Of a stretch of 64,000 nt of DNA, positions 1 to 64,000 are shown piece after piece. The DNA comes from an uncultured Prevotellaceae bacterium (GTDB lineage: Bacteria; Bacteroidota; Bacteroidia; Bacteroidales; Bacteroidaceae), in NCBI GenBank assembly GCA_900316505.1, contig ONDH01000009.1, positions 1 to 64,000 of the forward strand. The letters run 5' to 3'. Below the pieces are notes generated by a model that worked only from the letters and a program-made list of their open reading frames with translations, was not told where the DNA came from and made no database searches. Positions within the stretch are counted from its first letter, which is position 1; each line of letters starts with the position of its first letter. The translations under genes and the position numbers were made by a program.

Positions 1-152
1 GCTATTGCAATGAGAGCTTCAAGGCTGGGCTGGGTGGTGTTGGTAACCCACTTGGAAACAGTAGCAGGATCCTTGCCGAGTTTGTCGGACAGCCACTTAT
101 TGTTCAGGTCACGTTCTGCAAGAACGACTCTTATACGATTTAACTTTGCCAT
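1..152 (-). CDS. XRE-type helix-turn-helix regulator (partial)
   Basis: Only the first 50 codons are inside the window; the gene runs off the left edge. Translating from the ATG at 152 gives a basic N-terminus (MAKLNRIRVV), then a helix-turn-helix with the segment LGKDPATVSKW followed by NTTQPSLEALIAIA. This is the usual layout of small Bacteroidetes XRE/Cro-like regulators: the DPATVSKW part is the recognition helix, and the Q-P-S-L-E-x-L segment opens the next helix. It is expected to be a cytoplasmic DNA-binding protein. Its targets cannot be told from this fragment. Confidence 0.8.
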   Translation of the reverse strand, partial: MAKLNRIRVVLAERDLNNKWLSDKLGKDPATVSKWVTNTTQPSLEALIAI

Positions 153-459
153 GATAGATTTCTGTTGTTTGACGGCGAAGTTACAAAAATTAATCGAAAC
201 AAATGCTGATATGCTCAAAAAACTCCGTAAATAAGCCAAAACTTGATTAAAAGACCAATCTTTTGATGAGCACATGATGGTCTTAATGCATATTCCTATA
301 TATAATGTGTATTTGAAATGTCTTTTAAATGGCCGACTACCATTTGATGTTCTGAGTGACAAGTGTAGGCTTTACGTAAAAAAGAGGATGTGCCATTTTG
401 ACACACCCTCTTTTTGCCATGAGGTCAAGTTGTTGTCAACTTGGATGACCTTGGATGGA
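153..459. other. Intergenic region between XRE regulator and DUF4332 gene
   Basis: I see no convincing gene here. The stretch holds the upstream region of the leftward XRE gene, with an imperfect -7-like TAACTTCG on the minus strand at 176-183. It also has a 7-bp inverted repeat, AAGACCA at 251-257 and TGGTCTT at 278-284, and the terminator of the DUF4332 gene at 379-415. A short forward reading frame through 274-519 runs over the terminator and into the real gene, so it is discounted. Confidence 0.5.
379..415 (-). terminator. Rho-independent terminator of the DUF4332 gene
   Basis: On the minus strand a 14-nt arm, AAAAAGAGGGTGTG, pairs with CACATCCTCTTTTT through one G-U pair, closing a 9-nt loop and ending in a U run. 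On the plus strand the same position is an A-C mismatch, so the structure favours leftward transcription. It lies about 45 nt beyond the stop codon of the 460-867 gene. Confidence 0.8.
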
Positions 460-867
460 TTAGTATGTGAGCACTGGCTCCAGCTCCTTTGCCTGTGCAA
501 TCATCTTCTCCAATTCTGAAACGCTGGGAACGCGGTTGCAGAGATTCTTTTCTTCGTTCACCTCAACGAGTTTTGGTTGGAGGTTGGCTGCTACGCGGTG
601 ACGGAATTCCTTGACAGTGTCAACACCGGCAGCTTCGAGCAGTTCAGCAAACTGGCTGGCGATACCGTTAATACGGAAGAGGTCTGCATGGTTTGCCCAT
701 TTGAGGATGAGCTTAGGGCTAATACCTGTCTCTTCAGCCAATGCCTTGCGGCCAGCGGGGCTTGCACACTTTTCCAGATACTCTTCGGTGGTCTTGAGAC
801 CAGCGGCTTGCAGCTTTTCTGCATAAACGGGACCAATTCCCTCTACATCAATGATTTTGTAGGCCAT
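460..867 (-). CDS. DUF4332 helix-hairpin-helix protein
   Basis: A 135-residue protein with no signal peptide or membrane segment. It begins MAYKIIDVEGIGPVYAEKL; the I-E-G-I-G-P motif is a helix-hairpin-helix core of the kind used for non-specific DNA or protein contacts. A second degenerate hairpin is seen near residues 60-75 (LFRINGIASQFAELL). Two such repeats with this spacing match the DUF4332 family, which has no established biochemical role. The gene stands alone, has its own promoter motif (929-936) and its own terminator, and is divergent from manA. The family call is fairly firm; the function is unknown. Confidence 0.8.
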   Translation of the reverse strand: MAYKIIDVEGIGPVYAEKLQAAGLKTTEEYLEKCASPAGRKALAEETGISPKLILKWANHADLFRINGIASQFAELLEAAGVDTVKEFRHRVAANLQPKLVEVNEEKNLCNRVPSVSELEKMIAQAKELEPVLTY

Positions 868-928
868 AGTAGTAAAAGTTTGAAAGTTGATAAATAAAAG
901 ATTGAAGTTGTTTGGAATCTTTTGGGTG

Positions 929-936
929 CAAAGGTA
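929..936 (-). promoter_or_regulatory. -7 promoter element of the DUF4332 gene
   Basis: The minus strand reads TACCTTTG, matching the Bacteroidetes -7 consensus TAnnTTTG, about 60 nt before the ATG at 867. No clear -33 TTTG is present at the expected distance. The mirror-image sequence TACCTTTG also serves manA at 1062-1069. Confidence 0.6.
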
Positions 937-942
937 CGAAAA

Positions 943-971
943 TAATTGAGAATTGATAATTGAGAATTGAT
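943..971. repeat. Seven-nt-period repeat, TGAGAAT/TGATAAT type
   Basis: Alternating units TGAGAAT and TGATAAT, about four copies with a strict 7-nt period, lie between the divergent DUF4332 and manA promoters. The same period with other monomers recurs at 1024, 2128, 4363, 11188, 62362 and 63616. Confidence 0.75.
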
Positions 972-1023
972 ATTTTTTTTGTTTGTCGTTTTTTTTCCGG
1001 GTATTCTTCTGTTTTGTTAAAAA

Positions 1024-1056
1024 AACTCTAAACTCTAAACTCTAAACTCTAAACTT
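1024..1056. repeat. Seven-nt-period repeat, AAACTCT type
   Basis: About four and a half perfect copies of AAACTCT end five bases before the manA -7 box. The array therefore occupies the place where a -33 element would normally sit. Confidence 0.85.
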
Positions 1057-1061
1057 TTCCG

Positions 1062-1069
1062 TACCTTTG
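1062..1069 (+). promoter_or_regulatory. -7 promoter element of manA
   Basis: TACCTTTG followed by C matches the Bacteroidetes -7 consensus, 25 nt before the manA start. The -33 region is filled by the AAACTCT array at 1024-1056, and no TTTG is visible there. Confidence 0.65.
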
Positions 1070-1094
1070 CAACTGCATAAGAAATAGTGACGAC

Positions 1095-2138
1095 ATGCAG
1101 AACTTGTACCCATTCCTGTTTGAGCCTAATCTTCACACGATTGTGTGGGGAGGAAGACGTTTGCGCCCATACAAAGGCTTGGAGGCGTCGGATGAACCGA
1201 TAGGAGAGAGCTGGGAGGTGAGTGCCGTACCATCGAGTACGAGCATCATCAGCAATGGTGCTTTTGCAGGACAAGACTTGAACAGTGTCATCAATATGTC
1301 ACCTGCTCGCATTTTGGGTGGCAAGGTGGCAAGGAAATATGGCGGGAAGTTGCCTTTGCTGGTAAAGTTTATTGATGCAGAGAAGGATTTGAGCATTCAG
1401 GTGCATCCGAATGATGAAATGGCTCAACGGGAACACGGCAAGTTTGGCAAGAGCGAAATCTGGTACATCATCGATGCGAAGCCTGGCAGTTATCTATATG
1501 CCGGTTTCAAAGAGGAAATCACACCGCAGGAGTATAAACGGAGAGTGGAAGACGGCACAATTGTGGATGTGCTGGCAAAGCATACGGTAAAGGCTGGGGA
1601 TGTGTTCTATTTGCCTGCGGGAAGGGTGCATGCTATCTGTGGCGGCATTTTGTTGGCAGAGGTGCAGCAGTCATCGGATGTGACGTACCGCATTTTTGAC
1701 TATAACCGTCCGGGCATGGATGGAAAGCCTCGTGAGTTGCACACGGCATTGGCTGCTGAGGCGCTCGACTTCCATGTGGAGGATGAGTATCGTACACAAT
1801 ACAGCGATGTGGCTGGACGTGCCAATCGCATCATTGATTCTCCCTATTTTAGCGTGAGGGTGACGGAGATGACCTCGATATTCCACCGCAACCTCATCAA
1901 ATATGACAGTTTCATCATCAGCATGTGCATCAAGGGGGACTGCACCATCCGTATGCGCACCACAGGTGACGAAATCCTTCTCCGTGAAGGGCACAGCACG
2001 CTCATTCCTGCTGCCATTGCTGATTATGATGTCATTCCGCTACATGGCAAGACGCGTATCCTCGATGCCTACATCGACAATATGGATCGAAGTGTGGGCA
2101 GCATGATTACCCGTTTCTTGCACATTAGTGAAAAATGA
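1095..2138 (+). CDS. manA: Mannose-6-phosphate isomerase, class I
   Basis: This enzyme interconverts mannose 6-phosphate and fructose 6-phosphate in the cytoplasm, linking mannose use to glycolysis and to GDP-sugar synthesis. The 347-residue product has the cupin-fold zinc site of type I isomerases: Gln102 and His104 in IQVHPND, Glu121 in KSEIWY, and His179 in GRVHAICGG. The motif YRIFDYNR lies after the metal site and a second cupin forms the C-terminus. The length is typical of the short bacterial form. The gene appears monocistronic and convergent with the GH2 gene, from which it is separated by an AT-rich inverted repeat. Confidence 0.93.
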   Translation: MQNLYPFLFEPNLHTIVWGGRRLRPYKGLEASDEPIGESWEVSAVPSSTSIISNGAFAGQDLNSVINMSPARILGGKVARKYGGKLPLLVKFIDAEKDLSIQVHPNDEMAQREHGKFGKSEIWYIIDAKPGSYLYAGFKEEITPQEYKRRVEDGTIVDVLAKHTVKAGDVFYLPAGRVHAICGGILLAEVQQSSDVTYRIFDYNRPGMDGKPRELHTALAAEALDFHVEDEYRTQYSDVAGRANRIIDSPYFSVRVTEMTSIFHRNLIKYDSFIISMCIKGDCTIRMRTTGDEILLREGHSTLIPAAIADYDVIPLHGKTRILDAYIDNMDRSVGSMITRFLHISEK

Positions 2139-2228
2139 AAAAATGAAAAAATGAAATTGCCATTCGGCTTGCAAACATCGCGTTAGCCAAAACTTCATTT
2201 TTTCATTTCTTCATTCTTTCATTTTTAT
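2128..2228. repeat. AT-rich inverted heptad element between convergent genes
   Basis: Repeats of about TGAAAAAA on the left face their inverted counterpart, TTCATTTTTT-like units, on the right, around a core that starts AATTGCCATTCGG. The arms could pair over some 25-30 bases, giving U-rich ends in both directions, so the element may end transcription of manA and of the GH2 gene. The left arm covers the last codons of manA. The core start AATTGCCATnCGG recurs near 4397. Confidence 0.6.
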
Positions 2229-4048
2229 TTTCCCTTGTACCATTCCTGCAATACATAGAAGGCTTTTTTCTTCTCGCCGGCATCGCTCACGAGCCCTTTG
2301 CGGTTGTAGTATTGCTGAATGTCGGGCAGCACACGACGGGGTGAACGGAAGTCCTTGAGAATCCAAGGAGTAGTTCCTGAGAGCCCTTCAATCTTATCAA
2401 TCATGCCGATGTTTTCACGGTAGAGGTTCTCTTGGAACTCTTCTGTCCAGCGCTGGTTCTTCTCGCCATGATAGCCCGCTTTGGCACCACCACCAAACTC
2501 ACTGATGATGACGGGTTTGTCGTAAGGAATCTCCCATTTCATCTTGGGGGCATCGTTCACATCACGATACCATCCGATGTATTGGTTGAAGCTCACTACA
2601 TCCACGTATTTGTTCATGTTGTCGTTCAGACGATTCACGTAGTTGGAAGCGCCAGTCACCTCCATCGCCATCGAGATGAGGCGGGTGCTGTCTTGTGTGC
2701 GTGCATATGTAGCGAGTCTGCTGAGGAAAGAGTCACGCTGAGGGGAGTGGGGCGTCTCGTTGGCGATGCTCCAGATGATGATGTTGGCACGGTTTTGGTC
2801 ACGTGCAATCATGTCGCGCAATTGTGCCTGTGCATTGTCGAAAGTCTGGGTGTTTGTCCATGCAATTGTCCAATAGACAGGAATTTCCGACCATACGAGG
2901 ATGCCCATGCGCTCAGCCTCCTTGATGGCGTATTCGTTGTGAGGATAGTGTGCCAGACGTACGAAGTTGCAGCCTAGTTCCTTTGCCCATGAGAGTAGTG
3001 TATGGGCGTCTTCTGTGGAATTGGCACGACCGCCTCCATTGGGTTTCTCCTCATGGATGGAGATGCCTTTGAGGAAGATGGGTTTGCCATTGAGCAGGAT
3101 TTGCTTGCCGCGTGTCTCGATAGTGCGGAAACCGATGTCATCGGTTAATGTTTCACCATTGAGCGTGAGGTTGACACGATAGAGCTTGGGATTCTCCGGT
3201 GACCATAATTGTGGCTTTGCCATGAAGTGCCATGTAGCCTTTCCTTCTGCGTCGGTGGTGACGGTCTTGCTGAGTTTCAGTTCTGGAATGCTGAATGTCA
3301 CTTGCTGCCCTGCTTCTGCCTTGTTCAGCTTCATCTGGAACTGTAACTGTTGTTGTGCATTGAGTTTGTCCCCCTTCATGGAGAAAGGCTTCTGAATGTA
3401 CAGGGAGTAGTTCTCTATGTAGAGTGGGGCAACATCGACAAGGAGCACATCGCGTGTGATGCCTCCGTAGTTCCACCAGTCGAAAATCTGTGTAGGAACA
3501 TCCTCTGCATGACGCTTGTTGTCCACTTTTACGATGACGGTGTTCTCACCCTCCTTGAGCTGTTTGGTCACATCGAAGTTGAAAGGTGTAAAGCCGCCAA
3601 TGTGGTGTCCCACTTTCTGACCATTTACATAGACGTGGCAATCATAATTGACAGCACCGAAATAGAGCAGGGTGTTGCGGCCCTCAGCGGGATGCCAATC
3701 AAAACTTTTCTTGAACCATACTGTGCCTTCGTAGAAAAACAGGCGCTCGTCTCTTGTGTTCCAGTCAGATGGGATGGGCATGGTGGGGGAGGTGTCGAAG
3801 TCGTACTCGACAAGGTCTTCTGGACGTTGCGGTTTTGCATTGCGGAAAAAGCCCCATGAAGTGGGGTTCATGCGATAGTCATAGTAACCTTCTTCCTGCA
3901 CGTCCACGATGTAGTTCCATTCACCATTCAATGAGGTCGTTTTGCGAGCCATCACATTGCCCACCAATGGGAGAGTGTCTGCTTGAACAAATGTGGGGAG
4001 AAGTGCCCCCAAAGTGAGTGTCAAAACAAGTCGAAAAAATCTTTTCAT
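2225..4048 (-). CDS. GH2 beta-glucuronidase-like glycoside hydrolase
   Basis: A 607-residue exported retaining beta-glycosidase. Residues 1-23 form a signal peptide ending FVQA. A jelly-roll sugar-binding domain (about 40-210) is followed by an Ig-like domain (about 215-330) and a TIM barrel. In the barrel the acid/base is Glu431 (SIANETP) and the nucleophile is Glu517 (ISEFGGG). Near the end, Asn582-Arg-Lys584 forms an N-x-K motif; in glucuronidases this motif binds the uronate carboxylate, so uronides are the likeliest substrates. A beta-galactosidase role remains possible. It has its own promoter (4088-4118) and is not in an obvious operon. The protein is probably periplasmic. Confidence 0.85.
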   Translation of the reverse strand: MKRFFRLVLTLTLGALLPTFVQADTLPLVGNVMARKTTSLNGEWNYIVDVQEEGYYDYRMNPTSWGFFRNAKPQRPEDLVEYDFDTSPTMPIPSDWNTRDERLFFYEGTVWFKKSFDWHPAEGRNTLLYFGAVNYDCHVYVNGQKVGHHIGGFTPFNFDVTKQLKEGENTVIVKVDNKRHAEDVPTQIFDWWNYGGITRDVLLVDVAPLYIENYSLYIQKPFSMKGDKLNAQQQLQFQMKLNKAEAGQQVTFSIPELKLSKTVTTDAEGKATWHFMAKPQLWSPENPKLYRVNLTLNGETLTDDIGFRTIETRGKQILLNGKPIFLKGISIHEEKPNGGGRANSTEDAHTLLSWAKELGCNFVRLAHYPHNEYAIKEAERMGILVWSEIPVYWTIAWTNTQTFDNAQAQLRDMIARDQNRANIIIWSIANETPHSPQRDSFLSRLATYARTQDSTRLISMAMEVTGASNYVNRLNDNMNKYVDVVSFNQYIGWYRDVNDAPKMKWEIPYDKPVIISEFGGGAKAGYHGEKNQRWTEEFQENLYRENIGMIDKIEGLSGTTPWILKDFRSPRRVLPDIQQYYNRKGLVSDAGEKKKAFYVLQEWYKGK

Positions 4049-4087
4049 GTCAGTAATAAATCAATAGGTTTGTGATAAATTTGGGCA

Positions 4088-4118
4088 CAAAGATACGATT
4101 ATGTGGGCACACTACAAA
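4088..4118 (-). promoter_or_regulatory. Promoter of the GH2 gene
   Basis: On the minus strand, TTTG (4115-4118) is separated by 19 nt from TATCTTTG (4088-4095). Both elements and the spacing match the Bacteroidetes sigma-ABfr consensus. The -7 ends 39 nt before the start codon. Confidence 0.8.
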
Positions 4119-4362
4119 ATGTAAGAGGAAGATTTTCATTTTTATTGTTTTTTGTCGGGCATCATGACATTCAAAGAGAACAAATTTGTGGACATAATTG
4201 TATAAATATTTCTTTGTCTGTTAAAGTTCCATAAATTAAGAGCATCTTTATGGACTTTACCCCTTGTGGTAGGTCTTTTATTATTATTTTTGTCGAAAGT
4301 TTATTTATTTTATGAAGAGAGAGATTCTACTCTCAGTGCTGCTCGATTCACAATCAATGAAA

Positions 4363-4456
4363 ATTAGGAATGAGGAATGAGGAATTAGGAATGAGGAATT
4401 GCCATGCGGGGTGTGACTCTCCACCCTAAACTCTAAACCCTAAACTATCAATTATC
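4363..4456. repeat. Composite heptad element (GAGGAAT + AAACTCT types)
   Basis: Five to six units such as TGAGGAA and TTAGGAA are followed by a core beginning AATTGCCATGCGG. Next are CCCTAAA and CTCTAAA units (about 4421-4448) and a short AATTATC motif. The core start resembles the one at 2150. The element lies in the upstream region of the alcohol dehydrogenase gene. Confidence 0.7.
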
Positions 4457-4555
4457 AGCATGACAAACGTCGCTCACTTCGATAACTACATTAACTTCAA
4501 ATAAATATAACTTGCGAAACTTAAATAAATAATACTAACCCAAAACGATAAAGAA

Positions 4556-5740
4556 ATGAAAGATTTTAATTACTATGCGCCGACAGAAGTGGTGTTCGGC
4601 AAAGAGTCAGAGGAACAGGTGGCTCGTTTGGTTAAGAAGTATGGAGGAACGAAAGTTCTGGTGCATTATGGTGGTCAGAGCGCCATCCGTTCAGGACTTC
4701 TTCCTAAGATTTTTGACTTGCTCAATCAGGCAGGCATTGACTTTGTGAAATTAGGAGGGGTAGTGCCTAATCCCAGACTTTCATTGGCACAGAAGGGCAT
4801 CGAATTGTGCCGTAAGGAAGGTGTTGACTTTATCCTGGCAGTAGGTGGTGGAAGTGTCATCGATTCTTCCAAGTGCATTGCATACGGAGTGCCTTATGAG
4901 GGCAATGTGTGGGATTTTTATCTTGGCAAAGCTAAAGCGACAGCGATGTTGCCCCTTGCAGCTGTGCTAACCATTCCTGCAGCAGGTAGTGAGATGAGTG
5001 AATCAAGCGTCATCACCAATGAGGAAGGCGATGTGAAGTTGGGCTATTCCAACAACCTCTCACGTCCAAAGTTTGCCATCATGAATCCTTGTCGCACATT
5101 CACCTTGCCACCTTATCAGACGGCTGCAGGTGTGACTGACATGATGATGCACACCATGGAACGCTACTTCACCAAAGACGATGATATGGATTTGACGACA
5201 GAGATTGCAGAGGCGATGTTGCGCAGCATGAAGAATGCTGTGTTTGCAGTGCTGAAGAATCCTGAGGATTACCGCAACCGTGCACAGATTATGTGGGGAG
5301 GCAGTTTGATGCACAATGGCTTGACCGGCTGTGGCGTGAGCGATGATTGGGCTACCCATCAGTTGGAGCATGAGCTAAGTGGTATGTTCGACGTCACACA
5401 TGGAGCAGGTTTGGCAGCCATTTGGCCAAGTTGGGCACGTTATGTGATGCATGAGAACGTGAGCCGTTTTGTCCGCTTTGCCGTCAATGTCATGGATGTT
5501 CCTAATGACTTCACCGACCCTGAAGGAACAGCGCTGAAGGGTATTGAGGCGATGGAGCGCTTTTACCATGCTATAGGCATGCCCATTAACATCAAGGAAC
5601 TCATTGGACGTGACATCACCGATGCAGAAATTAAGGAGATGACTCGCAAGTGTAGTCGTGACCATCATGCCACTTGTGGTTGTCTGAAAGTGTTGGAAGC
5701 AAAAGATATGCAAACAATCTATCAAATGGCAAGAGGATGA
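4556..5740 (+). CDS. Iron-containing alcohol dehydrogenase (butanol dehydrogenase type)
   Basis: A 394-residue cytoplasmic NAD(P)-dependent dehydrogenase, expected to reduce aldehydes to alcohols or the reverse. The N-terminal nucleotide-binding part carries VGGGSVIDSSK, and the metal site is Asp195 and His199 (GVTDMMMH), His268 (WATHQLEH) and His282 (DVTHGAG). The 14-residue spacing of the last two is that of the iron-ADH family. The N-terminus (FNYYAPTEVVFGK) resembles the BDH/YqhD branch. Its stop codon overlaps the start of the esterase gene (ATGA), so the two are probably co-translated. The physiological substrate cannot be read from the sequence. Confidence 0.9.
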   Translation: MKDFNYYAPTEVVFGKESEEQVARLVKKYGGTKVLVHYGGQSAIRSGLLPKIFDLLNQAGIDFVKLGGVVPNPRLSLAQKGIELCRKEGVDFILAVGGGSVIDSSKCIAYGVPYEGNVWDFYLGKAKATAMLPLAAVLTIPAAGSEMSESSVITNEEGDVKLGYSNNLSRPKFAIMNPCRTFTLPPYQTAAGVTDMMMHTMERYFTKDDDMDLTTEIAEAMLRSMKNAVFAVLKNPEDYRNRAQIMWGGSLMHNGLTGCGVSDDWATHQLEHELSGMFDVTHGAGLAAIWPSWARYVMHENVSRFVRFAVNVMDVPNDFTDPEGTALKGIEAMERFYHAIGMPINIKELIGRDITDAEIKEMTRKCSRDHHATCGCLKVLEAKDMQTIYQMARG

Positions 5741-6894
5741 AAAAGTTCATGTTTTTAGTATGTGGCTGCTTGATGGCAATGAATAGTGTCGCACAGCAGC
5801 AATTTGGTCAGCGTGCCCGTGTGCAGTCTCCTGTGGTGAATGCTGATGGTACAGTGACTTTCAATTTCTACAGTCCTTCCGCACAGCGTGTGAGTGTCAG
5901 TGGTGACTTCGATGAAATTCGCAACCAGCGCTTGGAGATGACCAAGCAGGAGAATGGTGTCTGGACAGTGACGACCAAGGCTTTGAATCCAGAGTTGTAC
6001 TCTTACAGCCTTTCAGTTGATGGGCAGCGTTTTGTAGACCCTGCCAACAGTTACGTCAATCGTGACATTTCCACGTTGAGCAACATTTTCATAGTGACAA
6101 AGTCCAACGATGACAAAGGACATCTTTATTCTGTCAATGATGTGCCACATGGCACGTTGAGCCGTGTGTGGTACGACAGTCCCACATTGGGACAGCAGCG
6201 CCGCATGACAGTCTATCTGCCTGCTGCTTATGATGGCAAGAAAGCTTTTCCTGTCATGTATCTGCTTCATGGACATGGTGGCGACGAGACCGCATGGGGT
6301 GACTTGGGACGTGCTTCACAGATTATGGACAACCTCATAGCTGAAGGCAAATGTGTGCCCATGATTGTCGTCATGCCGAATGGCAACCCCACCTGCAATG
6401 CCGCTCCCGGTTGGTGGCATGAAGGTATGTACACTCCTGATGGCAATGCCTTCAATCAGCGTGGCGCTAAAGCTTCGATGGAGGAGAGCTTTATGGATAT
6501 CGTCAATTTCGTGGATAGCCACTACAAGACGGTCAAGAAACGCTCTGGACGTGCTGTGACTGGACTTTCAATGGGCGGAGGTCACACGTTTGGTATCTCG
6601 CGCTTATATCCCGAGACGTTTGACTACTATGGTTTGCAGTCAGCTGCGGCACGTGTGCAGCAGAACGATGCGAAGTTCAACGAGCAGATGTCCCGTCTCT
6701 TTTCTTCCAAACCCAAGCTCTTCTGGATAGCCATTGGAAAGGAAGACTTTCTCATCCAGCAGAACAATGGACTTCGTCAGTATTTGGATGCACACAACTA
6801 TCCATACGAATACTACGAGAACGATGGAGGTCATATTTGGCGCAACTGGCGCATCTACCTCTCGATGTTTGCCCAAAAGATTTTCCGTGACTGA
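5737..6894 (+). CDS. Secreted CE1-like esterase with N-terminal beta domain
   Basis: A 385-residue exported esterase. I chose the ATG at 5737 because it gives a clean signal peptide (MKKFMFLVCGCLMAMNSVAQ) and an ATGA overlap with the preceding gene; an ATG 21 codons upstream would bury it. Residues about 25-115 form an early-set beta domain of the CBM48-like kind (VTFNFYSPSAQRVSVSGDF). The alpha/beta hydrolase follows, with nucleophile Ser278 (GLSMGGG), Asp337 (GKEDF) and His366 (GGHIWRNW). Relatives remove acetyl or feruloyl groups from xylan and related glycans. This fits the two endoglucanase-type genes downstream. The exact acyl group is not decided. Confidence 0.87.
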   Translation: MKKFMFLVCGCLMAMNSVAQQQFGQRARVQSPVVNADGTVTFNFYSPSAQRVSVSGDFDEIRNQRLEMTKQENGVWTVTTKALNPELYSYSLSVDGQRFVDPANSYVNRDISTLSNIFIVTKSNDDKGHLYSVNDVPHGTLSRVWYDSPTLGQQRRMTVYLPAAYDGKKAFPVMYLLHGHGGDETAWGDLGRASQIMDNLIAEGKCVPMIVVMPNGNPTCNAAPGWWHEGMYTPDGNAFNQRGAKASMEESFMDIVNFVDSHYKTVKKRSGRAVTGLSMGGGHTFGISRLYPETFDYYGLQSAAARVQQNDAKFNEQMSRLFSSKPKLFWIAIGKEDFLIQQNNGLRQYLDAHNYPYEYYENDGGHIWRNWRIYLSMFAQKIFRD

Positions 6895-6947
6895 CATGTG
6901 TCATCCCATATAACAATCAATGACCTAAACAAACAGACAAATACAGA

Positions 6948-9470
6948 ATGAGACATTTGTTTTCTCTCCTGTTACTGATAGCGGTGAATATGGTTCACGC
7001 ACAGGATCTGCAGCTGAACGACCTTGAGTATTTTGAACGTCAAGGTGTGAACGTTCTCGTGTTCAGCAATAGCTTCAATGGTGGTTTCAACGACGAGAAG
7101 AACTCTGGCATCGAAATCATCCACCATGGTGTGCGCACTGTGCAGGGTGGTGCTGTGCGACTCAACAACACCCCTGAGCAATGGGACTTGGTGCCCAAGA
7201 TGACCAGCCGTAAGGTGAATCGTGAAGACGGCAGCATCGAGGTGGGTATGCGCTATGATGACTACGACTTTGACAGTCGTGTGGTGGTCACAGCAAAAGG
7301 TAAAGCTGTGGAGATTGCCGTTTGGCTCGACAAGCCTGTTCCGGAGAAGCTGGCAGGTGATGCAGGCTTCAATTTGGAGTTCCTGCCTTCGCAATATTGG
7401 CTCAAGACCTTCTCAATGGATGGACGGTTAGGACGATTGCCTCGTTATGCAACCAGTCAGACGGTGACTCGTCCCAACAGTGAGAAGCCCCGTCAGTTCA
7501 AAGGCTTCAAGACTTACGATGATCGTGGCACTGACCGTTTTGTTGACCCTCTGCCCATTGAGACAGGCCATAGCCTCATTTTGGCTTCCGATGCTCCCGA
7601 ACGCATGATTCGCGTCAGCAGTGAGGACAGTGAGTTGCGACTCTACGATGGACGTATGTTGGCACAGAACGGATGGTTTGTGTTGCGCAGTGTGCTTCCT
7701 AAAGGCAAGACCGGCAAGGTCATCACATGGACAGTGGAGCCTCATGCCATTCCCAATTGGATTCGTGAACCGAACATTGGTTTCTCACAGGTGGGTTACA
7801 GACCTGATCAACCGAAAGTGGCTGTTATTGAATTGGACAAGAAGGATAAGCCCAAGTCAAATGCAACCCTTATGCGCATCAATGAAGACGGCACCATCTC
7901 CGAAGCATTCCGTGGAGGCATCAAGGAATGGGGTGCATACTTCAAATATAACTACGTGAAGTTCGATTTCTCTTCTGTGAAGCAGCCCGGTGTCTATTAC
8001 ATTCAGTATGGTGACACAAAGACCAACGACTTCCTCATTGATGAGCATGTGTATGATAAAATCACTGATGCCACCACCGATGTGTGGGTGCCTATCCACA
8101 TGAACCACATGTATGTGACCGAAGGTTACCGCACTTGGCATGGAGAGCCCTTTAAGGAGGGCTATCTGCAAGCACCAGAGAGTGACCACTTCGATTTGCA
8201 CCGACAAGGAGCATCCACCGATACGAAATACAAGCCTTTAGAGCTTATTCCAGGGTTGAACGTGGGTGGTTTCTTCGATGCTGGTGACTTCGACATCGAG
8301 ACAGGCTCGAATATCAGTGTTGTGCAGAACTTCATCCGCACATGGGAACTCTTCAAGCCTCAACGTGATGAGACCTTCGTGAGTCAGCAGCAGCGCTATG
8401 TCGATTTGCATCGTCCTGATGGTGTACCTGATGTGTTGCAGTTCATCGAACACGGCACCCTCAATTTGGTGGCACAAGCAGAGCAGATTGGACACATGGC
8501 TTCAACGCTTTCCAATTCAGTGTTGGACAACTACCACCACTTGGGCGATGCAGCCAGCATCACGGATGGTCTGCACTATGACCCAAGTTTGAAACCTTAT
8601 GAAGTGTCTGCTGATGGCAAGTCGAGCGGAACACCCGATGATATGTGGGCATTCACGACTCGCAATCCAAGCCTTGACTTTCAGGCAGCCACGATGTTTG
8701 CGGCAGCCAGCCGTGTGCTGAAAGGCTACAACGATGATCTTGCTGCCCGTGCCCTCACACAATCCAAAAGACTGATGGCAGAGGCGACGGAGCTGATGGC
8801 AAACAACAATCGTCGTGCACAGCAACGGGGTAGAGGAAGCGACCTTGGCACGAACTTGCAACTCTATGCTGCCACACGCGAACAGCAATATCTTGACAAT
8901 TTCAATGCTCAGATATGGACGGCACTTGACCGTAATGTCAACTCCACCATCCAGACGGCGCTTGATGCCATTCCTTTTATGGATGAGGCTTATCGCAAGC
9001 GTTTACGTCCCTATGTGCAGAAATATGCTGTTTATGTGGATAGTTTGGGCACACAGAATCCCTATGGATTGCCCATCGGATTAGGCAATTGGGCTGGTGG
9101 TGGTCAAGTGCTCAGTTTTGGCACCACAGTATGTTTTGCCCACATCTATTTCCCCGACATCATTCGTCGTGATGTTGTCTTCCGCACAGCTGACTGGCTC
9201 TATGGGTGTCATCCTTACCACAACTACTCTTTCGTGGCTGTTGTGGGTGCAGCTCGTCCCAAGCAGGTGTTCTATGGCAACAACCGTGCAGACTTCTCGT
9301 TCATCCCCGGCAACGTGGCTCCTGGTTTGCTATTCCGTCGTCCCGACCATTTCGAGAACTATGACGACTGGCCATTCCTGTGGGGACAGAATGAGGGCAC
9401 CATTGCCGGCAACACGCAGTACATCATCTTCGGCTCTGCATTGAAGAATATCGTGAATGCCAATAAATAA
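6948..9470 (+). CDS. GH9 endoglucanase-type enzyme, divergent, large N-terminus
   Basis: An 840-residue exported inverting glycosidase of the GH9 type. A signal peptide ends at MVHAQ. Residues about 20-265 are a beta-rich region I do not recognise. A cellulase N-terminal Ig-like domain begins at IGFSQVGYRPDQPKVAV, and the (alpha/alpha)6 catalytic domain follows. The catalytic Asp pair is in FFDAGDFD (Asp444, Asp447) and the likely acid is Glu816 (WGQNEGT). The His-His-Arg motif that GH9 enzymes normally carry before the acid is absent: the corresponding stretch reads HPYHNYSF and later NNRADFSF. Substrate preference may therefore differ from plain cellulose. It lies 53 nt after the esterase and 7 nt before a second GH9 gene. 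Confidence 0.85.
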   Translation: MRHLFSLLLLIAVNMVHAQDLQLNDLEYFERQGVNVLVFSNSFNGGFNDEKNSGIEIIHHGVRTVQGGAVRLNNTPEQWDLVPKMTSRKVNREDGSIEVGMRYDDYDFDSRVVVTAKGKAVEIAVWLDKPVPEKLAGDAGFNLEFLPSQYWLKTFSMDGRLGRLPRYATSQTVTRPNSEKPRQFKGFKTYDDRGTDRFVDPLPIETGHSLILASDAPERMIRVSSEDSELRLYDGRMLAQNGWFVLRSVLPKGKTGKVITWTVEPHAIPNWIREPNIGFSQVGYRPDQPKVAVIELDKKDKPKSNATLMRINEDGTISEAFRGGIKEWGAYFKYNYVKFDFSSVKQPGVYYIQYGDTKTNDFLIDEHVYDKITDATTDVWVPIHMNHMYVTEGYRTWHGEPFKEGYLQAPESDHFDLHRQGASTDTKYKPLELIPGLNVGGFFDAGDFDIETGSNISVVQNFIRTWELFKPQRDETFVSQQQRYVDLHRPDGVPDVLQFIEHGTLNLVAQAEQIGHMASTLSNSVLDNYHHLGDAASITDGLHYDPSLKPYEVSADGKSSGTPDDMWAFTTRNPSLDFQAATMFAAASRVLKGYNDDLAARALTQSKRLMAEATELMANNNRRAQQRGRGSDLGTNLQLYAATREQQYLDNFNAQIWTALDRNVNSTIQTALDAIPFMDEAYRKRLRPYVQKYAVYVDSLGTQNPYGLPIGLGNWAGGGQVLSFGTTVCFAHIYFPDIIRRDVVFRTADWLYGCHPYHNYSFVAVVGAARPKQVFYGNNRADFSFIPGNVAPGLLFRRPDHFENYDDWPFLWGQNEGTIAGNTQYIIFGSALKNIVNANK

Positions 9471-9477
9471 TGATAAA

Positions 9478-11187
9478 ATGAGAAACGTTTTTTTGTCCAT
9501 TGTGTGTTTCCTGTCGTCTGTTGCTTATGCTCAGATACAGGTTCGCTACAATCAAGTGGGGTGTTATCCCAATCAGGAGAAAGTAATCGTTGTGGAGGGC
9601 GCGAATCCCGAAGGGAAAGTGCGTGTCACCACTCCCAAAGGAAAGGTGTTGACTCCCTCTGTCATGCGAGAGGCTGTTTCGCCTTGGTCGGGCAAGACAC
9701 GCTATCTCATCAACCTTGAAGACCTCACCGCCACAGGACGTTATCATGTGAATGTGGAAGGGCAGGAATGTGACTTGCTGGTGGCAAAACGTCCCTATCA
9801 GGACATGGCTAAAGCATCCCTCCGTTTGTTCTATCTCATCCGTTCTGGCATCGCCATCGAACAGGGTGGGGTATACAATCGCCCGTTGGGGCATCCTGAC
9901 ACCCACGTGCTGGTGCATCCCTCTGCGGCTACAGAGAAACGTCCTGCCGGCACTGTCATCAGTTCTCCCTACGGTTGGTACGATGCGGGCGACTACAACA
10001 AGTATGTGGTCAACTCTGCCTTCAGTATTGGATTGATGTTTGCTGCTTATGAACAGCAACGCGACTATTTCAATAAACTGAAGACAGACATCCCCGAAAG
10101 TGGCAACAAGACACCCGACTTCTTGGATGAGATGATGTTCAATCTGAAGTGGCTGCTCACCATGCAAGATCCTGACGATGGGGGTGTGTATCACAAGCTG
10201 ACCACTCCCAACTTCGAGGGTTTTGTCATGCCTGCTGACTGCCAGCAACCTCGCTATGTGGTGGCAAAGAGTGTCACCGCCACGCTTGACTTCGCGGGTG
10301 TGATGGCTGATGCGGCACGCCTTTTCGCACCTTATCGGAAAGACTACCCCGGCTTTGTGAAACAAGCAACAGAGGCGGCTGAACGTGCCTACCAATGGGC
10401 AAAAGACCATCCCAATGCTTTCTATCGTCAGGAGCAACTGAAAGACCCTGCTGTCAGCACAGGCACTTATGGCGATGGCAATGCGCGTGACGAATTCTTC
10501 TGGGCATCCTCGGCACTCTTCCGTTTGACACGTAAACCCTCCTATCAGGCAGACGCTCGTCAATATCAACCTCAACGCTTTTCCACCCCTTCATGGGGCA
10601 ATGTGTCAGCCTTGGGCACTTTCGAGTGGTTGGCAGATGAAGAGCAGCGAATGACAGCAGATGGTCTTTTGCTGATGACGCAACTGCTTGTCTATTGCGA
10701 GGAAGCGGTGAAGGGAGCTGATACCTCTTGTTTCCAATCACCTTTTGGCAATAGTTCCCGCAACTTCGGTTGGGGCTGTCTCGCAGAAAATTGCTGCTGT
10801 CAGGCATTTGTGCTCCTTTGTGCCGACCAACTCTCTGGCACAACCAAATATCAACGCTATGCCTTGCAGAATGCCGACTACCTCTTAGGACGCAATGCCA
10901 CGGGTTACTGCTACGTGACAGGCTTTGGCGACAAATCGCCCATGCATCCCCATCATCGCATCTCTGAAGCAGACAACGTGGAAGCCCCATTCCCTGGCAT
11001 GCTCGTGGGAGGGCCAAATCCTGGACAGCAAGACAAACGTGACATGAAGACTGCTGTCTATCCCTCCAACCATCCCGATGAATCCTACATTGACAACATG
11101 GAATCCTACGCTTCTAACGAAATTGCCATCAATTGGAACGCCTCCCTTGTTGCCTTCCTCTGCACTCTTGATGCCCTCAAGATGTAA
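9478..11187 (+). CDS. GH9 endoglucanase
   Basis: A 569-residue exported enzyme predicted to cleave internal beta-1,4-glucan or xyloglucan linkages. The start at 9478 gives the signal peptide MRNVFLSIVCFLSSVAYAQ; an earlier codon at 9457 would add seven residues and overlap the upstream gene. An Ig-like domain (about 20-100, IQVRYNQVGCYP) precedes the catalytic barrel. All GH9 hallmarks are present: WYDAGDYNKYV with Asp169 and Asp172, MHPHHR with His492-His493-Arg494, and SYASNEIAINWNA with acid Glu548. It follows the divergent GH9 gene within 7 nt, so the pair is probably one transcript with the esterase. Confidence 0.93.
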   Translation: MRNVFLSIVCFLSSVAYAQIQVRYNQVGCYPNQEKVIVVEGANPEGKVRVTTPKGKVLTPSVMREAVSPWSGKTRYLINLEDLTATGRYHVNVEGQECDLLVAKRPYQDMAKASLRLFYLIRSGIAIEQGGVYNRPLGHPDTHVLVHPSAATEKRPAGTVISSPYGWYDAGDYNKYVVNSAFSIGLMFAAYEQQRDYFNKLKTDIPESGNKTPDFLDEMMFNLKWLLTMQDPDDGGVYHKLTTPNFEGFVMPADCQQPRYVVAKSVTATLDFAGVMADAARLFAPYRKDYPGFVKQATEAAERAYQWAKDHPNAFYRQEQLKDPAVSTGTYGDGNARDEFFWASSALFRLTRKPSYQADARQYQPQRFSTPSWGNVSALGTFEWLADEEQRMTADGLLLMTQLLVYCEEAVKGADTSCFQSPFGNSSRNFGWGCLAENCCCQAFVLLCADQLSGTTKYQRYALQNADYLLGRNATGYCYVTGFGDKSPMHPHHRISEADNVEAPFPGMLVGGPNPGQQDKRDMKTAVYPSNHPDESYIDNMESYASNEIAINWNASLVAFLCTLDALKM

Positions 11188-11307
11188 TCCAACTCTAATC
11201 TCTAAACCCTAAACTCTAAACCCTAATCTCTAAACCCTAACCCCTAAACCCTAAACCCTAAACTCTAACCCCTAACCCCTAACCTCTCAACCCTAACCTC
11301 TCAACCA
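11188..11307. repeat. Long seven-nt-period array, CCCTAAA/CTCTAAA type
   Basis: Almost the whole 120-nt gap between the GH9 gene and the Gfo/Idh gene consists of about sixteen 7-nt units: CTCTAAA, CCCTAAA, CCCTAAC and, towards the end, CTCTCAA. It resembles a plant-type telomere repeat but is internal and degenerate. No promoter motif or ribosome-binding site can be seen apart from the array. Confidence 0.9.
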
Positions 11308-11308
11308 C

Positions 11309-12289
11309 ATGAAACTCTTTCGCGTTGGCATTATTGCTACAGGCTGGATAGCCGAGAAGGCAGCCATCACATTGAATGGACTTGCCGATTGTGTACCCTA
11401 CGCAGTAGGATCGCGAACATTAGAAAAAGCGCAGGCATTTGCCGAGAAGTGGAACATTCCCAAGGCATACGGCTCATATAGTGAACTGATAGCTGATCCT
11501 GACATAGACCTCGTTTATGTTGGAACCCCTCATTCTCACCACTACGATGTGACGAAGGAGGCAATATTGGCAGGAAAGCCTTGTTTGGTGGAGAAAGCCT
11601 TCATGGTAAACTACCGTCAGTCAAAAGAAATCATCGAATTGGCACATGAGCGCAAGGTCTTTCTTGCCGAAGCTATATGGACACGCTATCAGCCAGTCGT
11701 TCAGATGGTGCGTGATCTCATCAGTAGCGGGCGAATCGGCACTCCACGCATGGTGACTGCCACGCTTGGTTACAGCATGGGCAATAAGCCTCGCATCATG
11801 CGTCCCGACCTTTGCGGAGGAGCCTTGCTCGACCTTGGTGTCTATGCGCTCAACTTTGTCCGTATGTTCTTTCCTGCCGACATCGTCAACATTGAGAGCC
11901 AATGTGTGAAGAGCGACACAGGCATGGATTTGACAAATGCCATCAGTCTTGTGTTGGCAGATGGCATGCTTGCCAATGTGCAGAGTAGTGCCGCTTGTGT
12001 GGGCGACAATATTGGAGTCATTGCAGGCACCGACGGCAATCTGATTATAGACAACATCAACAATCCTCAGCGCATCACCGTCAACACCCATGACCGTGAG
12101 TTTGTCGAGGACATTCATGTTCCACAGCAGATTACTGGCTACGAATACCAGTTCCTTGCGTGCCGCGATGCACTTTCCGAAAGGCTTCTCGAACCACGCG
12201 AGATGCCTCATGACGAAACGCTCTACATCATGCAGTTGATGGATGACTTCCGAAAGAAGTGGGGCGTCCATTACCCCTATGACGATTGA
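11309..12289 (+). CDS. Gfo/Idh/MocA-family oxidoreductase
   Basis: A 326-residue cytoplasmic NAD(P)-dependent dehydrogenase acting on a sugar, inositol or related polyol. The Rossmann fold starts FRVGIIATGWIAEK. The family catalytic motif appears as VEKAF with Lys96, where most members read EKP. The C-terminal alpha/beta domain carries GGALLDLGVYALNF, the usual DxGxY/H element. There is no signal peptide, unlike the exported relatives common in this phylum. The upstream gap is a heptad repeat array, and the transcript ends at the hairpin 12315-12345. The substrate is undetermined. Confidence 0.88.
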   Translation: MKLFRVGIIATGWIAEKAAITLNGLADCVPYAVGSRTLEKAQAFAEKWNIPKAYGSYSELIADPDIDLVYVGTPHSHHYDVTKEAILAGKPCLVEKAFMVNYRQSKEIIELAHERKVFLAEAIWTRYQPVVQMVRDLISSGRIGTPRMVTATLGYSMGNKPRIMRPDLCGGALLDLGVYALNFVRMFFPADIVNIESQCVKSDTGMDLTNAISLVLADGMLANVQSSAACVGDNIGVIAGTDGNLIIDNINNPQRITVNTHDREFVEDIHVPQQITGYEYQFLACRDALSERLLEPREMPHDETLYIMQLMDDFRKKWGVHYPYDD

Positions 12290-12314
12290 TGTGTTGTGAT
12301 GTCAAAGCATCATG

Positions 12315-12345
12315 AAACAGGGATGGTCATCATCCCTGTTTTTTC
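12315..12345 (+). terminator. Terminator of the Gfo/Idh gene
   Basis: AAACAGGGATG pairs with CATCCCTGTTT around a 5-nt loop and is followed by T residues. The hairpin contains the last codons and stop (12330-12332) of the opposing MORN gene, so the two convergent genes share this DNA. Confidence 0.85.
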
Positions 12346-13121
12346 TTTGATTTCGAAGGCTTCTCGTCAAGGCAATTGTCCGTCCAATTGCCCGACAATA
12401 CCTGACCATTGGCGGTTCGGTAGATTCCATACCCATGACGTGCGCCTTCGTGGAATTGTCCTATATAAACAGAGCCGTTGGTGTAAAGATAAGTGCCTTT
12501 CCCCTCAAATTTGGAAAGCATGAATGCACCTTCGTAGATGTCGCCATTGGCATAGCGGTAGCAGCCATATCCATCTTTCTCTCCGTTCACCCAATGCCCG
12601 ATGTACACATCGCCATTGGCATAGCTGTACGTGCCTTGTCCGTTGCGAAGGTCATTCGACCACTCGCCCATATAGACATCGCCCGTCTTTGAACGGAAAA
12701 TGCCGAATCCCGTGCGTTTGTCATTTGCCCACTCACCTTCGTAAGTGTCACCATTCGACATGCGGAGCACACCTTTGCCGTGCCTCTTGCCTTGATGCCA
12801 TTCACCTTGATAGACGTTGCGCTTATCCACATAGAAGGCTGAACCCTCTTTTTCTTGCAACCCCTCATGGAAAAAACCTTGATAGAGATTGCCGTCTGCC
12901 CATTGATAGACGCCATACCCTTCAAATTTTCCGTCTCGGATGGCACCTTTGTACACATCGCCGTTGGCATATTCATAGAATACGTTGTATTCATCTTGTG
13001 CTTTCTGTGTCTTCTTCGGTGCTATGCCTGTCGTGTTCTTAGGATGGGCATTTCCTGCATTTTGAGCCATAACATACCCTGGCATCAGAAAAGCATAAAT
13101 CAGTAAGTAAAGAACTTTCAA
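12330..13121 (-). CDS. Exported MORN-repeat protein
   Basis: A 263-residue protein with a signal peptide (KVLYLLIYAFLMPGYVMA-Q), a short linker and about eight MORN repeats from residue 48 to 250. Examples are NGDVYKGAIRDGKFEGYG and NGDTYEGEWANDKRTGFG. It ends in a basic tail (KPSKSKKKQG). MORN repeats form an elongated beta sheet for membrane or protein contact; no enzymatic role is implied. The start is a TTG at 13121: no ATG lies in frame before the upstream stop, and the next ATG (13085) would remove most of the signal peptide. A TAACTTTG that looks like a -7 box overlaps this TTG. Confidence 0.82.
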   Translation of the reverse strand: MKVLYLLIYAFLMPGYVMAQNAGNAHPKNTTGIAPKKTQKAQDEYNVFYEYANGDVYKGAIRDGKFEGYGVYQWADGNLYQGFFHEGLQEKEGSAFYVDKRNVYQGEWHQGKRHGKGVLRMSNGDTYEGEWANDKRTGFGIFRSKTGDVYMGEWSNDLRNGQGTYSYANGDVYIGHWVNGEKDGYGCYRYANGDIYEGAFMLSKFEGKGTYLYTNGSVYIGQFHEGARHGYGIYRTANGQVLSGNWTDNCLDEKPSKSKKKQG

Positions 13122-13376
13122 AGTTACAAATTAGTTTTAGGTGGAAATAGGTTGTCAGTGATTTCTCTCTTTTCTCCTTAAAAAGGCGTGCAAAAGTATT
13201 AAGACTTCCCCAAACCCACAAGAAAAACAGGGAAAAAACCGAATCTGTGTCCAAAAATAATGCATGATTTCTGCAAAGTTTACTGTTTAAGGGCGTTTTT
13301 CCTAAACTAAACCTGTTTCATCATGCTGAATTGAGGGGATGCACCTTCATGCAAGGTTCCCCGTCTTCCCTGCTAT

Positions 13377-13445
13377 ATGTATGGCACATCCATTTCATCA
13401 TGTATGGCACATCCATTTCTTTATGAGTGGCGTATTCATTATATC
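13377..13445 (+). repeat. Three 23-bp direct repeats
   Basis: ATGTATGGCACATCCATTTC occurs at 13377-13396 and again, identical, at 13400-13419. A degenerate third copy (ATGAGTGGCGTATTCATT) starts at 13423. The start-to-start spacing is exactly 23 bp both times, placing the copies on nearly the same helix face. The repeats lie about 260-330 bp before the ECF promoter. Confidence 0.85.
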
Positions 13446-13452
13446 ATGACTT

Positions 13453-13556
13453 CCACATTCAAAATATTTTCAAAGTTTCAAAAATAATTTTGCAACTTGC
13501 AAAATATTTTTTCAAACTTTCAAAATTTTTTTTGAAACTTACAAAACATTTTGTTT
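13453..13556. repeat. AT tracts repeated every 21 bp, probable curved DNA
   Basis: Units of the form AACTTnCAAAA followed by a T-rich run start at 13473, 13494, 13515 and 13536, with a degenerate unit before them. A 21-bp period equals two helical turns, so the A/T tracts are in phase, which favours intrinsic bending. Confidence 0.7.
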
Positions 13557-13708
13557 ATTCCAGTCGCACACATTTGTTTTACCCACTCGTCACTCAATGA
13601 TTCTTCAAGTTATCATCATGTGATGCCCTCATTCTTCCATTCTTTTATACGAGTGAGGGTAAAGGTTGAAAAAGTGAAGAAGAATGTGGTAGAGTAAGAA
13701 AAAAGCAG

Positions 13709-13716
13709 TAACTTTG
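13709..13716 (+). promoter_or_regulatory. -7 promoter element of the ECF sigma operon
   Basis: TAACTTTG matches the consensus and sits in a 19-nt sequence, AAAAAAGCAGTAACTTTGC (13699-13717), that is repeated exactly at the pectate lyase promoter (18054-18072). No clear TTTG at -33. The leader to the ATG at 13816 is about 95 nt. Confidence 0.7.
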
Positions 13717-13815
13717 CCATCGAAATGTTAAAAAATGGGTTTTTGACAAAAAAAGTTTGTCTTTTATTATACATTTTTCAAAAAAAGGGGAATATGGCGG
13801 TAGAAGACAATACGA

Positions 13816-14400
13816 ATGAAGCGAATAGCAGACAGTAGACAGATTATCACCGTCGAGGACACGGTTCTCATCAGGAATGTGCTTGACGGACATACAGAGC
13901 AGTTCAGACCACTCGCCGATCGACATGGACCAAGTGTGCAGAAATTTGTTGCACGCATGATTCCGTCGCCAGAAGATGCAGAAGAAGTGACACAGGATGC
14001 CTTGGTGGGTGCCTTCCAATGTCTGCACCGTTTCGATGCGGAAAGGGCGAGTTTCAGAACGTGGCTGCTGCGTATCGCTTATCACACGGCGTTGAAACGT
14101 CTTCGACATGAGTCGCGAAAGCGGTGGACAAAAATGGAAGTTGAGGTGGAGGAACTGCCTGACCATACTACCGACGAACTGCTGAACGACACTACTGACG
14201 AACGCCTTGCACGGCTCCAACAGGCTGTTAGTCAGCTGGCTCCAGAAGACCAACTGCTCCTCAGCCTCTACTATCAAGACGGGCATCCTCTCCGAGAGAT
14301 AGCCTATATAGTTGACCACCCGGATTCTTACCTGCGATCACGTCTCCAGTGGCTCAGAAAGAAAATACATCAAACCATCATCGACCTCGAAGAAACATGA
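13816..14400 (+). CDS. ECF-type RNA polymerase sigma factor
   Basis: A 194-residue sigma-70 family protein with only regions 2 and 4. Region 2 (about 30-100) includes PSPEDAEEVTQDALVGAF and the segment FRTWLLRIAYHTALKRLRH. Region 4 (about 135-185) includes LAPEDQLLLSLYYQDGHPLREIAYI. An acidic linker with a near-duplicated DHTTDELLNDTTDERL separates them. It is expected to redirect RNA polymerase to a small regulon under control of the membrane protein encoded next, whose start overlaps its stop (ATGA). The recognition helix reads YIVDHPDSYLRSRLQWLRKK, which is less canonical than most. The inducing signal is unknown. Confidence 0.9.
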   Translation: MKRIADSRQIITVEDTVLIRNVLDGHTEQFRPLADRHGPSVQKFVARMIPSPEDAEEVTQDALVGAFQCLHRFDAERASFRTWLLRIAYHTALKRLRHESRKRWTKMEVEVEELPDHTTDELLNDTTDERLARLQQAVSQLAPEDQLLLSLYYQDGHPLREIAYIVDHPDSYLRSRLQWLRKKIHQTIIDLEET

Positions 14401-15305
14401 CAACGGATCATAACATACCTCAAAAGGACAAGGCGTTGCGTATCGTCATGCAGCGCATAGATGAGCAAGCTGAAAAGGCGAAACTTTCCGAGGGCTTCAC
14501 CGACCGGCTGATGGAACGCATCAGACGAGAGGAGGAGGCAAAGAAGATGACCATACGTCGTCGCCGACGTGTCGGGTTTGCTATAGGCATCGCAGCCGCA
14601 TTAGCGCTTTTGGTGGGTGTGGCACTCCATGTGATGCATAAGGATGTGCATAATCCACTGCAAGCAACGGCGAAGAATGACGATGCACAGGTGGCGAATG
14701 TGAAAGATTTGGTGGAAGATAATATTGAGTCTGTTGCTGAACATGCGGAAAGAATACCAGGAAAGAGGGTTGGAAATCCGATACCATCTATTTCTGTGGC
14801 AAAAACTACGGTGTTGGGAGAAGAAGGACTGAAGGAGAAAGATGAAATGACTGTGCAAGAACCGCTCGTGGCAGAATCTGTCATTGCCGAACCTCTTACT
14901 TCAGAGCCTGCCGTGACAGAACCTGCTGTTGAGGATATGGATGTGTGTTGGCTTTTGATTCCCAACACGCCTTTCGCATTGCGCTATTCGTTGACATGGG
15001 AACCGGACAAGGATGAGGAGACGAAGGCGAATGTGTCGGCAGTGGAGTGTGTGACGATAGAGGAGAATGACACGGTGCTCATCAAATACCCTTCCGGTAA
15101 AATTGACAAAGGGCTGATGTATGTCTATAAAGGCGAGAAGAAGGAGAATGATTTCGTGTATGTGCAGAATGGCCGATTGTTGACGGCTGATGTGCGTATC
15201 TACTATAAGAAAGCGGTTTTGAATCCGGATGGCAAGACGTATTCCTACAAGGATGCTTTGGCACTGCTGGATTTCCCTACGTGTAGCTTGTGTATGAATG
15301 ATTAA
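14397..15305 (+). CDS. Single-TM anti-sigma-like membrane protein
   Basis: A 302-residue protein. I start it at 14397, where ATGA overlaps the sigma factor stop. Residues 1-58 are a charged cytoplasmic segment with a basic cluster (IRRRRR) before one transmembrane helix (about 59-80). Residues 81-190 are acidic and repetitive (EPLVAESVIAEPLTSEP), probably an extended periplasmic linker. A small C-terminal domain from about 190 includes PNTPFALRYSLTWEPD and a conserved-looking KIDKGLMYVYKGEKK. Position and topology point to an anti-sigma factor. I do not see a zinc-binding anti-sigma motif, so the role is inferred from context. Confidence 0.6.
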   Translation: MTTDHNIPQKDKALRIVMQRIDEQAEKAKLSEGFTDRLMERIRREEEAKKMTIRRRRRVGFAIGIAAALALLVGVALHVMHKDVHNPLQATAKNDDAQVANVKDLVEDNIESVAEHAERIPGKRVGNPIPSISVAKTTVLGEEGLKEKDEMTVQEPLVAESVIAEPLTSEPAVTEPAVEDMDVCWLLIPNTPFALRYSLTWEPDKDEETKANVSAVECVTIEENDTVLIKYPSGKIDKGLMYVYKGEKKENDFVYVQNGRLLTADVRIYYKKAVLNPDGKTYSYKDALALLDFPTCSLCMND

Positions 15306-15318
15306 AAATGCTCGCTGT

Positions 15319-17955
15319 ATGAAAAGGGTTCTTTACATTATATTATTAGCGCTTTCGGTTTCGATGCTTCATGCACAGAGTGGCGTGAAGAAGGGAAATC
15401 TGCTGACATACCTGCAGAAGGCAATGAACTTCAACAAGGTGGTGCCGCAGGAGAAGGTGTATCTTCACTTCGACAACGTGGGCTATTTTGAGAATGAAAC
15501 CTTATGGTTTAAGGCATACGTGGTGAGGACAGACATCGGACGTGCCACTGATTTGAGCAAGGTGTTGTATGTGGAACTGCTGAACCCTACGGGAGATGTG
15601 GTGAAGTTGCGCAAATATCCCATCGACTCGCTGGGTGTGGCGCATGGCGACATGAAGTTGGACACGCTGTTCGGTTCCGGTTTCTATGAGGTGAGGGCTT
15701 ATACACGTTACATGACGAATTGGGGTACGAATGCGGCGTTCTCACGGGTGTTCCCGATATTCAAGGCTCCAAAGAAGGAGGGCGACTATTCCGAGCCGAC
15801 CATCAGCAGAAGGCTATATGCTAATCGTGACCCGAACAATCGCACCAGCGATGATTCGCTTTATCAGAAGGCGATTGACGAGGGTATCTATTCCGATAAT
15901 CTGATGAAGACCATCAGTGTGCAGTTCTATCCGGAGGGGGGCAATCTGATTGTGGGTAAACGATGCCGTGTGGCACTATTGGCGGTGGATGATAATGGAC
16001 GCCCCCATCAAGGTGAGGGTTTTGTGATGAACGAGGCGGGCGATGTGCTTGCCGCTGTGGAGACGGATTCGTTGGGAAGGGGACTCTTTGAGGTGGTGCC
16101 TGATGCGGGCGAACTCACCTACCAGATGAAGAACTTGAAGACGAATGAGAAGAGTCAGGTGCAGTTTTTTACGTTGCCTCGTGCATTGAAGCAGGGGTGC
16201 GCTCTCTCGGTGGATGCCATCAGCGAGAGGATGATTGCCACCTTGCAATGCTCAGATAGTGTGTGCGGTAATCTGCTGGGATATGTCTTGATGAACAATG
16301 GCAACATCATTCGTTGTGACACACTGACAGCTGTGCCACTCGTGGAGATAGAGATGGGCAGGCAATCGATGCCGGATGGAGTGAATCAGATGACTGTGTT
16401 TGACTGCTTAGGAAGAATCATGGCGGAACGCCTCTTCTTCAAACGTCCAGAACCGGACCCTGCTGACGATATCCGCGTGGTGGCTAAGACTACAAGACTG
16501 AAACCATGCGGAAAGGTGGAGATGGAGTTGCAGACACGGCCTCATGCAAACCTGTCGTTTTCTGCCATGGATGCTCACACGATGACGAACGGAAAGCAGG
16601 GCAATATGAAGACGTGGATGTTGCTGTCGTCGGAAGTGAGAGGATATATTCCCCATGTGGATTATTACTTTGAGGAGGATGATGCTGAACACCGCAGAAG
16701 TGCCGACATGCTGATGTTGACACAGGGGTGGAGGCGCTATGACTGGCGGTTGATGACGGAGCGTTACGTTTTCCGCAAGCCTCAGCCCATTGAGGACAAG
16801 ATGTATCTGAACGGTACACTGAAGGAGTATCGCAAACATAACCCTGTGAATCATGTTCACATGTATGTCGTCATGTGGAATCAATATGGGCAGAGCATGT
16901 TGGGACAAACATACACGGACTCGTTGGGGAATTATGCCTTTGAGATGCCGTTTATGAATGGGGAATGGAGGTTGTGTATTTACACGACGAGAAAATTGAA
17001 GGAGGAGAAACGCAAGACTTACCTTGTGGGTATTGACCGGCAGTTCTCTCCGAAACCCAGATACATCACACCTGCAGAAGCGGAAATCCAACATCCTTTG
17101 GCTCCCAATGCCTTTGTGTGGAATCCTGCCGATGCGTTTGAGGATGATGAATATGTCCCCATTACGGAGAAGGAACATGTGCTGGAGAATGTGACGGTGA
17201 AGAAGAGATATTTCACGAATGATGACTGGAGATATAAGAACGAGGCATATGGCCGTCAATACGCAACCCAGTATTACAATATCGACAGGGAGTTGGACAA
17301 TGCCCTTGACGAGGGGGAACGGGATCCTTATATGTTGGACTATTTGAAAAAGAGAAATCCGCTCTTCACTTATCGCGAAGAGCCGGAACCGACAAATATC
17401 TATGGCAGTAGTGTCCCGTATAATTATTCCCTGTCGACGACATATATGGCCACGGCTGGTACTTCGTTGTCGGGTTATGCGCCCATTTCCCGAAGATATG
17501 TTTACCAATATGATGGGAAAAGCGTTGAATGGATTTTTAACAATGGAGAACGTCAAAATCTTGCAGATGACGTTCATCGTGTTAGCGAAAGACCAGAGGG
17601 ACTCTTCTTAAGTGACGTCAAATCCATCTATATTGTTCCGGATGACCCCAGAACTGATGATAATAGGGTACGCATCTATGTCTATCTGCACACGACGTTC
17701 ACCACAGAAAGCAGCAAGGGCTTAAGGCGTACTTATTTCCAAGGTTTTAACGAGGCGTCGACTTTCCAAATGGAGGACTACAACGTGGTGCCTCCGATGG
17801 CTGACTTCCGTCGCACCCTTTATTGGAACCCGGATATCATCACAGATGATGAGGGAAAAGCCAAAGTGGAATTTTTCAATAATTCCTCTTGTAAGGAAAT
17901 GTATATTAGTGTAGAGGGTATGACACCAGATGGAAAGGTGTTGATGAATCAATAA
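15319..17955 (+). CDS. Large exported protein with macroglobulin-like N-terminus
   Basis: About 878 residues. The ATG at 15319 starts a standard signal peptide (MKRVLYIILLALSVSMLHAQ); an ATG at 15298 overlapping the previous stop is the alternative. The N-terminal region (VPQEKVYLHFDNVGYFENETLWFKAYVV) resembles the MG2 domains of Bacteroidetes macroglobulin-like or TonB-plug-bearing proteins. Around residue 640 a segment LENVTVKKRYFTND recalls the start of a TonB plug, but no beta barrel follows. The end (YWNPDIITDDEGKAKVEFFNNS) is Ig-like. It directly follows the sigma/anti-sigma pair and is probably their partner or target in the envelope. No enzymatic function is assigned. Confidence 0.6.
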   Translation: MKRVLYIILLALSVSMLHAQSGVKKGNLLTYLQKAMNFNKVVPQEKVYLHFDNVGYFENETLWFKAYVVRTDIGRATDLSKVLYVELLNPTGDVVKLRKYPIDSLGVAHGDMKLDTLFGSGFYEVRAYTRYMTNWGTNAAFSRVFPIFKAPKKEGDYSEPTISRRLYANRDPNNRTSDDSLYQKAIDEGIYSDNLMKTISVQFYPEGGNLIVGKRCRVALLAVDDNGRPHQGEGFVMNEAGDVLAAVETDSLGRGLFEVVPDAGELTYQMKNLKTNEKSQVQFFTLPRALKQGCALSVDAISERMIATLQCSDSVCGNLLGYVLMNNGNIIRCDTLTAVPLVEIEMGRQSMPDGVNQMTVFDCLGRIMAERLFFKRPEPDPADDIRVVAKTTRLKPCGKVEMELQTRPHANLSFSAMDAHTMTNGKQGNMKTWMLLSSEVRGYIPHVDYYFEEDDAEHRRSADMLMLTQGWRRYDWRLMTERYVFRKPQPIEDKMYLNGTLKEYRKHNPVNHVHMYVVMWNQYGQSMLGQTYTDSLGNYAFEMPFMNGEWRLCIYTTRKLKEEKRKTYLVGIDRQFSPKPRYITPAEAEIQHPLAPNAFVWNPADAFEDDEYVPITEKEHVLENVTVKKRYFTNDDWRYKNEAYGRQYATQYYNIDRELDNALDEGERDPYMLDYLKKRNPLFTYREEPEPTNIYGSSVPYNYSLSTTYMATAGTSLSGYAPISRRYVYQYDGKSVEWIFNNGERQNLADDVHRVSERPEGLFLSDVKSIYIVPDDPRTDDNRVRIYVYLHTTFTTESSKGLRRTYFQGFNEASTFQMEDYNVVPPMADFRRTLYWNPDIITDDEGKAKVEFFNNSSCKEMYISVEGMTPDGKVLMNQ

Positions 17956-17999
17956 GATGTTCTTGTGAAACGAATGTCGTCACCAATGTCAAATGGCCA

Positions 18000-18071
18000 T
18001 AACTTTGCCAACGACCTTTTTGAACTAATACTGATAAAATTTGGGTGGTTGGTAAAAAAGCAGTAACTTTG
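18000..18071 (+). promoter_or_regulatory. Promoter region of the pectate lyase gene
   Basis: The better promoter is TTTG (18040-18043), a 20-nt spacer and TAACTTTG (18064-18071), 28 nt before the ATG. A second TAACTTTG lies at 18000-18007, so two start points are possible. The 19 nt at 18054-18072 are identical to the ECF promoter at 13699-13717. Confidence 0.75.
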
Positions 18072-18099
18072 CAACAACAATGATAGCAAGTTAATTCGT

Positions 18100-19197
18100 A
18101 TGAAACGTATCGCGGTCATATTGTCATGTTGTTGTGTGGCGCTAAGTTTGTTCGCTCAGAAGAATGTGCAGCAGATAGCTGACTCCATCGTGAAGTATCA
18201 GATGAAGTCGGGTGGATGGCCAAAGAACCAGGACTGGCTGAAAGGGGTTGACCCGAAGGAGGCATGGAGCTGGCGGAAGGGCGTGGGCGCCACGATTGAC
18301 AATGGCGCTACAACCGGTGAGATGGAAATATTGGTGAAGGCAGTGGAGAAGCTGGACAAGGCGATGGCGGAGAATTTCAGAACGCTGGATAAGGAGGTGG
18401 TGGCAGAGAAACGTGAGCGCTACACGAAGGCTTTCATGTTGGGCGTGGAGTATTTGCTGAAGATGCAGTATAAGAATGGTGGTTTTCCTCAGTATTTCCC
18501 AGAGAGGAGGGCAGAGGCTTATTCCTCACAAATCACGTTTAACGACAATGCGATGGTGAATGCACTGAAAATGTTGCGTGATGTGGCTGTGGAAAACGGC
18601 AGATTCCAGCTCATGGGTGTGGAGAAGGGTTTGAGGAAAAAGTGTCAGGTGGCTTATGAACGGGGTTTGCAGTGTGTGTTGGATTGCCAGATTCGCGTGG
18701 ATGAGCAGGGTAGGGTGTTGGAGTATGGCACGGAAGCATGGAAGGAAGGGCACCGAACGGTGTGGTGTCAGCAGCATGACAAGGTGACGCTTGCGCCGGT
18801 GAAGGCTCGCGCGTATGAGTTGCCTTCATATTCGGGCATGGGTGAGACGTGTGGCATCTTGGAATTGTTGATGGATGTGGAGAATCCTTCGGAGGAGGTG
18901 AGCGAGGCTGTGAGATGTGGTGTGGAGTGGCTGGAGTCACATGTGATGAAGAATGTGATGCTTGAGCGTTTCACGAACGAAGAGGGAAAGAAGGATGTGC
19001 GTCTGTTGGAACGTGAGGGTGCGGAACCGCTATGGGCGCGGTTTTACGATTTGGAACATGCGGAACCGATGTTCTGCGACCGCAGTGGAGTGCCCCGCAA
19101 GAAATTGTCGGAGGTGGATTATGAGCGGAGGAACGGTTATACTTGGGTGGGCAATGACCCTCAAAAGGTGATTGACCGATACAGGGGGATGAAATGA
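18100..19197 (+). CDS. Pectate lyase, family PL10
   Basis: A 365-residue exported enzyme that cleaves polygalacturonate by beta-elimination, normally with calcium. A signal peptide ends at LFAQ. The PL10 signature blocks appear in order: GGWPKN (about 38), TIDNGATTGEM (about 66), NGGFPQYFP (about 127), ITFNDNAMVNAL (about 148), WCQQHD (about 223), YELPSYSG (about 242), RFYDLEHAEPMFCDR (about 311) and RRNGYTWVGNDPQKV near the end. The catalytic domain is complete, with no extra binding module. It has its own promoter and lies directly before DUF3467 and the ribosomal block, an unusual neighbour for either. Confidence 0.93.
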   Translation: MKRIAVILSCCCVALSLFAQKNVQQIADSIVKYQMKSGGWPKNQDWLKGVDPKEAWSWRKGVGATIDNGATTGEMEILVKAVEKLDKAMAENFRTLDKEVVAEKRERYTKAFMLGVEYLLKMQYKNGGFPQYFPERRAEAYSSQITFNDNAMVNALKMLRDVAVENGRFQLMGVEKGLRKKCQVAYERGLQCVLDCQIRVDEQGRVLEYGTEAWKEGHRTVWCQQHDKVTLAPVKARAYELPSYSGMGETCGILELLMDVENPSEEVSEAVRCGVEWLESHVMKNVMLERFTNEEGKKDVRLLEREGAEPLWARFYDLEHAEPMFCDRSGVPRKKLSEVDYERRNGYTWVGNDPQKVIDRYRGMK

Positions 19198-19245
19198 TGT
19201 ATGAAGCGTTGAATAAGTACTTTAAACTTAACAAATAATATTATT

Positions 19246-19566
19246 ATGGCAGATAACAACAATCAACAGCTTCAGATTGAGCTGAAGCCTGAGGTGGCAG
19301 AGGGTACATATTCTAACCTCGCCATCCTTACTCATTCAAGTAGTGAATTTGTGGCAGATTTCATTCAGATGATGCCTGGAATGCAGAAAGCGCAGGTGAG
19401 AAGCCGTATCATCATGGCTCCCGAACACGCAAAGCGTCTGCTCATGGCGTTGCAGGACAACGTGAAGAAGTACGAACAGCAGTTCGGCACAATTCGTTTA
19501 CAGCAGGTGCAGCAGCATGACGATCGCACAATCGCTCCTTTCAACATCAAGCAAGGGGAAGCGTAA
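19246..19566 (+). CDS. DUF3467 protein
   Basis: A 106-residue soluble protein with no signal peptide. It has the features of the DUF3467 family: an N-terminal strand pattern (LQIELKPEVAEGTYSNLAILTHSSSEFVADF) and the segment AQVRSRIIMAPEHAKRLLMALQDNV. The family has no known function. In Bacteroidetes it is usually found, as I recall, between rpoC and rpsL; here rpsL does follow, but a pectate lyase takes the place of rpoC. The transcript ends at the hairpin 19612-19646, so it is not joined to rpsL. Confidence 0.88.
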   Translation: MADNNNQQLQIELKPEVAEGTYSNLAILTHSSSEFVADFIQMMPGMQKAQVRSRIIMAPEHAKRLLMALQDNVKKYEQQFGTIRLQQVQQHDDRTIAPFNIKQGEA

Positions 19567-19611
19567 GTGTACTTCTTTTCGCGCGTACATTTATATAATA
19601 TATAACGGAAG

Positions 19612-19646
19612 GGTGTTGGAACGACTGTTTCCAACACCTCTTTTTC
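19612..19646 (+). terminator. Terminator after DUF3467
   Basis: GGTGTTGGAA (19612-19621) pairs perfectly with TTCCAACACC (19629-19638) around a 7-nt loop and is followed by TCTTTTT. This is a strong intrinsic terminator separating DUF3467 from the rpsL transcript. Confidence 0.9.
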
Positions 19647-19797
19647 CTGTCTTGATTCTGCTCTTTTGGCAGGCTTTTGCCACATGATGGGTGTGTTTTA
19701 TGCATTTCTTTTGTTAAATAATGCTAAATATTCACTTTTTTATCGTGTTGGTGAGAAAAATGTTCCTTCGGAAACATGCTATTTAGCAGAAAATGCG
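19647..19797 (+). promoter_or_regulatory. Upstream control region of the str promoter
   Basis: A perfect 9-bp inverted repeat, TGCTAAATA (19722-19730) and TATTTAGCA (19780-19788), brackets about 50 bp and ends nine bases before the -7 box. Inside it a small hairpin-like dyad, ATGTTCC-TTC-GGAAACAT, lies near 19760-19777, about where a -33 element should be. The arms could be an operator with looping; no -33 TTTG is visible. Confidence 0.5.
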
Positions 19798-19805
19798 TAA
19801 CTTTG
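19798..19805 (+). promoter_or_regulatory. -7 promoter element of the rpsL transcript
   Basis: TAACTTTGC matches the consensus. Transcription should start near 19812, giving a leader of about 230 nt before rpsL. Confidence 0.75.
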
Positions 19806-19811
19806 CACCAC

Positions 19812-20043
19812 TTTTTGGAGTAGTGCGTGCCTTAGTTAGGTACATAGAGTGTCGTGAGAAGTGATATGTCCGGTGGAAATCGGGGCGTGGAATTGGTGAA
19901 GAAGAAGCGACACTACATTTAGCACGAAGCAAAGCGGGTAGCTGACCATAAAGCGATGGTTCCCCCTTCGGGTGGAAGGGATATGGTAGGCGCTCGGACA
20001 AGATTGCATATCATTAAATAATAACAATAAATAATTAAACAAA
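19812..20043 (+). promoter_or_regulatory. Long structured leader of rpsL-rpsG-fusA mRNA
   Basis: The leader has no open reading frame of note. AGTGTCG (19848-19854) can pair with CGACACT (19908-19914). The same CACT is also part of CACTAC (19911-19916), which matches GTAGTG (19820-19825), so two stems exclude each other. Further down are CCAT/ATGG (19946-19959) and CCCTTC/GAAGGG (19964-19980). A length of 230 nt with alternative pairings suggests autogenous or growth-rate control. I do not recognise it as a named leader family. Confidence 0.5.
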
Positions 20044-20424
20044 ATGCCTACTATTCAACAATTGGTAAGAAAAGGCCGTAAGGTGTTGGTAGACAAGAGC
20101 AAGTCTCCTGCATTGGATTCATGCCCTCAGCGTCGCGGTGTTTGCGTGCGCGTGTATACCACTACTCCTAAGAAGCCTAATTCAGCGATGAGAAAAGTCG
20201 CTCGTGTTCGTCTGACAAACAAGAAGGAAGTGAACTCCTACATTCCCGGAGAGGGACACAACTTGCAGGAGCACTCAATCGTGCTGGTTCGCGGTGGTCG
20301 TGTGAAGGACCTTCCAGGTGTACGTTACCACATCATCCGCGGTGCACTCGACACAGCTGGTGTGGCAAGCCGCACACAGCGTCGTTCTAAGTATGGTGCT
20401 AAGCGTCCTAAGGCTAAGAAGTAA
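20044..20424 (+). CDS. rpsL: Ribosomal protein uS12
   Basis: A 126-residue protein of the 30S decoding site. The conserved [13 protein letters not shown] and [13 protein letters not shown] blocks are present. Lys43 and Lys88, the positions changed in classical streptomycin-resistant mutants, are both lysine, so the protein looks wild type. It is first in the str cluster, after a 230-nt leader and 157 nt before rpsG. Confidence 0.98.
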
Positions 20425-20464
20425 TCCTTTTTCTTACACAACAAAAGAAACAACAGTTTTTTCA

Positions 20465-20526
20465 CAACGTTTGGTTTGACGGAAATGCTTGAAGGGTTGA
20501 GTAAATGCCCCTCAAAGTGGGCGTTG
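20465..20526 (+). promoter_or_regulatory. Possible RNA fold between rpsL and rpsG
   Basis: CAACG (20465-20469) can pair with CGTTG (20522-20526) to close a domain containing TTGAG/CTCAA (20497-20501 and 20511-20515); TGCCC/GGGCG is an alternative. In E. coli the rpsL-rpsG spacer is the S7 target for autogenous repression. A similar role is possible, but the helices are short and the likeness is only positional. Confidence 0.35.
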
Positions 20527-20581
20527 AAGACACACACACAAATGCAGCCTCAGACTAAAAAAGATTAAATCAAACAAAAAA

Positions 20582-21058
20582 ATGAGAAAAGCTAAACCAA
20601 AGAAGCGTGTGGTACTTCCAGATCCAGTGTACGGAGATGTGAAGGTGACAAAGTTCGTGAACAACCTCATGTACGACGGCAAGAAGAGCGTGGCTTACAC
20701 CATCTTCTACACAGCGCTGAAGAATGTAGAGAACAAGATGAAGAATGAGGAGAAGTCTCCACTTGAAATCTGGAAGACTGCTCTTGACAACATCACTCCT
20801 CAGGTGGAGGTGAAGAGCCGCCGTATCGGTGGTGCCACATTCCAGGTGCCAACTGAAATCCGTGCTGACCGCAAGGAGGCCATCTCAATGAAGAACATGA
20901 TCTCTTTTGCCCGCAAGCGTTCAGGCAAGAGCATGGCTGACAAGCTGTCTGCCGAAATCATGGATGCCTTCAACCAGCAGGGTGGTGCATTCAAGCGTAA
21001 GGAGGACATGCACCGCATGGCCGAGGCTAACCGTGCATTCGCACACTTCCGCTTCTAA
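20582..21058 (+). CDS. rpsG: Ribosomal protein uS7
   Basis: A 158-residue protein that nucleates assembly of the 30S head. The sequence is full length: [27 protein letters not shown] at the start, then the conserved [18 protein letters not shown] block, ending [14 protein letters not shown]. It lies between rpsL and fusA in the standard str order, 157 nt after rpsL, and may autoregulate through that spacer. Confidence 0.98.
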
Positions 21059-21110
21059 TACAACTCATTCATTGAACATTTAGTTAATAAGGTAAAAAGG
21101 AAAAAAGAGT

Positions 21111-23228
21111 ATGGCAAAGCAAGATTTGCATCTTACGCGTAACTTTGGCATCATGGCTCACATCGATGCTGGTAAGACTACCACGTCGGAGCGTATCCTG
21201 TTCTACACAGGTAAGACGCACAAACTGGGTGAGGTTCATGACGGTGCCGCAACTATGGACTGGATGGCGCAAGAGCAGGAGCGTGGTATCACTATCACTT
21301 CTGCCGCTACAACAGCATATTGGACTTGGAACGGCAATAAGTACAAGTTCAATCTGATTGACACTCCGGGACACGTGGACTTCACCGCTGAGGTGGAGCG
21401 TTCACTCCGTGTGCTCGACGGTGCCGTTGCCACTTACTGCGCAGTGGGTGGTGTGGAGCCTCAGTCAGAGACTGTGTGGCGCCAAGCTGACAAATATAAT
21501 GTTCCACGTATCGGCTACGTGAACAAGATGGACCGTTCAGGTGCTGACTTCTTCGAGGTGGTTCGCCAGATGAAGGAGGTGCTGGGCGCAAAACCTGTTC
21601 CAGTGGTGATTCCAATCGGTGCCGAGGAGAACTTCAAGGGTGTGGTTGACCTCATCAAGATGAAGGCTATCCTGTGGCACGACGAGTCGCTGGGAGCAGA
21701 CTATGACGTGGAAGATATTCCTGCTGACCTTCAGGCTGAAGCTGAAGAATGGCGTGGCAAGATGCTCGAGTCTGTTGCAGAGTTTGACGATGCCTTGATG
21801 GAGAAGTTCTTCGATGATCCTTCAACCATCACAGAGGAAGAGTGCATCCGCGCTCTCCGCAATGCAACCTGCGCTCTTGAGTGCACTCCAATGCTTTGTG
21901 GTTCTTCGTTCAAGAATAAGGGTGTGCAGACATTGCTCGACTATGTGTGCGCTTTCCTTCCTTCTCCTCTCGACACTCCAAACATCGTGGGTGAAAATCC
22001 AACAACGAAGGAAGAGGAAGACCGCAAGCCATCTGAGGATGAGAAGACTTCAGCATTGGCATTCAAGATTGCCACTGACCCATATGTGGGACGTCTGACA
22101 TTCATCCGCGTTTATTCTGGTAAGGTAACTGCCGGTTCTTATATCTATAATACTCGCTCAGGTAAGAAGGAACGCGTGTCTCGTCTGTTCCAGATGCACT
22201 CTAATCATCAGAACCCTGTTGAGGAAATCTCTGCTGGTGACATCGGCGCAGTTGTAGGCTTGAAGGATATCCACACTGGTGACACACTCTGTGATGAGGA
22301 CGCACCAATCGTGTTGGAGTCTATGGACTTCCCAGATCCTGTGATCGGTATCGCAGTTGAGCCTAAGACTCAGAAAGACCTCGACAAGCTGTCAATTGGT
22401 TTGCAGAAGCTGGCTGAGGAAGACCCAACCTTCACTGTGAAAACTGATGAGCAGTCTGGTCAGACTGTCATCTCTGGTATGGGTGAGTTGCACCTCGACA
22501 TCATCATCGACCGTCTGAAGCGTGAGTTCAAGGTTGAATGTAACCAGGGTAAGCCTCAGGTGAACTATAAGGAGGCTATCACGAAGACTGTGAATCTCCG
22601 CGAGGTATATAAGAAGCAGTCTGGTGGTCGTGGTAAGTTCGCTGACATCATCGTGAACGTGGGTCCTGTTGATGAGGACTTTGAGGGCACAGGCCTTCAG
22701 TTCGTTGACGAGGTGAAGGGTGGTAACGTGCCTAAGGAGTTCATCCCTGCAGTGCAGAAGGGCTTCGCTGAGTCAATGAAGAACGGTGTGCTGGGTGGCT
22801 TCCCAATGGACAGCCTGAAGGTGACACTCGTGGATGGTAGCTTCCACCCAGTCGATTCTGACCAGTTGTCTTTCGAAATCGCTGCTCGTCAGGCTTACAA
22901 GAACGCTTGCGCTCAGGCTAAACCTGTACTGATGGAGCCTATCATGAAACTTGAAGTGGTTACTCCTGAGGAGAACATGGGTGACGTGATTGGTGACTTG
23001 AACAAGCGTCGCGGTCAGGTGGAAGGTATGGACAATGCCCGTTCTGGTGCCCGCATCGTGAAAGCAATGGTTCCGCTTGGTGAGATGTTCGGCTATGTGA
23101 CGGCGCTTCGCACCATCACTTCCGGTCGTGCCACTTCATCCATGCAGTATGACCACCACGCTCCAGTGTCAAGCACCATCGCCAAGGCTGTGCTGCAGGA
23201 GTGCAATGGTCGCGCGGATCTCGTATAA
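21111..23228 (+). CDS. fusA: Elongation factor G
   Basis: A 705-residue translocation GTPase. The G domain shows the P-loop [14 protein letters not shown], the switch [10 protein letters not shown] and the specificity motif NKMD (about residue 142). Domains II-V follow, with the domain IV segment GGRGKFADI (about 505) and the [19 protein letters not shown] block near the end. It is the main EF-G copy, judging by its place after rpsG. The 92-nt gap to rpsJ holds a strong hairpin. Confidence 0.98.
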
Positions 23229-23241
23229 TCAAGAATAGTTT

Positions 23242-23281
23242 GGGGGTGCAGGCAAGCATACGACTCTTTGCCTGCATACCC
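23242..23281 (+). promoter_or_regulatory. Strong hairpin between fusA and rpsJ
   Basis: TGCAGGCAA (23247-23255) pairs perfectly with TTGCCTGCA (23268-23276), extended by GGG/CCC after a small bulge, around a 12-nt loop. No U run follows (TCTTACTTAT), so it is not a standard intrinsic terminator. It may separate the str and S10 transcripts or act as the S10 leader, the place where L4 acts in E. coli. Confidence 0.6.
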
Positions 23282-23320
23282 TCTTACTTATATATAATAA
23301 TTACTTAAATAGTTAAAACA

Positions 23321-23629
23321 ATGAGTCAACAAAAAATTCGTATCAAACTGAAGTCTTACGACCACAATCTCGTTGACAAGTCAGCAGAGAAGATCGTGAA
23401 GGCAGTGAAGGCTACTGATGCTATCGTGAGCGGTCCTATTCCACTCCCAACGCACAAGCGCATCTTCACAGTGAACCGTTCTACATTCGTGAACAAGAAG
23501 TCTCGTGAGCAGTTCGAATTGAGCACTTACAAGAGACTGATTGACATCTACAGCTCTACAACTAAGACTGTGGACGCGCTCATGAAGCTTGAACTTCCCA
23601 GCGGTGTGGAGGTAGAGATTAAGGTCTGA
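23321..23629 (+). CDS. rpsJ: Ribosomal protein uS10
   Basis: A 102-residue 30S protein, also known elsewhere as the transcription antitermination factor NusE. The conserved [38 protein letters not shown] and [14 protein letters not shown] blocks are intact. It opens the S10 cluster. Confidence 0.98.
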
Positions 23630-23660
23630 TGAATTAGAGAACAATTAAAAGTTTATTGAA

Positions 23661-24275
23661 ATGCCAGGATTAATTGGAAGAAAAATCGGAATGACATCCG
23701 TTTTCAGTGCTGAGGGCAAGAATATGCCATGCACTGTTATCGAAGTAGGTCCTTGTGTTGTAACTCAAGTAAAGACTGTCGAGAAAGATGGCTACGCTGC
23801 TGTGCAGGTGGGCTTCCAGGACAAGAAGGAAAAGCACACTACCAAGCAGATGATGGGTCACTTCAAGAAGGCTGGTACAACACCTAAGAGACACTTGGCC
23901 GAGTTCACTTATGATGAGGAACACAACCTCGGTGACGTAATCACAGTCGAACTTTTCAACGATGCTGCTTACGTTGATGTAACAGGCACATCTAAGGGTA
24001 AAGGATTCCAGGGCGTCGTTAAGCGTCATGGTTTCGGTGGTGTAGGTCAGGCTACTCACGGTCAGGACGACCGTCTGCGTAAGCCCGGTTCTATCGGTGC
24101 TTGTGCCACTCCTTCTCGCGTGTTCAAGAACGTTCCTATGGGCGGTCAGATGGGTAACGAGCAGGTGACTACACACAACCTTCAGGTAATTAAGGTAGTT
24201 CCAGAGCACAACCTCCTTCTCTTGAAGGGTAGTGTTCCAGGCTGCAAAGGTTCAATCGTTATAATCAAGAAGTAA
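23661..24275 (+). CDS. rplC: Ribosomal protein uL3
   Basis: A 204-residue 50S protein needed for early assembly near the peptidyl-transferase centre. It starts [16 protein letters not shown] and carries the long-loop block [26 protein letters not shown], followed by [14 protein letters not shown]. It is separated from rplD by three bases. Confidence 0.98.
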
Positions 24276-24278
24276 GCA

Positions 24279-24908
24279 ATGGAAGTTTCTGTATTAAATA
24301 TCAAAGGCGAGGACACTGGTAAGAAGGTGGTTCTGAACGATGCAATCTTCGGAATTGAACCTAATGACCATTGTATCTACCTCGCAGTGAATCAGTACCT
24401 CGCTGCTCAGCGTCAGGGTACTCACAAGTCTAAGGAAAGAAGCGAAATCGCTGGCTCTACTCGCAAACTCATCCGTCAGAAGGGTGGTGGCGGCGCTCGT
24501 CGCGGTGACATCAAGTCTCCAGTGCTTCGTGGTGGTGGCCGCGTGTTCGGTCCCCGTCCTCGTGACTATTGGTTCAAACTGAACAAGAAAGTGAAGGCTT
24601 TGGCTCGTAAGAGCGCGCTCTCTTATAAGGCACAGCAGAATGCTATCGTTGTCGTTGAGGACTTTGATTTTGAGGCTCCTAAGACAAAAGACGGTGTTGC
24701 TATGTTAAATAATCTTAAAGTTGAGGGTAAGAAGACGCTCATCGTTTTGCCAGAAGTTAAAAAGAACGTAAATTTGTCAGTCCGTAACATTCAGCGTGTT
24801 GAAGTTATGACAGCCAGTGCACTCAATACTTACAAGGTAATGAATGCAAATGTGCTTGTTGTGACCGAAAATGCGCTTAAGTTAGTTGACGAGACTTTTA
24901 ACAAATAA
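24279..24908 (+). CDS. rplD: Ribosomal protein uL4
   Basis: A 209-residue protein lining the exit tunnel. The loop region includes [45 protein letters not shown]. In E. coli L4 represses its own operon through the S10 leader. Here the candidate site would be upstream of rpsJ. Confidence 0.97.
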
Positions 24909-24911
24909 GGT

Positions 24912-24918
24912 AAGGAGG
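24912..24918 (+). promoter_or_regulatory. Strong Shine-Dalgarno site of rplW
   Basis: AAGGAGG sits 7 nt before the rplW ATG (24926). Such full-strength sites are uncommon in Bacteroidetes and are absent from most genes in this window. Confidence 0.85.
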
Positions 24919-24925
24919 TTTAGAC

Positions 24926-25219
24926 ATGGCATATATCGTAAAACCATTGGTTACAGAGAAGATGACAGCTATTTCGGAGAAGCAGAACAACAAGTTCGGC
25001 TTCATCGTGCTTCCTTCTGCCAATAAGATTGAGATTAAAAAGGAAATTGAAGCTAAGTATAACGTAAATGTAGTTTCGGTTAACACTATGAACTACGCTG
25101 GTAAGCGTAAGAGCCGCTACACAAAGGCTGGTGTTATCAAGGGCCGCACGAAGGCGTTCAAGAAGGCTATCGTTACCCTGAAAGAAGGCGAAACTATTGA
25201 TTTCTATAGTAACATTTAA
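24926..25219 (+). CDS. rplW: Ribosomal protein uL23
   Basis: A 97-residue exit-tunnel protein that offers a docking site for trigger factor and SRP. The family core is clear: [46 protein letters not shown], then the basic [27 protein letters not shown] strong Shine-Dalgarno precedes it. Confidence 0.97.
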
Positions 25220-25227
25220 TTAAACAA

Positions 25228-26052
25228 ATGGGTATTCGTAAATTTAGACCAGTAACTCCTGGTCAAAGACACAAAGCTATTGGTACTTTCGATGATGTTA
25301 CTACATCAGTACCAGAGAAAACTCTTGTTTTCGGTAAGCGCAGCACTGGCGGTCGTAACAACTCCGGCCAGATTACTGTCCGCTACAGAGGTGGCGGTCA
25401 CAAGCGTTTGATTCGTATCGTCGATTTCAAGAGAGAGAAGGACGGAATTCCCGCAGTAGTGAAGACTATCGAGTATGATCCAAACCGCTCTGCGCGCATC
25501 GCACTCGTTTTCTATGCTGACGGTGAAAAACGTTACATTGTTGCTCCTAACGGATTGCAGGTAGGTGCTACCATCATGTCGGGTCCAGACGCTACTCCAG
25601 ACCTCGGCAACACACTCCCACTTGAGAACATCCCAGTCGGTACTGTGATTCACAATATCGAGCTGCGTCCAGGTCAGGGTGCCAAGATGGTTCGTTCTGC
25701 CGGCAATTTTGCTCAGTTAACTTCACGTGAAGGCCGCTACTGTGTCATCAAGCTCCCTTCAGGCGAAATTCGTAAGGTGCTTTCAGTTTGCCGCGCAACA
25801 ATCGGCAGCGTGAGCAACTCAGACCATGCACTGGAATCTTCAGGTAAGGCTGGTCGCAGCCGCTGGCTCGGTCGTCGTCCTCACAACCGTGGTGTTGTGA
25901 TGAACCCAATTGATCACCCAATGGGTGGTGGTGAAGGACGTCACACCGGTGGACACCCACGTTCACGCAACGGCCTCTATGCTAAGGGTCTCAAGACTCG
26001 CGCACCAAAGAAGCAGTCAAACAAGTACATTATTGAAAGACGTAACAAATAA
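25228..26052 (+). CDS. rplB: Ribosomal protein uL2
   Basis: A 274-residue protein of the peptidyl-transferase region. The block [28 protein letters not shown] contains the conserved histidine important for peptidyl-transferase activity in reconstituted ribosomes. The RNA-binding core and KINKIVEY-equivalent ([17 protein letters not shown]) are also intact. Confidence 0.98.
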
Positions 26053-26064
26053 AGTTAACTGATT

Positions 26065-26334
26065 ATGAGTCGTTCATTAAAAAAAGGTCCATACATCAAT
26101 GTGAAGCTCGAAAAGAAAGTTCTCGCCATGAACGAGAGCGGCAAGAAGAGTGTTATCAAGTCATGGGCTCGCGCTTCGATGATATCTCCTGATTTCGTAG
26201 GTCATACCATTGCAGTGCATAACGGTAATAAATTTATCCCTGTCTACATTACTGAAAATATGGTAGGTCACAAACTCGGTGAGTTTGCACTTACTCGTAC
26301 TTTCCGCGGTCACGCAGGTAACAAGAAGAAGTAA
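26065..26334 (+). CDS. rpsS: Ribosomal protein uS19
   Basis: An 89-residue 30S head protein. It starts [19 protein letters not shown] and contains the conserved [50 protein letters not shown]. Standard position after rplB. Confidence 0.98.
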
Positions 26335-26376
26335 TTGTGGAACAGGCTTCAACCAAGTAAAAAAGACTATTAAATA

Positions 26377-26781
26377 ATGGGAGCAAGAAAAAGATTAATG
26401 GCCGAGAAGATTAAAGAGGCCAAAAAGACTGTCTACTTCGCCAGTCTTCGCGATGTTCCTTCATCGCCCCGCAAGATGCGCTATGTCGCAGACCTCGTGC
26501 GTGGCATGGAAGTGAGCAAGGCTCTTGCAACTCTCAAGTTCAACAGCAAGGATGCTGCTAAGGACATCGAGAAGGCACTTCGCTCTGCTATCGCTAACTG
26601 GGAGCAGAAGAATGACCGCAAGGCTGAAAACGGAGAACTCTATATCTCTAAGATTTTTGTTGACGAAGGCGCTACTCTCAAGCGTATGAGACCAGCACCT
26701 CAGGGACGTGGCTACAGAATCCGCAAGCGTTCAAACCACATCACCATCTTCGTGGACGCTAAAACTAATGAGGAAAAGTAA
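26377..26781 (+). CDS. rplV: Ribosomal protein uL22
   Basis: A 134-residue tunnel-wall protein. Visible family blocks are [27 protein letters not shown] and the beta-hairpin [24 protein letters not shown], which reaches into the exit tunnel near the macrolide site; the hairpin looks intact. Confidence 0.97.
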
Positions 26782-26783
26782 TT

Positions 26784-27515
26784 ATGGGACAAAAATGTAA
26801 TCCAATAAGCAACCGCCTCGGTATTGTAAGAGGTTGGGATTCTAACTGGTTCGGCGGAAATGATTTTGGTGACAACCTCCTTGAGGACAGCAAAATCCGC
26901 AAGTACCTCAACGCACGTCTCTCAAAGGCAAGCGTTTCCAAGATCGTGATTGAGCGCACCTTGAAGCTTGTCACCATCACTATCTGCACAGCTCGTCCAG
27001 GCTTCATCATCGGCAAGGGCGGTGAGCAGGTTGAGGCTCTGAAGAAGGAGCTGAAGAAGGTGACTGACAAGGAAGTTCAGATTAACATTTATGAGATTAA
27101 GCGCCCAGAGCTTGATGCTGTGATTGTGGCTAATAACATCGCACGTCAGATTGAAGGTAAGATTGCTTACCGCCGTGCTATCAAGACTGCCATCGCAAAC
27201 ACAATGCGTTCTGGTGCAGAAGGCATCAAGGTGCAGATTTCAGGTCGTCTCAATGGCGCTGAAATTGCACGTAGTGAAATGTTCAAGGAAGGACGTACTC
27301 CTCTCCACACACTTCGCGCTGACATCGACTACAGCCTTGCAGAGGCTCTCACGAAGGTGGGTCTTCTTGGCATCAAGGTTTGGATCTGTCGTGGCGAGAA
27401 GTTCGGCAAGCAGGACCTCACACCTAACTTCTCACAGCAGAAAGATTCTGCTCGTGGTGGTAATAACGGTGGCGGACGTCGTTTCAGAAACAGAAAGCCT
27501 AATAACCGCAATTAA
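26784..27515 (+). CDS. rpsC: Ribosomal protein uS3
   Basis: A 243-residue protein of the mRNA entry channel. The KH domain contains [18 protein letters not shown] (about residue 73), and the C-terminal domain has [19 protein letters not shown] Gly/Asn/Arg-rich tail ([20 protein letters not shown]) closes the protein, as is common in this phylum. Confidence 0.97.
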
Positions 27516-27536
27516 TTAATCTGCTTGCAGACCGAA

Positions 27537-27554
27537 GCGCGATGTTTTTCGCGC
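27537..27554 (+). promoter_or_regulatory. Short GC hairpin between rpsC and rplP
   Basis: GCGCGA pairs with TCGCGC around a 6-nt T-rich loop inside a 67-nt gap that is longer than most in this operon. No U run follows. It may be a processing or stability element. Confidence 0.45.
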
Positions 27555-27582
27555 AAAGGCGCAACTTAAGAAGCAATTAACT

Positions 27583-28014
27583 ATGTTACAGCCAAAAAGA
27601 CAAAAATATAGAAGACCGCAAAAAGGTCGCGGTCGCTGGAAGGGTGTCTCGCACAGAGGTACTGAACTTGCTTTCGGTAGCTTCGGCATTAAGGCACTTG
27701 AAACAAAATGGATTTCTGCCCGTCAGATTGAGGCTGCCCGTGTTGCTATCACACGTTACATGCAGCGTCAAGGTCAGGTTTGGATTCGCATCTTCCCTGA
27801 TAAGCCAATCACTAAGAAGCCTGCTGACGTCCGAATGGGTAAAGGTAAGGGTGACCCATACCAGTATGTGTTCCCTGCTAAGCCAGGCCGCATTCTTTTC
27901 GAGATTGAAGGTGTTTCTTATGACATCGCCAAGGAGGCTCTCCGACTCGGTGCACAGAAACTTCCTACTACTACAAAGTTTGTTGTACGTCGTGATTACG
28001 ATAAAAACGCTTAA
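27583..28014 (+). CDS. rplP: Ribosomal protein uL16
   Basis: A 143-residue 50S protein next to the A-site tRNA. It begins [32 protein letters not shown] and has [28 protein letters not shown]; the usual GKGxP segment reads GKGDP here. Length and position after rpsC are normal. Confidence 0.97.
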
Positions 28015-28016
28015 TT

Positions 28017-28205
28017 ATGAAAATTTCAGAAATTAGAGAACTTACTAACGAAGAGCTCGCTGAGCGCATCGAGGCGGAGGTCGCTAACTTGGACAACATG
28101 AAGTTCAACCACAGTATTTCTCCGCTTGCCGACAATTCTCAGATTAAGAAGTTGCGTCACGACATTGCACGCATGAAGGGCGAGCTTACCCAGCGTAATA
28201 AATAA
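28017..28205 (+). CDS. rpmC: Ribosomal protein uL29
   Basis: A 62-residue coiled-coil protein at the tunnel exit. The pattern [56 protein letters not shown] is typical of the family. The start follows the rplP stop by two bases. Confidence 0.95.
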
Positions 28206-28215
28206 AGTATTGAGA

Positions 28216-28473
28216 ATGGAAGCAAGAAATTTAAGAAAGCAAAGACAGGGTGTCGTTACAAGCGACAAGATGGATAAGACCATCGTTGTTTCTGCTAAGT
28301 TCAAGGAGAAGCACCCTATATATGGTAAGTTTGTCCAGAAGACAAAGAAGTACCATGCTCATGACGAGAAGAACGATGCTCACATCGGTGACACTGTTCT
28401 TATCATGGAGACTCGTCCATTGAGCAAAACCAAGAGATGGAGATTAGTACAAATCGTTGAAAGAGCTAAGTAA
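28216..28473 (+). CDS. rpsQ: Ribosomal protein uS17
   Basis: An 85-residue OB-fold protein. I start it at the ATG at 28216 ([25 protein letters not shown]), which aligns with the family; a TTG two codons upstream is less likely. The blocks [22 protein letters not shown] and [21 protein letters not shown] are complete. Confidence 0.96.
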
Positions 28474-28475
28474 TT

Positions 28476-28841
28476 ATGATACAGGTAGAATCAAGATTGC
28501 AGGTCGCTGATAACAGCGGTGCTCGCGAAGTGCTTTGTATCCGTGTTTTGGGCGGTACAAGACGTCGCTATGCTACTGTAGGAGACGTAATCGTTGTAGC
28601 AGTTAAGAGCGCTATTCCTACGAGTGAAGTTAAGAAGGGTTCTGTGTCAAAGGCTCTGATTGTTCGTACTAAGAAAGAGGTACGTCGCCCAGACGGTTCT
28701 TACATCCGTTTCGATGACAACGCATGTGTTCTCTTGAACAATGCCGGTGAAATGAGAGGTAGCCGTATCTTTGGCCCTGTAGCCCGTGAGCTCCGTGCTG
28801 CTAACATGAAGGTAGTTTCTTTGGCTACTGAAGTACTTTAA
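28476..28841 (+). CDS. rplN: Ribosomal protein uL14
   Basis: A 121-residue subunit-bridge protein. It opens [28 protein letters not shown] and ends with the conserved [27 protein letters not shown]. It begins the spc cluster. Confidence 0.98.
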
Positions 28842-28864
28842 TCCTTAAAAGTAAAATTACAGCA

Positions 28865-29182
28865 ATGAGTAAATTACATATTAAGAAAGGCGACATGGTG
28901 TACGTGAACGCTGGCGATGAGAAGGGTAAGACCGGTAAGGTCACCAAGGTTCTCGTTGAGAAGAAGCGTGCCATTGTCGAGGGTGTGAACATGGTCAAGA
29001 AGAGCACCAAGCCAAGCGCTGCACACCCACAGGGAGGTATTATTGAGCAGGAGGCTCCAATCCATATCTCTAACCTGAACGTTGTTGATCCGAAGACTGG
29101 CAAGCCCACTCGTATCGGTCGCAAGAAGGGTGAGAATGGAAAGTTAGTTCGTTACGCTAAAAAATCAGGGGAGGAATTATAA
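28865..29182 (+). CDS. rplX: Ribosomal protein uL24
   Basis: A 105-residue assembly-initiator protein with the KOW motif ([24 protein letters not shown]) at residues 6-30 and [29 protein letters not shown] downstream. Its stop overlaps the rplE start by one base (TAATG). Confidence 0.97.
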
Positions 29183-29736
29183 TGAGTACTACTGCACAAT
29201 TGAAGAATGTTTATGCTGAGCAGATTGCTCCAGCACTGATGAAGCAGTTCAACTACTCTTCACCAATGCAGATTCCTGTGTTGAAGAAGATTGTGGTGAA
29301 CCAAGGTCTTGGTATGGCAACTGCTGACAAGAAGGTGATTGAGGTTGCCATGAACGAGATTGCCCAGATTACTGGTCAGAAGCCCGTTGCAACCAAGTCA
29401 AAGAAGGATATCTCTAACTTCCGTCTCCGTAAGCAGATGCCTATCGGTGTGATGGTTACGCTTCGCCGTGAACGCATGTATGAGTTCCTTGAGAAGCTCA
29501 TCCGCGTATCACTCCCGCGTATCCGTGACTTCAAGGGTATCGAGTCAAAGTTTGACGGTCGTGGTAACTACACTTTGGGTATTACTGAGCAGATCATCTT
29601 CCCTGAAATCAACATCGACCAGGTGGATAAGATTACAGGTATGAACATCACGTTCGTAACTTCTGCCAAGACTGATGAAGAGGGCTATGCGCTCCTCAAG
29701 GCATTCGGTCTTCCATTTAAGGACGCTAAAAAGTAA
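29182..29736 (+). CDS. rplE: Ribosomal protein uL5
   Basis: A 184-residue central-protuberance protein binding 5S rRNA. The blocks [46 protein letters not shown] and the terminal [20 protein letters not shown] are complete. A strong Shine-Dalgarno (GGGGAGG at 29168-29174) lies 7 nt before the ATG, inside the end of rplX. In E. coli this is the point where S8 represses the spc operon. Confidence 0.98.
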
Positions 29737-29744
29737 TATAGAAA

Positions 29745-30047
29745 ATGGCAAAGGAATCAATGAAGGCACGCGAAGTTAAGCGTGCAAAGCTCGTAGCAAA
29801 GTATGCCGCTAAGCGTGCAGCTCTGAAGAAGGTGATTGCTACTGCAGAGGATCCAGTGGAGGCTTATGAGGCAGCTCGTTCTCTCCAGGCAATCCCTGCA
29901 AACGCAAATCCAATCCGTCTTCACAACCGCTGCAAAATCACTGGACGTCCAAGAGGTTTCATGCGTCAGTTTGGACTCTCTCGTATCCAGTTCCGCGAGA
30001 TGGCATCTGCTGGTCTGATCCCAGGTGTGAAGAAGGCAAGCTGGTAA
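29745..30047 (+). CDS. rpsN: Ribosomal protein uS14 (zinc-free form)
   Basis: A 100-residue long-form S14 without the CxxC pairs of the short zinc form: only one cysteine, in [37 protein letters not shown]. It is followed by an unusually long 212-nt gap before rpsH that can fold strongly. Confidence 0.97.
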
Positions 30048-30052
30048 ATTGC

Positions 30053-30243
30053 GGTTATCGGCGAACTGATTTAGTAAACAAAAATCTGATGGTTACCAGT
30101 TCGGGGGTAACCTGAAGATACTTTGCTTCTAAAAAACGGTGAAGGAAAACAGTCACGGACTAAGCCCCTTCGCTGGTAAAGCTAAGTAAAGAAGTTTTAA
30201 TTCAAGTTTAAATATTGTCGGGATTTTCCCAAACACTTCCCGA
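30053..30243 (+). promoter_or_regulatory. Structured RNA with alternative stems before rpsH
   Basis: The 212-nt rpsN-rpsH gap is far longer than its neighbours. Stem A pairs GGTTATCGGCGAACTG (30053-30068) with CAGTTCGGGGGTAACC (30097-30112): 14 of 16 positions pair, around a 2x2 G/G internal loop. Stem B pairs GGTTACC (30091-30097) with the same GGTAACC (30106-30112), so A and B exclude each other. Stem C pairs CGGTGAAGG (30137-30145) with CCTTCGCTG (30167-30175) and encloses AGTC/GACT. Stem D pairs TCGGGA (30218-30223) with TCCCGA (30238-30243), 16 nt before the rpsH ATG. No open frame or terminator is present. A regulatory role, perhaps S8 binding, is inference. Confidence 0.7.
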
Positions 30244-30259
30244 TTAATTTAATTCTATT

Positions 30260-30655
30260 ATGACAGATCCAATAGCTGATTATCTCACGAGACTGAGAAA
30301 CGCAATCATGGCAAAGCACAAGGTTGTGGAAGTTCCAGCCTCAAACCTTAAGAAGGAAATCACGAAGATTCTCTTCGATAAGGGGTACATCTTGAACTAC
30401 AAGTTCATTGAAGAGGGTCCTCAGGGCACTATTAAGATTGCTCTTAAATATGACCCACAAACAAAAGTAAGCGCTATTCAGTGCTTGAAGCGCGTGTCTC
30501 GTCCTGGTCTCCGTAAGTACACAGGATATAAGGACATGCCACGTGTAATCAACGGATTAGGTATCGCAGTTGTATCTACATCCAAAGGTGTAATGACAGA
30601 CAAGGAAGCTTCCGAACTCAAGGTGGGTGGTGAAGTTCTTTGCTATGTTTATTAA
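30260..30655 (+). CDS. rpsH: Ribosomal protein uS8
   Basis: A 131-residue primary 16S-binding protein. It starts MTDPIADYLTRLRNAIMAKHKVVEVPAS and ends KGVMTDKEASELKVGGEVLCYVY, the complete family length. In other bacteria S8 represses the spc operon by binding a 16S-like site in the mRNA. The structured gap directly upstream is a natural candidate for that here. Confidence 0.98.
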   Translation: MTDPIADYLTRLRNAIMAKHKVVEVPASNLKKEITKILFDKGYILNYKFIEEGPQGTIKIALKYDPQTKVSAIQCLKRVSRPGLRKYTGYKDMPRVINGLGIAVVSTSKGVMTDKEASELKVGGEVLCYVY

Positions 30656-30671
30656 TTAAGGAGGATATATA

Positions 30672-31241
30672 ATGTCTAGAATTGGTAAATTACCTATTAT
30701 TATTCCTGCAGGAGTGACTATTACTCATAAGGATGACATTGTAACTGTGAAAGGTCCTAAAGGCGAACTCAGCCAGTACGTAAACCCTGCCATCAAGGTT
30801 ACTATTGAGGACGGAAAGTTGACAATGGAGGAGAATGAAGAACTGATGCAGGATAACACGAAGCAGCGTCATGCTTTCCACGGATTGTATCGCTCGCTTG
30901 TAAACAATATGGTTGTCGGTGTTTCTGAAGGTTACAAGAAGACTCTTCAGATTGTCGGCGTAGGTTATCGTGTTTCAAATCAGGGCAACGTTCTTGAATT
31001 CGCACTTGGATACTCTCATGCTATCATCTTTGAACTTCCTAAAGAAATCAAGGTTGAGACAAAGTCTGAGAGAAATCAGGATCCTCTTATCATGCTCGAG
31101 TCTTGTGACAAGCAGTTGCTTGGACTCGTTTGTGCTAAGATTCGCTCATTCCGCAAGCCTGAGCCATACAAGGGTAAGGGTATTCGCTTCGAGGGCGAGG
31201 TGATTAGAAGAAAGTCTGGTAAATCTGCAAGTGCAAAATAA
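30672..31241 (+). CDS. rplF: Ribosomal protein uL6
   Basis: A 189-residue two-domain 50S protein near the sarcin-ricin loop. MSRIGKLPIIIPAGVTI at the start and PEPYKGKGIRFEGEVIRRKSGKSA at the end are diagnostic. AAGGAGG (30658-30664) lies 7 nt before its ATG, one of few strong Shine-Dalgarno sites in the window. Confidence 0.98.
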   Translation: MSRIGKLPIIIPAGVTITHKDDIVTVKGPKGELSQYVNPAIKVTIEDGKLTMEENEELMQDNTKQRHAFHGLYRSLVNNMVVGVSEGYKKTLQIVGVGYRVSNQGNVLEFALGYSHAIIFELPKEIKVETKSERNQDPLIMLESCDKQLLGLVCAKIRSFRKPEPYKGKGIRFEGEVIRRKSGKSASAK

Positions 31242-31257
31242 TTAAATTGACAAGAGT

Positions 31258-31599
31258 ATGATTACAAAGGTTGAAAGACGTATCAAAATTAAATATAGAG
31301 TACGCAATAAGATTTCTGGTACTGCTGAGCGTCCACGTATGAGCGTGTTCAGAAGTAACAAGCAGATTTATGTTCAGGTAATTGATGACGATGCACAGAA
31401 GACATTGGTGTCTGCATCTTCTCTCGGTCTGGAAAAGATGAACAAGTCAGAGCAGGCTGAGAAGGTTGGCGAGATGGTTGCCAAGAAGGCTCTTGAGGCT
31501 GGAATCTCAGCTGTCGTGTTCGACCGTAACGGTTACTTGTATCATGGTAGAGTTAAGAAGGTGGCTGATGCTGCCCGTAATGCAGGACTTAAATTCTAA
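31258..31599 (+). CDS. rplR: Ribosomal protein uL18
   Basis: A 113-residue 5S rRNA-binding protein with [37 protein letters not shown] and the terminal [28 protein letters not shown]. Normal position between rplF and rpsE. Confidence 0.97.
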
Positions 31600-31607
31600 A
31601 TACGATT

Positions 31608-32117
31608 ATGGTAAATAAAGTTAAAGTTCAAAACGATGCCGAGCTTAAAGACCGCTTGGTTGCTATTAATCGTGTTACTAAGGTTACTAAGGGTGGTCGT
31701 ACATTCACATTCGCAGCCATCGTTGTTGTAGGTGATGGTAACGGTGTGATAGGCTATGGTCTTGGTAAGGCAGGTGAAGTTACTGCAGCTATTGCAAAGG
31801 GCGTAGAGGCTGCAAAGAAGAATTTGGTAAAGGTTCCTGTGCTGAAAGGTACTGTTCCTCATGAGGCATTTGCTAAGTTTGGCGGTGCTCGCGTTCTCAT
31901 CATGCCTGCTTCTGAAGGTACTGGAGTGGTGGCTGGTGGTGCTATGCGTGCCGTTCTTGAGAGTGTAGGTATCACAGACGTACTCGCAAAGTCTAAGGGC
32001 TCATCTAACCCTCACAATCTCGTGAAGGCTACGATTGAGGCACTCGCTAATATGCGCGACGCTAAGACTGTTGCACAGAACCGTGGTGTTAATTTGACAA
32101 AAGTATTCAAAGGATAA
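31608..32117 (+). CDS. rpsE: Ribosomal protein uS5
   Basis: A 169-residue protein involved in decoding fidelity. The segments [37 protein letters not shown] and [19 protein letters not shown] are complete and look wild type around the spectinomycin-associated loop. Confidence 0.98.
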
Positions 32118-32122
32118 GGAGA
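32116..32122 (+). promoter_or_regulatory. Shine-Dalgarno site of rpmD
   Basis: AAGGAGA overlaps the rpsE stop region and lies about 7-8 nt before the rpmD ATG at 32130. Confidence 0.75.
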
Positions 32123-32129
32123 TACTATC

Positions 32130-32306
32130 ATGGCAACAATCAAGATTAAGCAAGTAAAAGGCCAGGCAGGCCGTCCGATTGACCAGAAGAGCACTCTTGA
32201 GTCTCTTGGTCTTGGCAAGATTAACAAGGTCGTTGAGCGTGAGGATTCTCCATCTTTGCGTGGTATGATTCGCAAGGTGGCTCACCTTGTTGAGGTTATT
32301 GACTAA
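32130..32306 (+). CDS. rpmD: Ribosomal protein uL30
   Basis: A 58-residue 50S protein. Translation gives MATIKIKQVKGQAGRPIDQK, then STLESLGLGKINKVVERED and a terminal MIRKVAHLVEVID. Length and motif (G-R-x-x-x-Q-x-x-T-L-x-x-L-G-L) match L30. It sits between rpsE and rplO, as expected. Confidence 0.96.
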   Translation: MATIKIKQVKGQAGRPIDQKSTLESLGLGKINKVVEREDSPSLRGMIRKVAHLVEVID

Positions 32307-32335
32307 CGTATTAATACATTAAAATCAGATTAGAA

Positions 32336-32782
32336 ATGGAATTATATAATTTGCAACCCGCTGAAGGCGCTACTCACAACAGTAAGCGTGTCGGTCGTGG
32401 CTATGGTTCTGGCAAGGGCCGTACTTCCACTCGCGGTCATAAGGGTGCTAAGGCACGTTCTGGTTATAAGAAGAAGATCGGTTTCGAGGGTGGTCAGATG
32501 CCACTTCAGCGTCGCGTTCCTAAGTTTGGCTTCAAGAACATCAACCACGTTGAGTACAAGGCAGTCAACCTTGATCTTATCCAGAAACTCGCTGAGGAGA
32601 AAAACCTCACAAAGATTGGAATCGAAGAGCTTATTGCTGCTGGTTGGGTGAACAAGAATCAACTTGTGAAGGTTCTTGGCAACGGCGAGCTGACAGCTAA
32701 GGTTGATGTGGAAGCTCATGCTTTCTCTGCTACAGCAGAAGCTGCAATCAAAGAAAAGGGCGGAAACGCTGTAAAACTCTAA
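32336..32782 (+). CDS. rplO: Ribosomal protein uL15
   Basis: A 148-residue 50S assembly protein. The Gly/Arg-rich N-terminus (KRVGRGYGSGKGRTSTRGHKGAKARSG) and FEGGQMPLQRRVPKFGF are typical. It ends four bases before secY. Confidence 0.97.
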   Translation: MELYNLQPAEGATHNSKRVGRGYGSGKGRTSTRGHKGAKARSGYKKKIGFEGGQMPLQRRVPKFGFKNINHVEYKAVNLDLIQKLAEEKNLTKIGIEELIAAGWVNKNQLVKVLGNGELTAKVDVEAHAFSATAEAAIKEKGGNAVKL

Positions 32783-32786
32783 ACCA

Positions 32787-34139
32787 ATGAGCAAGGTAAT
32801 AGATAAAATTAAAGATATCAAGCTTGTTAAGACATTGACAAACATTTGGCGTATTGAGGATTTGCGTTCGCGCATCCTCATCACGCTGTTGTTTGTTGCC
32901 ATCTATCGTTTGGGCTCTTATGTGGTGCTTCCTGGTATTGACACGGATGCATTGCAAGGACTGAGAAACCAGACGGAGGGTGGTTTGATGAATCTGCTTG
33001 ATATGTTCTCGGGTGGTGCTTTCGCTAAAGCATCCATCTTCGCGCTGGGAATCATGCCCTATATCTCTGCTTCCATTGTGATGCAGTTGTTGGGTATCGC
33101 AGTTCCTTATTTCCAGAAGATGCAGCGTGAAGGAGAAAGCGGGCGTCGCAAGATGAGTCAATACACCCGCTATTTGACAGTGCCAATCCTTCTCTTCCAA
33201 GGTTTCTTCTACTTAATGAACCTTCAGAATCAGACACAGGGTGCTGCTCTCTATTCGTCTTTGGATTGGACTACTTTCTACCTTTATGCCACAATCATTT
33301 TGGCTGCAGGTAGCATGTTCGTCCTTTGGCTTGGTGAGAGAATCACAGATAAGGGTATCGGAAATGGTGTGTCTATCATCATCATGATTGGTATCATCGC
33401 ACGTTTCCCCGACGCCGTCGTGCAGGAATTTGTTTCACGTCTGGACGCAGGGCAGGGTGGTCTCATCATGTTCCTTGTTGAGGTCGTATTTTTCCTTGCT
33501 GTGATTGCTGCTGCAATACTTCTTGTGCAGGGTGTGCGTCGTGTTCCTGTCAATTATGCAAAGAAAATTGCAGGTGCTCGGCAAATTGGTGGTGCACGTC
33601 AGTATATTCCACTGAAGCCCTATGCTGCAAACGTGATGCCTATCATCTTCGCTCAGGCTATCATGTTTATCCCTGTCACTTTGGCACAGTTCTCTGGTAG
33701 CAAGCTGAATCCATTGGTCAACCAGTTGATAGACAATAATAGCTTTGTGTACAATCTCATTTTTGCTATTTTGATTATCCTGTTTACCTATTTGTATACA
33801 GCAATCACTATCAATCCTGTGCAGATGGCCGAAGACATGAAGAGAAATAATGGTTTCATTCCAGGAATCAAGCCGGGTAAGGAAACGGCAGACTATATCG
33901 ATAAGATTATGTCTCGTATCACATTCCCTGGCTCTTTGTTCTTGGCACTGATCGCCATTCTTCCTGCCTTTGCTGGCATCTTTGGTGTACAGAGGGAGTT
34001 TGCCGCTTTCTTTGGTGGAACTTCCCTCCTCATCCTTGTCGGTGTTGTCCTTGACACGCTGATGCAGATTGAGTCGCACCTGATGATGCGTCATTACGAC
34101 GGACTGCTTGACACGGGCCGTGTTCGTGGCGAACATTAA
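32787..34139 (+). CDS. secY: Preprotein translocase subunit SecY
   Basis: A 450-residue inner-membrane protein forming the Sec channel with SecE and SecG. About ten transmembrane helices are visible. Conserved parts include GIMPYISASIVMQLL (plug and TM2 region), NGVSIIIMIGI, GFIPGIKPGKETADYID in the cytosolic C5 loop, and the ending LMMRHYDGLLDTGRVRG. It lies between rplO and map, the usual Bacteroidetes order. Confidence 0.97.
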   Translation: MSKVIDKIKDIKLVKTLTNIWRIEDLRSRILITLLFVAIYRLGSYVVLPGIDTDALQGLRNQTEGGLMNLLDMFSGGAFAKASIFALGIMPYISASIVMQLLGIAVPYFQKMQREGESGRRKMSQYTRYLTVPILLFQGFFYLMNLQNQTQGAALYSSLDWTTFYLYATIILAAGSMFVLWLGERITDKGIGNGVSIIIMIGIIARFPDAVVQEFVSRLDAGQGGLIMFLVEVVFFLAVIAAAILLVQGVRRVPVNYAKKIAGARQIGGARQYIPLKPYAANVMPIIFAQAIMFIPVTLAQFSGSKLNPLVNQLIDNNSFVYNLIFAILIILFTYLYTAITINPVQMAEDMKRNNGFIPGIKPGKETADYIDKIMSRITFPGSLFLALIAILPAFAGIFGVQREFAAFFGGTSLLILVGVVLDTLMQIESHLMMRHYDGLLDTGRVRGEH

Positions 34140-34156
34140 GCACAACTTTAGACAAG

Positions 34157-34954
34157 ATGGTATATCTGAAAACAGACGAGGAGGTGGAGCTTCTCCGGGA
34201 GGCAAACCTGCTTGTGGGAAATACATTGGCAGAACTGGCGAAAGTGATTGCGCCAGGGGTTACGACAAAGCAACTGAATACCATAGCAGACACTTTTATT
34301 CGTGACCACGGAGCCATACCTACTTTCTTCGGATTCCCTAATCCCTATGGAAGTCCATTCCCTGCCAGCATCTGCACCTCTGTCAACCATCAAGTTGTTC
34401 ACGGCATCCCTAACGACAATCCCTTACAGGAGGGTGATATAGTGTCCATCGATTGTGGCACACAACTCAATGGCTATTGTGGAGATTCATGTTACACTTT
34501 TGCGGTGGGAGAAATCTCTGAAGAAGTCAAGCAGTTGTTGACAACGACCAAAGAGGCTTTGTACAAAGGCATAGAACAAGCTGTTGTCGGTCATCGGTTG
34601 GGAGACATATCATATGCTGTCCAGACCCATTGCGAAGCTCAAGGCTATGGTGTAGTCAGGGAGTTTGTGGGACATGGAATAGGGAAAAAGATGCATGAAG
34701 ACCCTCAAGTTCCGAACTATGGCAGAAGAGGTAATGGAATGTTGCTCAAAAATGGCTTGTGTATTGCAATTGAGCCGATGATAGCCATGGGCGCCAAAGA
34801 CATTTACATGCAGGAAGACCGTTGGGGTATCGTGACAAGAGACAAGAAACCCGCTGCACATTTTGAACATTCAATATGTGTACGTAAGGGAAAGGCTGAC
34901 ATCCTGTCGTCGTTTGAAGAAATAGAAAAAGTATTACGAGATAAATCTTTATAA
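34157..34954 (+). CDS. map: Type I methionine aminopeptidase
   Basis: A 265-residue cytoplasmic enzyme that removes the initiator methionine. The pita-bread fold metal ligands appear in the expected order: Asp in SIDCGTQLNGYCGDSCYTF (two), His in FVGHGIGKKMHEDP, Glu in CIAIEPMI and Glu in AAHFEHSICV. Co-transcription with secY and infA is typical for the phylum. Confidence 0.97.
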   Translation: MVYLKTDEEVELLREANLLVGNTLAELAKVIAPGVTTKQLNTIADTFIRDHGAIPTFFGFPNPYGSPFPASICTSVNHQVVHGIPNDNPLQEGDIVSIDCGTQLNGYCGDSCYTFAVGEISEEVKQLLTTTKEALYKGIEQAVVGHRLGDISYAVQTHCEAQGYGVVREFVGHGIGKKMHEDPQVPNYGRRGNGMLLKNGLCIAIEPMIAMGAKDIYMQEDRWGIVTRDKKPAAHFEHSICVRKGKADILSSFEEIEKVLRDKSL

Positions 34955-34957
34955 AGT

Positions 34958-35176
34958 ATGGCTAAACAGTCTGCTATCGAACAAGATGGAACTATTGTCG
35001 AGGCATTGTCAAATGCAATGTTTAGAGTAGAGTTGGAAAATGGTCATGAGATCATCGCCCACATCTCAGGTAAGATGAGGATGCATTACATCAAGATTCT
35101 TCCAGGTGATAAGATTCGTGTGGAGATGTCTCCTTATGACTTGTCCAAAGGTCGAATAGTATTCAGATATAAATAA
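34958..35176 (+). CDS. infA: Translation initiation factor IF-1
   Basis: A 72-residue OB-fold protein: [70 protein letters not shown]. Full length, three bases after map. Confidence 0.98.
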
Positions 35177-35185
35177 AATCACAAT

Positions 35186-35302
35186 ATGAAAACAAGAGCA
35201 TCATTGAAAAAGCGTACACCTGATTGCGTAATCGTAAGACGCAAAGGCCGTCTGTTTGTTATTAACAAGAAGAACCCTAAGTTCAAGACTCGTCAGGGAT
35301 AA
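35186..35302 (+). CDS. rpmJ: Ribosomal protein bL36 (zinc-free form)
   Basis: A 38-residue protein: [20 protein letters not shown], then [18 protein letters not shown]. It aligns with L36 throughout, but three of the four zinc ligands (CxxC...C....H) are lost, leaving one Cys. It lies between infA and rpsM as usual. Confidence 0.95.
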
Positions 35303-35335
35303 TTCTTTGGTAAGAAATTGAAATAAAAGTAAGAT

Positions 35336-35716
35336 ATGGCAATAAGAATTGTAGGTGTAGACCTCCCACAGAACAAGAGAGGTGAAATTGCGCTCACATA
35401 CATTTTTGGTATTGGACGCAGCAGCGCTGGTAAGATCCTTGAAAAGGCTGGCGTAGATAAGGACATTAAGGTAAAGGACTGGAACGACGAACAGGCCGGT
35501 AAGATTCGTGCGGTAATTGCTGCCGAATACAAGGTGGAGGGTGACCTCCGTTCAGAGATTCAGCTGAACATCAAGCGTCTGATGGATATCGGTTGCTACC
35601 GTGGCATCCGTCATCGTCTTGGTCTCCCTGTGCGTGGTCAGAGTACCAAGAATAATGCACGTACTCGCAAGGGTAAGAAGAAAACAGTTGCAAACAAGAA
35701 AAAGGCTACTAAATAA
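35336..35716 (+). CDS. rpsM: Ribosomal protein uS13
   Basis: A 126-residue 30S head protein. It begins [27 protein letters not shown] and has the helix-two-turn-helix [33 protein letters not shown] before a Lys-rich tail. It starts the alpha cluster. Confidence 0.98.
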
Positions 35717-35726
35717 TCATTAGGAT

Positions 35727-36116
35727 ATGGCAAAGAAAACAGCTTCTGCAAAGAAGAGAAACGTCAAAGTTACCGCTGAAGGTCAGCTTCATGTGCACTC
35801 TTCTTTCAACAACATCATTGTTACTTTGGCTAACAGTGAAGGTAATGTTATCTCTTGGTCTGCAGCCGGTAAGATGGGCTTCCGTGGCTCAAAGAAGAAC
35901 ACCCCTTATGCTGCACAGATGGCAGCTCAGGATTGCGCCAAGGTTGCTTTCGACCTCGGACTCCGCAAGGTGAAGGCTTACATTAAGGGTCCAGGCAATG
36001 GACGTGAGGCCGCTGTACGCGGTTGCCATGCGGCAGGAATTGAAGTGACAGAGATTATCGACGTTACTCCACTCCCACACAACGGATGCCGTCCTCCAAA
36101 GAGAAGAAGAGTTTAA
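35727..36116 (+). CDS. rpsK: Ribosomal protein uS11
   Basis: A 129-residue platform protein. The blocks [56 protein letters not shown] and [16 protein letters not shown] are complete. It is followed by a 103-nt structured gap before rpsD. Confidence 0.98.
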
Positions 36117-36137
36117 TCATTACACAATTATGTCATT

Positions 36138-36200
36138 TGCCAACGAGTTCGTTTTGTCGCATCTTTCCTTTCTGCGGCTGCTGCTGAGAACTGCATGGCA
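36138..36200 (+). promoter_or_regulatory. Three-helix leader before rpsD (S4-type leader)
   Basis: Three nested helices fit the rpsK-rpsD gap. P1 is TGCCA (36138-36142) with TGGCA (36196-36200). P2 is AGTTC (36146-36150) with GAACT (36188-36192). P3 is GTCGCA (36156-36161) with TGCGGC (36173-36178). It ends 19 nt before the rpsD ATG. S4 represses the alpha operon in many bacteria, and I recall a computationally described S4 leader motif from Bacteroidia. Whether this is that motif needs a covariance-model search. Confidence 0.65.
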
Positions 36201-36219
36201 TTAAACATTAAGAATATAT

Positions 36220-36825
36220 ATGGCTAGATATATTGGACCAAAATCAAGAATTGCTCGTCGTTTCGGTGAGGCAATCTTTGGACCTGACAAAGTTTTGTCT
36301 AAAAAGAATTATGCTCCTGGTCAGCATGGTAACAACCGTCGCAAGAAGTCTTCTGAGTACGGTCTCATGCTTGCTGAGAAGCAGAAGGCAAAGTACACTT
36401 ACGGTGTGCTTGAACGTCAGTTCCGCAACCTTTTTGAGAAGGCGTCTACAAAGTCTGGTGTAACAGGCGAAATTCTCCTTCAGTTCCTTGAGGCACGCCT
36501 TGACAATGTGGTGTTCCGTCTTGGCTTGGCTCCTACACGTGCAGCAGCACGTCAGCTCGTTAGCCACAAGCACATTGTGGTTGATGGTCAGGTGGTGAAC
36601 ATCCCTTCTTACTCAGTTAAGCCAGGTCAGGTTGTTGCTGTGCGCGAGAAGTCAAAGAGCCTTGAGGTGATTGACGCAGCTCTTGCAGGTTTCAACCATA
36701 GCAAGTACCCATGGATTGAGTGGGACGAGAACGTAAAGGGTGGTAAGTTCCTCCACATGCCTGAGCGTGCAGACATTCCTGAGAATATCAAGGAGCAGAT
36801 GATTGTCGAGTTGTACTCTAAATAA
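36220..36825 (+). CDS. rpsD: Ribosomal protein uS4
   Basis: A 201-residue primary 16S-binding protein. The N-terminus ([21 protein letters not shown]) lacks the zinc-binding cysteines. The S4 RNA-binding domain covers about 93-155 ([34 protein letters not shown]). It is the expected ligand of the upstream leader. Confidence 0.98.
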
Positions 36826-36839
36826 TAAAATTTAATCAA

Positions 36840-37832
36840 ATGGCGATATTAGCATTTCAAAAACCAGAAAAAGTCGTAATGTTGGAAGCTGACGACAAGT
36901 ACGGAAAGTTCGAATTCCGTCCTTTGGAGCCAGGTTATGGTATTACTATCGGTAATCCTCTTCGTCGCATTCTTCTTTCATCACTTGAAGGTTATGCTAT
37001 CAACACCATCCGCATTACAGGTGTTGAGCATGAGTTTTCTACGATTCCAGGTGTAAAGGAGGATGTCACCAACATTATCTTGAATCTGAAGCAAGTTCGA
37101 TTCAAGCAAGTCGCTGATGGTTTTGACTCTGAAAAGGTGTCAATTACCATCGAGAATTCAACCGAGTTTAAGGCTGGAGATATCAACAAAAGCCTCAATG
37201 GATTTGGAGTGTTAAATCCAGATTTGGTAATTTGTCATTTGGATCCTCAGGCAACATTGGAGTTGGAGTTGAGCATCAATAAGGGTCGTGGATATGTTCC
37301 TGCAGACGAGAATCGCGAGTTCTGCAAAGAAATCAACGACATCGCCATTGACTCTATCTACACTCCTATCCGCAACGTCAAGTTCGCAGTAGAGAACTAT
37401 CGTGTGGCACAGAAGACCGACTATGAGAAGTTGGTGCTCGAAATCACCACTGATGGTTCCATTCATCCGAAAGATGCCCTTAGAGAGGCATCCAAGATTC
37501 TCATTTACCATCTTATGTTGTTCTCTGATGAGAAGATCACGCTTGAGAATGCAGACTTTGATGGCAATGAAGAGTTTGATGAGGAAGTGCTGCGTATGCG
37601 CCAGTTGCTGAAGACCAAGCTTGTCGATATGAATCTCTCTGTTCGTGCCCTCAACTGTTTGAAGGCTGCGGATGTGGAGACTCTTGGCGACCTCGTGCAA
37701 TTCAACAAGACCGACTTGCTCAAGTTCCGTAACTTTGGTAAGAAGTCACTCACAGAGCTTGACGACTTGCTTGAGAGCTTGAACCTTTCGTTCGGAACAG
37801 ATATTTCCAAGTATAAATTAGACAAAGACTAA
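36840..37832 (+). CDS. rpoA: RNA polymerase alpha subunit
   Basis: A 330-residue subunit. The N-terminal dimerisation domain (about 1-230) includes [23 protein letters not shown]. The C-terminal domain (about 255-320) has [21 protein letters not shown] and [19 protein letters not shown], the surface for UP elements and activators. Confidence 0.98.
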
Positions 37833-37838
37833 TCAAAA

Positions 37839-38348
37839 ATGAGACACAATAAGAAATTTAATCACCTTGGTCGTAAGCATTCTCACCGTAAGGCTATGCT
37901 TGCCAACATGGCAATCTCGCTGATTATGCACAAGAGAATCACTACGACTCTTCCAAAGGCAAAGGCTCTTCGTGTGTATGTTGAGCCACTGATTACAAAG
38001 TCAAAGGAGGATACCACCGCTTCTCGTCGTGTTGTCTTCAGCTACCTTCAGAATAAGTATGCCATCACAGAACTTTTCAGCACCGTTGCTACAAAGGTTG
38101 CTGACCGTCCAGGTGGTTACACTCGCATCATCAAGTTGGGACGTCGTCCTTCTGACGATGCAGAGATGGCGTTCATTGAACTGGTTGACTTTGATGAGAA
38201 CATGGCAAAGACTGAGGCTAAGAAGACTCGCACTCGCCGTTCTCGCAAGTCTGCTCCAAAGGCAGAAGCACCAGCAGAAGCACCAGCAGCAGAGGCAAAG
38301 GAGGAGACTCCAGCAGAAGCTCCTGCAGAGGAAAAGGACGCAGAGTAA
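37839..38348 (+). CDS. rplQ: Ribosomal protein bL17 with Ala/Glu-rich tail
   Basis: A 169-residue protein. The L17 core ([25 protein letters not shown] to about residue 115) is normal. It is followed by a basic patch ([11 protein letters not shown]) and a low-complexity [22 protein letters not shown] tail of about 30 residues, a feature shared by many Bacteroidetes L17 proteins. Last gene of the ribosomal block. Confidence 0.97.
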
Positions 38349-38374
38349 TTATTGCCAACAATTCATATCTTGCA

Positions 38375-38406
38375 GACCGCATACAACTTGTGTGCGGTCT
38401 TTTTTT
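38375..38406 (+). terminator. Terminator of the alpha operon
   Basis: GACCGCATAC (38375-38384) pairs with GTGTGCGGTC (38390-38399), 10 bp with one G-U, around a 5-nt loop, followed by a run of seven T. A strong intrinsic terminator for the whole ribosomal block. Confidence 0.93.
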
Positions 38407-38462
38407 ATGCTTTGCCAAGAATATTATGCTTTGCCAAGATATTTATGCTTTGGTATGATGTG
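38406..38462 (+). repeat. Three 19-bp tandem repeats after the alpha terminator
   Basis: TATGCTTTGCCAAGA starts at 38406 and 38425, and a third, partial copy (TATGCTTTGGTATGA) at 38444. The period is exactly 19 bp. The first copy begins at the last T of the terminator. Confidence 0.8.
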
Positions 38463-38530
38463 TATTTCTTTCTGAAATGTGGATGAAATCGTGTCATTTG
38501 TAGCGAGATAGACAATTCTAGCTTCTTTTA

Positions 38531-38562
38531 TTTGTTACATAAAATATTTTTTTGTAAGTTTG
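38531..38562 (+). promoter_or_regulatory. Promoter of the GH43 gene
   Basis: TTTG (38531-38534), a 20-nt spacer and TAAGTTTG (38555-38562) match the Bacteroidetes consensus. The ATG follows 26 nt later. Confidence 0.8.
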
Positions 38563-38588
38563 CCGCGAATTTGAAATTAGATCTATTT

Positions 38589-40736
38589 ATGAAGAAAACA
38601 TTACTGACTATTATTGTGTCCTTCGGACTTAGCATGGTGAGCGTTGCACAGGAAAGTGTGGGAGGACAGGAACAAATGGTGGAATTGACTGCCACGGAAT
38701 TGAATTCCCTTTATCAAACTACCTCTCGTAATTGGAAGAGTGTCCATGATCCATCAGTGGTGTGGGATGAGGCTACGGAAACCTTCTACATTTACGGCTC
38801 GCATTATTATGGCGTCAAGACCAAAGATTTCAAGACGTTCAATGATATTACCCGGTATTACAAGGGTGCATATGAATCGAAAGATGCCTATAAAGCATTC
38901 CAAAGCAATCCTGTTCATACTGTCAAACGTTGCCTGCCAGGCGAAACCGAGGTCGAGGAAGTTGAACTGGGTTCCTTTGATGCGGCTGCATTTTGTTCCA
39001 TCTATGCATCTTCAACTGCTTCATGGGTGTCAGGCGATCAGTGGGCTCCAGACATAGTTTACAATCCTAACATGAAGAAATGGTGCTATTACCTCAGCCT
39101 AAATGGCGACCATTGGGCATCAGTTGTGGTTCTGATGACTGCAGACAATCCGGAAGGTCCCTTCACCTACGAGGCACCTATTGTGTTTGGTGGTTTTGAT
39201 GGCCAGTCGCATTCAGGTAAGAGTGTGAATTATAAAGACACTGATCTTGAAGTGGTGCTGGGTGCTCAGTCTTCTCTTCCGTCACGTTATAAAACGAGCG
39301 CTTGGGGCAATCTGTGGCCCAATTGTATTGATCCGTGTGCATTCTTTGATGAAGAAGGAGAACTGTGGCTCGCCTATGGCTCATGGTCAGGTGGCATCTT
39401 CATGCTCAAACTCGACAAGAATACAGGCTTGCGTGATTATACTTACACCTATGCATCCTCCACTTATGCGGGAAAAGCTCCCAATGGCACCTCTTTCACA
39501 GGCTACACCAGCGATCCCTACTTTGGCAAACTCATTGCGGGTGGATGCTATGTCAGTGGAGAGGGCCCTTACATTCAGCATATCGGCAACTACTACTACC
39601 TCTTCATGAGCTATGGTGGCTTTGCTCCAGATGGCGGCTATGAGATGCGTGTGTTCCGTTCAGCCAAGCCTGATGGCCCTTACAAGGATGCGTCTGGCAA
39701 CTTAGCTACTTATACGACTTATCAACTCAATTTTGGTGCCAATGCTATCACAAACAAGGGTATGAAGCTTATTGGCGCCATGAACGGATGGGGCTTGATG
39801 CAGGTAGGGGAGTGTGCTCAAGGACACAACTCCGTCTGCCAAGACACACAAGGTCGTACCTTCCTCGTATGTCACACCAAGTTCAACGATGGAACGATAG
39901 GCCACCAAATACGTGTCTATCAACTTTACCAGAATAAAAAAGGCTGGCTATGTGCCGCTCCGTTCCAATTTGATGGCGAAGCGACTACGGACGAGTCAAT
40001 TGCCTCCACTCAACCATGGAACGCGGCCGACATCGAGGGCGATTATCACATCATCCTTCATCCCTATAAACTGAATCACTCCGTGATGCAAGAATCCACC
40101 CCTTCCACCATTCATTTGTCTGCTGACGGTAAGGTGACAGGTGGCTCTCGAGGCTCTTGGTCATATACAGATGAAGGGAAATCGTACATTCTGGTGAAGT
40201 TGGGTTCAACCTCTTATTATGGCGTGGTGGCTGAGCAAACTCTTGAAGGCACTAACGCCAAAGTGCTGTGCTTTACTGCTGTGAGCGAGGATGGCGTTCC
40301 CTGTTGGGGCTATAAGTTGCAGCCGCAGCATGCCATTGCCTACAATTACAAGCAATATAGTGACACCTACTTTAAGAGAAACTACTTCTCAAGGGTATCT
40401 GGCGATATGGACATTCTCTTCACTCCTGCAGAGAATGTGACATTGAGTTGGACGTCGTCTAATCCTGATGTGCTCTCCAATACTGGCAAATTCACTGCGC
40501 CTCAGGAAGATACTTCCTTTACAATGACTGCACGCCTGGAAAGCGGCAATTACTATTGGCAAAAAGTCCTCTCCGCCAAAGCGGTTGCAGATCCTTCATC
40601 CATCCAAGAAGTTCCGTCGTCAAAGTCGGGCGCGGACAATGATGATGATGTCATCTACGACCTGACGGGACGTCGAGTGACAGCCCCATCCCATGGGTTC
40701 TATATCGTCAATGGCAGAAAGGTCTGGTACAAGTAA
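38589..40736 (+). CDS. Secreted GH43 arabinanase-type enzyme
   Basis: A 715-residue exported inverting glycosidase. The start at 38589 gives the signal peptide MKKTLLTIIVSFGLSMVSVAQ; an upstream codon at 38532 lies within the promoter. The five-bladed propeller carries the GH43 triad: base Asp54 (VHDPSVVW), Asp248 (CIDPCAFF) and acid Glu325 (VSGEGPYI). A conserved WAPDIVYN block lies between the first two. The C-terminal part has an arabinanase-like beta domain, an Ig-like stretch (about 620-680) and a final IYDLTGRRV...GFYIVNGRKVWYK. That ending resembles the C-terminal segments common in secreted Prevotella proteins. Arabinan or arabinoxylan is the likely substrate. Confidence 0.87.
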   Translation: MKKTLLTIIVSFGLSMVSVAQESVGGQEQMVELTATELNSLYQTTSRNWKSVHDPSVVWDEATETFYIYGSHYYGVKTKDFKTFNDITRYYKGAYESKDAYKAFQSNPVHTVKRCLPGETEVEEVELGSFDAAAFCSIYASSTASWVSGDQWAPDIVYNPNMKKWCYYLSLNGDHWASVVVLMTADNPEGPFTYEAPIVFGGFDGQSHSGKSVNYKDTDLEVVLGAQSSLPSRYKTSAWGNLWPNCIDPCAFFDEEGELWLAYGSWSGGIFMLKLDKNTGLRDYTYTYASSTYAGKAPNGTSFTGYTSDPYFGKLIAGGCYVSGEGPYIQHIGNYYYLFMSYGGFAPDGGYEMRVFRSAKPDGPYKDASGNLATYTTYQLNFGANAITNKGMKLIGAMNGWGLMQVGECAQGHNSVCQDTQGRTFLVCHTKFNDGTIGHQIRVYQLYQNKKGWLCAAPFQFDGEATTDESIASTQPWNAADIEGDYHIILHPYKLNHSVMQESTPSTIHLSADGKVTGGSRGSWSYTDEGKSYILVKLGSTSYYGVVAEQTLEGTNAKVLCFTAVSEDGVPCWGYKLQPQHAIAYNYKQYSDTYFKRNYFSRVSGDMDILFTPAENVTLSWTSSNPDVLSNTGKFTAPQEDTSFTMTARLESGNYYWQKVLSAKAVADPSSIQEVPSSKSGADNDDDVIYDLTGRRVTAPSHGFYIVNGRKVWYK

Positions 40737-40743
40737 CCGGAAA

Positions 40744-40812
40744 ATCGACGTCGTCGACATCGACTCACCGACGTCGACGACATCGACTTGCCGATGTCGA
40801 CGATGTCGGTTT
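40744..40812. repeat. Three 23-bp CGA/TCG dyad repeats
   Basis: Three consecutive 23-nt units start at 40744, 40767 and 40790. Each is built from CGA, TCG, GAC and GTC steps around a GTCGAC or near-GTCGAC centre, and each is close to palindromic; the third begins CCGATGTCGAC and ends GATGTCGG. The composition is unlike the AT-rich surroundings. The array lies between the GH43 stop codon and its terminator, so it is probably in the mRNA. Confidence 0.85.
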
Positions 40813-40813
40813 A

Positions 40814-40836
40814 GGGGCTCTTGAAGCCCCTTTTTT
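40814..40836 (+). terminator. Terminator of the GH43 gene
   Basis: GGGGCT (40814-40819) pairs with AGCCCC (40825-40830) around a 5-nt loop, followed by six T. Confidence 0.88.
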
Positions 40837-41011
40837 GTGCTTCACTCATTCATGCAGAACCCTTTTCTCCACTTCGTTCCTTGGTCTGTTGTCAAGTGCT
40901 GTTTTTATTTTGTTTTTTTTGCTATTTAGTGTTTAAAATTACTCAAAAATGGCTCAAAAAGGAGTCTGAATTGTTAAATTTAAGTTTTATTGCAATTCTT
41001 TTAATTTTTTT

Positions 41012-41043
41012 TTTGCTTATATCTTGAAAAAGTCGTTTCTTTG
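41012..41043 (+). promoter_or_regulatory. Promoter of the FAS1/Sus locus
   Basis: TTTG (41012-41015), a 20-nt spacer and TTTCTTTG (41036-41043) give a consensus-like promoter with one deviation at the first A of the -7 box. The leader to the ATG at 41177 would be about 125 nt. Confidence 0.65.
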
Positions 41044-41061
41044 CAAAAGTTATATGGTTAA

Positions 41062-41089
41062 CGTGGGAATTTGGCCAAATATGACCACG
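41062..41089 (+). promoter_or_regulatory. Nested palindrome in the FAS1/Sus leader
   Basis: A perfect 12-bp palindrome, ATTTGGCCAAAT (41069-41080), is enclosed by CGTGG (41062-41066) and CCACG (41085-41089). It starts 18 nt after the -7 box, near the expected transcription start. It could be an operator or a 5' UTR hairpin. Confidence 0.6.
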
Positions 41090-41176
41090 GGAACAGATAG
41101 CTAAGAATTGAATAATACTTTTTACTAAAAACTTTTTACATTTAGAAGGACAAACAATCTATTCTAATTAATAATT

Positions 41177-44044
41177 ATGTTGTATAACTTTCAGAGGAAA
41201 AAACTGTGCAGACACCTCTTGGTAGGGGGTGCGCTGTGTGCTGCAGGTTTGGGAATTTTCTCATGTTCTGACCGTTACAACTTGGATGAAGACCAGCCTT
41301 CAGGTCTGGACAACATCTATGGGTACATGAAGAACAAGGGTAACTTCACCAACTATCTGCATCTGATTGACGATCTTGGACAGGCTGAGATTCTTTCCAA
41401 GACCGGTAGTAAAACAATGTTCATCGCTGACGATGATGCGTTCGCGGATTTCTACGCGCACAACGATTGGGGTGTCAAGAAGTATGAAGACCTCTCGCTG
41501 GCGCAGAAGAAGCTCTTGCTCAACACGTCAATGATTGACAACCCGTATTCGACCACGATGCTCTCGTCAGCTCAGGCTCCAGGTACAGGTCGTCCAGCGA
41601 AAGGTGAGGTTTGCCGTCGTGCCACATCGATGTCGTTACTCGACTCCGTGATGGTCATTTCAACCAAGGAAGCAGACGGCATTCTGCCCGACAACCCGTA
41701 TTTCAACGAGATGCGTGCCAACCGCGATACTATCGTCCTTTTCACGGATGCATCGAATCCAGCACCTATGCTTCATTTCACGGGTAAGTTCGTGACATCT
41801 AACCAGCTGAGTTTCTCGGACATTGATTTCATCTACAATCAGCCAGAAGGAACATTCCACTCAGATGACATTTACGTCAACAATTCTCGTGTGACCAATG
41901 CCAACATTTTCTGTAAGAACGGTTTCGTTCATCAGGTGGATAAGGTGGTTGTTCCATTGGACAATATGTCAGAAATCATTCGCAAGAGTCCAAAGATGAC
42001 TATCTTCAGCAGCATTATTGAGCGTTTCGCTGCACCTAAAGACTCTCTCAATTTGCGTGAGACTTTCAACCTGTCGAAAGGAACAAACTATGACTCTGTT
42101 TTTGTGAAGCGCTACTTCTCTGACCGCTCATTCGGTTCAACGATGGCAAGCAGCGTGAAGTTCATGTATGACAAAAACGGAAACACATTCGACGGTTCTT
42201 TGAAATTCGACCCAGGATGGAACGGTTACATTCCTGAAATCGCCAACGACCGTCAACCAATGATGGAAGATATGGCAATCATGTTGGTGCCATCCGACCA
42301 GGCTATCCAGAACTGGTGGAACGGTGGTGTGATTGAGAAGTACTATGGTACAATCGAGAACACGCCAAGTTCTGTGCTTGACGACTTGATTCGTGTGAAC
42401 CAGATTCAGGCCTTCACCTCTTCTGTTCCTTCCAAGTTCAACGCAGTGCTGAACGATGCAAACGAACCTCTCGGCATCACCAAGGAAGATGTGGATAGCG
42501 TATATCTCGGTTGTAATGGTCTTGTGTTCCTGACCAACAAGGTGTTTGCTCCTGCATCATACTCTTCAGTGTTGTTCCCTGCAGTGATTGACAAGACTCA
42601 CTTCACAGTGATGGACAATGTCATTACACCAATGAACTACAACTACTACCTCAACTCTATGGTGTCTCGTTTCATCTTCCTTCTTCCAACCAACGATGGT
42701 CTCTTGACTTACATCGACCCTGTTTCTTATGGTCAGACCGTGAAGAGAATGTGGGAGTTCAAGTTGGATGAGAAACTGCAGCTCTATGCAAGCATCTATG
42801 AGTGCGATGAGAATGAGGATGGCACATTCACCAAGAGAGGCACAGCAACTCCTCTCAGAGGCGGTGTGAGCAACGGCATTCTCAACAACCGTATGGAAGA
42901 CTTGCTCGACAACATCATCGTGGTGGAGCCATTCCGTGAAGGTAAGAAGTACTATAAGACCAAGGGCCGCAATTTCGTGAAGATTGAGAAGAAGGGCGAG
43001 AAGAACTATGAAGTTTCTGGCTCTTACCACAATAACATTGGTCAGCCATTGGTAACTGTTGACGCTTATGATGGCGAAGACATCCGCAATGGTATCACCC
43101 TTGCATTGGATGGCGTTGTAATGGGTACTCCTAATTCTGTAGCCAAGACTCTGCATGATGCAGTGGTTCCTGGCATGGATCCGGAGAATAACGATTCTAT
43201 CTTCAAAGAGTTCTTCGGCATCGTTGAGGCATGTGCTGTTAGCAAGGCTAACTCGAAGAACGGCTGGCAGGCTGCTGACCAGACTTATGGAAACCTCTTC
43301 AACCTGAAGGCTCCTGGCTTGATCGGTTCAGAGGATGCAACGACCAACAAGGCAACTTACTTGTTGAACAACTACCACTATACTGTATATGCACCAACGA
43401 ATGCAGCCATGAAGAAGGCTTATGAAGCAGGACTCCCAACACTGGAAGACCTTGCAGCAGCCGAGGAATATGACTTGGAAATGGGTTATACAGGTCCAGG
43501 TTCAACTGCAGAAGACAACTTGAAGTCTCGTGCAGACTCCATCAAGGAAGTGATGCTTGATTTCGTGAAGTATCATATTCAGGACAATGCTATTTTCGTT
43601 GACGTGGATACAGCAGGTGTCTTCGAAACTGGTAAGACAGAGTTGATCAAGGCCACTCAGGTGGACGAGGCAACAGGCGAAGAGTCATGGGGTGGCAAGT
43701 ATTCTCCCGGACGTCCTTACAAATTGGATGTCAAGGTGGAAGGTGGCCAGATGTACGTAACAGACTGCCGCAATGGATATTCAGGTGAAAAAGCTTTGGG
43801 CGGAAATCAGACCAAGGTGGTCATCAAGGATGGTGCTTACAACCTGATGGCACGTGAATATTGGTTGGAAAGCTCCGGTGCTATCACTAATCCTAATAAT
43901 GTGAGACTCAACAACTCTTCATTTGTTGTCATTCACGCTATCGAGGATCCATTGATTTTTGCAGATGGCGCTCACTACGATTCTAAGGGTAACGAAATCG
44001 CAACCCAATTCGTCTATTCTTATAAGCCACTTACATCAGAATAA
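41177..44044 (+). CDS. Multi-FAS1-domain surface lipoprotein
   Basis: A 955-residue lipoprotein. Its signal sequence ends LGIFSC, with Cys30 as the lipidated residue, followed by S-D and nearby acidic residues, as in Bacteroidetes lipoproteins exported to the cell surface. Several fasciclin (FAS1, beta-Ig-h3) domains can be traced. One starts near 55 (YLHLIDDLGQAEILSKTGSKTMFIADDDAF), another near 280 (MTIFSSIIERF), and a well-preserved late one is near 715 (HYTVYAPTNAAMKKAYEAGLPTLEDL). FAS1 domains mediate adhesion or carbohydrate and protein binding; no hydrolase motif is seen. It is first in the locus, 11 nt before susC. The substrate is unknown. Confidence 0.82.
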   Translation: MLYNFQRKKLCRHLLVGGALCAAGLGIFSCSDRYNLDEDQPSGLDNIYGYMKNKGNFTNYLHLIDDLGQAEILSKTGSKTMFIADDDAFADFYAHNDWGVKKYEDLSLAQKKLLLNTSMIDNPYSTTMLSSAQAPGTGRPAKGEVCRRATSMSLLDSVMVISTKEADGILPDNPYFNEMRANRDTIVLFTDASNPAPMLHFTGKFVTSNQLSFSDIDFIYNQPEGTFHSDDIYVNNSRVTNANIFCKNGFVHQVDKVVVPLDNMSEIIRKSPKMTIFSSIIERFAAPKDSLNLRETFNLSKGTNYDSVFVKRYFSDRSFGSTMASSVKFMYDKNGNTFDGSLKFDPGWNGYIPEIANDRQPMMEDMAIMLVPSDQAIQNWWNGGVIEKYYGTIENTPSSVLDDLIRVNQIQAFTSSVPSKFNAVLNDANEPLGITKEDVDSVYLGCNGLVFLTNKVFAPASYSSVLFPAVIDKTHFTVMDNVITPMNYNYYLNSMVSRFIFLLPTNDGLLTYIDPVSYGQTVKRMWEFKLDEKLQLYASIYECDENEDGTFTKRGTATPLRGGVSNGILNNRMEDLLDNIIVVEPFREGKKYYKTKGRNFVKIEKKGEKNYEVSGSYHNNIGQPLVTVDAYDGEDIRNGITLALDGVVMGTPNSVAKTLHDAVVPGMDPENNDSIFKEFFGIVEACAVSKANSKNGWQAADQTYGNLFNLKAPGLIGSEDATTNKATYLLNNYHYTVYAPTNAAMKKAYEAGLPTLEDLAAAEEYDLEMGYTGPGSTAEDNLKSRADSIKEVMLDFVKYHIQDNAIFVDVDTAGVFETGKTELIKATQVDEATGEESWGGKYSPGRPYKLDVKVEGGQMYVTDCRNGYSGEKALGGNQTKVVIKDGAYNLMAREYWLESSGAITNPNNVRLNNSSFVVIHAIEDPLIFADGAHYDSKGNEIATQFVYSYKPLTSE

Positions 44045-44055
44045 TAGTTCAGAAT

Positions 44056-47000
44056 ATGAAAAAAATAATATCAACCCTCATGCTTTTAGCGTGCTTCTGT
44101 GTTCAGATGAGCGCGCAAGTAAAGGCGGGCGACATTATCAGCGGTCAGGTTTGGGATGATTTCGACCCTTTGATGATGTGTAATGTGGTGGAAGTTGACC
44201 ACAACAATCGTATCGTCGCCCATGGAACTACCGATATCAACGGTAACTTCTCTTTTGCAATTAAGAATCCTAAGGATAAGATCCGAATCTCTTACATCGG
44301 TTGTCAGACAGTGGAGCTGCCTATCAACAAGAAAGCTTTCGGAAAGATTGTCCTTAAGAGTAATACTGTCATTACAGACGTTGTGGTCACTGCTGTCCGC
44401 AGGAGCCCGAGCACAGGTCTCGCCATCCCAATGGACCAGATTGCCACAGCAGCTCAAACCATTGACATGAAAGAGTTTGAAGGTGTCGGTATGACATCTG
44501 TCGATGAAGCTCTTCAAGGACGTATTGCAGGTCTTGACATCGTTGCCAACTCAGGTGACCTTGGTGCAGGTACCACTATCCGTCTTCGTGGTGTATCCAC
44601 CATTCATGGTAACCAGAACCCACTTATCGTTGTGAACGGTAACCCCATCACAGTGGAAGATGGCTTCGATTATGAGAATGCCAACAACGAGCGCTTCGCT
44701 GAACTCTTGCAGGTGAACCCTGATGATATCGAGTCCATCACCGTCCTCAAGGATGCTGCTGCGCAGACTATTTGGGGTTCGAAAGGTGCCAATGGTGTCA
44801 TTGAAATCAAGACTAAGCGCGGTGTGAGAGGTAAGACGAGAGTCAGCTACAACTACCGTTTCACTGGCAACTGGATTTACAAGCGTTATAAGCTGCTCAA
44901 TGGTGACGACTACACCATGTACATGAAGGAGGCATACTTCAATCCTCGTCAGGAGTCCAGCTTCGCTGACAAATCTTCTAACAACTTCATCCCTGAAATT
45001 GCTTATGCACCAGAATGGGCTGAATATAATATGTATAATGATAACACTGACTGGGTGGACGCCGTTACACAGTTCGGTATGCAGCATTCACACAGTGTCA
45101 ACCTGAGTGGTGGTGGTGAGAAGGCAACCTTCCGCGTTTCTGGTGGTTGGGATACACAGAGCAACTACGTCATCAAGCAGGGCATGAATCGTTTCACTAC
45201 TCGTGTGGCACTCGACTACAACGTGTCTGACCGTATCAAGGTTTCTACGAACTTTGACTTCAACTATACAGACCGTGACCTTCACAACACAGGCAGTGCT
45301 ATCGGTATCGCTCAGCGTAAGATGCCAAACTTGTCCATCTATCGTGAAGATGCGAACGGCAATGACACAGATGAGTTCTATACGATGAACTACTGGATTA
45401 CCAGACAGACTGGTGTGTATGCCGCAAGCACATATCTGGAAGACCAATACAACATGGTGAACCCTGTGGCTCAGGCATACAATTCTTATCAGAAGACGAC
45501 AAGCTTGAACCTCCGTCCTGAGTTTATCTTTAGATATGACATCTTGGGCACTCAACCAGAGCAGCATCAGCTCCGTTATGAGGGACAGATCCTGTTTGAT
45601 ATCGCAAACGATGAGGGTAGCAGCTACATCCCAGGATGGCTGTCTTCCAACTCAATGTTCTCAGGTAACTACAACTCAGCTTCGGCTAATAGTTCAAAGC
45701 GTCATAACATGTCCACTCGCCACTCTCTCACGTTCACTCCTTATTTGAAGAATGGTCACTCTTTGATGGTGATGGGACGTTACGATTTCGGACAGGGTAA
45801 TAGCTCTAACCAGAACACTGGTAAGCGTATGATGCCAACAACGGCTGACATCACTTCAACATTGGCAGGTGGTGTGATTTCTGGCTTTGGTTCAGGTGCA
45901 GGTCATTCAAAGAGCCAGAACCTGACTTTCCAGGCTCACTATTCTTATAAAGGACGCTATAGTGTAACAGGTGTACTTCGTGGTGACTGTACTACATCTT
46001 TCGGTCCAGACCGCCCATGGGGTTTCTTCCCTGCATTGTCTGGTCGTTGGAACATCAGCAAGGAGCCATTCATGGAGAAAGTAAGATGGCTTTCTATGTT
46101 GTCAATCCGTCCATCATGGGGTTATTCTGGTCGTGCACCGGGTGGTGACCTCTGGCGTTCTAAGTATGGAACAGGACCTTCCTATATGGACGTTTCATCA
46201 GTTGTTCCTAACAATATCCGTTTGGCTGGTCTGAGATATGAGAAGAAAGTCTCTTATCAGGTTGGTTTCGACTTCGGTTTCTATCTGGATGAGAAGCGTA
46301 CAAAGACTATTGATGGTAACATCGATATTTACACAGCCAAGACAACTGACTTGTTGCAGAATGGTTATGGCATTCCTACTTCTTCAGGTTACACTTCTTT
46401 GAGCTATTATAACGATGGTTCTATGCGTAACCAAGGATGGGAGTTCAACATTAATGCGAACAAATTTGTGACAATCGGTAAGGATTTCTCTATGGATTTC
46501 AACATCTCTTTTGCAAACAACCGCAACCGAGTTCTTTCAATGGATCCAACCTGTCTGGATGGCTTGAATGAAGAATTTAAGTACGAAAATAAGCAGTATC
46601 TCTCTCGTGTTCAGCTGAATAACCCGTTGAACTCCATCTACGGTTTCCGCTATAAGGGTGTTTATGCTTATTCAGAATATTCTGATGAGGAAGTGGAAGG
46701 CTTGAGCGGTCCAAACTCTCCTGTGGTTCGTAATGAAAAGGGTGAACCTATCTTTGATTCGACTGGTGCTCCTAAGATGATGTACTTCAACTATGGTGGA
46801 ACAACTCAGTATGCATTTGTGGGTGGTGATGCTATCTATGAGGACATCAACCATGATGGTCAGATTAATGAGCTTGATATCGTTTACCTGGGTTCATCTC
46901 TGCCAAAGATCACTGGTGGTTTCGGTACTAAGTTCCACTATAAGAGATGGGATCTCAACTTGCAGTTCAACTTCCGTACAGGCTTCAAGGTGATTAACTC

Positions 47001-47403
47001 TGCTCGCGCGGACTTGGAGAACATGTCCAACAACAACAACCAGTCGATTGCAGTGAACTGGCGTTGGCACAATGAAGGTGATGTTGCACCTCTTCCACGT
47101 GCTGCCACAACAAAGACTCAGTTCGACACTTACAACTATTTGGGTTCTGACCGATTCGTGGAAGATGCTTCTTTCCTTCGTCTGAACTACTGTCAGCTGT
47201 CATATTCGTTCGACCCCAAGACGCTGAAGAAGTGGGGCTTGGCTTCACTGCGTCTCAATATGCTGATCAACAATGCATTCTGTCTCACCAAGTATTCAGG
47301 TCTTGACCCAGAACACGGTGCCAGCACCTACCGACCAGCTACAGATGGTGACACGAACCCACGTTCACGTTCAATCCAATTCGGTATTAATGTTTCATTC
47401 TAA
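44056..47403 (+). CDS. SusC-like TonB-linked outer-membrane transporter (first)
   Basis: A 1115-residue outer-membrane importer driven by TonB. After the signal peptide (ending QMSAQ) come a carboxypeptidase-regulatory-like beta domain (about 25-105), a plug (about 115-240) and a barrel ending RSIQFGINVSF with the terminal Phe. The plug shows DEALQGRIAGLDIV, TIRLRGVSTIHGNQNPLIVVNG and the SusC hallmark ESITVLKDAAAQTIWGSKGANGVIEIKT. With SusD it should form a lid-and-barrel complex taking up a glycan or peptide captured by surface lipoproteins. Spacing to susD is 18 nt. Confidence 0.93.
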   Translation: MKKIISTLMLLACFCVQMSAQVKAGDIISGQVWDDFDPLMMCNVVEVDHNNRIVAHGTTDINGNFSFAIKNPKDKIRISYIGCQTVELPINKKAFGKIVLKSNTVITDVVVTAVRRSPSTGLAIPMDQIATAAQTIDMKEFEGVGMTSVDEALQGRIAGLDIVANSGDLGAGTTIRLRGVSTIHGNQNPLIVVNGNPITVEDGFDYENANNERFAELLQVNPDDIESITVLKDAAAQTIWGSKGANGVIEIKTKRGVRGKTRVSYNYRFTGNWIYKRYKLLNGDDYTMYMKEAYFNPRQESSFADKSSNNFIPEIAYAPEWAEYNMYNDNTDWVDAVTQFGMQHSHSVNLSGGGEKATFRVSGGWDTQSNYVIKQGMNRFTTRVALDYNVSDRIKVSTNFDFNYTDRDLHNTGSAIGIAQRKMPNLSIYREDANGNDTDEFYTMNYWITRQTGVYAASTYLEDQYNMVNPVAQAYNSYQKTTSLNLRPEFIFRYDILGTQPEQHQLRYEGQILFDIANDEGSSYIPGWLSSNSMFSGNYNSASANSSKRHNMSTRHSLTFTPYLKNGHSLMVMGRYDFGQGNSSNQNTGKRMMPTTADITSTLAGGVISGFGSGAGHSKSQNLTFQAHYSYKGRYSVTGVLRGDCTTSFGPDRPWGFFPALSGRWNISKEPFMEKVRWLSMLSIRPSWGYSGRAPGGDLWRSKYGTGPSYMDVSSVVPNNIRLAGLRYEKKVSYQVGFDFGFYLDEKRTKTIDGNIDIYTAKTTDLLQNGYGIPTSSGYTSLSYYNDGSMRNQGWEFNINANKFVTIGKDFSMDFNISFANNRNRVLSMDPTCLDGLNEEFKYENKQYLSRVQLNNPLNSIYGFRYKGVYAYSEYSDEEVEGLSGPNSPVVRNEKGEPIFDSTGAPKMMYFNYGGTTQYAFVGGDAIYEDINHDGQINELDIVYLGSSLPKITGGFGTKFHYKRWDLNLQFNFRTGFKVINSARADLENMSNNNNQSIAVNWRWHNEGDVAPLPRAATTKTQFDTYNYLGSDRFVEDASFLRLNYCQLSYSFDPKTLKKWGLASLRLNMLINNAFCLTKYSGLDPEHGASTYRPATDGDTNPRSRSIQFGINVSF

Positions 47404-47421
47404 TTTAATAGGCTTAAAGTC

Positions 47422-49347
47422 ATGAAAAAGATAAAAAATAGAATATTATCGGCTGTAGCATTGGCGGTTGCGGGACTTGGTCTCAGCTCTTGCGACATCG
47501 ACCTGCTCCCTCTCAATGAGGTGGTCTATGAGAACTTCTGGACCAACAAGGATGACGTGGAGAGTGTGGTTACTTCCTGCTATGGAGCCTTTCAGGATCG
47601 TGATGTCGTGGAACGAATGATTGTTTGGGGTGAAGACCGCTCTGACAATGTTCAAGCTGGACAGGATCAGTCTGAAGACTTGAGATTTTTGCTGAAAGGT
47701 AGTATTAAGACGACCAACAAATTCTGTGAGTGGAGTCCGCTCTACAAGGTCATCAATTATTGTAACATTGCCATGTTTGAGGCTCCTCAGGTGATGCAGA
47801 AAGACCCGAACTATACCGAGTCTGACTATCGCGTGAACAAGGCTGAGTGCTCATTCATCCGTGACTATTGCTACTTGACACTCATCAAGACGTTCAGGGA
47901 CGTTCCTTTCACTTTCGAACCTTCTTTGGACGACACGCAGACTTATCGCTTGCCTCAGACAAAGTTTGAGGTGGTGCTGGATTCACTGATTAAAGACATT
48001 GAAGCCTGCAAGGATTATGCACCTCTGCGTAACACTAACCAGACATTGAAAGCTGGTGTGGATAACACTCAGAACACAGGTAAGGTGACTCGTCCTGCAA
48101 TGTATGCTCTGCTGGCTGAGCTTTATTTGTGGCGTGCTTCTGATTACAACCTTTCCAAGGATAAGCAGAATGAGTACTACAGGAAGTGTATTGATTGCTG
48201 CGACTGGGTGCTTGCTTATAAGATGCAGCGCTATGATGAGGGTGATGTTAAGGAAGACATAGACCAGGAAGTGTACAAGGATTATGGTTACCCATTGTTG
48301 GCTGAGGAAGTTTCTGTCGGTCACAATGAGAATGGTCCTGCTGCAACAAATGCCATCTTTGGTACAGGTGCTTCTTTCGAAACACTGTTCGAGATTACTT
48401 ATTATAATTCAGTTCTGAACAGAAGTTATGGAAATAATACAGCTGTGAAGAACCAGTATGGTGAAAGTTCTCGTACGCAGAATGTGAAGGCTGCTGAAGA
48501 CTTGTTTGAGACCAAGCCCAACTCTACTGACAGCTATTCTGACACTCGATTGTTCTCTGTGCCATCAGATTACAGAAGCATTGCTTCTTTCTATTATAAT
48601 GAAGAAAGTGGTGTGTCCAGTATCTACAAGTATATGATTGACAGAAATAGGGCAGGTGCCTCTTCTTCCACAGAATATGGAAGTGTCGGTTCTTCATTCA
48701 CTGCAGCTCGTAGTTCTCAGTCATATCGTAATACGTCACCGAACTGGATTCTTTATCGTTTGACAGAAGTGATGTTGTTCCGTGCTGAAGCTGAAATCGA
48801 ACTGGCATTCAACATGGATGCTTCTGAGAAGGAGGCTGAAGGTGAGAATGCTGAGGGTGAACAAGGTGAACAGGAAGGTGAAGGCACAGGCTCAGAGGCA
48901 GGTTCAAAGATGCGCAAGGCATCAGTGTTGGTACGTGGTAATTCTCTGACTACAGCCGATGAACTGAAGCTGGATGCGTTCAACCTGATTTCAGCAGTTT
49001 ATCGCCGCTCAAATCCTGTGGTGCAGACCAAGAAGCAGTATGCTCCTGAACAGCCACAGACCTATGACACATTCCACAAGTTGTTGATGAATGAACGTAG
49101 ACGTGAGTTCCTCTTTGAGGGTAAGCGTTTCTATGACTTGGTACGTGCTGCACGTCGCGTTGGTAACACCCAGGAGATGCGTCAGGCATTGGCTACCAAA
49201 TACAGTGAGGCTGGTCCTGCTGTTGCCATCAAGTTGATTCAGATGGGCTTCATGTATATGCCAGTCGCAAGAAAGGAAATGAAGATTAATCCAGCTCTTG
49301 TCCAGAATGAAAGCTATTTGGATGAGGATGAAAATAAAAAACAGTAA
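47422..49347 (+). CDS. SusD/RagB-like surface lipoprotein (first)
   Basis: A 641-residue lipoprotein with lipobox GLSSC (Cys24), the lid partner of the preceding SusC. It shows the SusD helical scaffold: NFWTNKDDVESVVTSCYGAF near the start, AECSFIRDYCYLTLIKTFRDVPF, ALLAELYLWRA, and the C-terminal LLMNERRREFLFEGKRFYDLVRA. An unusual Glu/Gly-rich stretch (about 467-497, KEAEGENAEGEQGEQEGEG) interrupts the scaffold and is probably a surface loop. It ends three bases before the next FAS1 gene. Confidence 0.93.
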   Translation: MKKIKNRILSAVALAVAGLGLSSCDIDLLPLNEVVYENFWTNKDDVESVVTSCYGAFQDRDVVERMIVWGEDRSDNVQAGQDQSEDLRFLLKGSIKTTNKFCEWSPLYKVINYCNIAMFEAPQVMQKDPNYTESDYRVNKAECSFIRDYCYLTLIKTFRDVPFTFEPSLDDTQTYRLPQTKFEVVLDSLIKDIEACKDYAPLRNTNQTLKAGVDNTQNTGKVTRPAMYALLAELYLWRASDYNLSKDKQNEYYRKCIDCCDWVLAYKMQRYDEGDVKEDIDQEVYKDYGYPLLAEEVSVGHNENGPAATNAIFGTGASFETLFEITYYNSVLNRSYGNNTAVKNQYGESSRTQNVKAAEDLFETKPNSTDSYSDTRLFSVPSDYRSIASFYYNEESGVSSIYKYMIDRNRAGASSSTEYGSVGSSFTAARSSQSYRNTSPNWILYRLTEVMLFRAEAEIELAFNMDASEKEAEGENAEGEQGEQEGEGTGSEAGSKMRKASVLVRGNSLTTADELKLDAFNLISAVYRRSNPVVQTKKQYAPEQPQTYDTFHKLLMNERRREFLFEGKRFYDLVRAARRVGNTQEMRQALATKYSEAGPAVAIKLIQMGFMYMPVARKEMKINPALVQNESYLDEDENKKQ

Positions 49348-49350
49348 GTT

Positions 49351-51483
49351 ATGAGATTATCAGGAATTAAATTCTGGGCAGTTGCCCTCTTTGTAGTTGC
49401 GTCTATCCAGGTGGCGGTTGTGAGCTGTTCTGATGACCCTGGTGTGGAGAACTACTATACGCAGTCCCGAGAATATGCTGCCGACTACTTGAAGAATCGT
49501 GAGCAGTACTCTGAGTACTTGAAGATTCTTGAGCGCGCAAGGGGAGAATATGACCTCCGTCTTGTCGATATGTTGGGCACATATGGCTCGTACACCGTGT
49601 TTGCTCCTACAAACGCGGCTGTGGAGAAGTATCTGGCAGAGCGTGGATTGAGCTCTGTGGATGAGTTGTCTGTTCAAGACTGCGATACGATTGCGTTGAA
49701 CTCAATCATCGAAGCAGCGTATTTTACGACAGACTTCAATGATGGTCAATATCCTAAGTCTAACATGTTGGAGCACATCGTTAGTGTGAAGTCTTATCAG
49801 GAGTGGGATGCACAGAAGCAAGACTCTGTCTTGGCTATGTACATCAACCAAAACTCACCTGTTATTCATGCTGACGACTCTGTGTCGAACGGTGTGGTTC
49901 ATACCGTGAGCGCGATTGTGGGTTCCAGCAACGACCTGATTGGCACTGTGATTTTGAGTGACTCAACCTGTCTGTTTTATGGTCAGGCTTTCCAGGTGAC
50001 TGGCATCTTGGACACCCTTCAGGATCACTATGTGGATGACACTTATGGATGGGCTAATGACAAGGATCGTATTGACTCTTGTACATGGACTAACACCAAG
50101 TTGTGTATCCCAACTGCTAAGCACTTGGATGGCTCTGGCGGTGAGTACGACAACGTGGCTTATCCTGTGAAGCGTTACTTCAATTATACAGTGTTCATGT
50201 GCCCTGACTCTATCTTGAAGGAGAAATATGGTGTCACGACGCTTTTGGGCAAGAATGATCCCAGCTCTTTGGAGTATCTGGCTCACCAGCTCTATGACCC
50301 CATGTATCCAGAAGATGCAGACAATGATGAATTGACTGACCGCAAGAACGCCCTCAATCGCTTCATCTCCTATCATGTGATTGACCGCTATGGTGACTAT
50401 TACAGCCTGACGTCAATGGATAACAACGACTTGCAGTATAATTTCAACCGTATGAAGTATGACATCTGTGACTGGTATGGAACTTTGATGCCTCAGTCAT
50501 TGATGAAGTTCTCCTTCCCTAATGGTCCTCAGGTCGGTTTGTACATCAACCGTCGAGGTGTCCGTCACCATGCTGACGAACGTGGTGGTTATTACCGTGG
50601 TGCAAAGATTGCTTCACCGAAGGAGTATACCAGAACTACTACGGCTTTGAACGGTATGTATCATTATATCGATGACGTTGTGGCATACGACCGAAACATG
50701 CAGGAAATAGTCATGAACGATTGTATCCGTCTTGACTGTACGACCTTGTCTCCTGACTTCATGACTAAGTTGACAGATGGTGAGGTTGCACGTGGTCACA
50801 CATGGGGCGGCAATAAGAAGTATGATGGTGCAAAGAACACCAACAACCCATCGGATAACAACAACCGAAGCGTTGGTTTCAAGCCAGGTTACGCACGTAA
50901 CTTTGAGATGACTGCCAACACCCACATGCACGTACGTGGCCGTTCACTTTGGTTCTGGTCATACGAGGGTGATGAGGTAATCTTCAAGGGACGTTATGAC
51001 TTCACTTTGAAGTTGCCAGCTGTACCTGCAGGTACATACGAGGTTCGTATGATGACTTGTGTGGGCTTTGATACACGTGGTATCGTGCAGTATTACATCG
51101 ATGGCGAGCCTCAAGGCATTCCATTTGACATGCGCCCAGGTGGACGTACCTTGTTTGGATGGAAGAATGATACAGACTTGGGTGATGACGATGCTATCAC
51201 AGCATTTGACAAAGCCATTCACAACATTGGTTGGATGAAAGGACCTAAGTGCTATCATTGCGGATGGCGTAGCAGTTTCGATGCGGGTTCTGCCACCATG
51301 CGTGCTCAGGACAACACAATCCGTAAGGTCATTGGTACCTTCACTACGGATGGTAAGTCTGACCACTTCTTGAGAATACAACAGAAGATGGAGTCTGAGA
51401 ACAACGAGTTGAACTTCGACTTTATCGAGCTTTGTCCAAGTTCTGTATATAACAATGAATACTTTGCGGAACCGACTTGGTAA
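49351..51483 (+). CDS. FAS1-domain surface lipoprotein with C-terminal beta domain
   Basis: A 710-residue lipoprotein; the signal ends VAVVSC (Cys26), followed by SDD. A FAS1 domain begins near 55 (LKILERARGEYDLRLVDMLGTYGSYTVFAPTNAAVEKYL) and closes with SNGVVHTVSAIV. A second, more diverged one occupies about 205-445. From about 470 there is a beta-sandwich-like domain (FTLKLPAVPAGTYEVRMMTCVGF, YYIDGEPQGIPFDMR) resembling the C-terminal modules of DUF5108-type fasciclin proteins; this name is tentative. It directly follows susD and probably belongs to the same transcript. Confidence 0.78.
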   Translation: MRLSGIKFWAVALFVVASIQVAVVSCSDDPGVENYYTQSREYAADYLKNREQYSEYLKILERARGEYDLRLVDMLGTYGSYTVFAPTNAAVEKYLAERGLSSVDELSVQDCDTIALNSIIEAAYFTTDFNDGQYPKSNMLEHIVSVKSYQEWDAQKQDSVLAMYINQNSPVIHADDSVSNGVVHTVSAIVGSSNDLIGTVILSDSTCLFYGQAFQVTGILDTLQDHYVDDTYGWANDKDRIDSCTWTNTKLCIPTAKHLDGSGGEYDNVAYPVKRYFNYTVFMCPDSILKEKYGVTTLLGKNDPSSLEYLAHQLYDPMYPEDADNDELTDRKNALNRFISYHVIDRYGDYYSLTSMDNNDLQYNFNRMKYDICDWYGTLMPQSLMKFSFPNGPQVGLYINRRGVRHHADERGGYYRGAKIASPKEYTRTTTALNGMYHYIDDVVAYDRNMQEIVMNDCIRLDCTTLSPDFMTKLTDGEVARGHTWGGNKKYDGAKNTNNPSDNNNRSVGFKPGYARNFEMTANTHMHVRGRSLWFWSYEGDEVIFKGRYDFTLKLPAVPAGTYEVRMMTCVGFDTRGIVQYYIDGEPQGIPFDMRPGGRTLFGWKNDTDLGDDDAITAFDKAIHNIGWMKGPKCYHCGWRSSFDAGSATMRAQDNTIRKVIGTFTTDGKSDHFLRIQQKMESENNELNFDFIELCPSSVYNNEYFAEPTW

Positions 51484-51492
51484 ATAACCTTT

Positions 51493-51527
51493 CAGCCACC
51501 TTGCCCTTCATCGGGCAGGGTAGGCTG
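51493..51527 (+). promoter_or_regulatory. Intercistronic hairpin within the FAS1/Sus locus
   Basis: CAGCC...CCT-TGCCC (51493-51506) pairs with GGGCA-GGG...GGCTG (51513-51527) around a 6-nt loop, about 13 bp with one small irregularity. No U run follows, so it is not a full terminator. It sits in the only long gap (67 nt) of the locus and divides it into two halves that each end with SusC-SusD components. Confidence 0.65.
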
Positions 51528-51550
51528 GCAATGACAATTAAAGAAATAAT

Positions 51551-53452
51551 ATGAATAATATCAAAAATACATTCCGTGCCGGATTTGTGCTAGCAGCAGG
51601 ACTCGTAGCGATGTACTCATGTTCTGACACATGGGACGACCACTACAATGCAGGTCTGTCAGCACTCAAGTTCAATGGCACAACGATGCAGGCTCTTGAA
51701 GAGACTGCACCCGATTTCGCCAAGGTTGTCAAGGCGTATGGGTTCTCTCGTGAACTTTCTTCTGATAACACATACACCGTGTGGGCACCCGCAGATGGTT
51801 CTTTTGAACTCTCGGACTATGTAGGAGCCAATGGCGAGAGAGTGGCAGATTCAGCAGAAGTGGTGAATGACTTCATCAAGAATCACGTGGCACTTTACCC
51901 GTTGTCTCTCACTCCAAAGGATCAATCTTTCAGCCTTTTGAATGAGAAGAGAGGAAGCATGACTTCTGATGGTATGTTTGGTCATATCAAGATTGATGAA
52001 CAGAAGAACAATATTTCATGTCAGAATGGTATCGTTCACCTTATCGAAAGCCCATCTCCTTATGCTTACAATCTTTTCGAAATGATTGCCAAGCAATACA
52101 AGGAGGATCCTGAAGCCGGTAAGGACACGCTTTCTCTTTATGCTTATCTTTATGACGAGAAGGTGAATAAGGATACATTGATCGAGAACAAATCTGTAAG
52201 CCGCGGTGTGGACGCTGACGGTAATAAGATCTGGGTGAGCCAGTACTTGGAGAAGAACAACACTGTGCTCAAGAACTATGATGCACGTCTTTACGAAGAG
52301 GATTCTCTCTTCATCGCGATTCTTCCTTCAGCTAAGGCTTGGGGTGAACGCTACAAGAAGGCTGCTTCACTCTTGCAGTTCAATCCATCCGAGGACAATC
52401 GTGCTGCAGGCACTTGCGACTCTTTGACACGTCACTATGCAAATTCTTTTGCTATGACAGACTTGTTCTACAACAAGAATGCCAATGAGCATTGGGAAGA
52501 CTCTCTGAAGTCCACCAATTATTACAATTCTTGGCATGGCGTTGTCGACTGGACACAGCATGTGTATTACAGCAAGGAGCCTAAGTATATGCCAGAAGAC
52601 AAAGAAATCAATGACATCTTGGCTAAGTGCGGAGAACCAGTAGAGTGCTCTAACGGTACTGCTTATCTTGTTGATGAATATCCTTTCTCAGCAGTGGAAC
52701 AGTTCTTTAAGAAAATCAAGGTGACTGCATCTGATGGAGCTGTGAACAAATTGGGTTCTGGTGACAACTGGACTTACACGAAGGGTGTTCAGAAGTCTTT
52801 CGGTGCTCGTTCAGGTATTTTTGTTTCATCCATTCCTACTTACGACGAAGAAGGTGAACAGACGGGCGTGGACCAAAAGCGTCAGAATTATCGCTTTGTA
52901 GATTTCGTTCCTACAAGTGGTAACATCACGGTTGGTTTCAATGTGCCTAATACACTTTCAGGCTTGTATGACATTTACATTGTCACTTGCCCAATGTGGT
53001 TGGCATCCGATTTCAACAATATTGACATGGCAGAATGGGATGTTCGTCCTTATCGCTTCACAGCCACTATTATTGAGCGTGAGAATGAGGGTAAGAACAT
53101 CGGTCAATTCCCAACAAAGGGTAAGACACTTGAGAATCCAGATCCTATTGATGAGAAGCAGAAGACCGTCTTCTTGTCTCAGGGCATGATTTATGACGAT
53201 GCTGGTCATATCATCGTGAATGATACGACTTATCTGGGTCAGTATCAGTTCAAGAACGCTTATTATGGCAGAGCTGATTATGGTGTTATCATCCAGATTG
53301 CATCATCCATCCTTTCCAGCCAGAGAAAAGACTTCTCTAACGAAATGCTCATCAGTTCTATCATTCTGAAGCCACATGATGAAGATACAGTGGCAGAAGA
53401 AGCAAAAACGAGAAAAAGTATTCAGTTGACAACTTCTAATATACGTAAATAG
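51551..53452 (+). CDS. FAS1-domain surface lipoprotein (third)
   Basis: A 633-residue lipoprotein with signal ending AMYSC (Cys24), then SDTWDD. The FAS1 domain runs from about 38 to 180: ALEETAPDFAKVVKAYGFSRELSSDNTYTVWAPADGSF at the start and CQNGIVHLIESPSPYAYNLFEMI at the end. A second diverged FAS1-like part follows (to about 390, CSNGTAYLVDEYPF). The C-terminal third is beta rich and resembles the ending of the preceding FAS1 protein (NITVGFNVPNTLSGLYDIYIVTCPMW). It ends two bases before the second susC. Confidence 0.78.
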   Translation: MNNIKNTFRAGFVLAAGLVAMYSCSDTWDDHYNAGLSALKFNGTTMQALEETAPDFAKVVKAYGFSRELSSDNTYTVWAPADGSFELSDYVGANGERVADSAEVVNDFIKNHVALYPLSLTPKDQSFSLLNEKRGSMTSDGMFGHIKIDEQKNNISCQNGIVHLIESPSPYAYNLFEMIAKQYKEDPEAGKDTLSLYAYLYDEKVNKDTLIENKSVSRGVDADGNKIWVSQYLEKNNTVLKNYDARLYEEDSLFIAILPSAKAWGERYKKAASLLQFNPSEDNRAAGTCDSLTRHYANSFAMTDLFYNKNANEHWEDSLKSTNYYNSWHGVVDWTQHVYYSKEPKYMPEDKEINDILAKCGEPVECSNGTAYLVDEYPFSAVEQFFKKIKVTASDGAVNKLGSGDNWTYTKGVQKSFGARSGIFVSSIPTYDEEGEQTGVDQKRQNYRFVDFVPTSGNITVGFNVPNTLSGLYDIYIVTCPMWLASDFNNIDMAEWDVRPYRFTATIIERENEGKNIGQFPTKGKTLENPDPIDEKQKTVFLSQGMIYDDAGHIIVNDTTYLGQYQFKNAYYGRADYGVIIQIASSILSSQRKDFSNEMLISSIILKPHDEDTVAEEAKTRKSIQLTTSNIRK

Positions 53453-53454
53453 TT

Positions 53455-56400
53455 ATGCAGCACTTCAATAAATATGGAATCGCAGCATTCATGTTCTTCC
53501 TTGGAACCGCACTTCCAGCTGTTGCACAGGATGAGGTACAGGAGGAGGTAACAGAGGTAGCTGCACCTATCAAAAAGGTTAAGCCAGCGAAGACATACCC
53601 AACGATTGACGTGACGGGTAAAGTGGTGGATGCTGTTACAGGCGAACCACTTGCCGGTGTTCAGCTTCAGGCTTTCAACAACAAGTATTATACTGCCATG
53701 ACCGACGAGAATGGTGCATTCACCATTCAGGTTCCTAAGTTTATCACGGCACTTTCTGCTCGCCTTGAGGGTTACAACTTGAACAATGTTTCTCTCAACG
53801 GTCGCACCAGTGGTGTGAATATCCTCATGCAGTCAAACCTCTTGAAGGGTGATTATACAACTAATGCTTCTGCTCGTAAAAGCGTGACAGAAGAATCATT
53901 TGTGAACACACCCGCTTTGACCATCGACCAAGAGATTCAGAATCGTTTGGGCGCCGATGTGAGAAGCATTCAGCGTTCAGCTAATCCGGCTGAAGGCGTT
54001 GCGATGTTCATCAACGGTTTGAACTCTTTGAACTCAAACGCCATGCCACTGATTGTAGTGGATGATGTTGTGTACGACATGTTGTATGATGCAACCATGT
54101 TGCACACAGGTTACTTCAACAACCTGTTGCAGGCAATCAATGTGGATGACATCGAATCAGTAGAGGTATTGAAGAATGGAACGGCATTCTACGGCGCGAA
54201 AGCAGCCAATGGTGTCATTCGCATCAAGACCAAGCGCTGCCATTCAATGGCAACCCGCATCGATGTGAACATCAATGCAGGTCTTGAGCTCAGACCTAAG
54301 AACTTCGACCTGATGAATGCTGGTCAGTATCGTTCCTATGCTTCAAACCTTTTGCAGACAACGAACACCACTCTGACGGAGTTCAAGTTCTTGCATTCAG
54401 AGCCAGACTACTATTATTATAATGTGTATCACAATAATACAGACTGGAACAAGGAAATTTCAAGAACAGCATTTACGCAGAACTATGGCATCTCTATCCA
54501 AGGTGGTGATGACATCGCACAGTATAACCTCTCTGTAGGCTATGGTGACGCTAAGTCAACACTGAAGAGAAATGACATGCAGCGCTTCAATGTACGTTTC
54601 AATACAGACATCGTGCTGAACAAGTGGTTCTACACACAGTTTGATGCCAGCTATACGAACGTAACACGCAACTTGCGTAGCGATGGTTGGGAGAACAATC
54701 AGTTCTTGCAGGCATTGGCTTCACCAAGTGCATTGGCTAACATTAAGGCTCCTTTCTTGAGCCCTTATGACTTCGCTACAGACCGTCATGAGACAGACTT
54801 CATCGCAGATGCTGATGATTATCTGAACGAGGTTTGGGGTAGCATCAACACAACCAGAGCTCAGGTTGCCAACCCTGTTGCTGTTCTTGCAAACGGTGAG
54901 GCAAAGAACAAGAACCACTCTGATTGTACGATGATCAACGTATCTATCGCTCCAACATGGGAACCAACGAATAATTTCTCTTTGACAGAGAAGTTCAGCT
55001 ACACTCTTCAGAGTTTGGATGAGGCTTACTTCACTCCAATCATTGGTATGCCTACTTATACACTTCCTGGTAATCTGGACGCTACGGAGAACTCCAAGTA
55101 TACCATGTACTCAAAGCACAATGCTGTGTTCTCTGATACACGTGCAGATTGGAAGATTCTTCCTAATGGTCCACACCGTGTGGAATTGTTGGGCGGTATC
55201 CGTTTCATGAACGATATTTACAGAGCATCTTATCTGTATGCTGATGGTACTGGTAGTGATAAGACTCCAAATACCGGTAGTAAGAACAGAAAGATTGATG
55301 GTACTGACACGAACTGGAGAACTTTGGCTTACTACGCTAATGTGGATTACAACTACATGGGCAAGTATTATTTGACAGGTCAGTTGTCAATGGAAACTTC
55401 TTCACGTTTCGGTAAGAAAGCTGATGGTGGTCTGAAAATGTTTGGTGTTGCATGGGGTTTGTTCCCATCTCTCCAGGCTGCTTGGGTCATGTCAAATGAA
55501 GATTGGTTCCATACAAACAATATGGTTAACATGTTGAAACTGAATGCAGGATTCGAGTCTGTCGGCAACGATGCAATGGATAACTCAGCAACCTTGACTT
55601 ACATGGCATCAGAAATGCTGTTTGGTAATGCCAACTCTTCTCTTGGTTTGAGCAATATTGGTAGCTCTTCTCTCCAGTGGGAAACCACGAACCGTTTCAA
55701 CTTCGGTTTTGAGGGTAACTTCTTTAACAACCGCTTGAATTTGAGAGCTAACTACTTCTTCTCTAAGACCAACAACTTGATCACTCTGGGTACATTGGCT
55801 TATGTGGCAGGTATTCCTAACTACTACACTAATGATGGTGCCTTGAAGAATCATGGTTTCGATGCTGCATTCAATGCAAAGATTATCGATTCTAAACAGT
55901 TTAAGTTGGAATTGGGCGCAAGCATTGGTCACTACAAGAACAAGTTGACTCGTCTTCCACAAGGTATGAACTCTTACGAGACAAACCTCTACGGTGGAAC
56001 AGTTCTGACAGAGGTGGGTAGAAGCGCAGGTGTCTTCTACGGCTATAAGACTGAAGGAGTTTACAAGGATACAGGTGCAGCAGAGGCTGATGGTAAATTC
56101 ATCCGCGATGCATCTAACAACCCTGTATATTTCGGTGCTGGTGACATCAAGTTTGTGGACAAGGATGGTAATGGCGAAATCAATGCAAACGACCGCTTCG
56201 TCATTGGTGATCCAAATCCAGACATCTTCGGTAACATCAGCTTGAAGCTCCACTACGGAAAGAATTGGTCATTGGCTACTAACTTCAACTACTCTGTAGG
56301 TAATGACGTCTACAACTATCAGCGTGCCGTTCTGGAAGGTGGTTCAAACTTCATCAACCAGACAACAGCTGTGACTCGCAGATGGACTACAGAAGGTCAG

Positions 56401-56709
56401 ATTACAGACATGCCAAAAGCTACTTATTCAGACCCAATGGGTAACAGCCGCTTCTCTGACCGTTGGATTGAAAATGGATCTTATTTGAAGTTGAAGAATG
56501 TTACATTGTCCTATAAGGTGCCAATCCAGAATGAATACATTCAGGGTTTGACTTTCTGGGCTGCAGCTAACAACCTCTTTACGCTGACAAAGTATCTGGG
56601 TCCTGATCCAGAAATCTCTTGTGGCAACAGTGTTTTGTATCAGGGAATCGATGCTGGCTACCTGTCTTCAGGCCGCAGTTTCCATCTTGGTGTTAAGATT
56701 AACCTCTAA
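53455..56709 (+). CDS. SusC-like TonB-linked outer-membrane transporter (second)
   Basis: A 1084-residue TonB-dependent importer. The signal peptide ends PAVAQ. A longer acidic and basic spacer precedes the regulatory-like domain (about 50-130, VTGKVVDAVTGEPLAGVQLQAF). The plug carries DIESVEVLKNGTAFYGAKAANGVIRIKT, with NGTAFY replacing the common DASAAIY. The barrel ends SFHLGVKINL rather than with an aromatic residue. It is clearly diverged from the first SusC, so the two pairs are not a recent duplication and may take different cargo. Confidence 0.92.
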   Translation: MQHFNKYGIAAFMFFLGTALPAVAQDEVQEEVTEVAAPIKKVKPAKTYPTIDVTGKVVDAVTGEPLAGVQLQAFNNKYYTAMTDENGAFTIQVPKFITALSARLEGYNLNNVSLNGRTSGVNILMQSNLLKGDYTTNASARKSVTEESFVNTPALTIDQEIQNRLGADVRSIQRSANPAEGVAMFINGLNSLNSNAMPLIVVDDVVYDMLYDATMLHTGYFNNLLQAINVDDIESVEVLKNGTAFYGAKAANGVIRIKTKRCHSMATRIDVNINAGLELRPKNFDLMNAGQYRSYASNLLQTTNTTLTEFKFLHSEPDYYYYNVYHNNTDWNKEISRTAFTQNYGISIQGGDDIAQYNLSVGYGDAKSTLKRNDMQRFNVRFNTDIVLNKWFYTQFDASYTNVTRNLRSDGWENNQFLQALASPSALANIKAPFLSPYDFATDRHETDFIADADDYLNEVWGSINTTRAQVANPVAVLANGEAKNKNHSDCTMINVSIAPTWEPTNNFSLTEKFSYTLQSLDEAYFTPIIGMPTYTLPGNLDATENSKYTMYSKHNAVFSDTRADWKILPNGPHRVELLGGIRFMNDIYRASYLYADGTGSDKTPNTGSKNRKIDGTDTNWRTLAYYANVDYNYMGKYYLTGQLSMETSSRFGKKADGGLKMFGVAWGLFPSLQAAWVMSNEDWFHTNNMVNMLKLNAGFESVGNDAMDNSATLTYMASEMLFGNANSSLGLSNIGSSSLQWETTNRFNFGFEGNFFNNRLNLRANYFFSKTNNLITLGTLAYVAGIPNYYTNDGALKNHGFDAAFNAKIIDSKQFKLELGASIGHYKNKLTRLPQGMNSYETNLYGGTVLTEVGRSAGVFYGYKTEGVYKDTGAAEADGKFIRDASNNPVYFGAGDIKFVDKDGNGEINANDRFVIGDPNPDIFGNISLKLHYGKNWSLATNFNYSVGNDVYNYQRAVLEGGSNFINQTTAVTRRWTTEGQITDMPKATYSDPMGNSRFSDRWIENGSYLKLKNVTLSYKVPIQNEYIQGLTFWAAANNLFTLTKYLGPDPEISCGNSVLYQGIDAGYLSSGRSFHLGVKINL

Positions 56710-56721
56710 TTTGTATCAATC

Positions 56722-58824
56722 ATGAAAATGAAATCTATTATAAAATGTGGCTTGCTTTTGCTTGTACTCGGAACAGCCACTGTGTCATGCGAGGATATGT
56801 TCACGGCTGACAACACGCTTGTGACAACAGAACTTGCTCCACAAGACACACTTTATCAGATGATGGGTATCATCAAGCGTATGCAGAAGCTGGCAGACCG
56901 CACAGTGCTGTTGGGTGAGGTGAGAGCCGACCTCGTCGATGTGGATCCACTCCATGCGTCAGCAGACATCCAAGAGCTTGCTGCGAACAACGTGTCTGCC
57001 ACAAATGTGTACAATCAGCCTTCTGATTACTATGCAGTCATCAACAGCTGTAATATATATTTGGCTTACGTTGACTCTATGCGTAACTCACAGGGCACCC
57101 GTAAATATTTTGAGAAGGAGATACTTGCAGCCAAGTGTTTTCGTGCATGGTGCTATCTCGAACTGCTCAAGATTTATGGTGACGTTCCTTATATCCGCAC
57201 TCCCATCCTGAATTCTGACAATGCTGAAGAAATTGTGGCATCTGGCAAGAAAGAGGGAATGGTCACTATCGTGACGGATATGATTAACGATCTGGCGAAT
57301 TTCCGTGCAGCTGAAAATGACGAATTACGTCAGAGTTATGGTGACAGAACTTTCAATAACATTCGTTATTCTCAGATGGTTATTCCTGTACGCGCCATGT
57401 TGGCAGAGCTTTACTTGTGGCGTGGTTCCTACACTGGTAATCAAACGGATTACATCAATGCTATCCGTATGTATCATGATTACTTCACTTTCCCAGGTGA
57501 GGAAATCAACACGGGAAGAGCCAAAGCAAACTGGCCGTCTCGTGATTCCGAGCGTCCAAGTACTTCTGATTACAATAGTAACTTTCTGGCTGCTTCACAA
57601 TGTGCAGGTGTGCTCCCAATGGAGACTTCCCAGTACTATGGAACAGTTTCCAAGTTGAGAGGTGTGTTCTGCTCACTTGACTCGAATAACTATTATCCTG
57701 CAGTGGTTGCTTCTCAGCGTGCAAAGGATATTTCAAAGGCACAAGACTATTGCCAATTCCTCGTAGAGGGCGGTGGTCTGCCAGAGATTTATTTCCGTGA
57801 GCACGATCCAAACCTCTATTCTGAATACAAGACTATGGAGGGTGACCTTCGCTTGTATTCAGTTTCTGATGGTCCTGACAATGTGAAGGACAACTCCTCT
57901 AACAGTCACGAGAACAGCAGCTACAACAACATGTACTATCTGAACCGCAAGTATGGTACTACAACCAATGGTAACAGCTATTTGCCATTTGTTCCATACT
58001 TCCGTAACAACATCCTGTATCTGCACTTTGCAGAGGCACTCAATCGCGCTGGTTTCCCAGAGACAGCCTTTGCTATCCTCAAGTATGGTCTTTCCTACTA
58101 TACATTGACTAATCGCGACATCGTCTCTAAAGACGAGTTCGACCGTCTTAGTTTGATTACTTCTATTGGCTTCACCGTTCAGGAACCTAAGTTTACGGAT
58201 GATGATCTTAAGAAGCAGACCACTGGTACTGCTGCTATTTGGAGTTCAGATGTATTCGCTACTTACTTCATCGTTCCTCTGGATCAGATGAATCCTCAGA
58301 GAATTATTGAGGGCGGTAACTACATCCAGGTGGGTATTCACTCATTCGGTAGTGGTGACTCTGAGTACAATGACAGATACTTCCTGGATGATGAAGAGAC
58401 AAAGAGTGGCTTGAAGGCTTATAAAGAGGATCTCGAATTGGAAGAAGTTCCTCGTTTGAGCAGAAATTCCACTCATGAAGACTCTGTAGAGTATGACCGC
58501 GTGGTTGCTTACAATGCTTACGCAGATTCTGTGAATATCGCTCAAAAGGATAGCGTTGACTCTTACAATGCAGAGTATCTGGCATCTCCAGACATCCGCA
58601 CAAAACGTCAAGCTCACGTTTCTAAGCTCATCCTTGAAGAGGAAGCTCTTGAGGGTGTGTTCGAAGGTCAGCGTTTCTACGACATCATGCGTTACCAGAT
58701 GCAGGAGATGGGTGGTGCAGCTATCGGCACAACCATTACAATGCCTGCATACATCGAGGAGAAGTATGGCACTACCACTAAGATGGCTGGTAAGCCTTGG
58801 TTCCTCAAGCTACCGTCGTGGTGA
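56722..58824 (+). CDS. SusD/RagB-like surface lipoprotein (second)
   Basis: A 700-residue lipoprotein (Cys23 in TATVSC, then EDMF) forming the lid of the second SusC. The family features are YYAVINSCNIYLAYVDSM, AAKCFRAWCYLELLKIYGDVPYIRTPI, MLAELYLWRGSY and, near the end, LILEEEALEGVFEGQRFYDIMRY. A charged stretch near 560-630 (EEVPRLSRNSTHEDSVEYDR) is an insertion relative to short SusD proteins. Last gene of the locus, before the strong terminator at 58863. Confidence 0.92.
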   Translation: MKMKSIIKCGLLLLVLGTATVSCEDMFTADNTLVTTELAPQDTLYQMMGIIKRMQKLADRTVLLGEVRADLVDVDPLHASADIQELAANNVSATNVYNQPSDYYAVINSCNIYLAYVDSMRNSQGTRKYFEKEILAAKCFRAWCYLELLKIYGDVPYIRTPILNSDNAEEIVASGKKEGMVTIVTDMINDLANFRAAENDELRQSYGDRTFNNIRYSQMVIPVRAMLAELYLWRGSYTGNQTDYINAIRMYHDYFTFPGEEINTGRAKANWPSRDSERPSTSDYNSNFLAASQCAGVLPMETSQYYGTVSKLRGVFCSLDSNNYYPAVVASQRAKDISKAQDYCQFLVEGGGLPEIYFREHDPNLYSEYKTMEGDLRLYSVSDGPDNVKDNSSNSHENSSYNNMYYLNRKYGTTTNGNSYLPFVPYFRNNILYLHFAEALNRAGFPETAFAILKYGLSYYTLTNRDIVSKDEFDRLSLITSIGFTVQEPKFTDDDLKKQTTGTAAIWSSDVFATYFIVPLDQMNPQRIIEGGNYIQVGIHSFGSGDSEYNDRYFLDDEETKSGLKAYKEDLELEEVPRLSRNSTHEDSVEYDRVVAYNAYADSVNIAQKDSVDSYNAEYLASPDIRTKRQAHVSKLILEEEALEGVFEGQRFYDIMRYQMQEMGGAAIGTTITMPAYIEEKYGTTTKMAGKPWFLKLPSW

Positions 58825-58862
58825 TGTTTTGCCTCAAATGAGGTGACAAGATAAGAAGAAAG

Positions 58863-58899
58863 GAAGTTCTGAGCAGAAATGCTTGGAACTTCTTTTTTT
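58863..58899 (+). terminator. Terminator of the FAS1/Sus locus
   Basis: GAAGTTC plus TGAGCA pairs with TGCTTG plus GAACTTC, 13 bp with two G-U pairs, around a GAAA tetraloop, followed by seven T. It ends just before the promoter of the next gene. Confidence 0.93.
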
Positions 58900-58916
58900 G
58901 TTTCAACAATTTTCTA

Positions 58917-58924
58917 TATCTTTG
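58917..58924 (+). promoter_or_regulatory. -7 promoter element of the PEP/pyruvate-binding gene
   Basis: TATCTTTG followed by C matches the consensus, 32 nt before the ATG at 58957. A TTTG at 58897-58900 is only 16 nt upstream, shorter than the usual spacer, and overlaps the terminator U run. Confidence 0.65.
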
Positions 58925-58956
58925 CAACAAGAAACATCATTGTTTACCCATTCCTT

Positions 58957-61938
58957 ATGGCGAATATAGATAACAGATACCCCACGCTCCGTGAGACGAA
59001 GTTTGTGGATTTAATGCAGCGGCGTGTCTTCAACGTGCTGATTATTGCAAATCCTTATGATGCGTTTATGTTGGAGGATGACGGTCGTGTGGATGAAAAG
59101 ATTTTTGATGAGTATGCCAAGTTGGGACTGCGTTATCCACCGCGTTTCTTCCGTGCTGCCTCTCAGGAGGATGCGGCAAGGTTGATTGGCAGGACCAAGT
59201 TCGACCTTGTCATTTGTATGCCAGGAACGGCCAACAACGATGTGTTCGACATTGCTCGTGGCATTAAGACGGAATTTCCAACATTGCCCATTGTGGTGCT
59301 CACTCCCTTCTCGCATGGCATCACGCACCGTATGGAGAATGAAGACCTCAGCGTGTTTGAATATGTGTTCTGTTGGTTGGGCAATACAGAGCTGTTGCTT
59401 TCCATCATCAAGCTGATTGAGGACAAGATGAATTTGGAGAATGACTTGGCGGCTGGTGTGCAGATGATTCTTGTTGTGGAGGACAGCATCCGCTTCTATT
59501 CATCCTTGCTGCCCAATCTCTATCAGTTCGTCTTACAGCAGAGTCTCGAATTTGCCACAGAAGCATTGAACTCGCAGTTGGAGATGCTGCGCATGCGAGG
59601 ACGTTCCAAGATTGTTCTGGCACGTTCTTATGAAGAGGCATGGGCGCTCTATTCCAAATATAGTGACAATGTATTGGGAGTCATCAGCGACTGTCGTTTC
59701 CCGATGAAGGCAGACAGTGCCGAGAAGGATGAACTGGCAGGCTTCAAATTGCTTCGCGCCATTCGTGAGGTGGATGAATATGTGCCTTTAGTGCTCAATT
59801 CCAGTGAGAGCGACAAGAAGCCTTATGCAGATCAGTGCAAGGCGGCCTTCATCGATAAGAACTCCAAGAAAATCAACCAAGACATCAAAGACCTGCTTTC
59901 CAAGCATTTCGGTTTTGGCGACTTTATCTTCCGCAATCCCGACACGATGCAAGAAGTGGGGCGCGTTCATAATCTCAAGGAATTGCAGGACAATATCTTC
60001 ACCTTGCCGGCAGATTCGCTCAGTTACCACCTGCGCCACAATAACGTGTCGCGTTGGTTAGCATCTCGTGCCATTTTCCCTGTGGCAGAGTTCCTGAAGA
60101 AGATTACGTGGAAGGTGGAAACAGATGTGGATGCACATCGTCAGTATATTTTCGATGCCATTGTCAGTTATCGGAAGATGAAGAACCAAGGAGTCGTTGC
60201 CGTCTTCCATCGTGACCGCTTCGACAGTTATAGCCAGTTTGCCCGCATTGGTGAAGGCTCCTTGGGAGGAAAAGGTAGAGGTTTGGCATTCCTCGATAAC
60301 ATCATCAAGCGTCGCACCGACCTTAATGAGTTCGAGAATGCGACGGTGCAGATACCCAAGACCGTGGTGTTGTGTACCGACATCTTTGACCAGTTCATGG
60401 AGAACAATTCGTTGTACGAAGTGGCACTTTCCGACATTCCCGACGAGGAAATCCTGCAGCACTTTCTGCATGGTCGTTTACCAGAAGATTTGGCCGACGA
60501 CCTCATGTCCTTCATGGATGTGGTGAATGGTCCTGTTGCCATTCGTTCTTCTTCCTTGTTGGAGGACAGCCACTATCAGCCATTTGCCGGTATCTATTCC
60601 ACTTACATGATTCCACGTGCCAACGATAAGTATGTACGTCTCGAAATGCTCTCCAATGCCATTAAGAGCGTTTATGCCAGCGTGTTCTATCGGGCATCGA
60701 AAGACTATATGGTTGCCACCTCTAATGTGATTGACCAAGAAAAGATGGCGGTCATCCTTCAGGAAGTGGTAGGCCAGCGTTATGAGAGCGGTTTCTATCC
60801 CACCATTTCAGGAGTGGGGCGCAGCATTAACTACTACCCGATTGGTGACGAGACAGCCGATGAGGGCATTGTGGAGTTGGCGCTTGGATTGGGTAAGTAT
60901 ATCGTGGATGGCGGTCTTTGTCTTCGTGTCTGTCCTCATCATCCCGACAAGGTTTTGCAGACGAGTGAGATGGAGATAGCGCTCAGAGAGACACAGACGA
61001 AATTCTATGCCTTGGATGTGGAGGCAAGTGAGAATGGCGATTCCGATGGAGCCTTGGCATTCCAAGTGGACGACGCTTTCAATCTCAAGAAAGTGACCGT
61101 GCGCGATGCTGACCACGATGGCTCTCTCAAGTGGATTGTCTCCACCTTCGACCCTTATGACCAGTGCATCTACGACGGTTATTATGAGGGGAAGAACCGC
61201 AAGATTATCTCCTTCTCGGGTGTGTTGCAGAATGGGGTGTTCCCATTGCCCGAACTCTTGCAGAAGGTGCTCCACTATGGGCAGAAAGAGATGGCACGTC
61301 CCGTCGAGATAGAATTTGCTGTCAATCTGCACGATGACAAGTCAGGCGAGTTCTATCTCCTTCAGATTCGTCCGATGGTGGACAATCAGATGCAGTTGGA
61401 TGAAGACATCACCTTGATTCCCGATGACGCTTGTTTGCTTCGCAGCCACAATGCGATTGGTCATGGCATTGTCAACGATGTCTTTGATGTGGTGTATGTC
61501 AAGACAGATGATTATACGGCAGCCAATAACCCTGCAGTGGCAGAGGAGATAGAGCACATCAATCGTGGGTTCCTCCAGCGTGGCGAGAACTATGTGTTGG
61601 TGGGTCCTGGCCGTTGGGGTTCCAGCGATTCATGGTTGGGCGTACCTGTTCAATGGCCAAACATCTCTGCAGCCAAAGTGATTGTAGAGGCAGGTTTGAG
61701 CAATTTCCGTGTAGATCCAAGTCAAGGCACGCACTTCTTCCAGAATCTCACCTCGATGGGCGTGGGTTACTTCACCATCAATGACTTCATTGGTGACGGC
61801 ATTTACAACCAATCCATGCTGAAAGACATGCCAGCAGTTGAAGAGACGGAACATGTGCGCCATGTCCGATTCTCCAATCCCATTGTCATCAAGATTGATG
61901 GCATGAAGAAAGAAGGGGTGGTGTTACTGCCCGCTTAG
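58957..61938 (+). CDS. Receiver-domain PEP/pyruvate-binding protein (PEP synthase-like)
   Basis: A 993-residue soluble protein. I start it at 58957 (MANIDNRYPT); an upstream codon overlaps the promoter. Residues about 22-150 form a receiver fold with the phospho-acceptor position changed (LVICMPG). Residues about 168-310 form a second receiver with acidic Glu175/Asp176 (VVEDS), Asp245 (ISDCRFP), Ser282-Ser283 and Lys301, so it may be phosphorylated. A PEP/pyruvate-binding (PPDK N-terminal) domain follows, with GSLGGKGRGLAFL (about 440), AIRSSSLLEDSHYQPFAGIYST (about 550) and FYLLQIRPM (about 820). The phosphohistidine motif GGxxSHAAI and the PEP-binding barrel of real PEP synthase are absent. 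It may be a regulator or an unusual kinase. Its end overlaps the opposing ABC gene by 15 nt. Confidence 0.8.
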   Translation: MANIDNRYPTLRETKFVDLMQRRVFNVLIIANPYDAFMLEDDGRVDEKIFDEYAKLGLRYPPRFFRAASQEDAARLIGRTKFDLVICMPGTANNDVFDIARGIKTEFPTLPIVVLTPFSHGITHRMENEDLSVFEYVFCWLGNTELLLSIIKLIEDKMNLENDLAAGVQMILVVEDSIRFYSSLLPNLYQFVLQQSLEFATEALNSQLEMLRMRGRSKIVLARSYEEAWALYSKYSDNVLGVISDCRFPMKADSAEKDELAGFKLLRAIREVDEYVPLVLNSSESDKKPYADQCKAAFIDKNSKKINQDIKDLLSKHFGFGDFIFRNPDTMQEVGRVHNLKELQDNIFTLPADSLSYHLRHNNVSRWLASRAIFPVAEFLKKITWKVETDVDAHRQYIFDAIVSYRKMKNQGVVAVFHRDRFDSYSQFARIGEGSLGGKGRGLAFLDNIIKRRTDLNEFENATVQIPKTVVLCTDIFDQFMENNSLYEVALSDIPDEEILQHFLHGRLPEDLADDLMSFMDVVNGPVAIRSSSLLEDSHYQPFAGIYSTYMIPRANDKYVRLEMLSNAIKSVYASVFYRASKDYMVATSNVIDQEKMAVILQEVVGQRYESGFYPTISGVGRSINYYPIGDETADEGIVELALGLGKYIVDGGLCLRVCPHHPDKVLQTSEMEIALRETQTKFYALDVEASENGDSDGALAFQVDDAFNLKKVTVRDADHDGSLKWIVSTFDPYDQCIYDGYYEGKNRKIISFSGVLQNGVFPLPELLQKVLHYGQKEMARPVEIEFAVNLHDDKSGEFYLLQIRPMVDNQMQLDEDITLIPDDACLLRSHNAIGHGIVNDVFDVVYVKTDDYTAANNPAVAEEIEHINRGFLQRGENYVLVGPGRWGSSDSWLGVPVQWPNISAAKVIVEAGLSNFRVDPSQGTHFFQNLTSMGVGYFTINDFIGDGIYNQSMLKDMPAVEETEHVRHVRFSNPIVIKIDGMKKEGVVLLPA

Positions 61939-63573
61939 CCGTTCCATCCGAATGACATCGTTGGTGAAATCTACCACGGCGAGTCGGTGAGTGACGAAGA
62001 TGATGGTGCTACTTGCAAAATGCTGTTTGAGATTCTCAAGCAGCTTTTTTTCTGTCTCCACATCAAGGGCAGAAGTCGCTTCGTCAAGCAGGAGCACCTT
62101 GCAGGGATGTAAGATGGCACGAGCGATGGCGATGCGTTGAGCTTGTCCCTCCGAGAGTCCCCCGCCTTGTTCGGCACACTTCGTGTCAAGCCCGTCGGGA
62201 AGAGCGAAGACGAAATCAGCCATGGCAAGATGCAGTGCATGTTGCATCTCTTCTTCGGTGGCAGAGGGATTCCCCATCAGCAGGTTTTCACGAATGGTGC
62301 CGGAGAAAAGCGTGTTGCCTTGAGGAATGTAAGAGAAGTTCCCGCGTAGGGCAGGGGAGAGAGAATGATGATTGATGATTGATAATTGGGAATTGGAGGA
62401 TTGGGAGTATGCCTCAGCAGTTCCCTCAGTAGGGTTGATGAGGGCCAGCATCAAGCGGATGAGCGTTGTCTTTCCTGCACCCGTTTCGCCCAATATGGCA
62501 GTGAAACTGCCGGGACGGAAATCGTGGGAGAAGTGTCGGATGACGGTGCGCCCGTTGTCAGTGTAGTGATACGACACATCATTGAAACGGATACCCACAT
62601 TCCCTTCCAACCTCACAGGGCCTTTATCCTCCTCCAATGGCAGTTCCTCCAGCTCCATCAGACGTTCGCAGGAAGTCATGCTGTTCACGAAAATGGGTAA
62701 CAGGCGTGCCGCATCAAGCATGGGGCGTTGAATGCGGTTGATGAGTTGGGTGAATGCCATGAGCACACCCACCGTGATGAGTCCTGCCTGCAGTTGGAAC
62801 AAACCCCACACCAGTGCGATGAGGAATGCACCCGCAAAGCCGATGTTGACCAATGTTTTCGAGAGAATGGAAAAGCGTGCCCTTGCCTTGATTTGCTTGC
62901 GCAAGAGGCTTTGACGTTGTTCCAGCCTGTCCACCATGGCAGATTCACGTCCCAACACCTTGATGACCATCTTGTGTTGGATGCTTTCCTGAATGAGGGA
63001 TTGAATGGCGGAATTGCTGTCCTTGATGGTGCGCACAATGCGGCGCATACGTTTGAAGTAGAGGCGTGACAGGACAACGAAGATGGGCGAGGCAATCACC
63101 ACGATGAGGGCGAGTGTGCTGTCCATCAGATAGAGATAAATGAACGAGGCAATGAATTGTGTGATGACGATGACGGTGGTGGGCATGACATCTGTCATCA
63201 GATTGACGATGTCGTTCACATCGCCAAAAAGGCGGTTCAGCACATCACCGCTATGATACTTCTCAATGCCGTGCCATTTCCCTTTGATTAATTGGCGAAA
63301 GAAGAACTGCTGCATCAGGTTTTGTGTTCTCACACCCAACACTGCGCTAATCCATGTTGAAGCAATGTGCATGCACATTTCCAACAGAAACACCACACCC
63401 AGCAGTACAGCTGTCCAGATGATGCTGCCCTCCTTGACGTGGGTGGCAATGTCTGTCAGCGAGCGGAGCGTGTCCACACCCAACAAGCCCAATCCCACCA
63501 TGGCAAGTCCAATGAGCACATTGAGCGTAGCTTGCTGACGGCAACTCTTGTGATGCCGCCACAACCACACCAT
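61924..63573 (-). CDS. ABC exporter, fused membrane and ATPase domains
   Basis: A 549-residue half-transporter that should work as a dimer in the inner membrane, exporting an unidentified compound. I start it at the ATG at 63573, preceded by GAGGAAAA; a start 15 codons upstream would run into the heptad repeat. About six membrane helices fill residues 15-300. The ATPase has Walker A GETGAGKTT, Q-loop YIPQG, signature GLSEGQAQR, Walker B VLLLDEATSALD and H-loop VTHRLAV. Between Walker A and the Q-loop lies an odd Ser/Asn/Gln/His segment (SQSSNSQLSIINHHSLS) encoded by a 7-nt-period repeat (62362-62405). All catalytic motifs are intact. It converges on the PEP-binding gene with a 15-nt overlap. 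Confidence 0.9.
   Translation of the reverse strand: MVWLWRHHKSCRQQATLNVLIGLAMVGLGLLGVDTLRSLTDIATHVKEGSIIWTAVLLGVVFLLEMCMHIASTWISAVLGVRTQNLMQQFFFRQLIKGKWHGIEKYHSGDVLNRLFGDVNDIVNLMTDVMPTTVIVITQFIASFIYLYLMDSTLALIVVIASPIFVVLSRLYFKRMRRIVRTIKDSNSAIQSLIQESIQHKMVIKVLGRESAMVDRLEQRQSLLRKQIKARARFSILSKTLVNIGFAGAFLIALVWGLFQLQAGLITVGVLMAFTQLINRIQRPMLDAARLLPIFVNSMTSCERLMELEELPLEEDKGPVRLEGNVGIRFNDVSYHYTDNGRTVIRHFSHDFRPGSFTAILGETGAGKTTLIRLMLALINPTEGTAEAYSQSSNSQLSIINHHSLSPALRGNFSYIPQGNTLFSGTIRENLLMGNPSATEEEMQHALHLAMADFVFALPDGLDTKCAEQGGGLSEGQAQRIAIARAILHPCKVLLLDEATSALDVETEKKLLENLKQHFASSTIIFVTHRLAVVDFTNDVIRMERLSGQ
62362..62405 (-). repeat. Seven-nt-period repeat inside the ABC exporter gene
   Basis: On the coding strand about six heptads of the form CAATTCC, CAATTAT, CAATCAT run through the gene. 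They share CAATTATCAAT with the reverse complement of the intergenic array at 943-971. Six units make 42 nt, a multiple of three, so the reading frame is kept. Confidence 0.8.
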
Positions 63574-63615
63574 GATTTTCCTCGTCGAATATTTTGTCTT
63601 GTTAATTCCCACCCC

Positions 63616-63695
63616 CAAAACTCTAAACTCTTATCTCTAAACTCTAAACTCTCAACTCTCAACTCTTATCTCTCAACTCTCAACTCTCAACTCTC
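63616..63695. repeat. Seven-nt-period array between nadK and the ABC exporter
   Basis: About eleven units, AACTCTA, AACTCTT and AACTCTC, fill the gap from the nadK stop codon to just upstream of the ABC gene. The units change from CTCTAAA-like to CTCTCAA-like along the array, as they do at 11188-11307. Confidence 0.88.
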
Positions 63696-64000
63696 TCACC
63701 CTCTGCTGTCCGTTCCCCACATCATCTTTTTCCGTAAGGTGGAGAAGAAACTTTGACCTTGTCTTGTCACCACCCTCACGCAGTAGGGTGCCTTGCGGAT
63801 GCGCAGGTGAATATTGTCGGGATAGCTTTGGCTTCGCCCGTCAAGTGAGATGAGGAAGCTGTGGCTTCGGCTCTCCACACGGAGCGAGATTTCGCTGGTG
63901 TCACACAGCACCAAAGGACGCATGTTCAAACTGTGAGGAGCCACAGGAGTAAGACTGATGGTGTCACTTTGCGGCACGATGATGGGACCGCCCACACTTA
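63696..64000 (-). CDS. nadK: NAD kinase, C-terminal part
   Basis: About 101 C-terminal residues are visible; the start lies beyond the right edge. NAD kinase makes NADP from NAD and ATP (or polyphosphate) in the cytoplasm. The family markers are the S-V-G-G-P-I turn at the edge, then SLTPVAPHSLNMRPLVL, a beta strand with ISLDGRS, and the terminal FFSTLRKKMMWGTDSR. The codon at 63995 that could be read as a start is GTG in the middle of the conserved S-V-G-G-P motif, so the frame clearly continues outside the window. Confidence 0.92.
   Translation of the reverse strand, partial: SVGGPIIVPQSDTISLTPVAPHSLNMRPLVLCDTSEISLRVESRSHSFLISLDGRSQSYPDNIHLRIRKAPYCVRVVTRQGQSFFSTLRKKMMWGTDSRG

Follow-up and report, generated by a model that had tools for sequence, protein, structure and literature searches.

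Organisation of the seven-gene operon

The window analysed here, a 64,000-nt stretch of DNA from an uncultured Prevotellaceae bacterium, contains a run of seven genes on the + strand (41177-58824) in the order FAS1–SusC1–SusD1–FAS1–FAS1–SusC2–SusD2, all of which were located as open reading frames (ORFs). Profile searches placed Fasciclin (PF02469) above the cut-off in genes 1, 4 and 5 (Pfam), SusC/RagA (TIGR04056) in genes 2 and 6 (NCBIfam) and SusD_RagB in genes 3 and 7, and the N-termini of the FAS1 and SusD proteins carry a lipobox followed by acidic residues. The genes and signals of the operon and its upstream neighbour are, in window coordinates:

38532..40736, + strand: GH43 endo-arabinanase-like gene, true start probably 38589 (Pfam GH43 and GH43_C; NCBIfam AbnB 244 bits, below cut-off)
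40813-40831: terminator between the GH43 gene and the operon
41012..41043, + strand: candidate promoter, TTTG (-33, 41012-41015) and TTTCTTTG (-7, 41036-41043), spacing about 20 nt (conserved in ten aligned leaders)
41063..41088, + strand: 5' leader hairpin, a covarying 4-bp stem around the invariant ATTTGGCCAAAT (41069-41080) (aligned leaders, covariation)
41177..44044, + strand: FAS-A, FAS1-domain surface lipoprotein of 955 aa, operon gene 1 (Pfam Fasciclin 48.9 bits; lipobox FSCSD)
44056..47403, + strand: SusC1, SusC/RagA outer-membrane transporter with TonB-box-like ITDVVVTAV (TIGR04056 647 bits)
47422..49347, + strand: SusD1 lipoprotein lid (SusD_RagB PF07980 59.6 bits)
49351..51483, + strand: FAS-B, FAS1 lipoprotein with a C-terminal beta-rich domain (Pfam Fasciclin 49 bits; structural model; Foldseek)
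51492..51528, + strand: internal hairpin between FAS-B and FAS-C (z -4.8; compensating changes in relatives)
51551..53452, + strand: FAS-C, FAS1 lipoprotein in the place of BT4167, which binds rhamnogalacturonan I (RG-I) (Fasciclin 23.9 bits; PMC8002723)
53455..56709, + strand: SusC2, second SusC/RagA protein, without a recognisable TonB box (TIGR04056 541 bits; TonB-box test)
56722..58824, + strand: SusD2 lipoprotein lid (SusD_RagB and SusD-like_3)
58856..58899, + strand: intrinsic terminator after SusD2 (-25.2 kcal/mol, z -7.6)

The gaps between the genes are, in order, 11, 18, 3, 67, 2 and 12 nt, and cross-hits put SusC1 and SusC2 at about 24–26% identity. The candidate promoter is of the Bacteroidota -33/-7 kind, and its match is kept in ten loci. 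The original prediction, which had described seven co-oriented genes in this order, mostly 2–18 nt apart, behind one promoter and with two strongly diverged SusC proteins, one internal hairpin and a strong terminator, therefore holds in its account of the layout, both folded elements having been recovered by computation. Its further statement that the locus lacks enzymes and regulators stands in part. No enzyme gene lies inside 41177-58824, but a co-oriented GH43 arabinanase-like gene is found 440 nt upstream, behind its own terminator; likewise, no sensor or regulator gene was found within the seven genes or adjoining them in the window, but a conserved leader element had been overlooked. With respect to the usual components of a PUL, the window thus holds two SusC/SusD pairs and no enzyme inside the operon, the GH43 gene belonging to a separate transcript.

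Upstream of the GH43 gene are the genes for S11, S4, RpoA and L17, and a PPDK_N-domain protein is encoded downstream of the operon. The mechanical ORF start of this protein falls inside the operon terminator (window 58879-58959), and translation probably begins at the ATG at 58957. The position downstream of rplQ is often kept in the window's subclade, with or without GH43; GH43 is a frequent neighbour of the operon in relatives and the usual one in this subclade. The close relatives of the source genome are MAGs, mostly from ruminant, other herbivore and horse guts. Only five SusC proteins were detected in the window's genome (G000) at E 1e-30, two of them encoded in the operon, compared with 49 in a Bacteroides-type genome (G289).

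Conservation across Bacteroidota

The same order (a-C1-D1-b-c-C2-D2) was recovered in 67 complete operons across Bacteroidota, a total that counts the window itself and may include near-identical genomes under two names. It recurs throughout the window's genus, one of the rumen and herbivore gut, with FAS-B identities of 28–99%, and extends to further genera, families and classes of Bacteroidota. Public genomes provided 41 complete copies among 79 loci, 8 further copies in Bacteroides-type genomes brought the total to 67, and one single-contig genome (G267) carries three copies. All three non-Sus proteins of the distant copies are also Fasciclin proteins (Pfam), and FAS-B profiles built from both ends of the range aligned over nearly their full length with a probability of 100%. 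Because the order recurs in 67 operons, the seven-gene arrangement is far beyond chance. The original prediction had left it to other Bacteroidetes genomes whether the same order exists elsewhere and whether the FAS1 genes stay next to the Sus pairs, and these operons show both.

A few irregularities were observed. In one relative (G002 C17:43957-46091, L046) a stop or frameshift, perhaps due to faulty assembly, splits FAS-B while the other genes of the operon are intact, and in one operon (L155) SusD1-like ORFs occur as a tandem pair. More distant operon copies are repeatedly preceded immediately by a gene for a CotH-kinase protein with DUF4859 (L126:2-1840, L145:3-1679 and similar), a domain that also occurs on GH127 and other proteins adjoining a solo FAS-B gene (L149).

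Structure and solo paralogues of FAS-B

Structure prediction for FAS-B was poor with 12 sequences (pLDDT 64.8), while an AlphaFold2 model built with 75 homologues reached a pLDDT of 88.8 and a pTM of 0.82. The model comprises a FAS1-type N-terminal part and a beta-rich C-terminal domain. Foldseek retrieved the FAS1 proteins TGFBIp, periostin and fasciclin I, with a best E of 4e-11. It also gave matches of borderline significance to CBM35 structures, including 2w47 with unsaturated galacturonic acid (E 1.5e-3), a weak likeness of fold only. Pectin lyases generate products that carry this sugar.

The window's genome also encodes a solo FAS-B paralogue, about 75% identical (L005:12049-14157, G000 C34), flanked by a GH8 gene and a GH30/GH59-like gene. 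At eight solo FAS-B loci in relatives, a neighbour comes from one cluster and its start reads like that GH8 protein. Some rumen-type genera have many FAS-B copies per genome.

Association with RG-I enzymes

In several relatives the operon lies inside an RG-I locus with PL11, GH28, GH105, GH106, CE12-like esterases or a hybrid two-component sensor (HTCS). Across the fetched flanks of 26 wider loci, PL11 (tracked through RGL11_C) was found in 9, GH28 in 10, CE12-like esterases in 7, GH106 in 3 and rhamnose isomerase, kinase or RhaT-like genes in 2; Pfam confirmed the enzyme assignments for representative neighbours. About half of the 26 loci have none of these RG-I markers nearby; the window is therefore not alone in having an enzyme-free form. 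Among the richer examples, the operon adjoins GH28, an acetylesterase, PL11 and a CE12-like esterase in G289, and PL11 and GH28 in another Bacteroides-type genome (G820, 5.98 Mb). In G581 it is near two PL11 genes, GH106, PL22 and GH95, as well as a putative rhamnose isomerase, rhamnulokinase and RhaT-like permease, named by sequence inspection without a profile. Both operon copies of a 6.47-Mb genome (G740) are near PL11 and GH28, and one of them also has GH2, an esterase–GH105 (YteR-like) protein and an HTCS.

The association extends to the level of whole genomes. Among 396 genomes of the phylum, the operon was present in 8 (two profiles agree) and PL11 in 21, with an overlap of 7; PL11 thus occurs in 7/8 operon-bearing genomes vs 14/388 others (Fisher p=3.1e-9), and the co-occurrence persists (p=1.4e-5) after dropping the window's own genome and collapsing one genus, a crude reduction of relatedness. 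In 15 genomes, 6 PL11 genes were linked to the operon against 0.5 expected (p=1.4e-5; p=0.014 per locus). Three genomes (G119, G050 and G336) have the operon or its FAS-B and no PL11; in G336, GH115 adjoins the operon or FAS-B, with GH28 and GH106 in the vicinity as well. Two PL11 genes are present in the window's genome on contigs other than that of the operon: one on C16, where it directly follows a GH43 gene, and one on C23. The organism should therefore be able to cut RG-I, though its enzymes are encoded away from the importer.

Comparison with known loci and proposed function

The closest counterpart that we found in the literature is the Bacteroides thetaiotaomicron region BT4145–BT4183 (PUL77), which was assigned to RG-I by Martens et al. 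(PMC3243724) and in which BT_4163 is listed (PMC13088901). This region has two SusCD pairs with two genes between them and BT4163 just before, the same places as in the window operon. By gene number only, BT4163–BT4169 fill the places from FAS-A to SusD2, with BT4167 in the place of FAS-C. According to a review (PMC8002723), B. thetaiotaomicron binds RG-I through its surface protein BT4167 and takes it up through BT4164/BT4165 and BT4168/BT4169. By the yardstick of the original prediction itself, correspondence to a catalogued locus with a known substrate counts against it; matched by gene position, the order corresponds to such a locus, with RG-I as the substrate. The B. thetaiotaomicron module is embedded among lyases, hydrolases, esterases and HTCS sensors, whereas the window operon stands alone beside ribosomal genes and GH43. 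A literature search, limited in subscription papers, retrieved no report naming the BT4163–BT4169 proteins as fasciclins, and one on fasciclin with SusD retrieved nothing relevant; that the three accessory lipoproteins are all FAS1-type appears to be a new feature.

Other systems share parts of this layout. PUL 50 of Bacteroides xylanisolvens XB1A (RG-I) combines GH28, GH105, GH106 and PL11 with several SusCD pairs (PMC4769552), but has a regulator and enzymes, both of which are lacking in the window operon. The Prevotella/Segatella xylan locus has two tandem SusCD pairs like the window operon (PMC11784079); it differs in carrying GH10 and an HTCS, in gene order and in that FAS1 proteins are not reported for it. 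In the levan importer BT1762–BT1763, a SusCD pair and surface lipoproteins capture and import a glycan, as proposed here, but with one SusCD pair whose SusC needs its TonB box (PMC7782687), a box that the window's SusC2 lacks.

Taken together, the enzyme context, the tracking with PL11 and the positional match to BT4163–BT4169 indicate that this is most likely an RG-I/pectin module and not one for host-matrix uptake. We consider it probable that the operon is the surface-capture and outer-membrane import part of an RG-I (pectin) utilisation system. Since its order corresponds to BT4163–BT4169 by gene position, the enzyme-free form is, by analogy, a dispersed version of the known RG-I import module, detached from the enzymes and with FAS1 surface proteins as its hallmark. 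In the mechanism that we propose, the surface lipoproteins FAS-A, FAS-B and FAS-C would hold RG-I, which would be cut by a lyase encoded elsewhere in the genome (either of the two PL11 genes on other contigs being a candidate). SusD1 and SusD2 would act as lids, and the TonB-energised SusC1, probably with SusC2 as its partner, would pass the presumed oligosaccharide ligand into the periplasm, the two SusCD pairs possibly forming a joint complex. Capture and import by surface lipoproteins and SusCD pairs, the core of the original prediction, is thereby well supported, the FAS1 genes being conserved beside the Sus pairs.

The substrate could instead be broader. The operon may serve plant cell-wall use in general, its substrate having moved in the rumen lineages towards, for example, arabinan, arabinoxylan or mixed pectin; FAS-B would then be a broad adhesin, one that is also encoded as solo copies. 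The GH43 gene as usual neighbour in the window's subclade, the solo paralogue beside GH8 and GH30, the multiple FAS-B copies in some rumen-type genera and the CotH-DUF4859 and GH127 neighbours in other genera all fit this proposal. GH43 fits RG-I equally well, however, because arabinan is a side chain of RG-I, and the occurrence of two PL11 genes in the window's genome, and of two in each of two close relatives, speaks against a shift away from RG-I. We regard the broader module as unlikely. Xylan as the main substrate, suggested by GH8 and GH30 beside the solo FAS-B, ranks only as a rival, since PL11 points to RG-I both by its linkage to the operon and by its co-occurrence with it. The original prediction had suggested that a ligand from a host or a matrix may be captured and imported, or that adhesion may be combined with uptake, which accords with the sequence and fold similarity of the FAS1 domains to periostin and TGFBIp. 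This reading is very improbable and was set aside on host range and enzyme neighbours, the operon occurring in herbivore gut MAGs and in other classes of the phylum with large, environmental-type genomes, amid pectinolytic (pectin/RG-I) enzyme genes.

If the RG-I assignment is right, an odd enzyme-free locus can be recognised as a module that imports a major component of pectin across the phylum and is defined by accessory lipoproteins of the FAS1 fold. In some rumen Bacteroidaceae this import module would be separable from its enzymes, yet it accounts for 2 of the only 5 SusC genes detected in the window's genome.

SusC2 and the TonB box

The two SusC proteins differ at the place of the TonB box. 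We relied on a score matrix derived from other SusCs and compared with shuffle levels, in preference to a loose pattern. By this test, 28/32 control SusCs scored above the 99% shuffle level, as did 17/59 SusC1 proteins (32/59 above the 95% level), a weaker signal than in the controls, while SusC2 gave 0/59 above 99% and 2/59 above 95%, which is chance level. The loose TonB-box pattern matched 62/67 SusC1 and 15/67 SusC2 proteins. In the alignments, an EVVVxA-like segment is found at the usual place in SusC1 and no such segment in SusC2; 20/21 non-Prevotella SusC2 proteins (by pattern) instead have a DVLTPLG- or TVLPFR-like segment with a conserved proline at the box position, a segment found in no SusC1. 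TonB boxes vary in sequence. A SusC2 without a recognisable TonB box in any of the operons scored appears to be new. For comparison, the TonB box of BT1763 (VDEVVV) is required for function (PMC7782687).

The lack of a recognisable box makes SusC2 doubtful as a stand-alone TonB-driven importer. One tentative explanation is that SusC2 has lost its TonB box, is not TonB-driven and functions only with SusC1 as its partner, the two pairs forming a hetero-oligomeric SusC1D1–SusC2D2 complex decorated by the FAS1 proteins. To our knowledge, no such transporter layout has been described among SusCD systems. Two independent transporters for different ligands, co-transcribed by happenstance, are an equally speculative option and compatible with any reading of the substrate; the SusCs being only about 25% identical is what independent transporters would predict, but the pairs stay together in a fixed order over the phylum and the missing box again counts against SusC2 working alone. 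A box-less SusC, together with a conserved leader hairpin, bears on how SusCD pairs are powered and controlled.

A conserved hairpin in the 5' leader

Upstream of FAS-A, ATTTGGCCAAAT is invariant across the window's operon subclade and occurs as one copy per genome in 6/6 genomes tested, in which the reversed pattern is not found. The stem around it has double changes in all four pairs (GTGG/CCAC, GCGG/CCGC, GTGA/TCAC, GCAT/ATGC), and its covariation score is 0.284; slid versions reached no more than 0.120, and shuffles scored 0.131 (sd 0.018). A covariance model of the leader returned one match per genome in three genomes and none in more distant operons, and the hairpin matched no Rfam family. 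A mark of a genome-wide regulon is ruled out by the single copy per genome. A plain DNA operator is less likely, since the arms covary while changing sequence and are off-centre by 2 nt relative to the palindrome, for which an RNA hairpin suits better. From the promoter match, the start site is inferred to lie near 41050, which would place the hairpin right at the start of the transcript, about 90 nt ahead of FAS-A. Its putative role may be that of an RNA-binding-protein site, a small-RNA site or a 5' stabiliser, and such a one-per-genome covarying leader hairpin in the window's subclade appears to be new.
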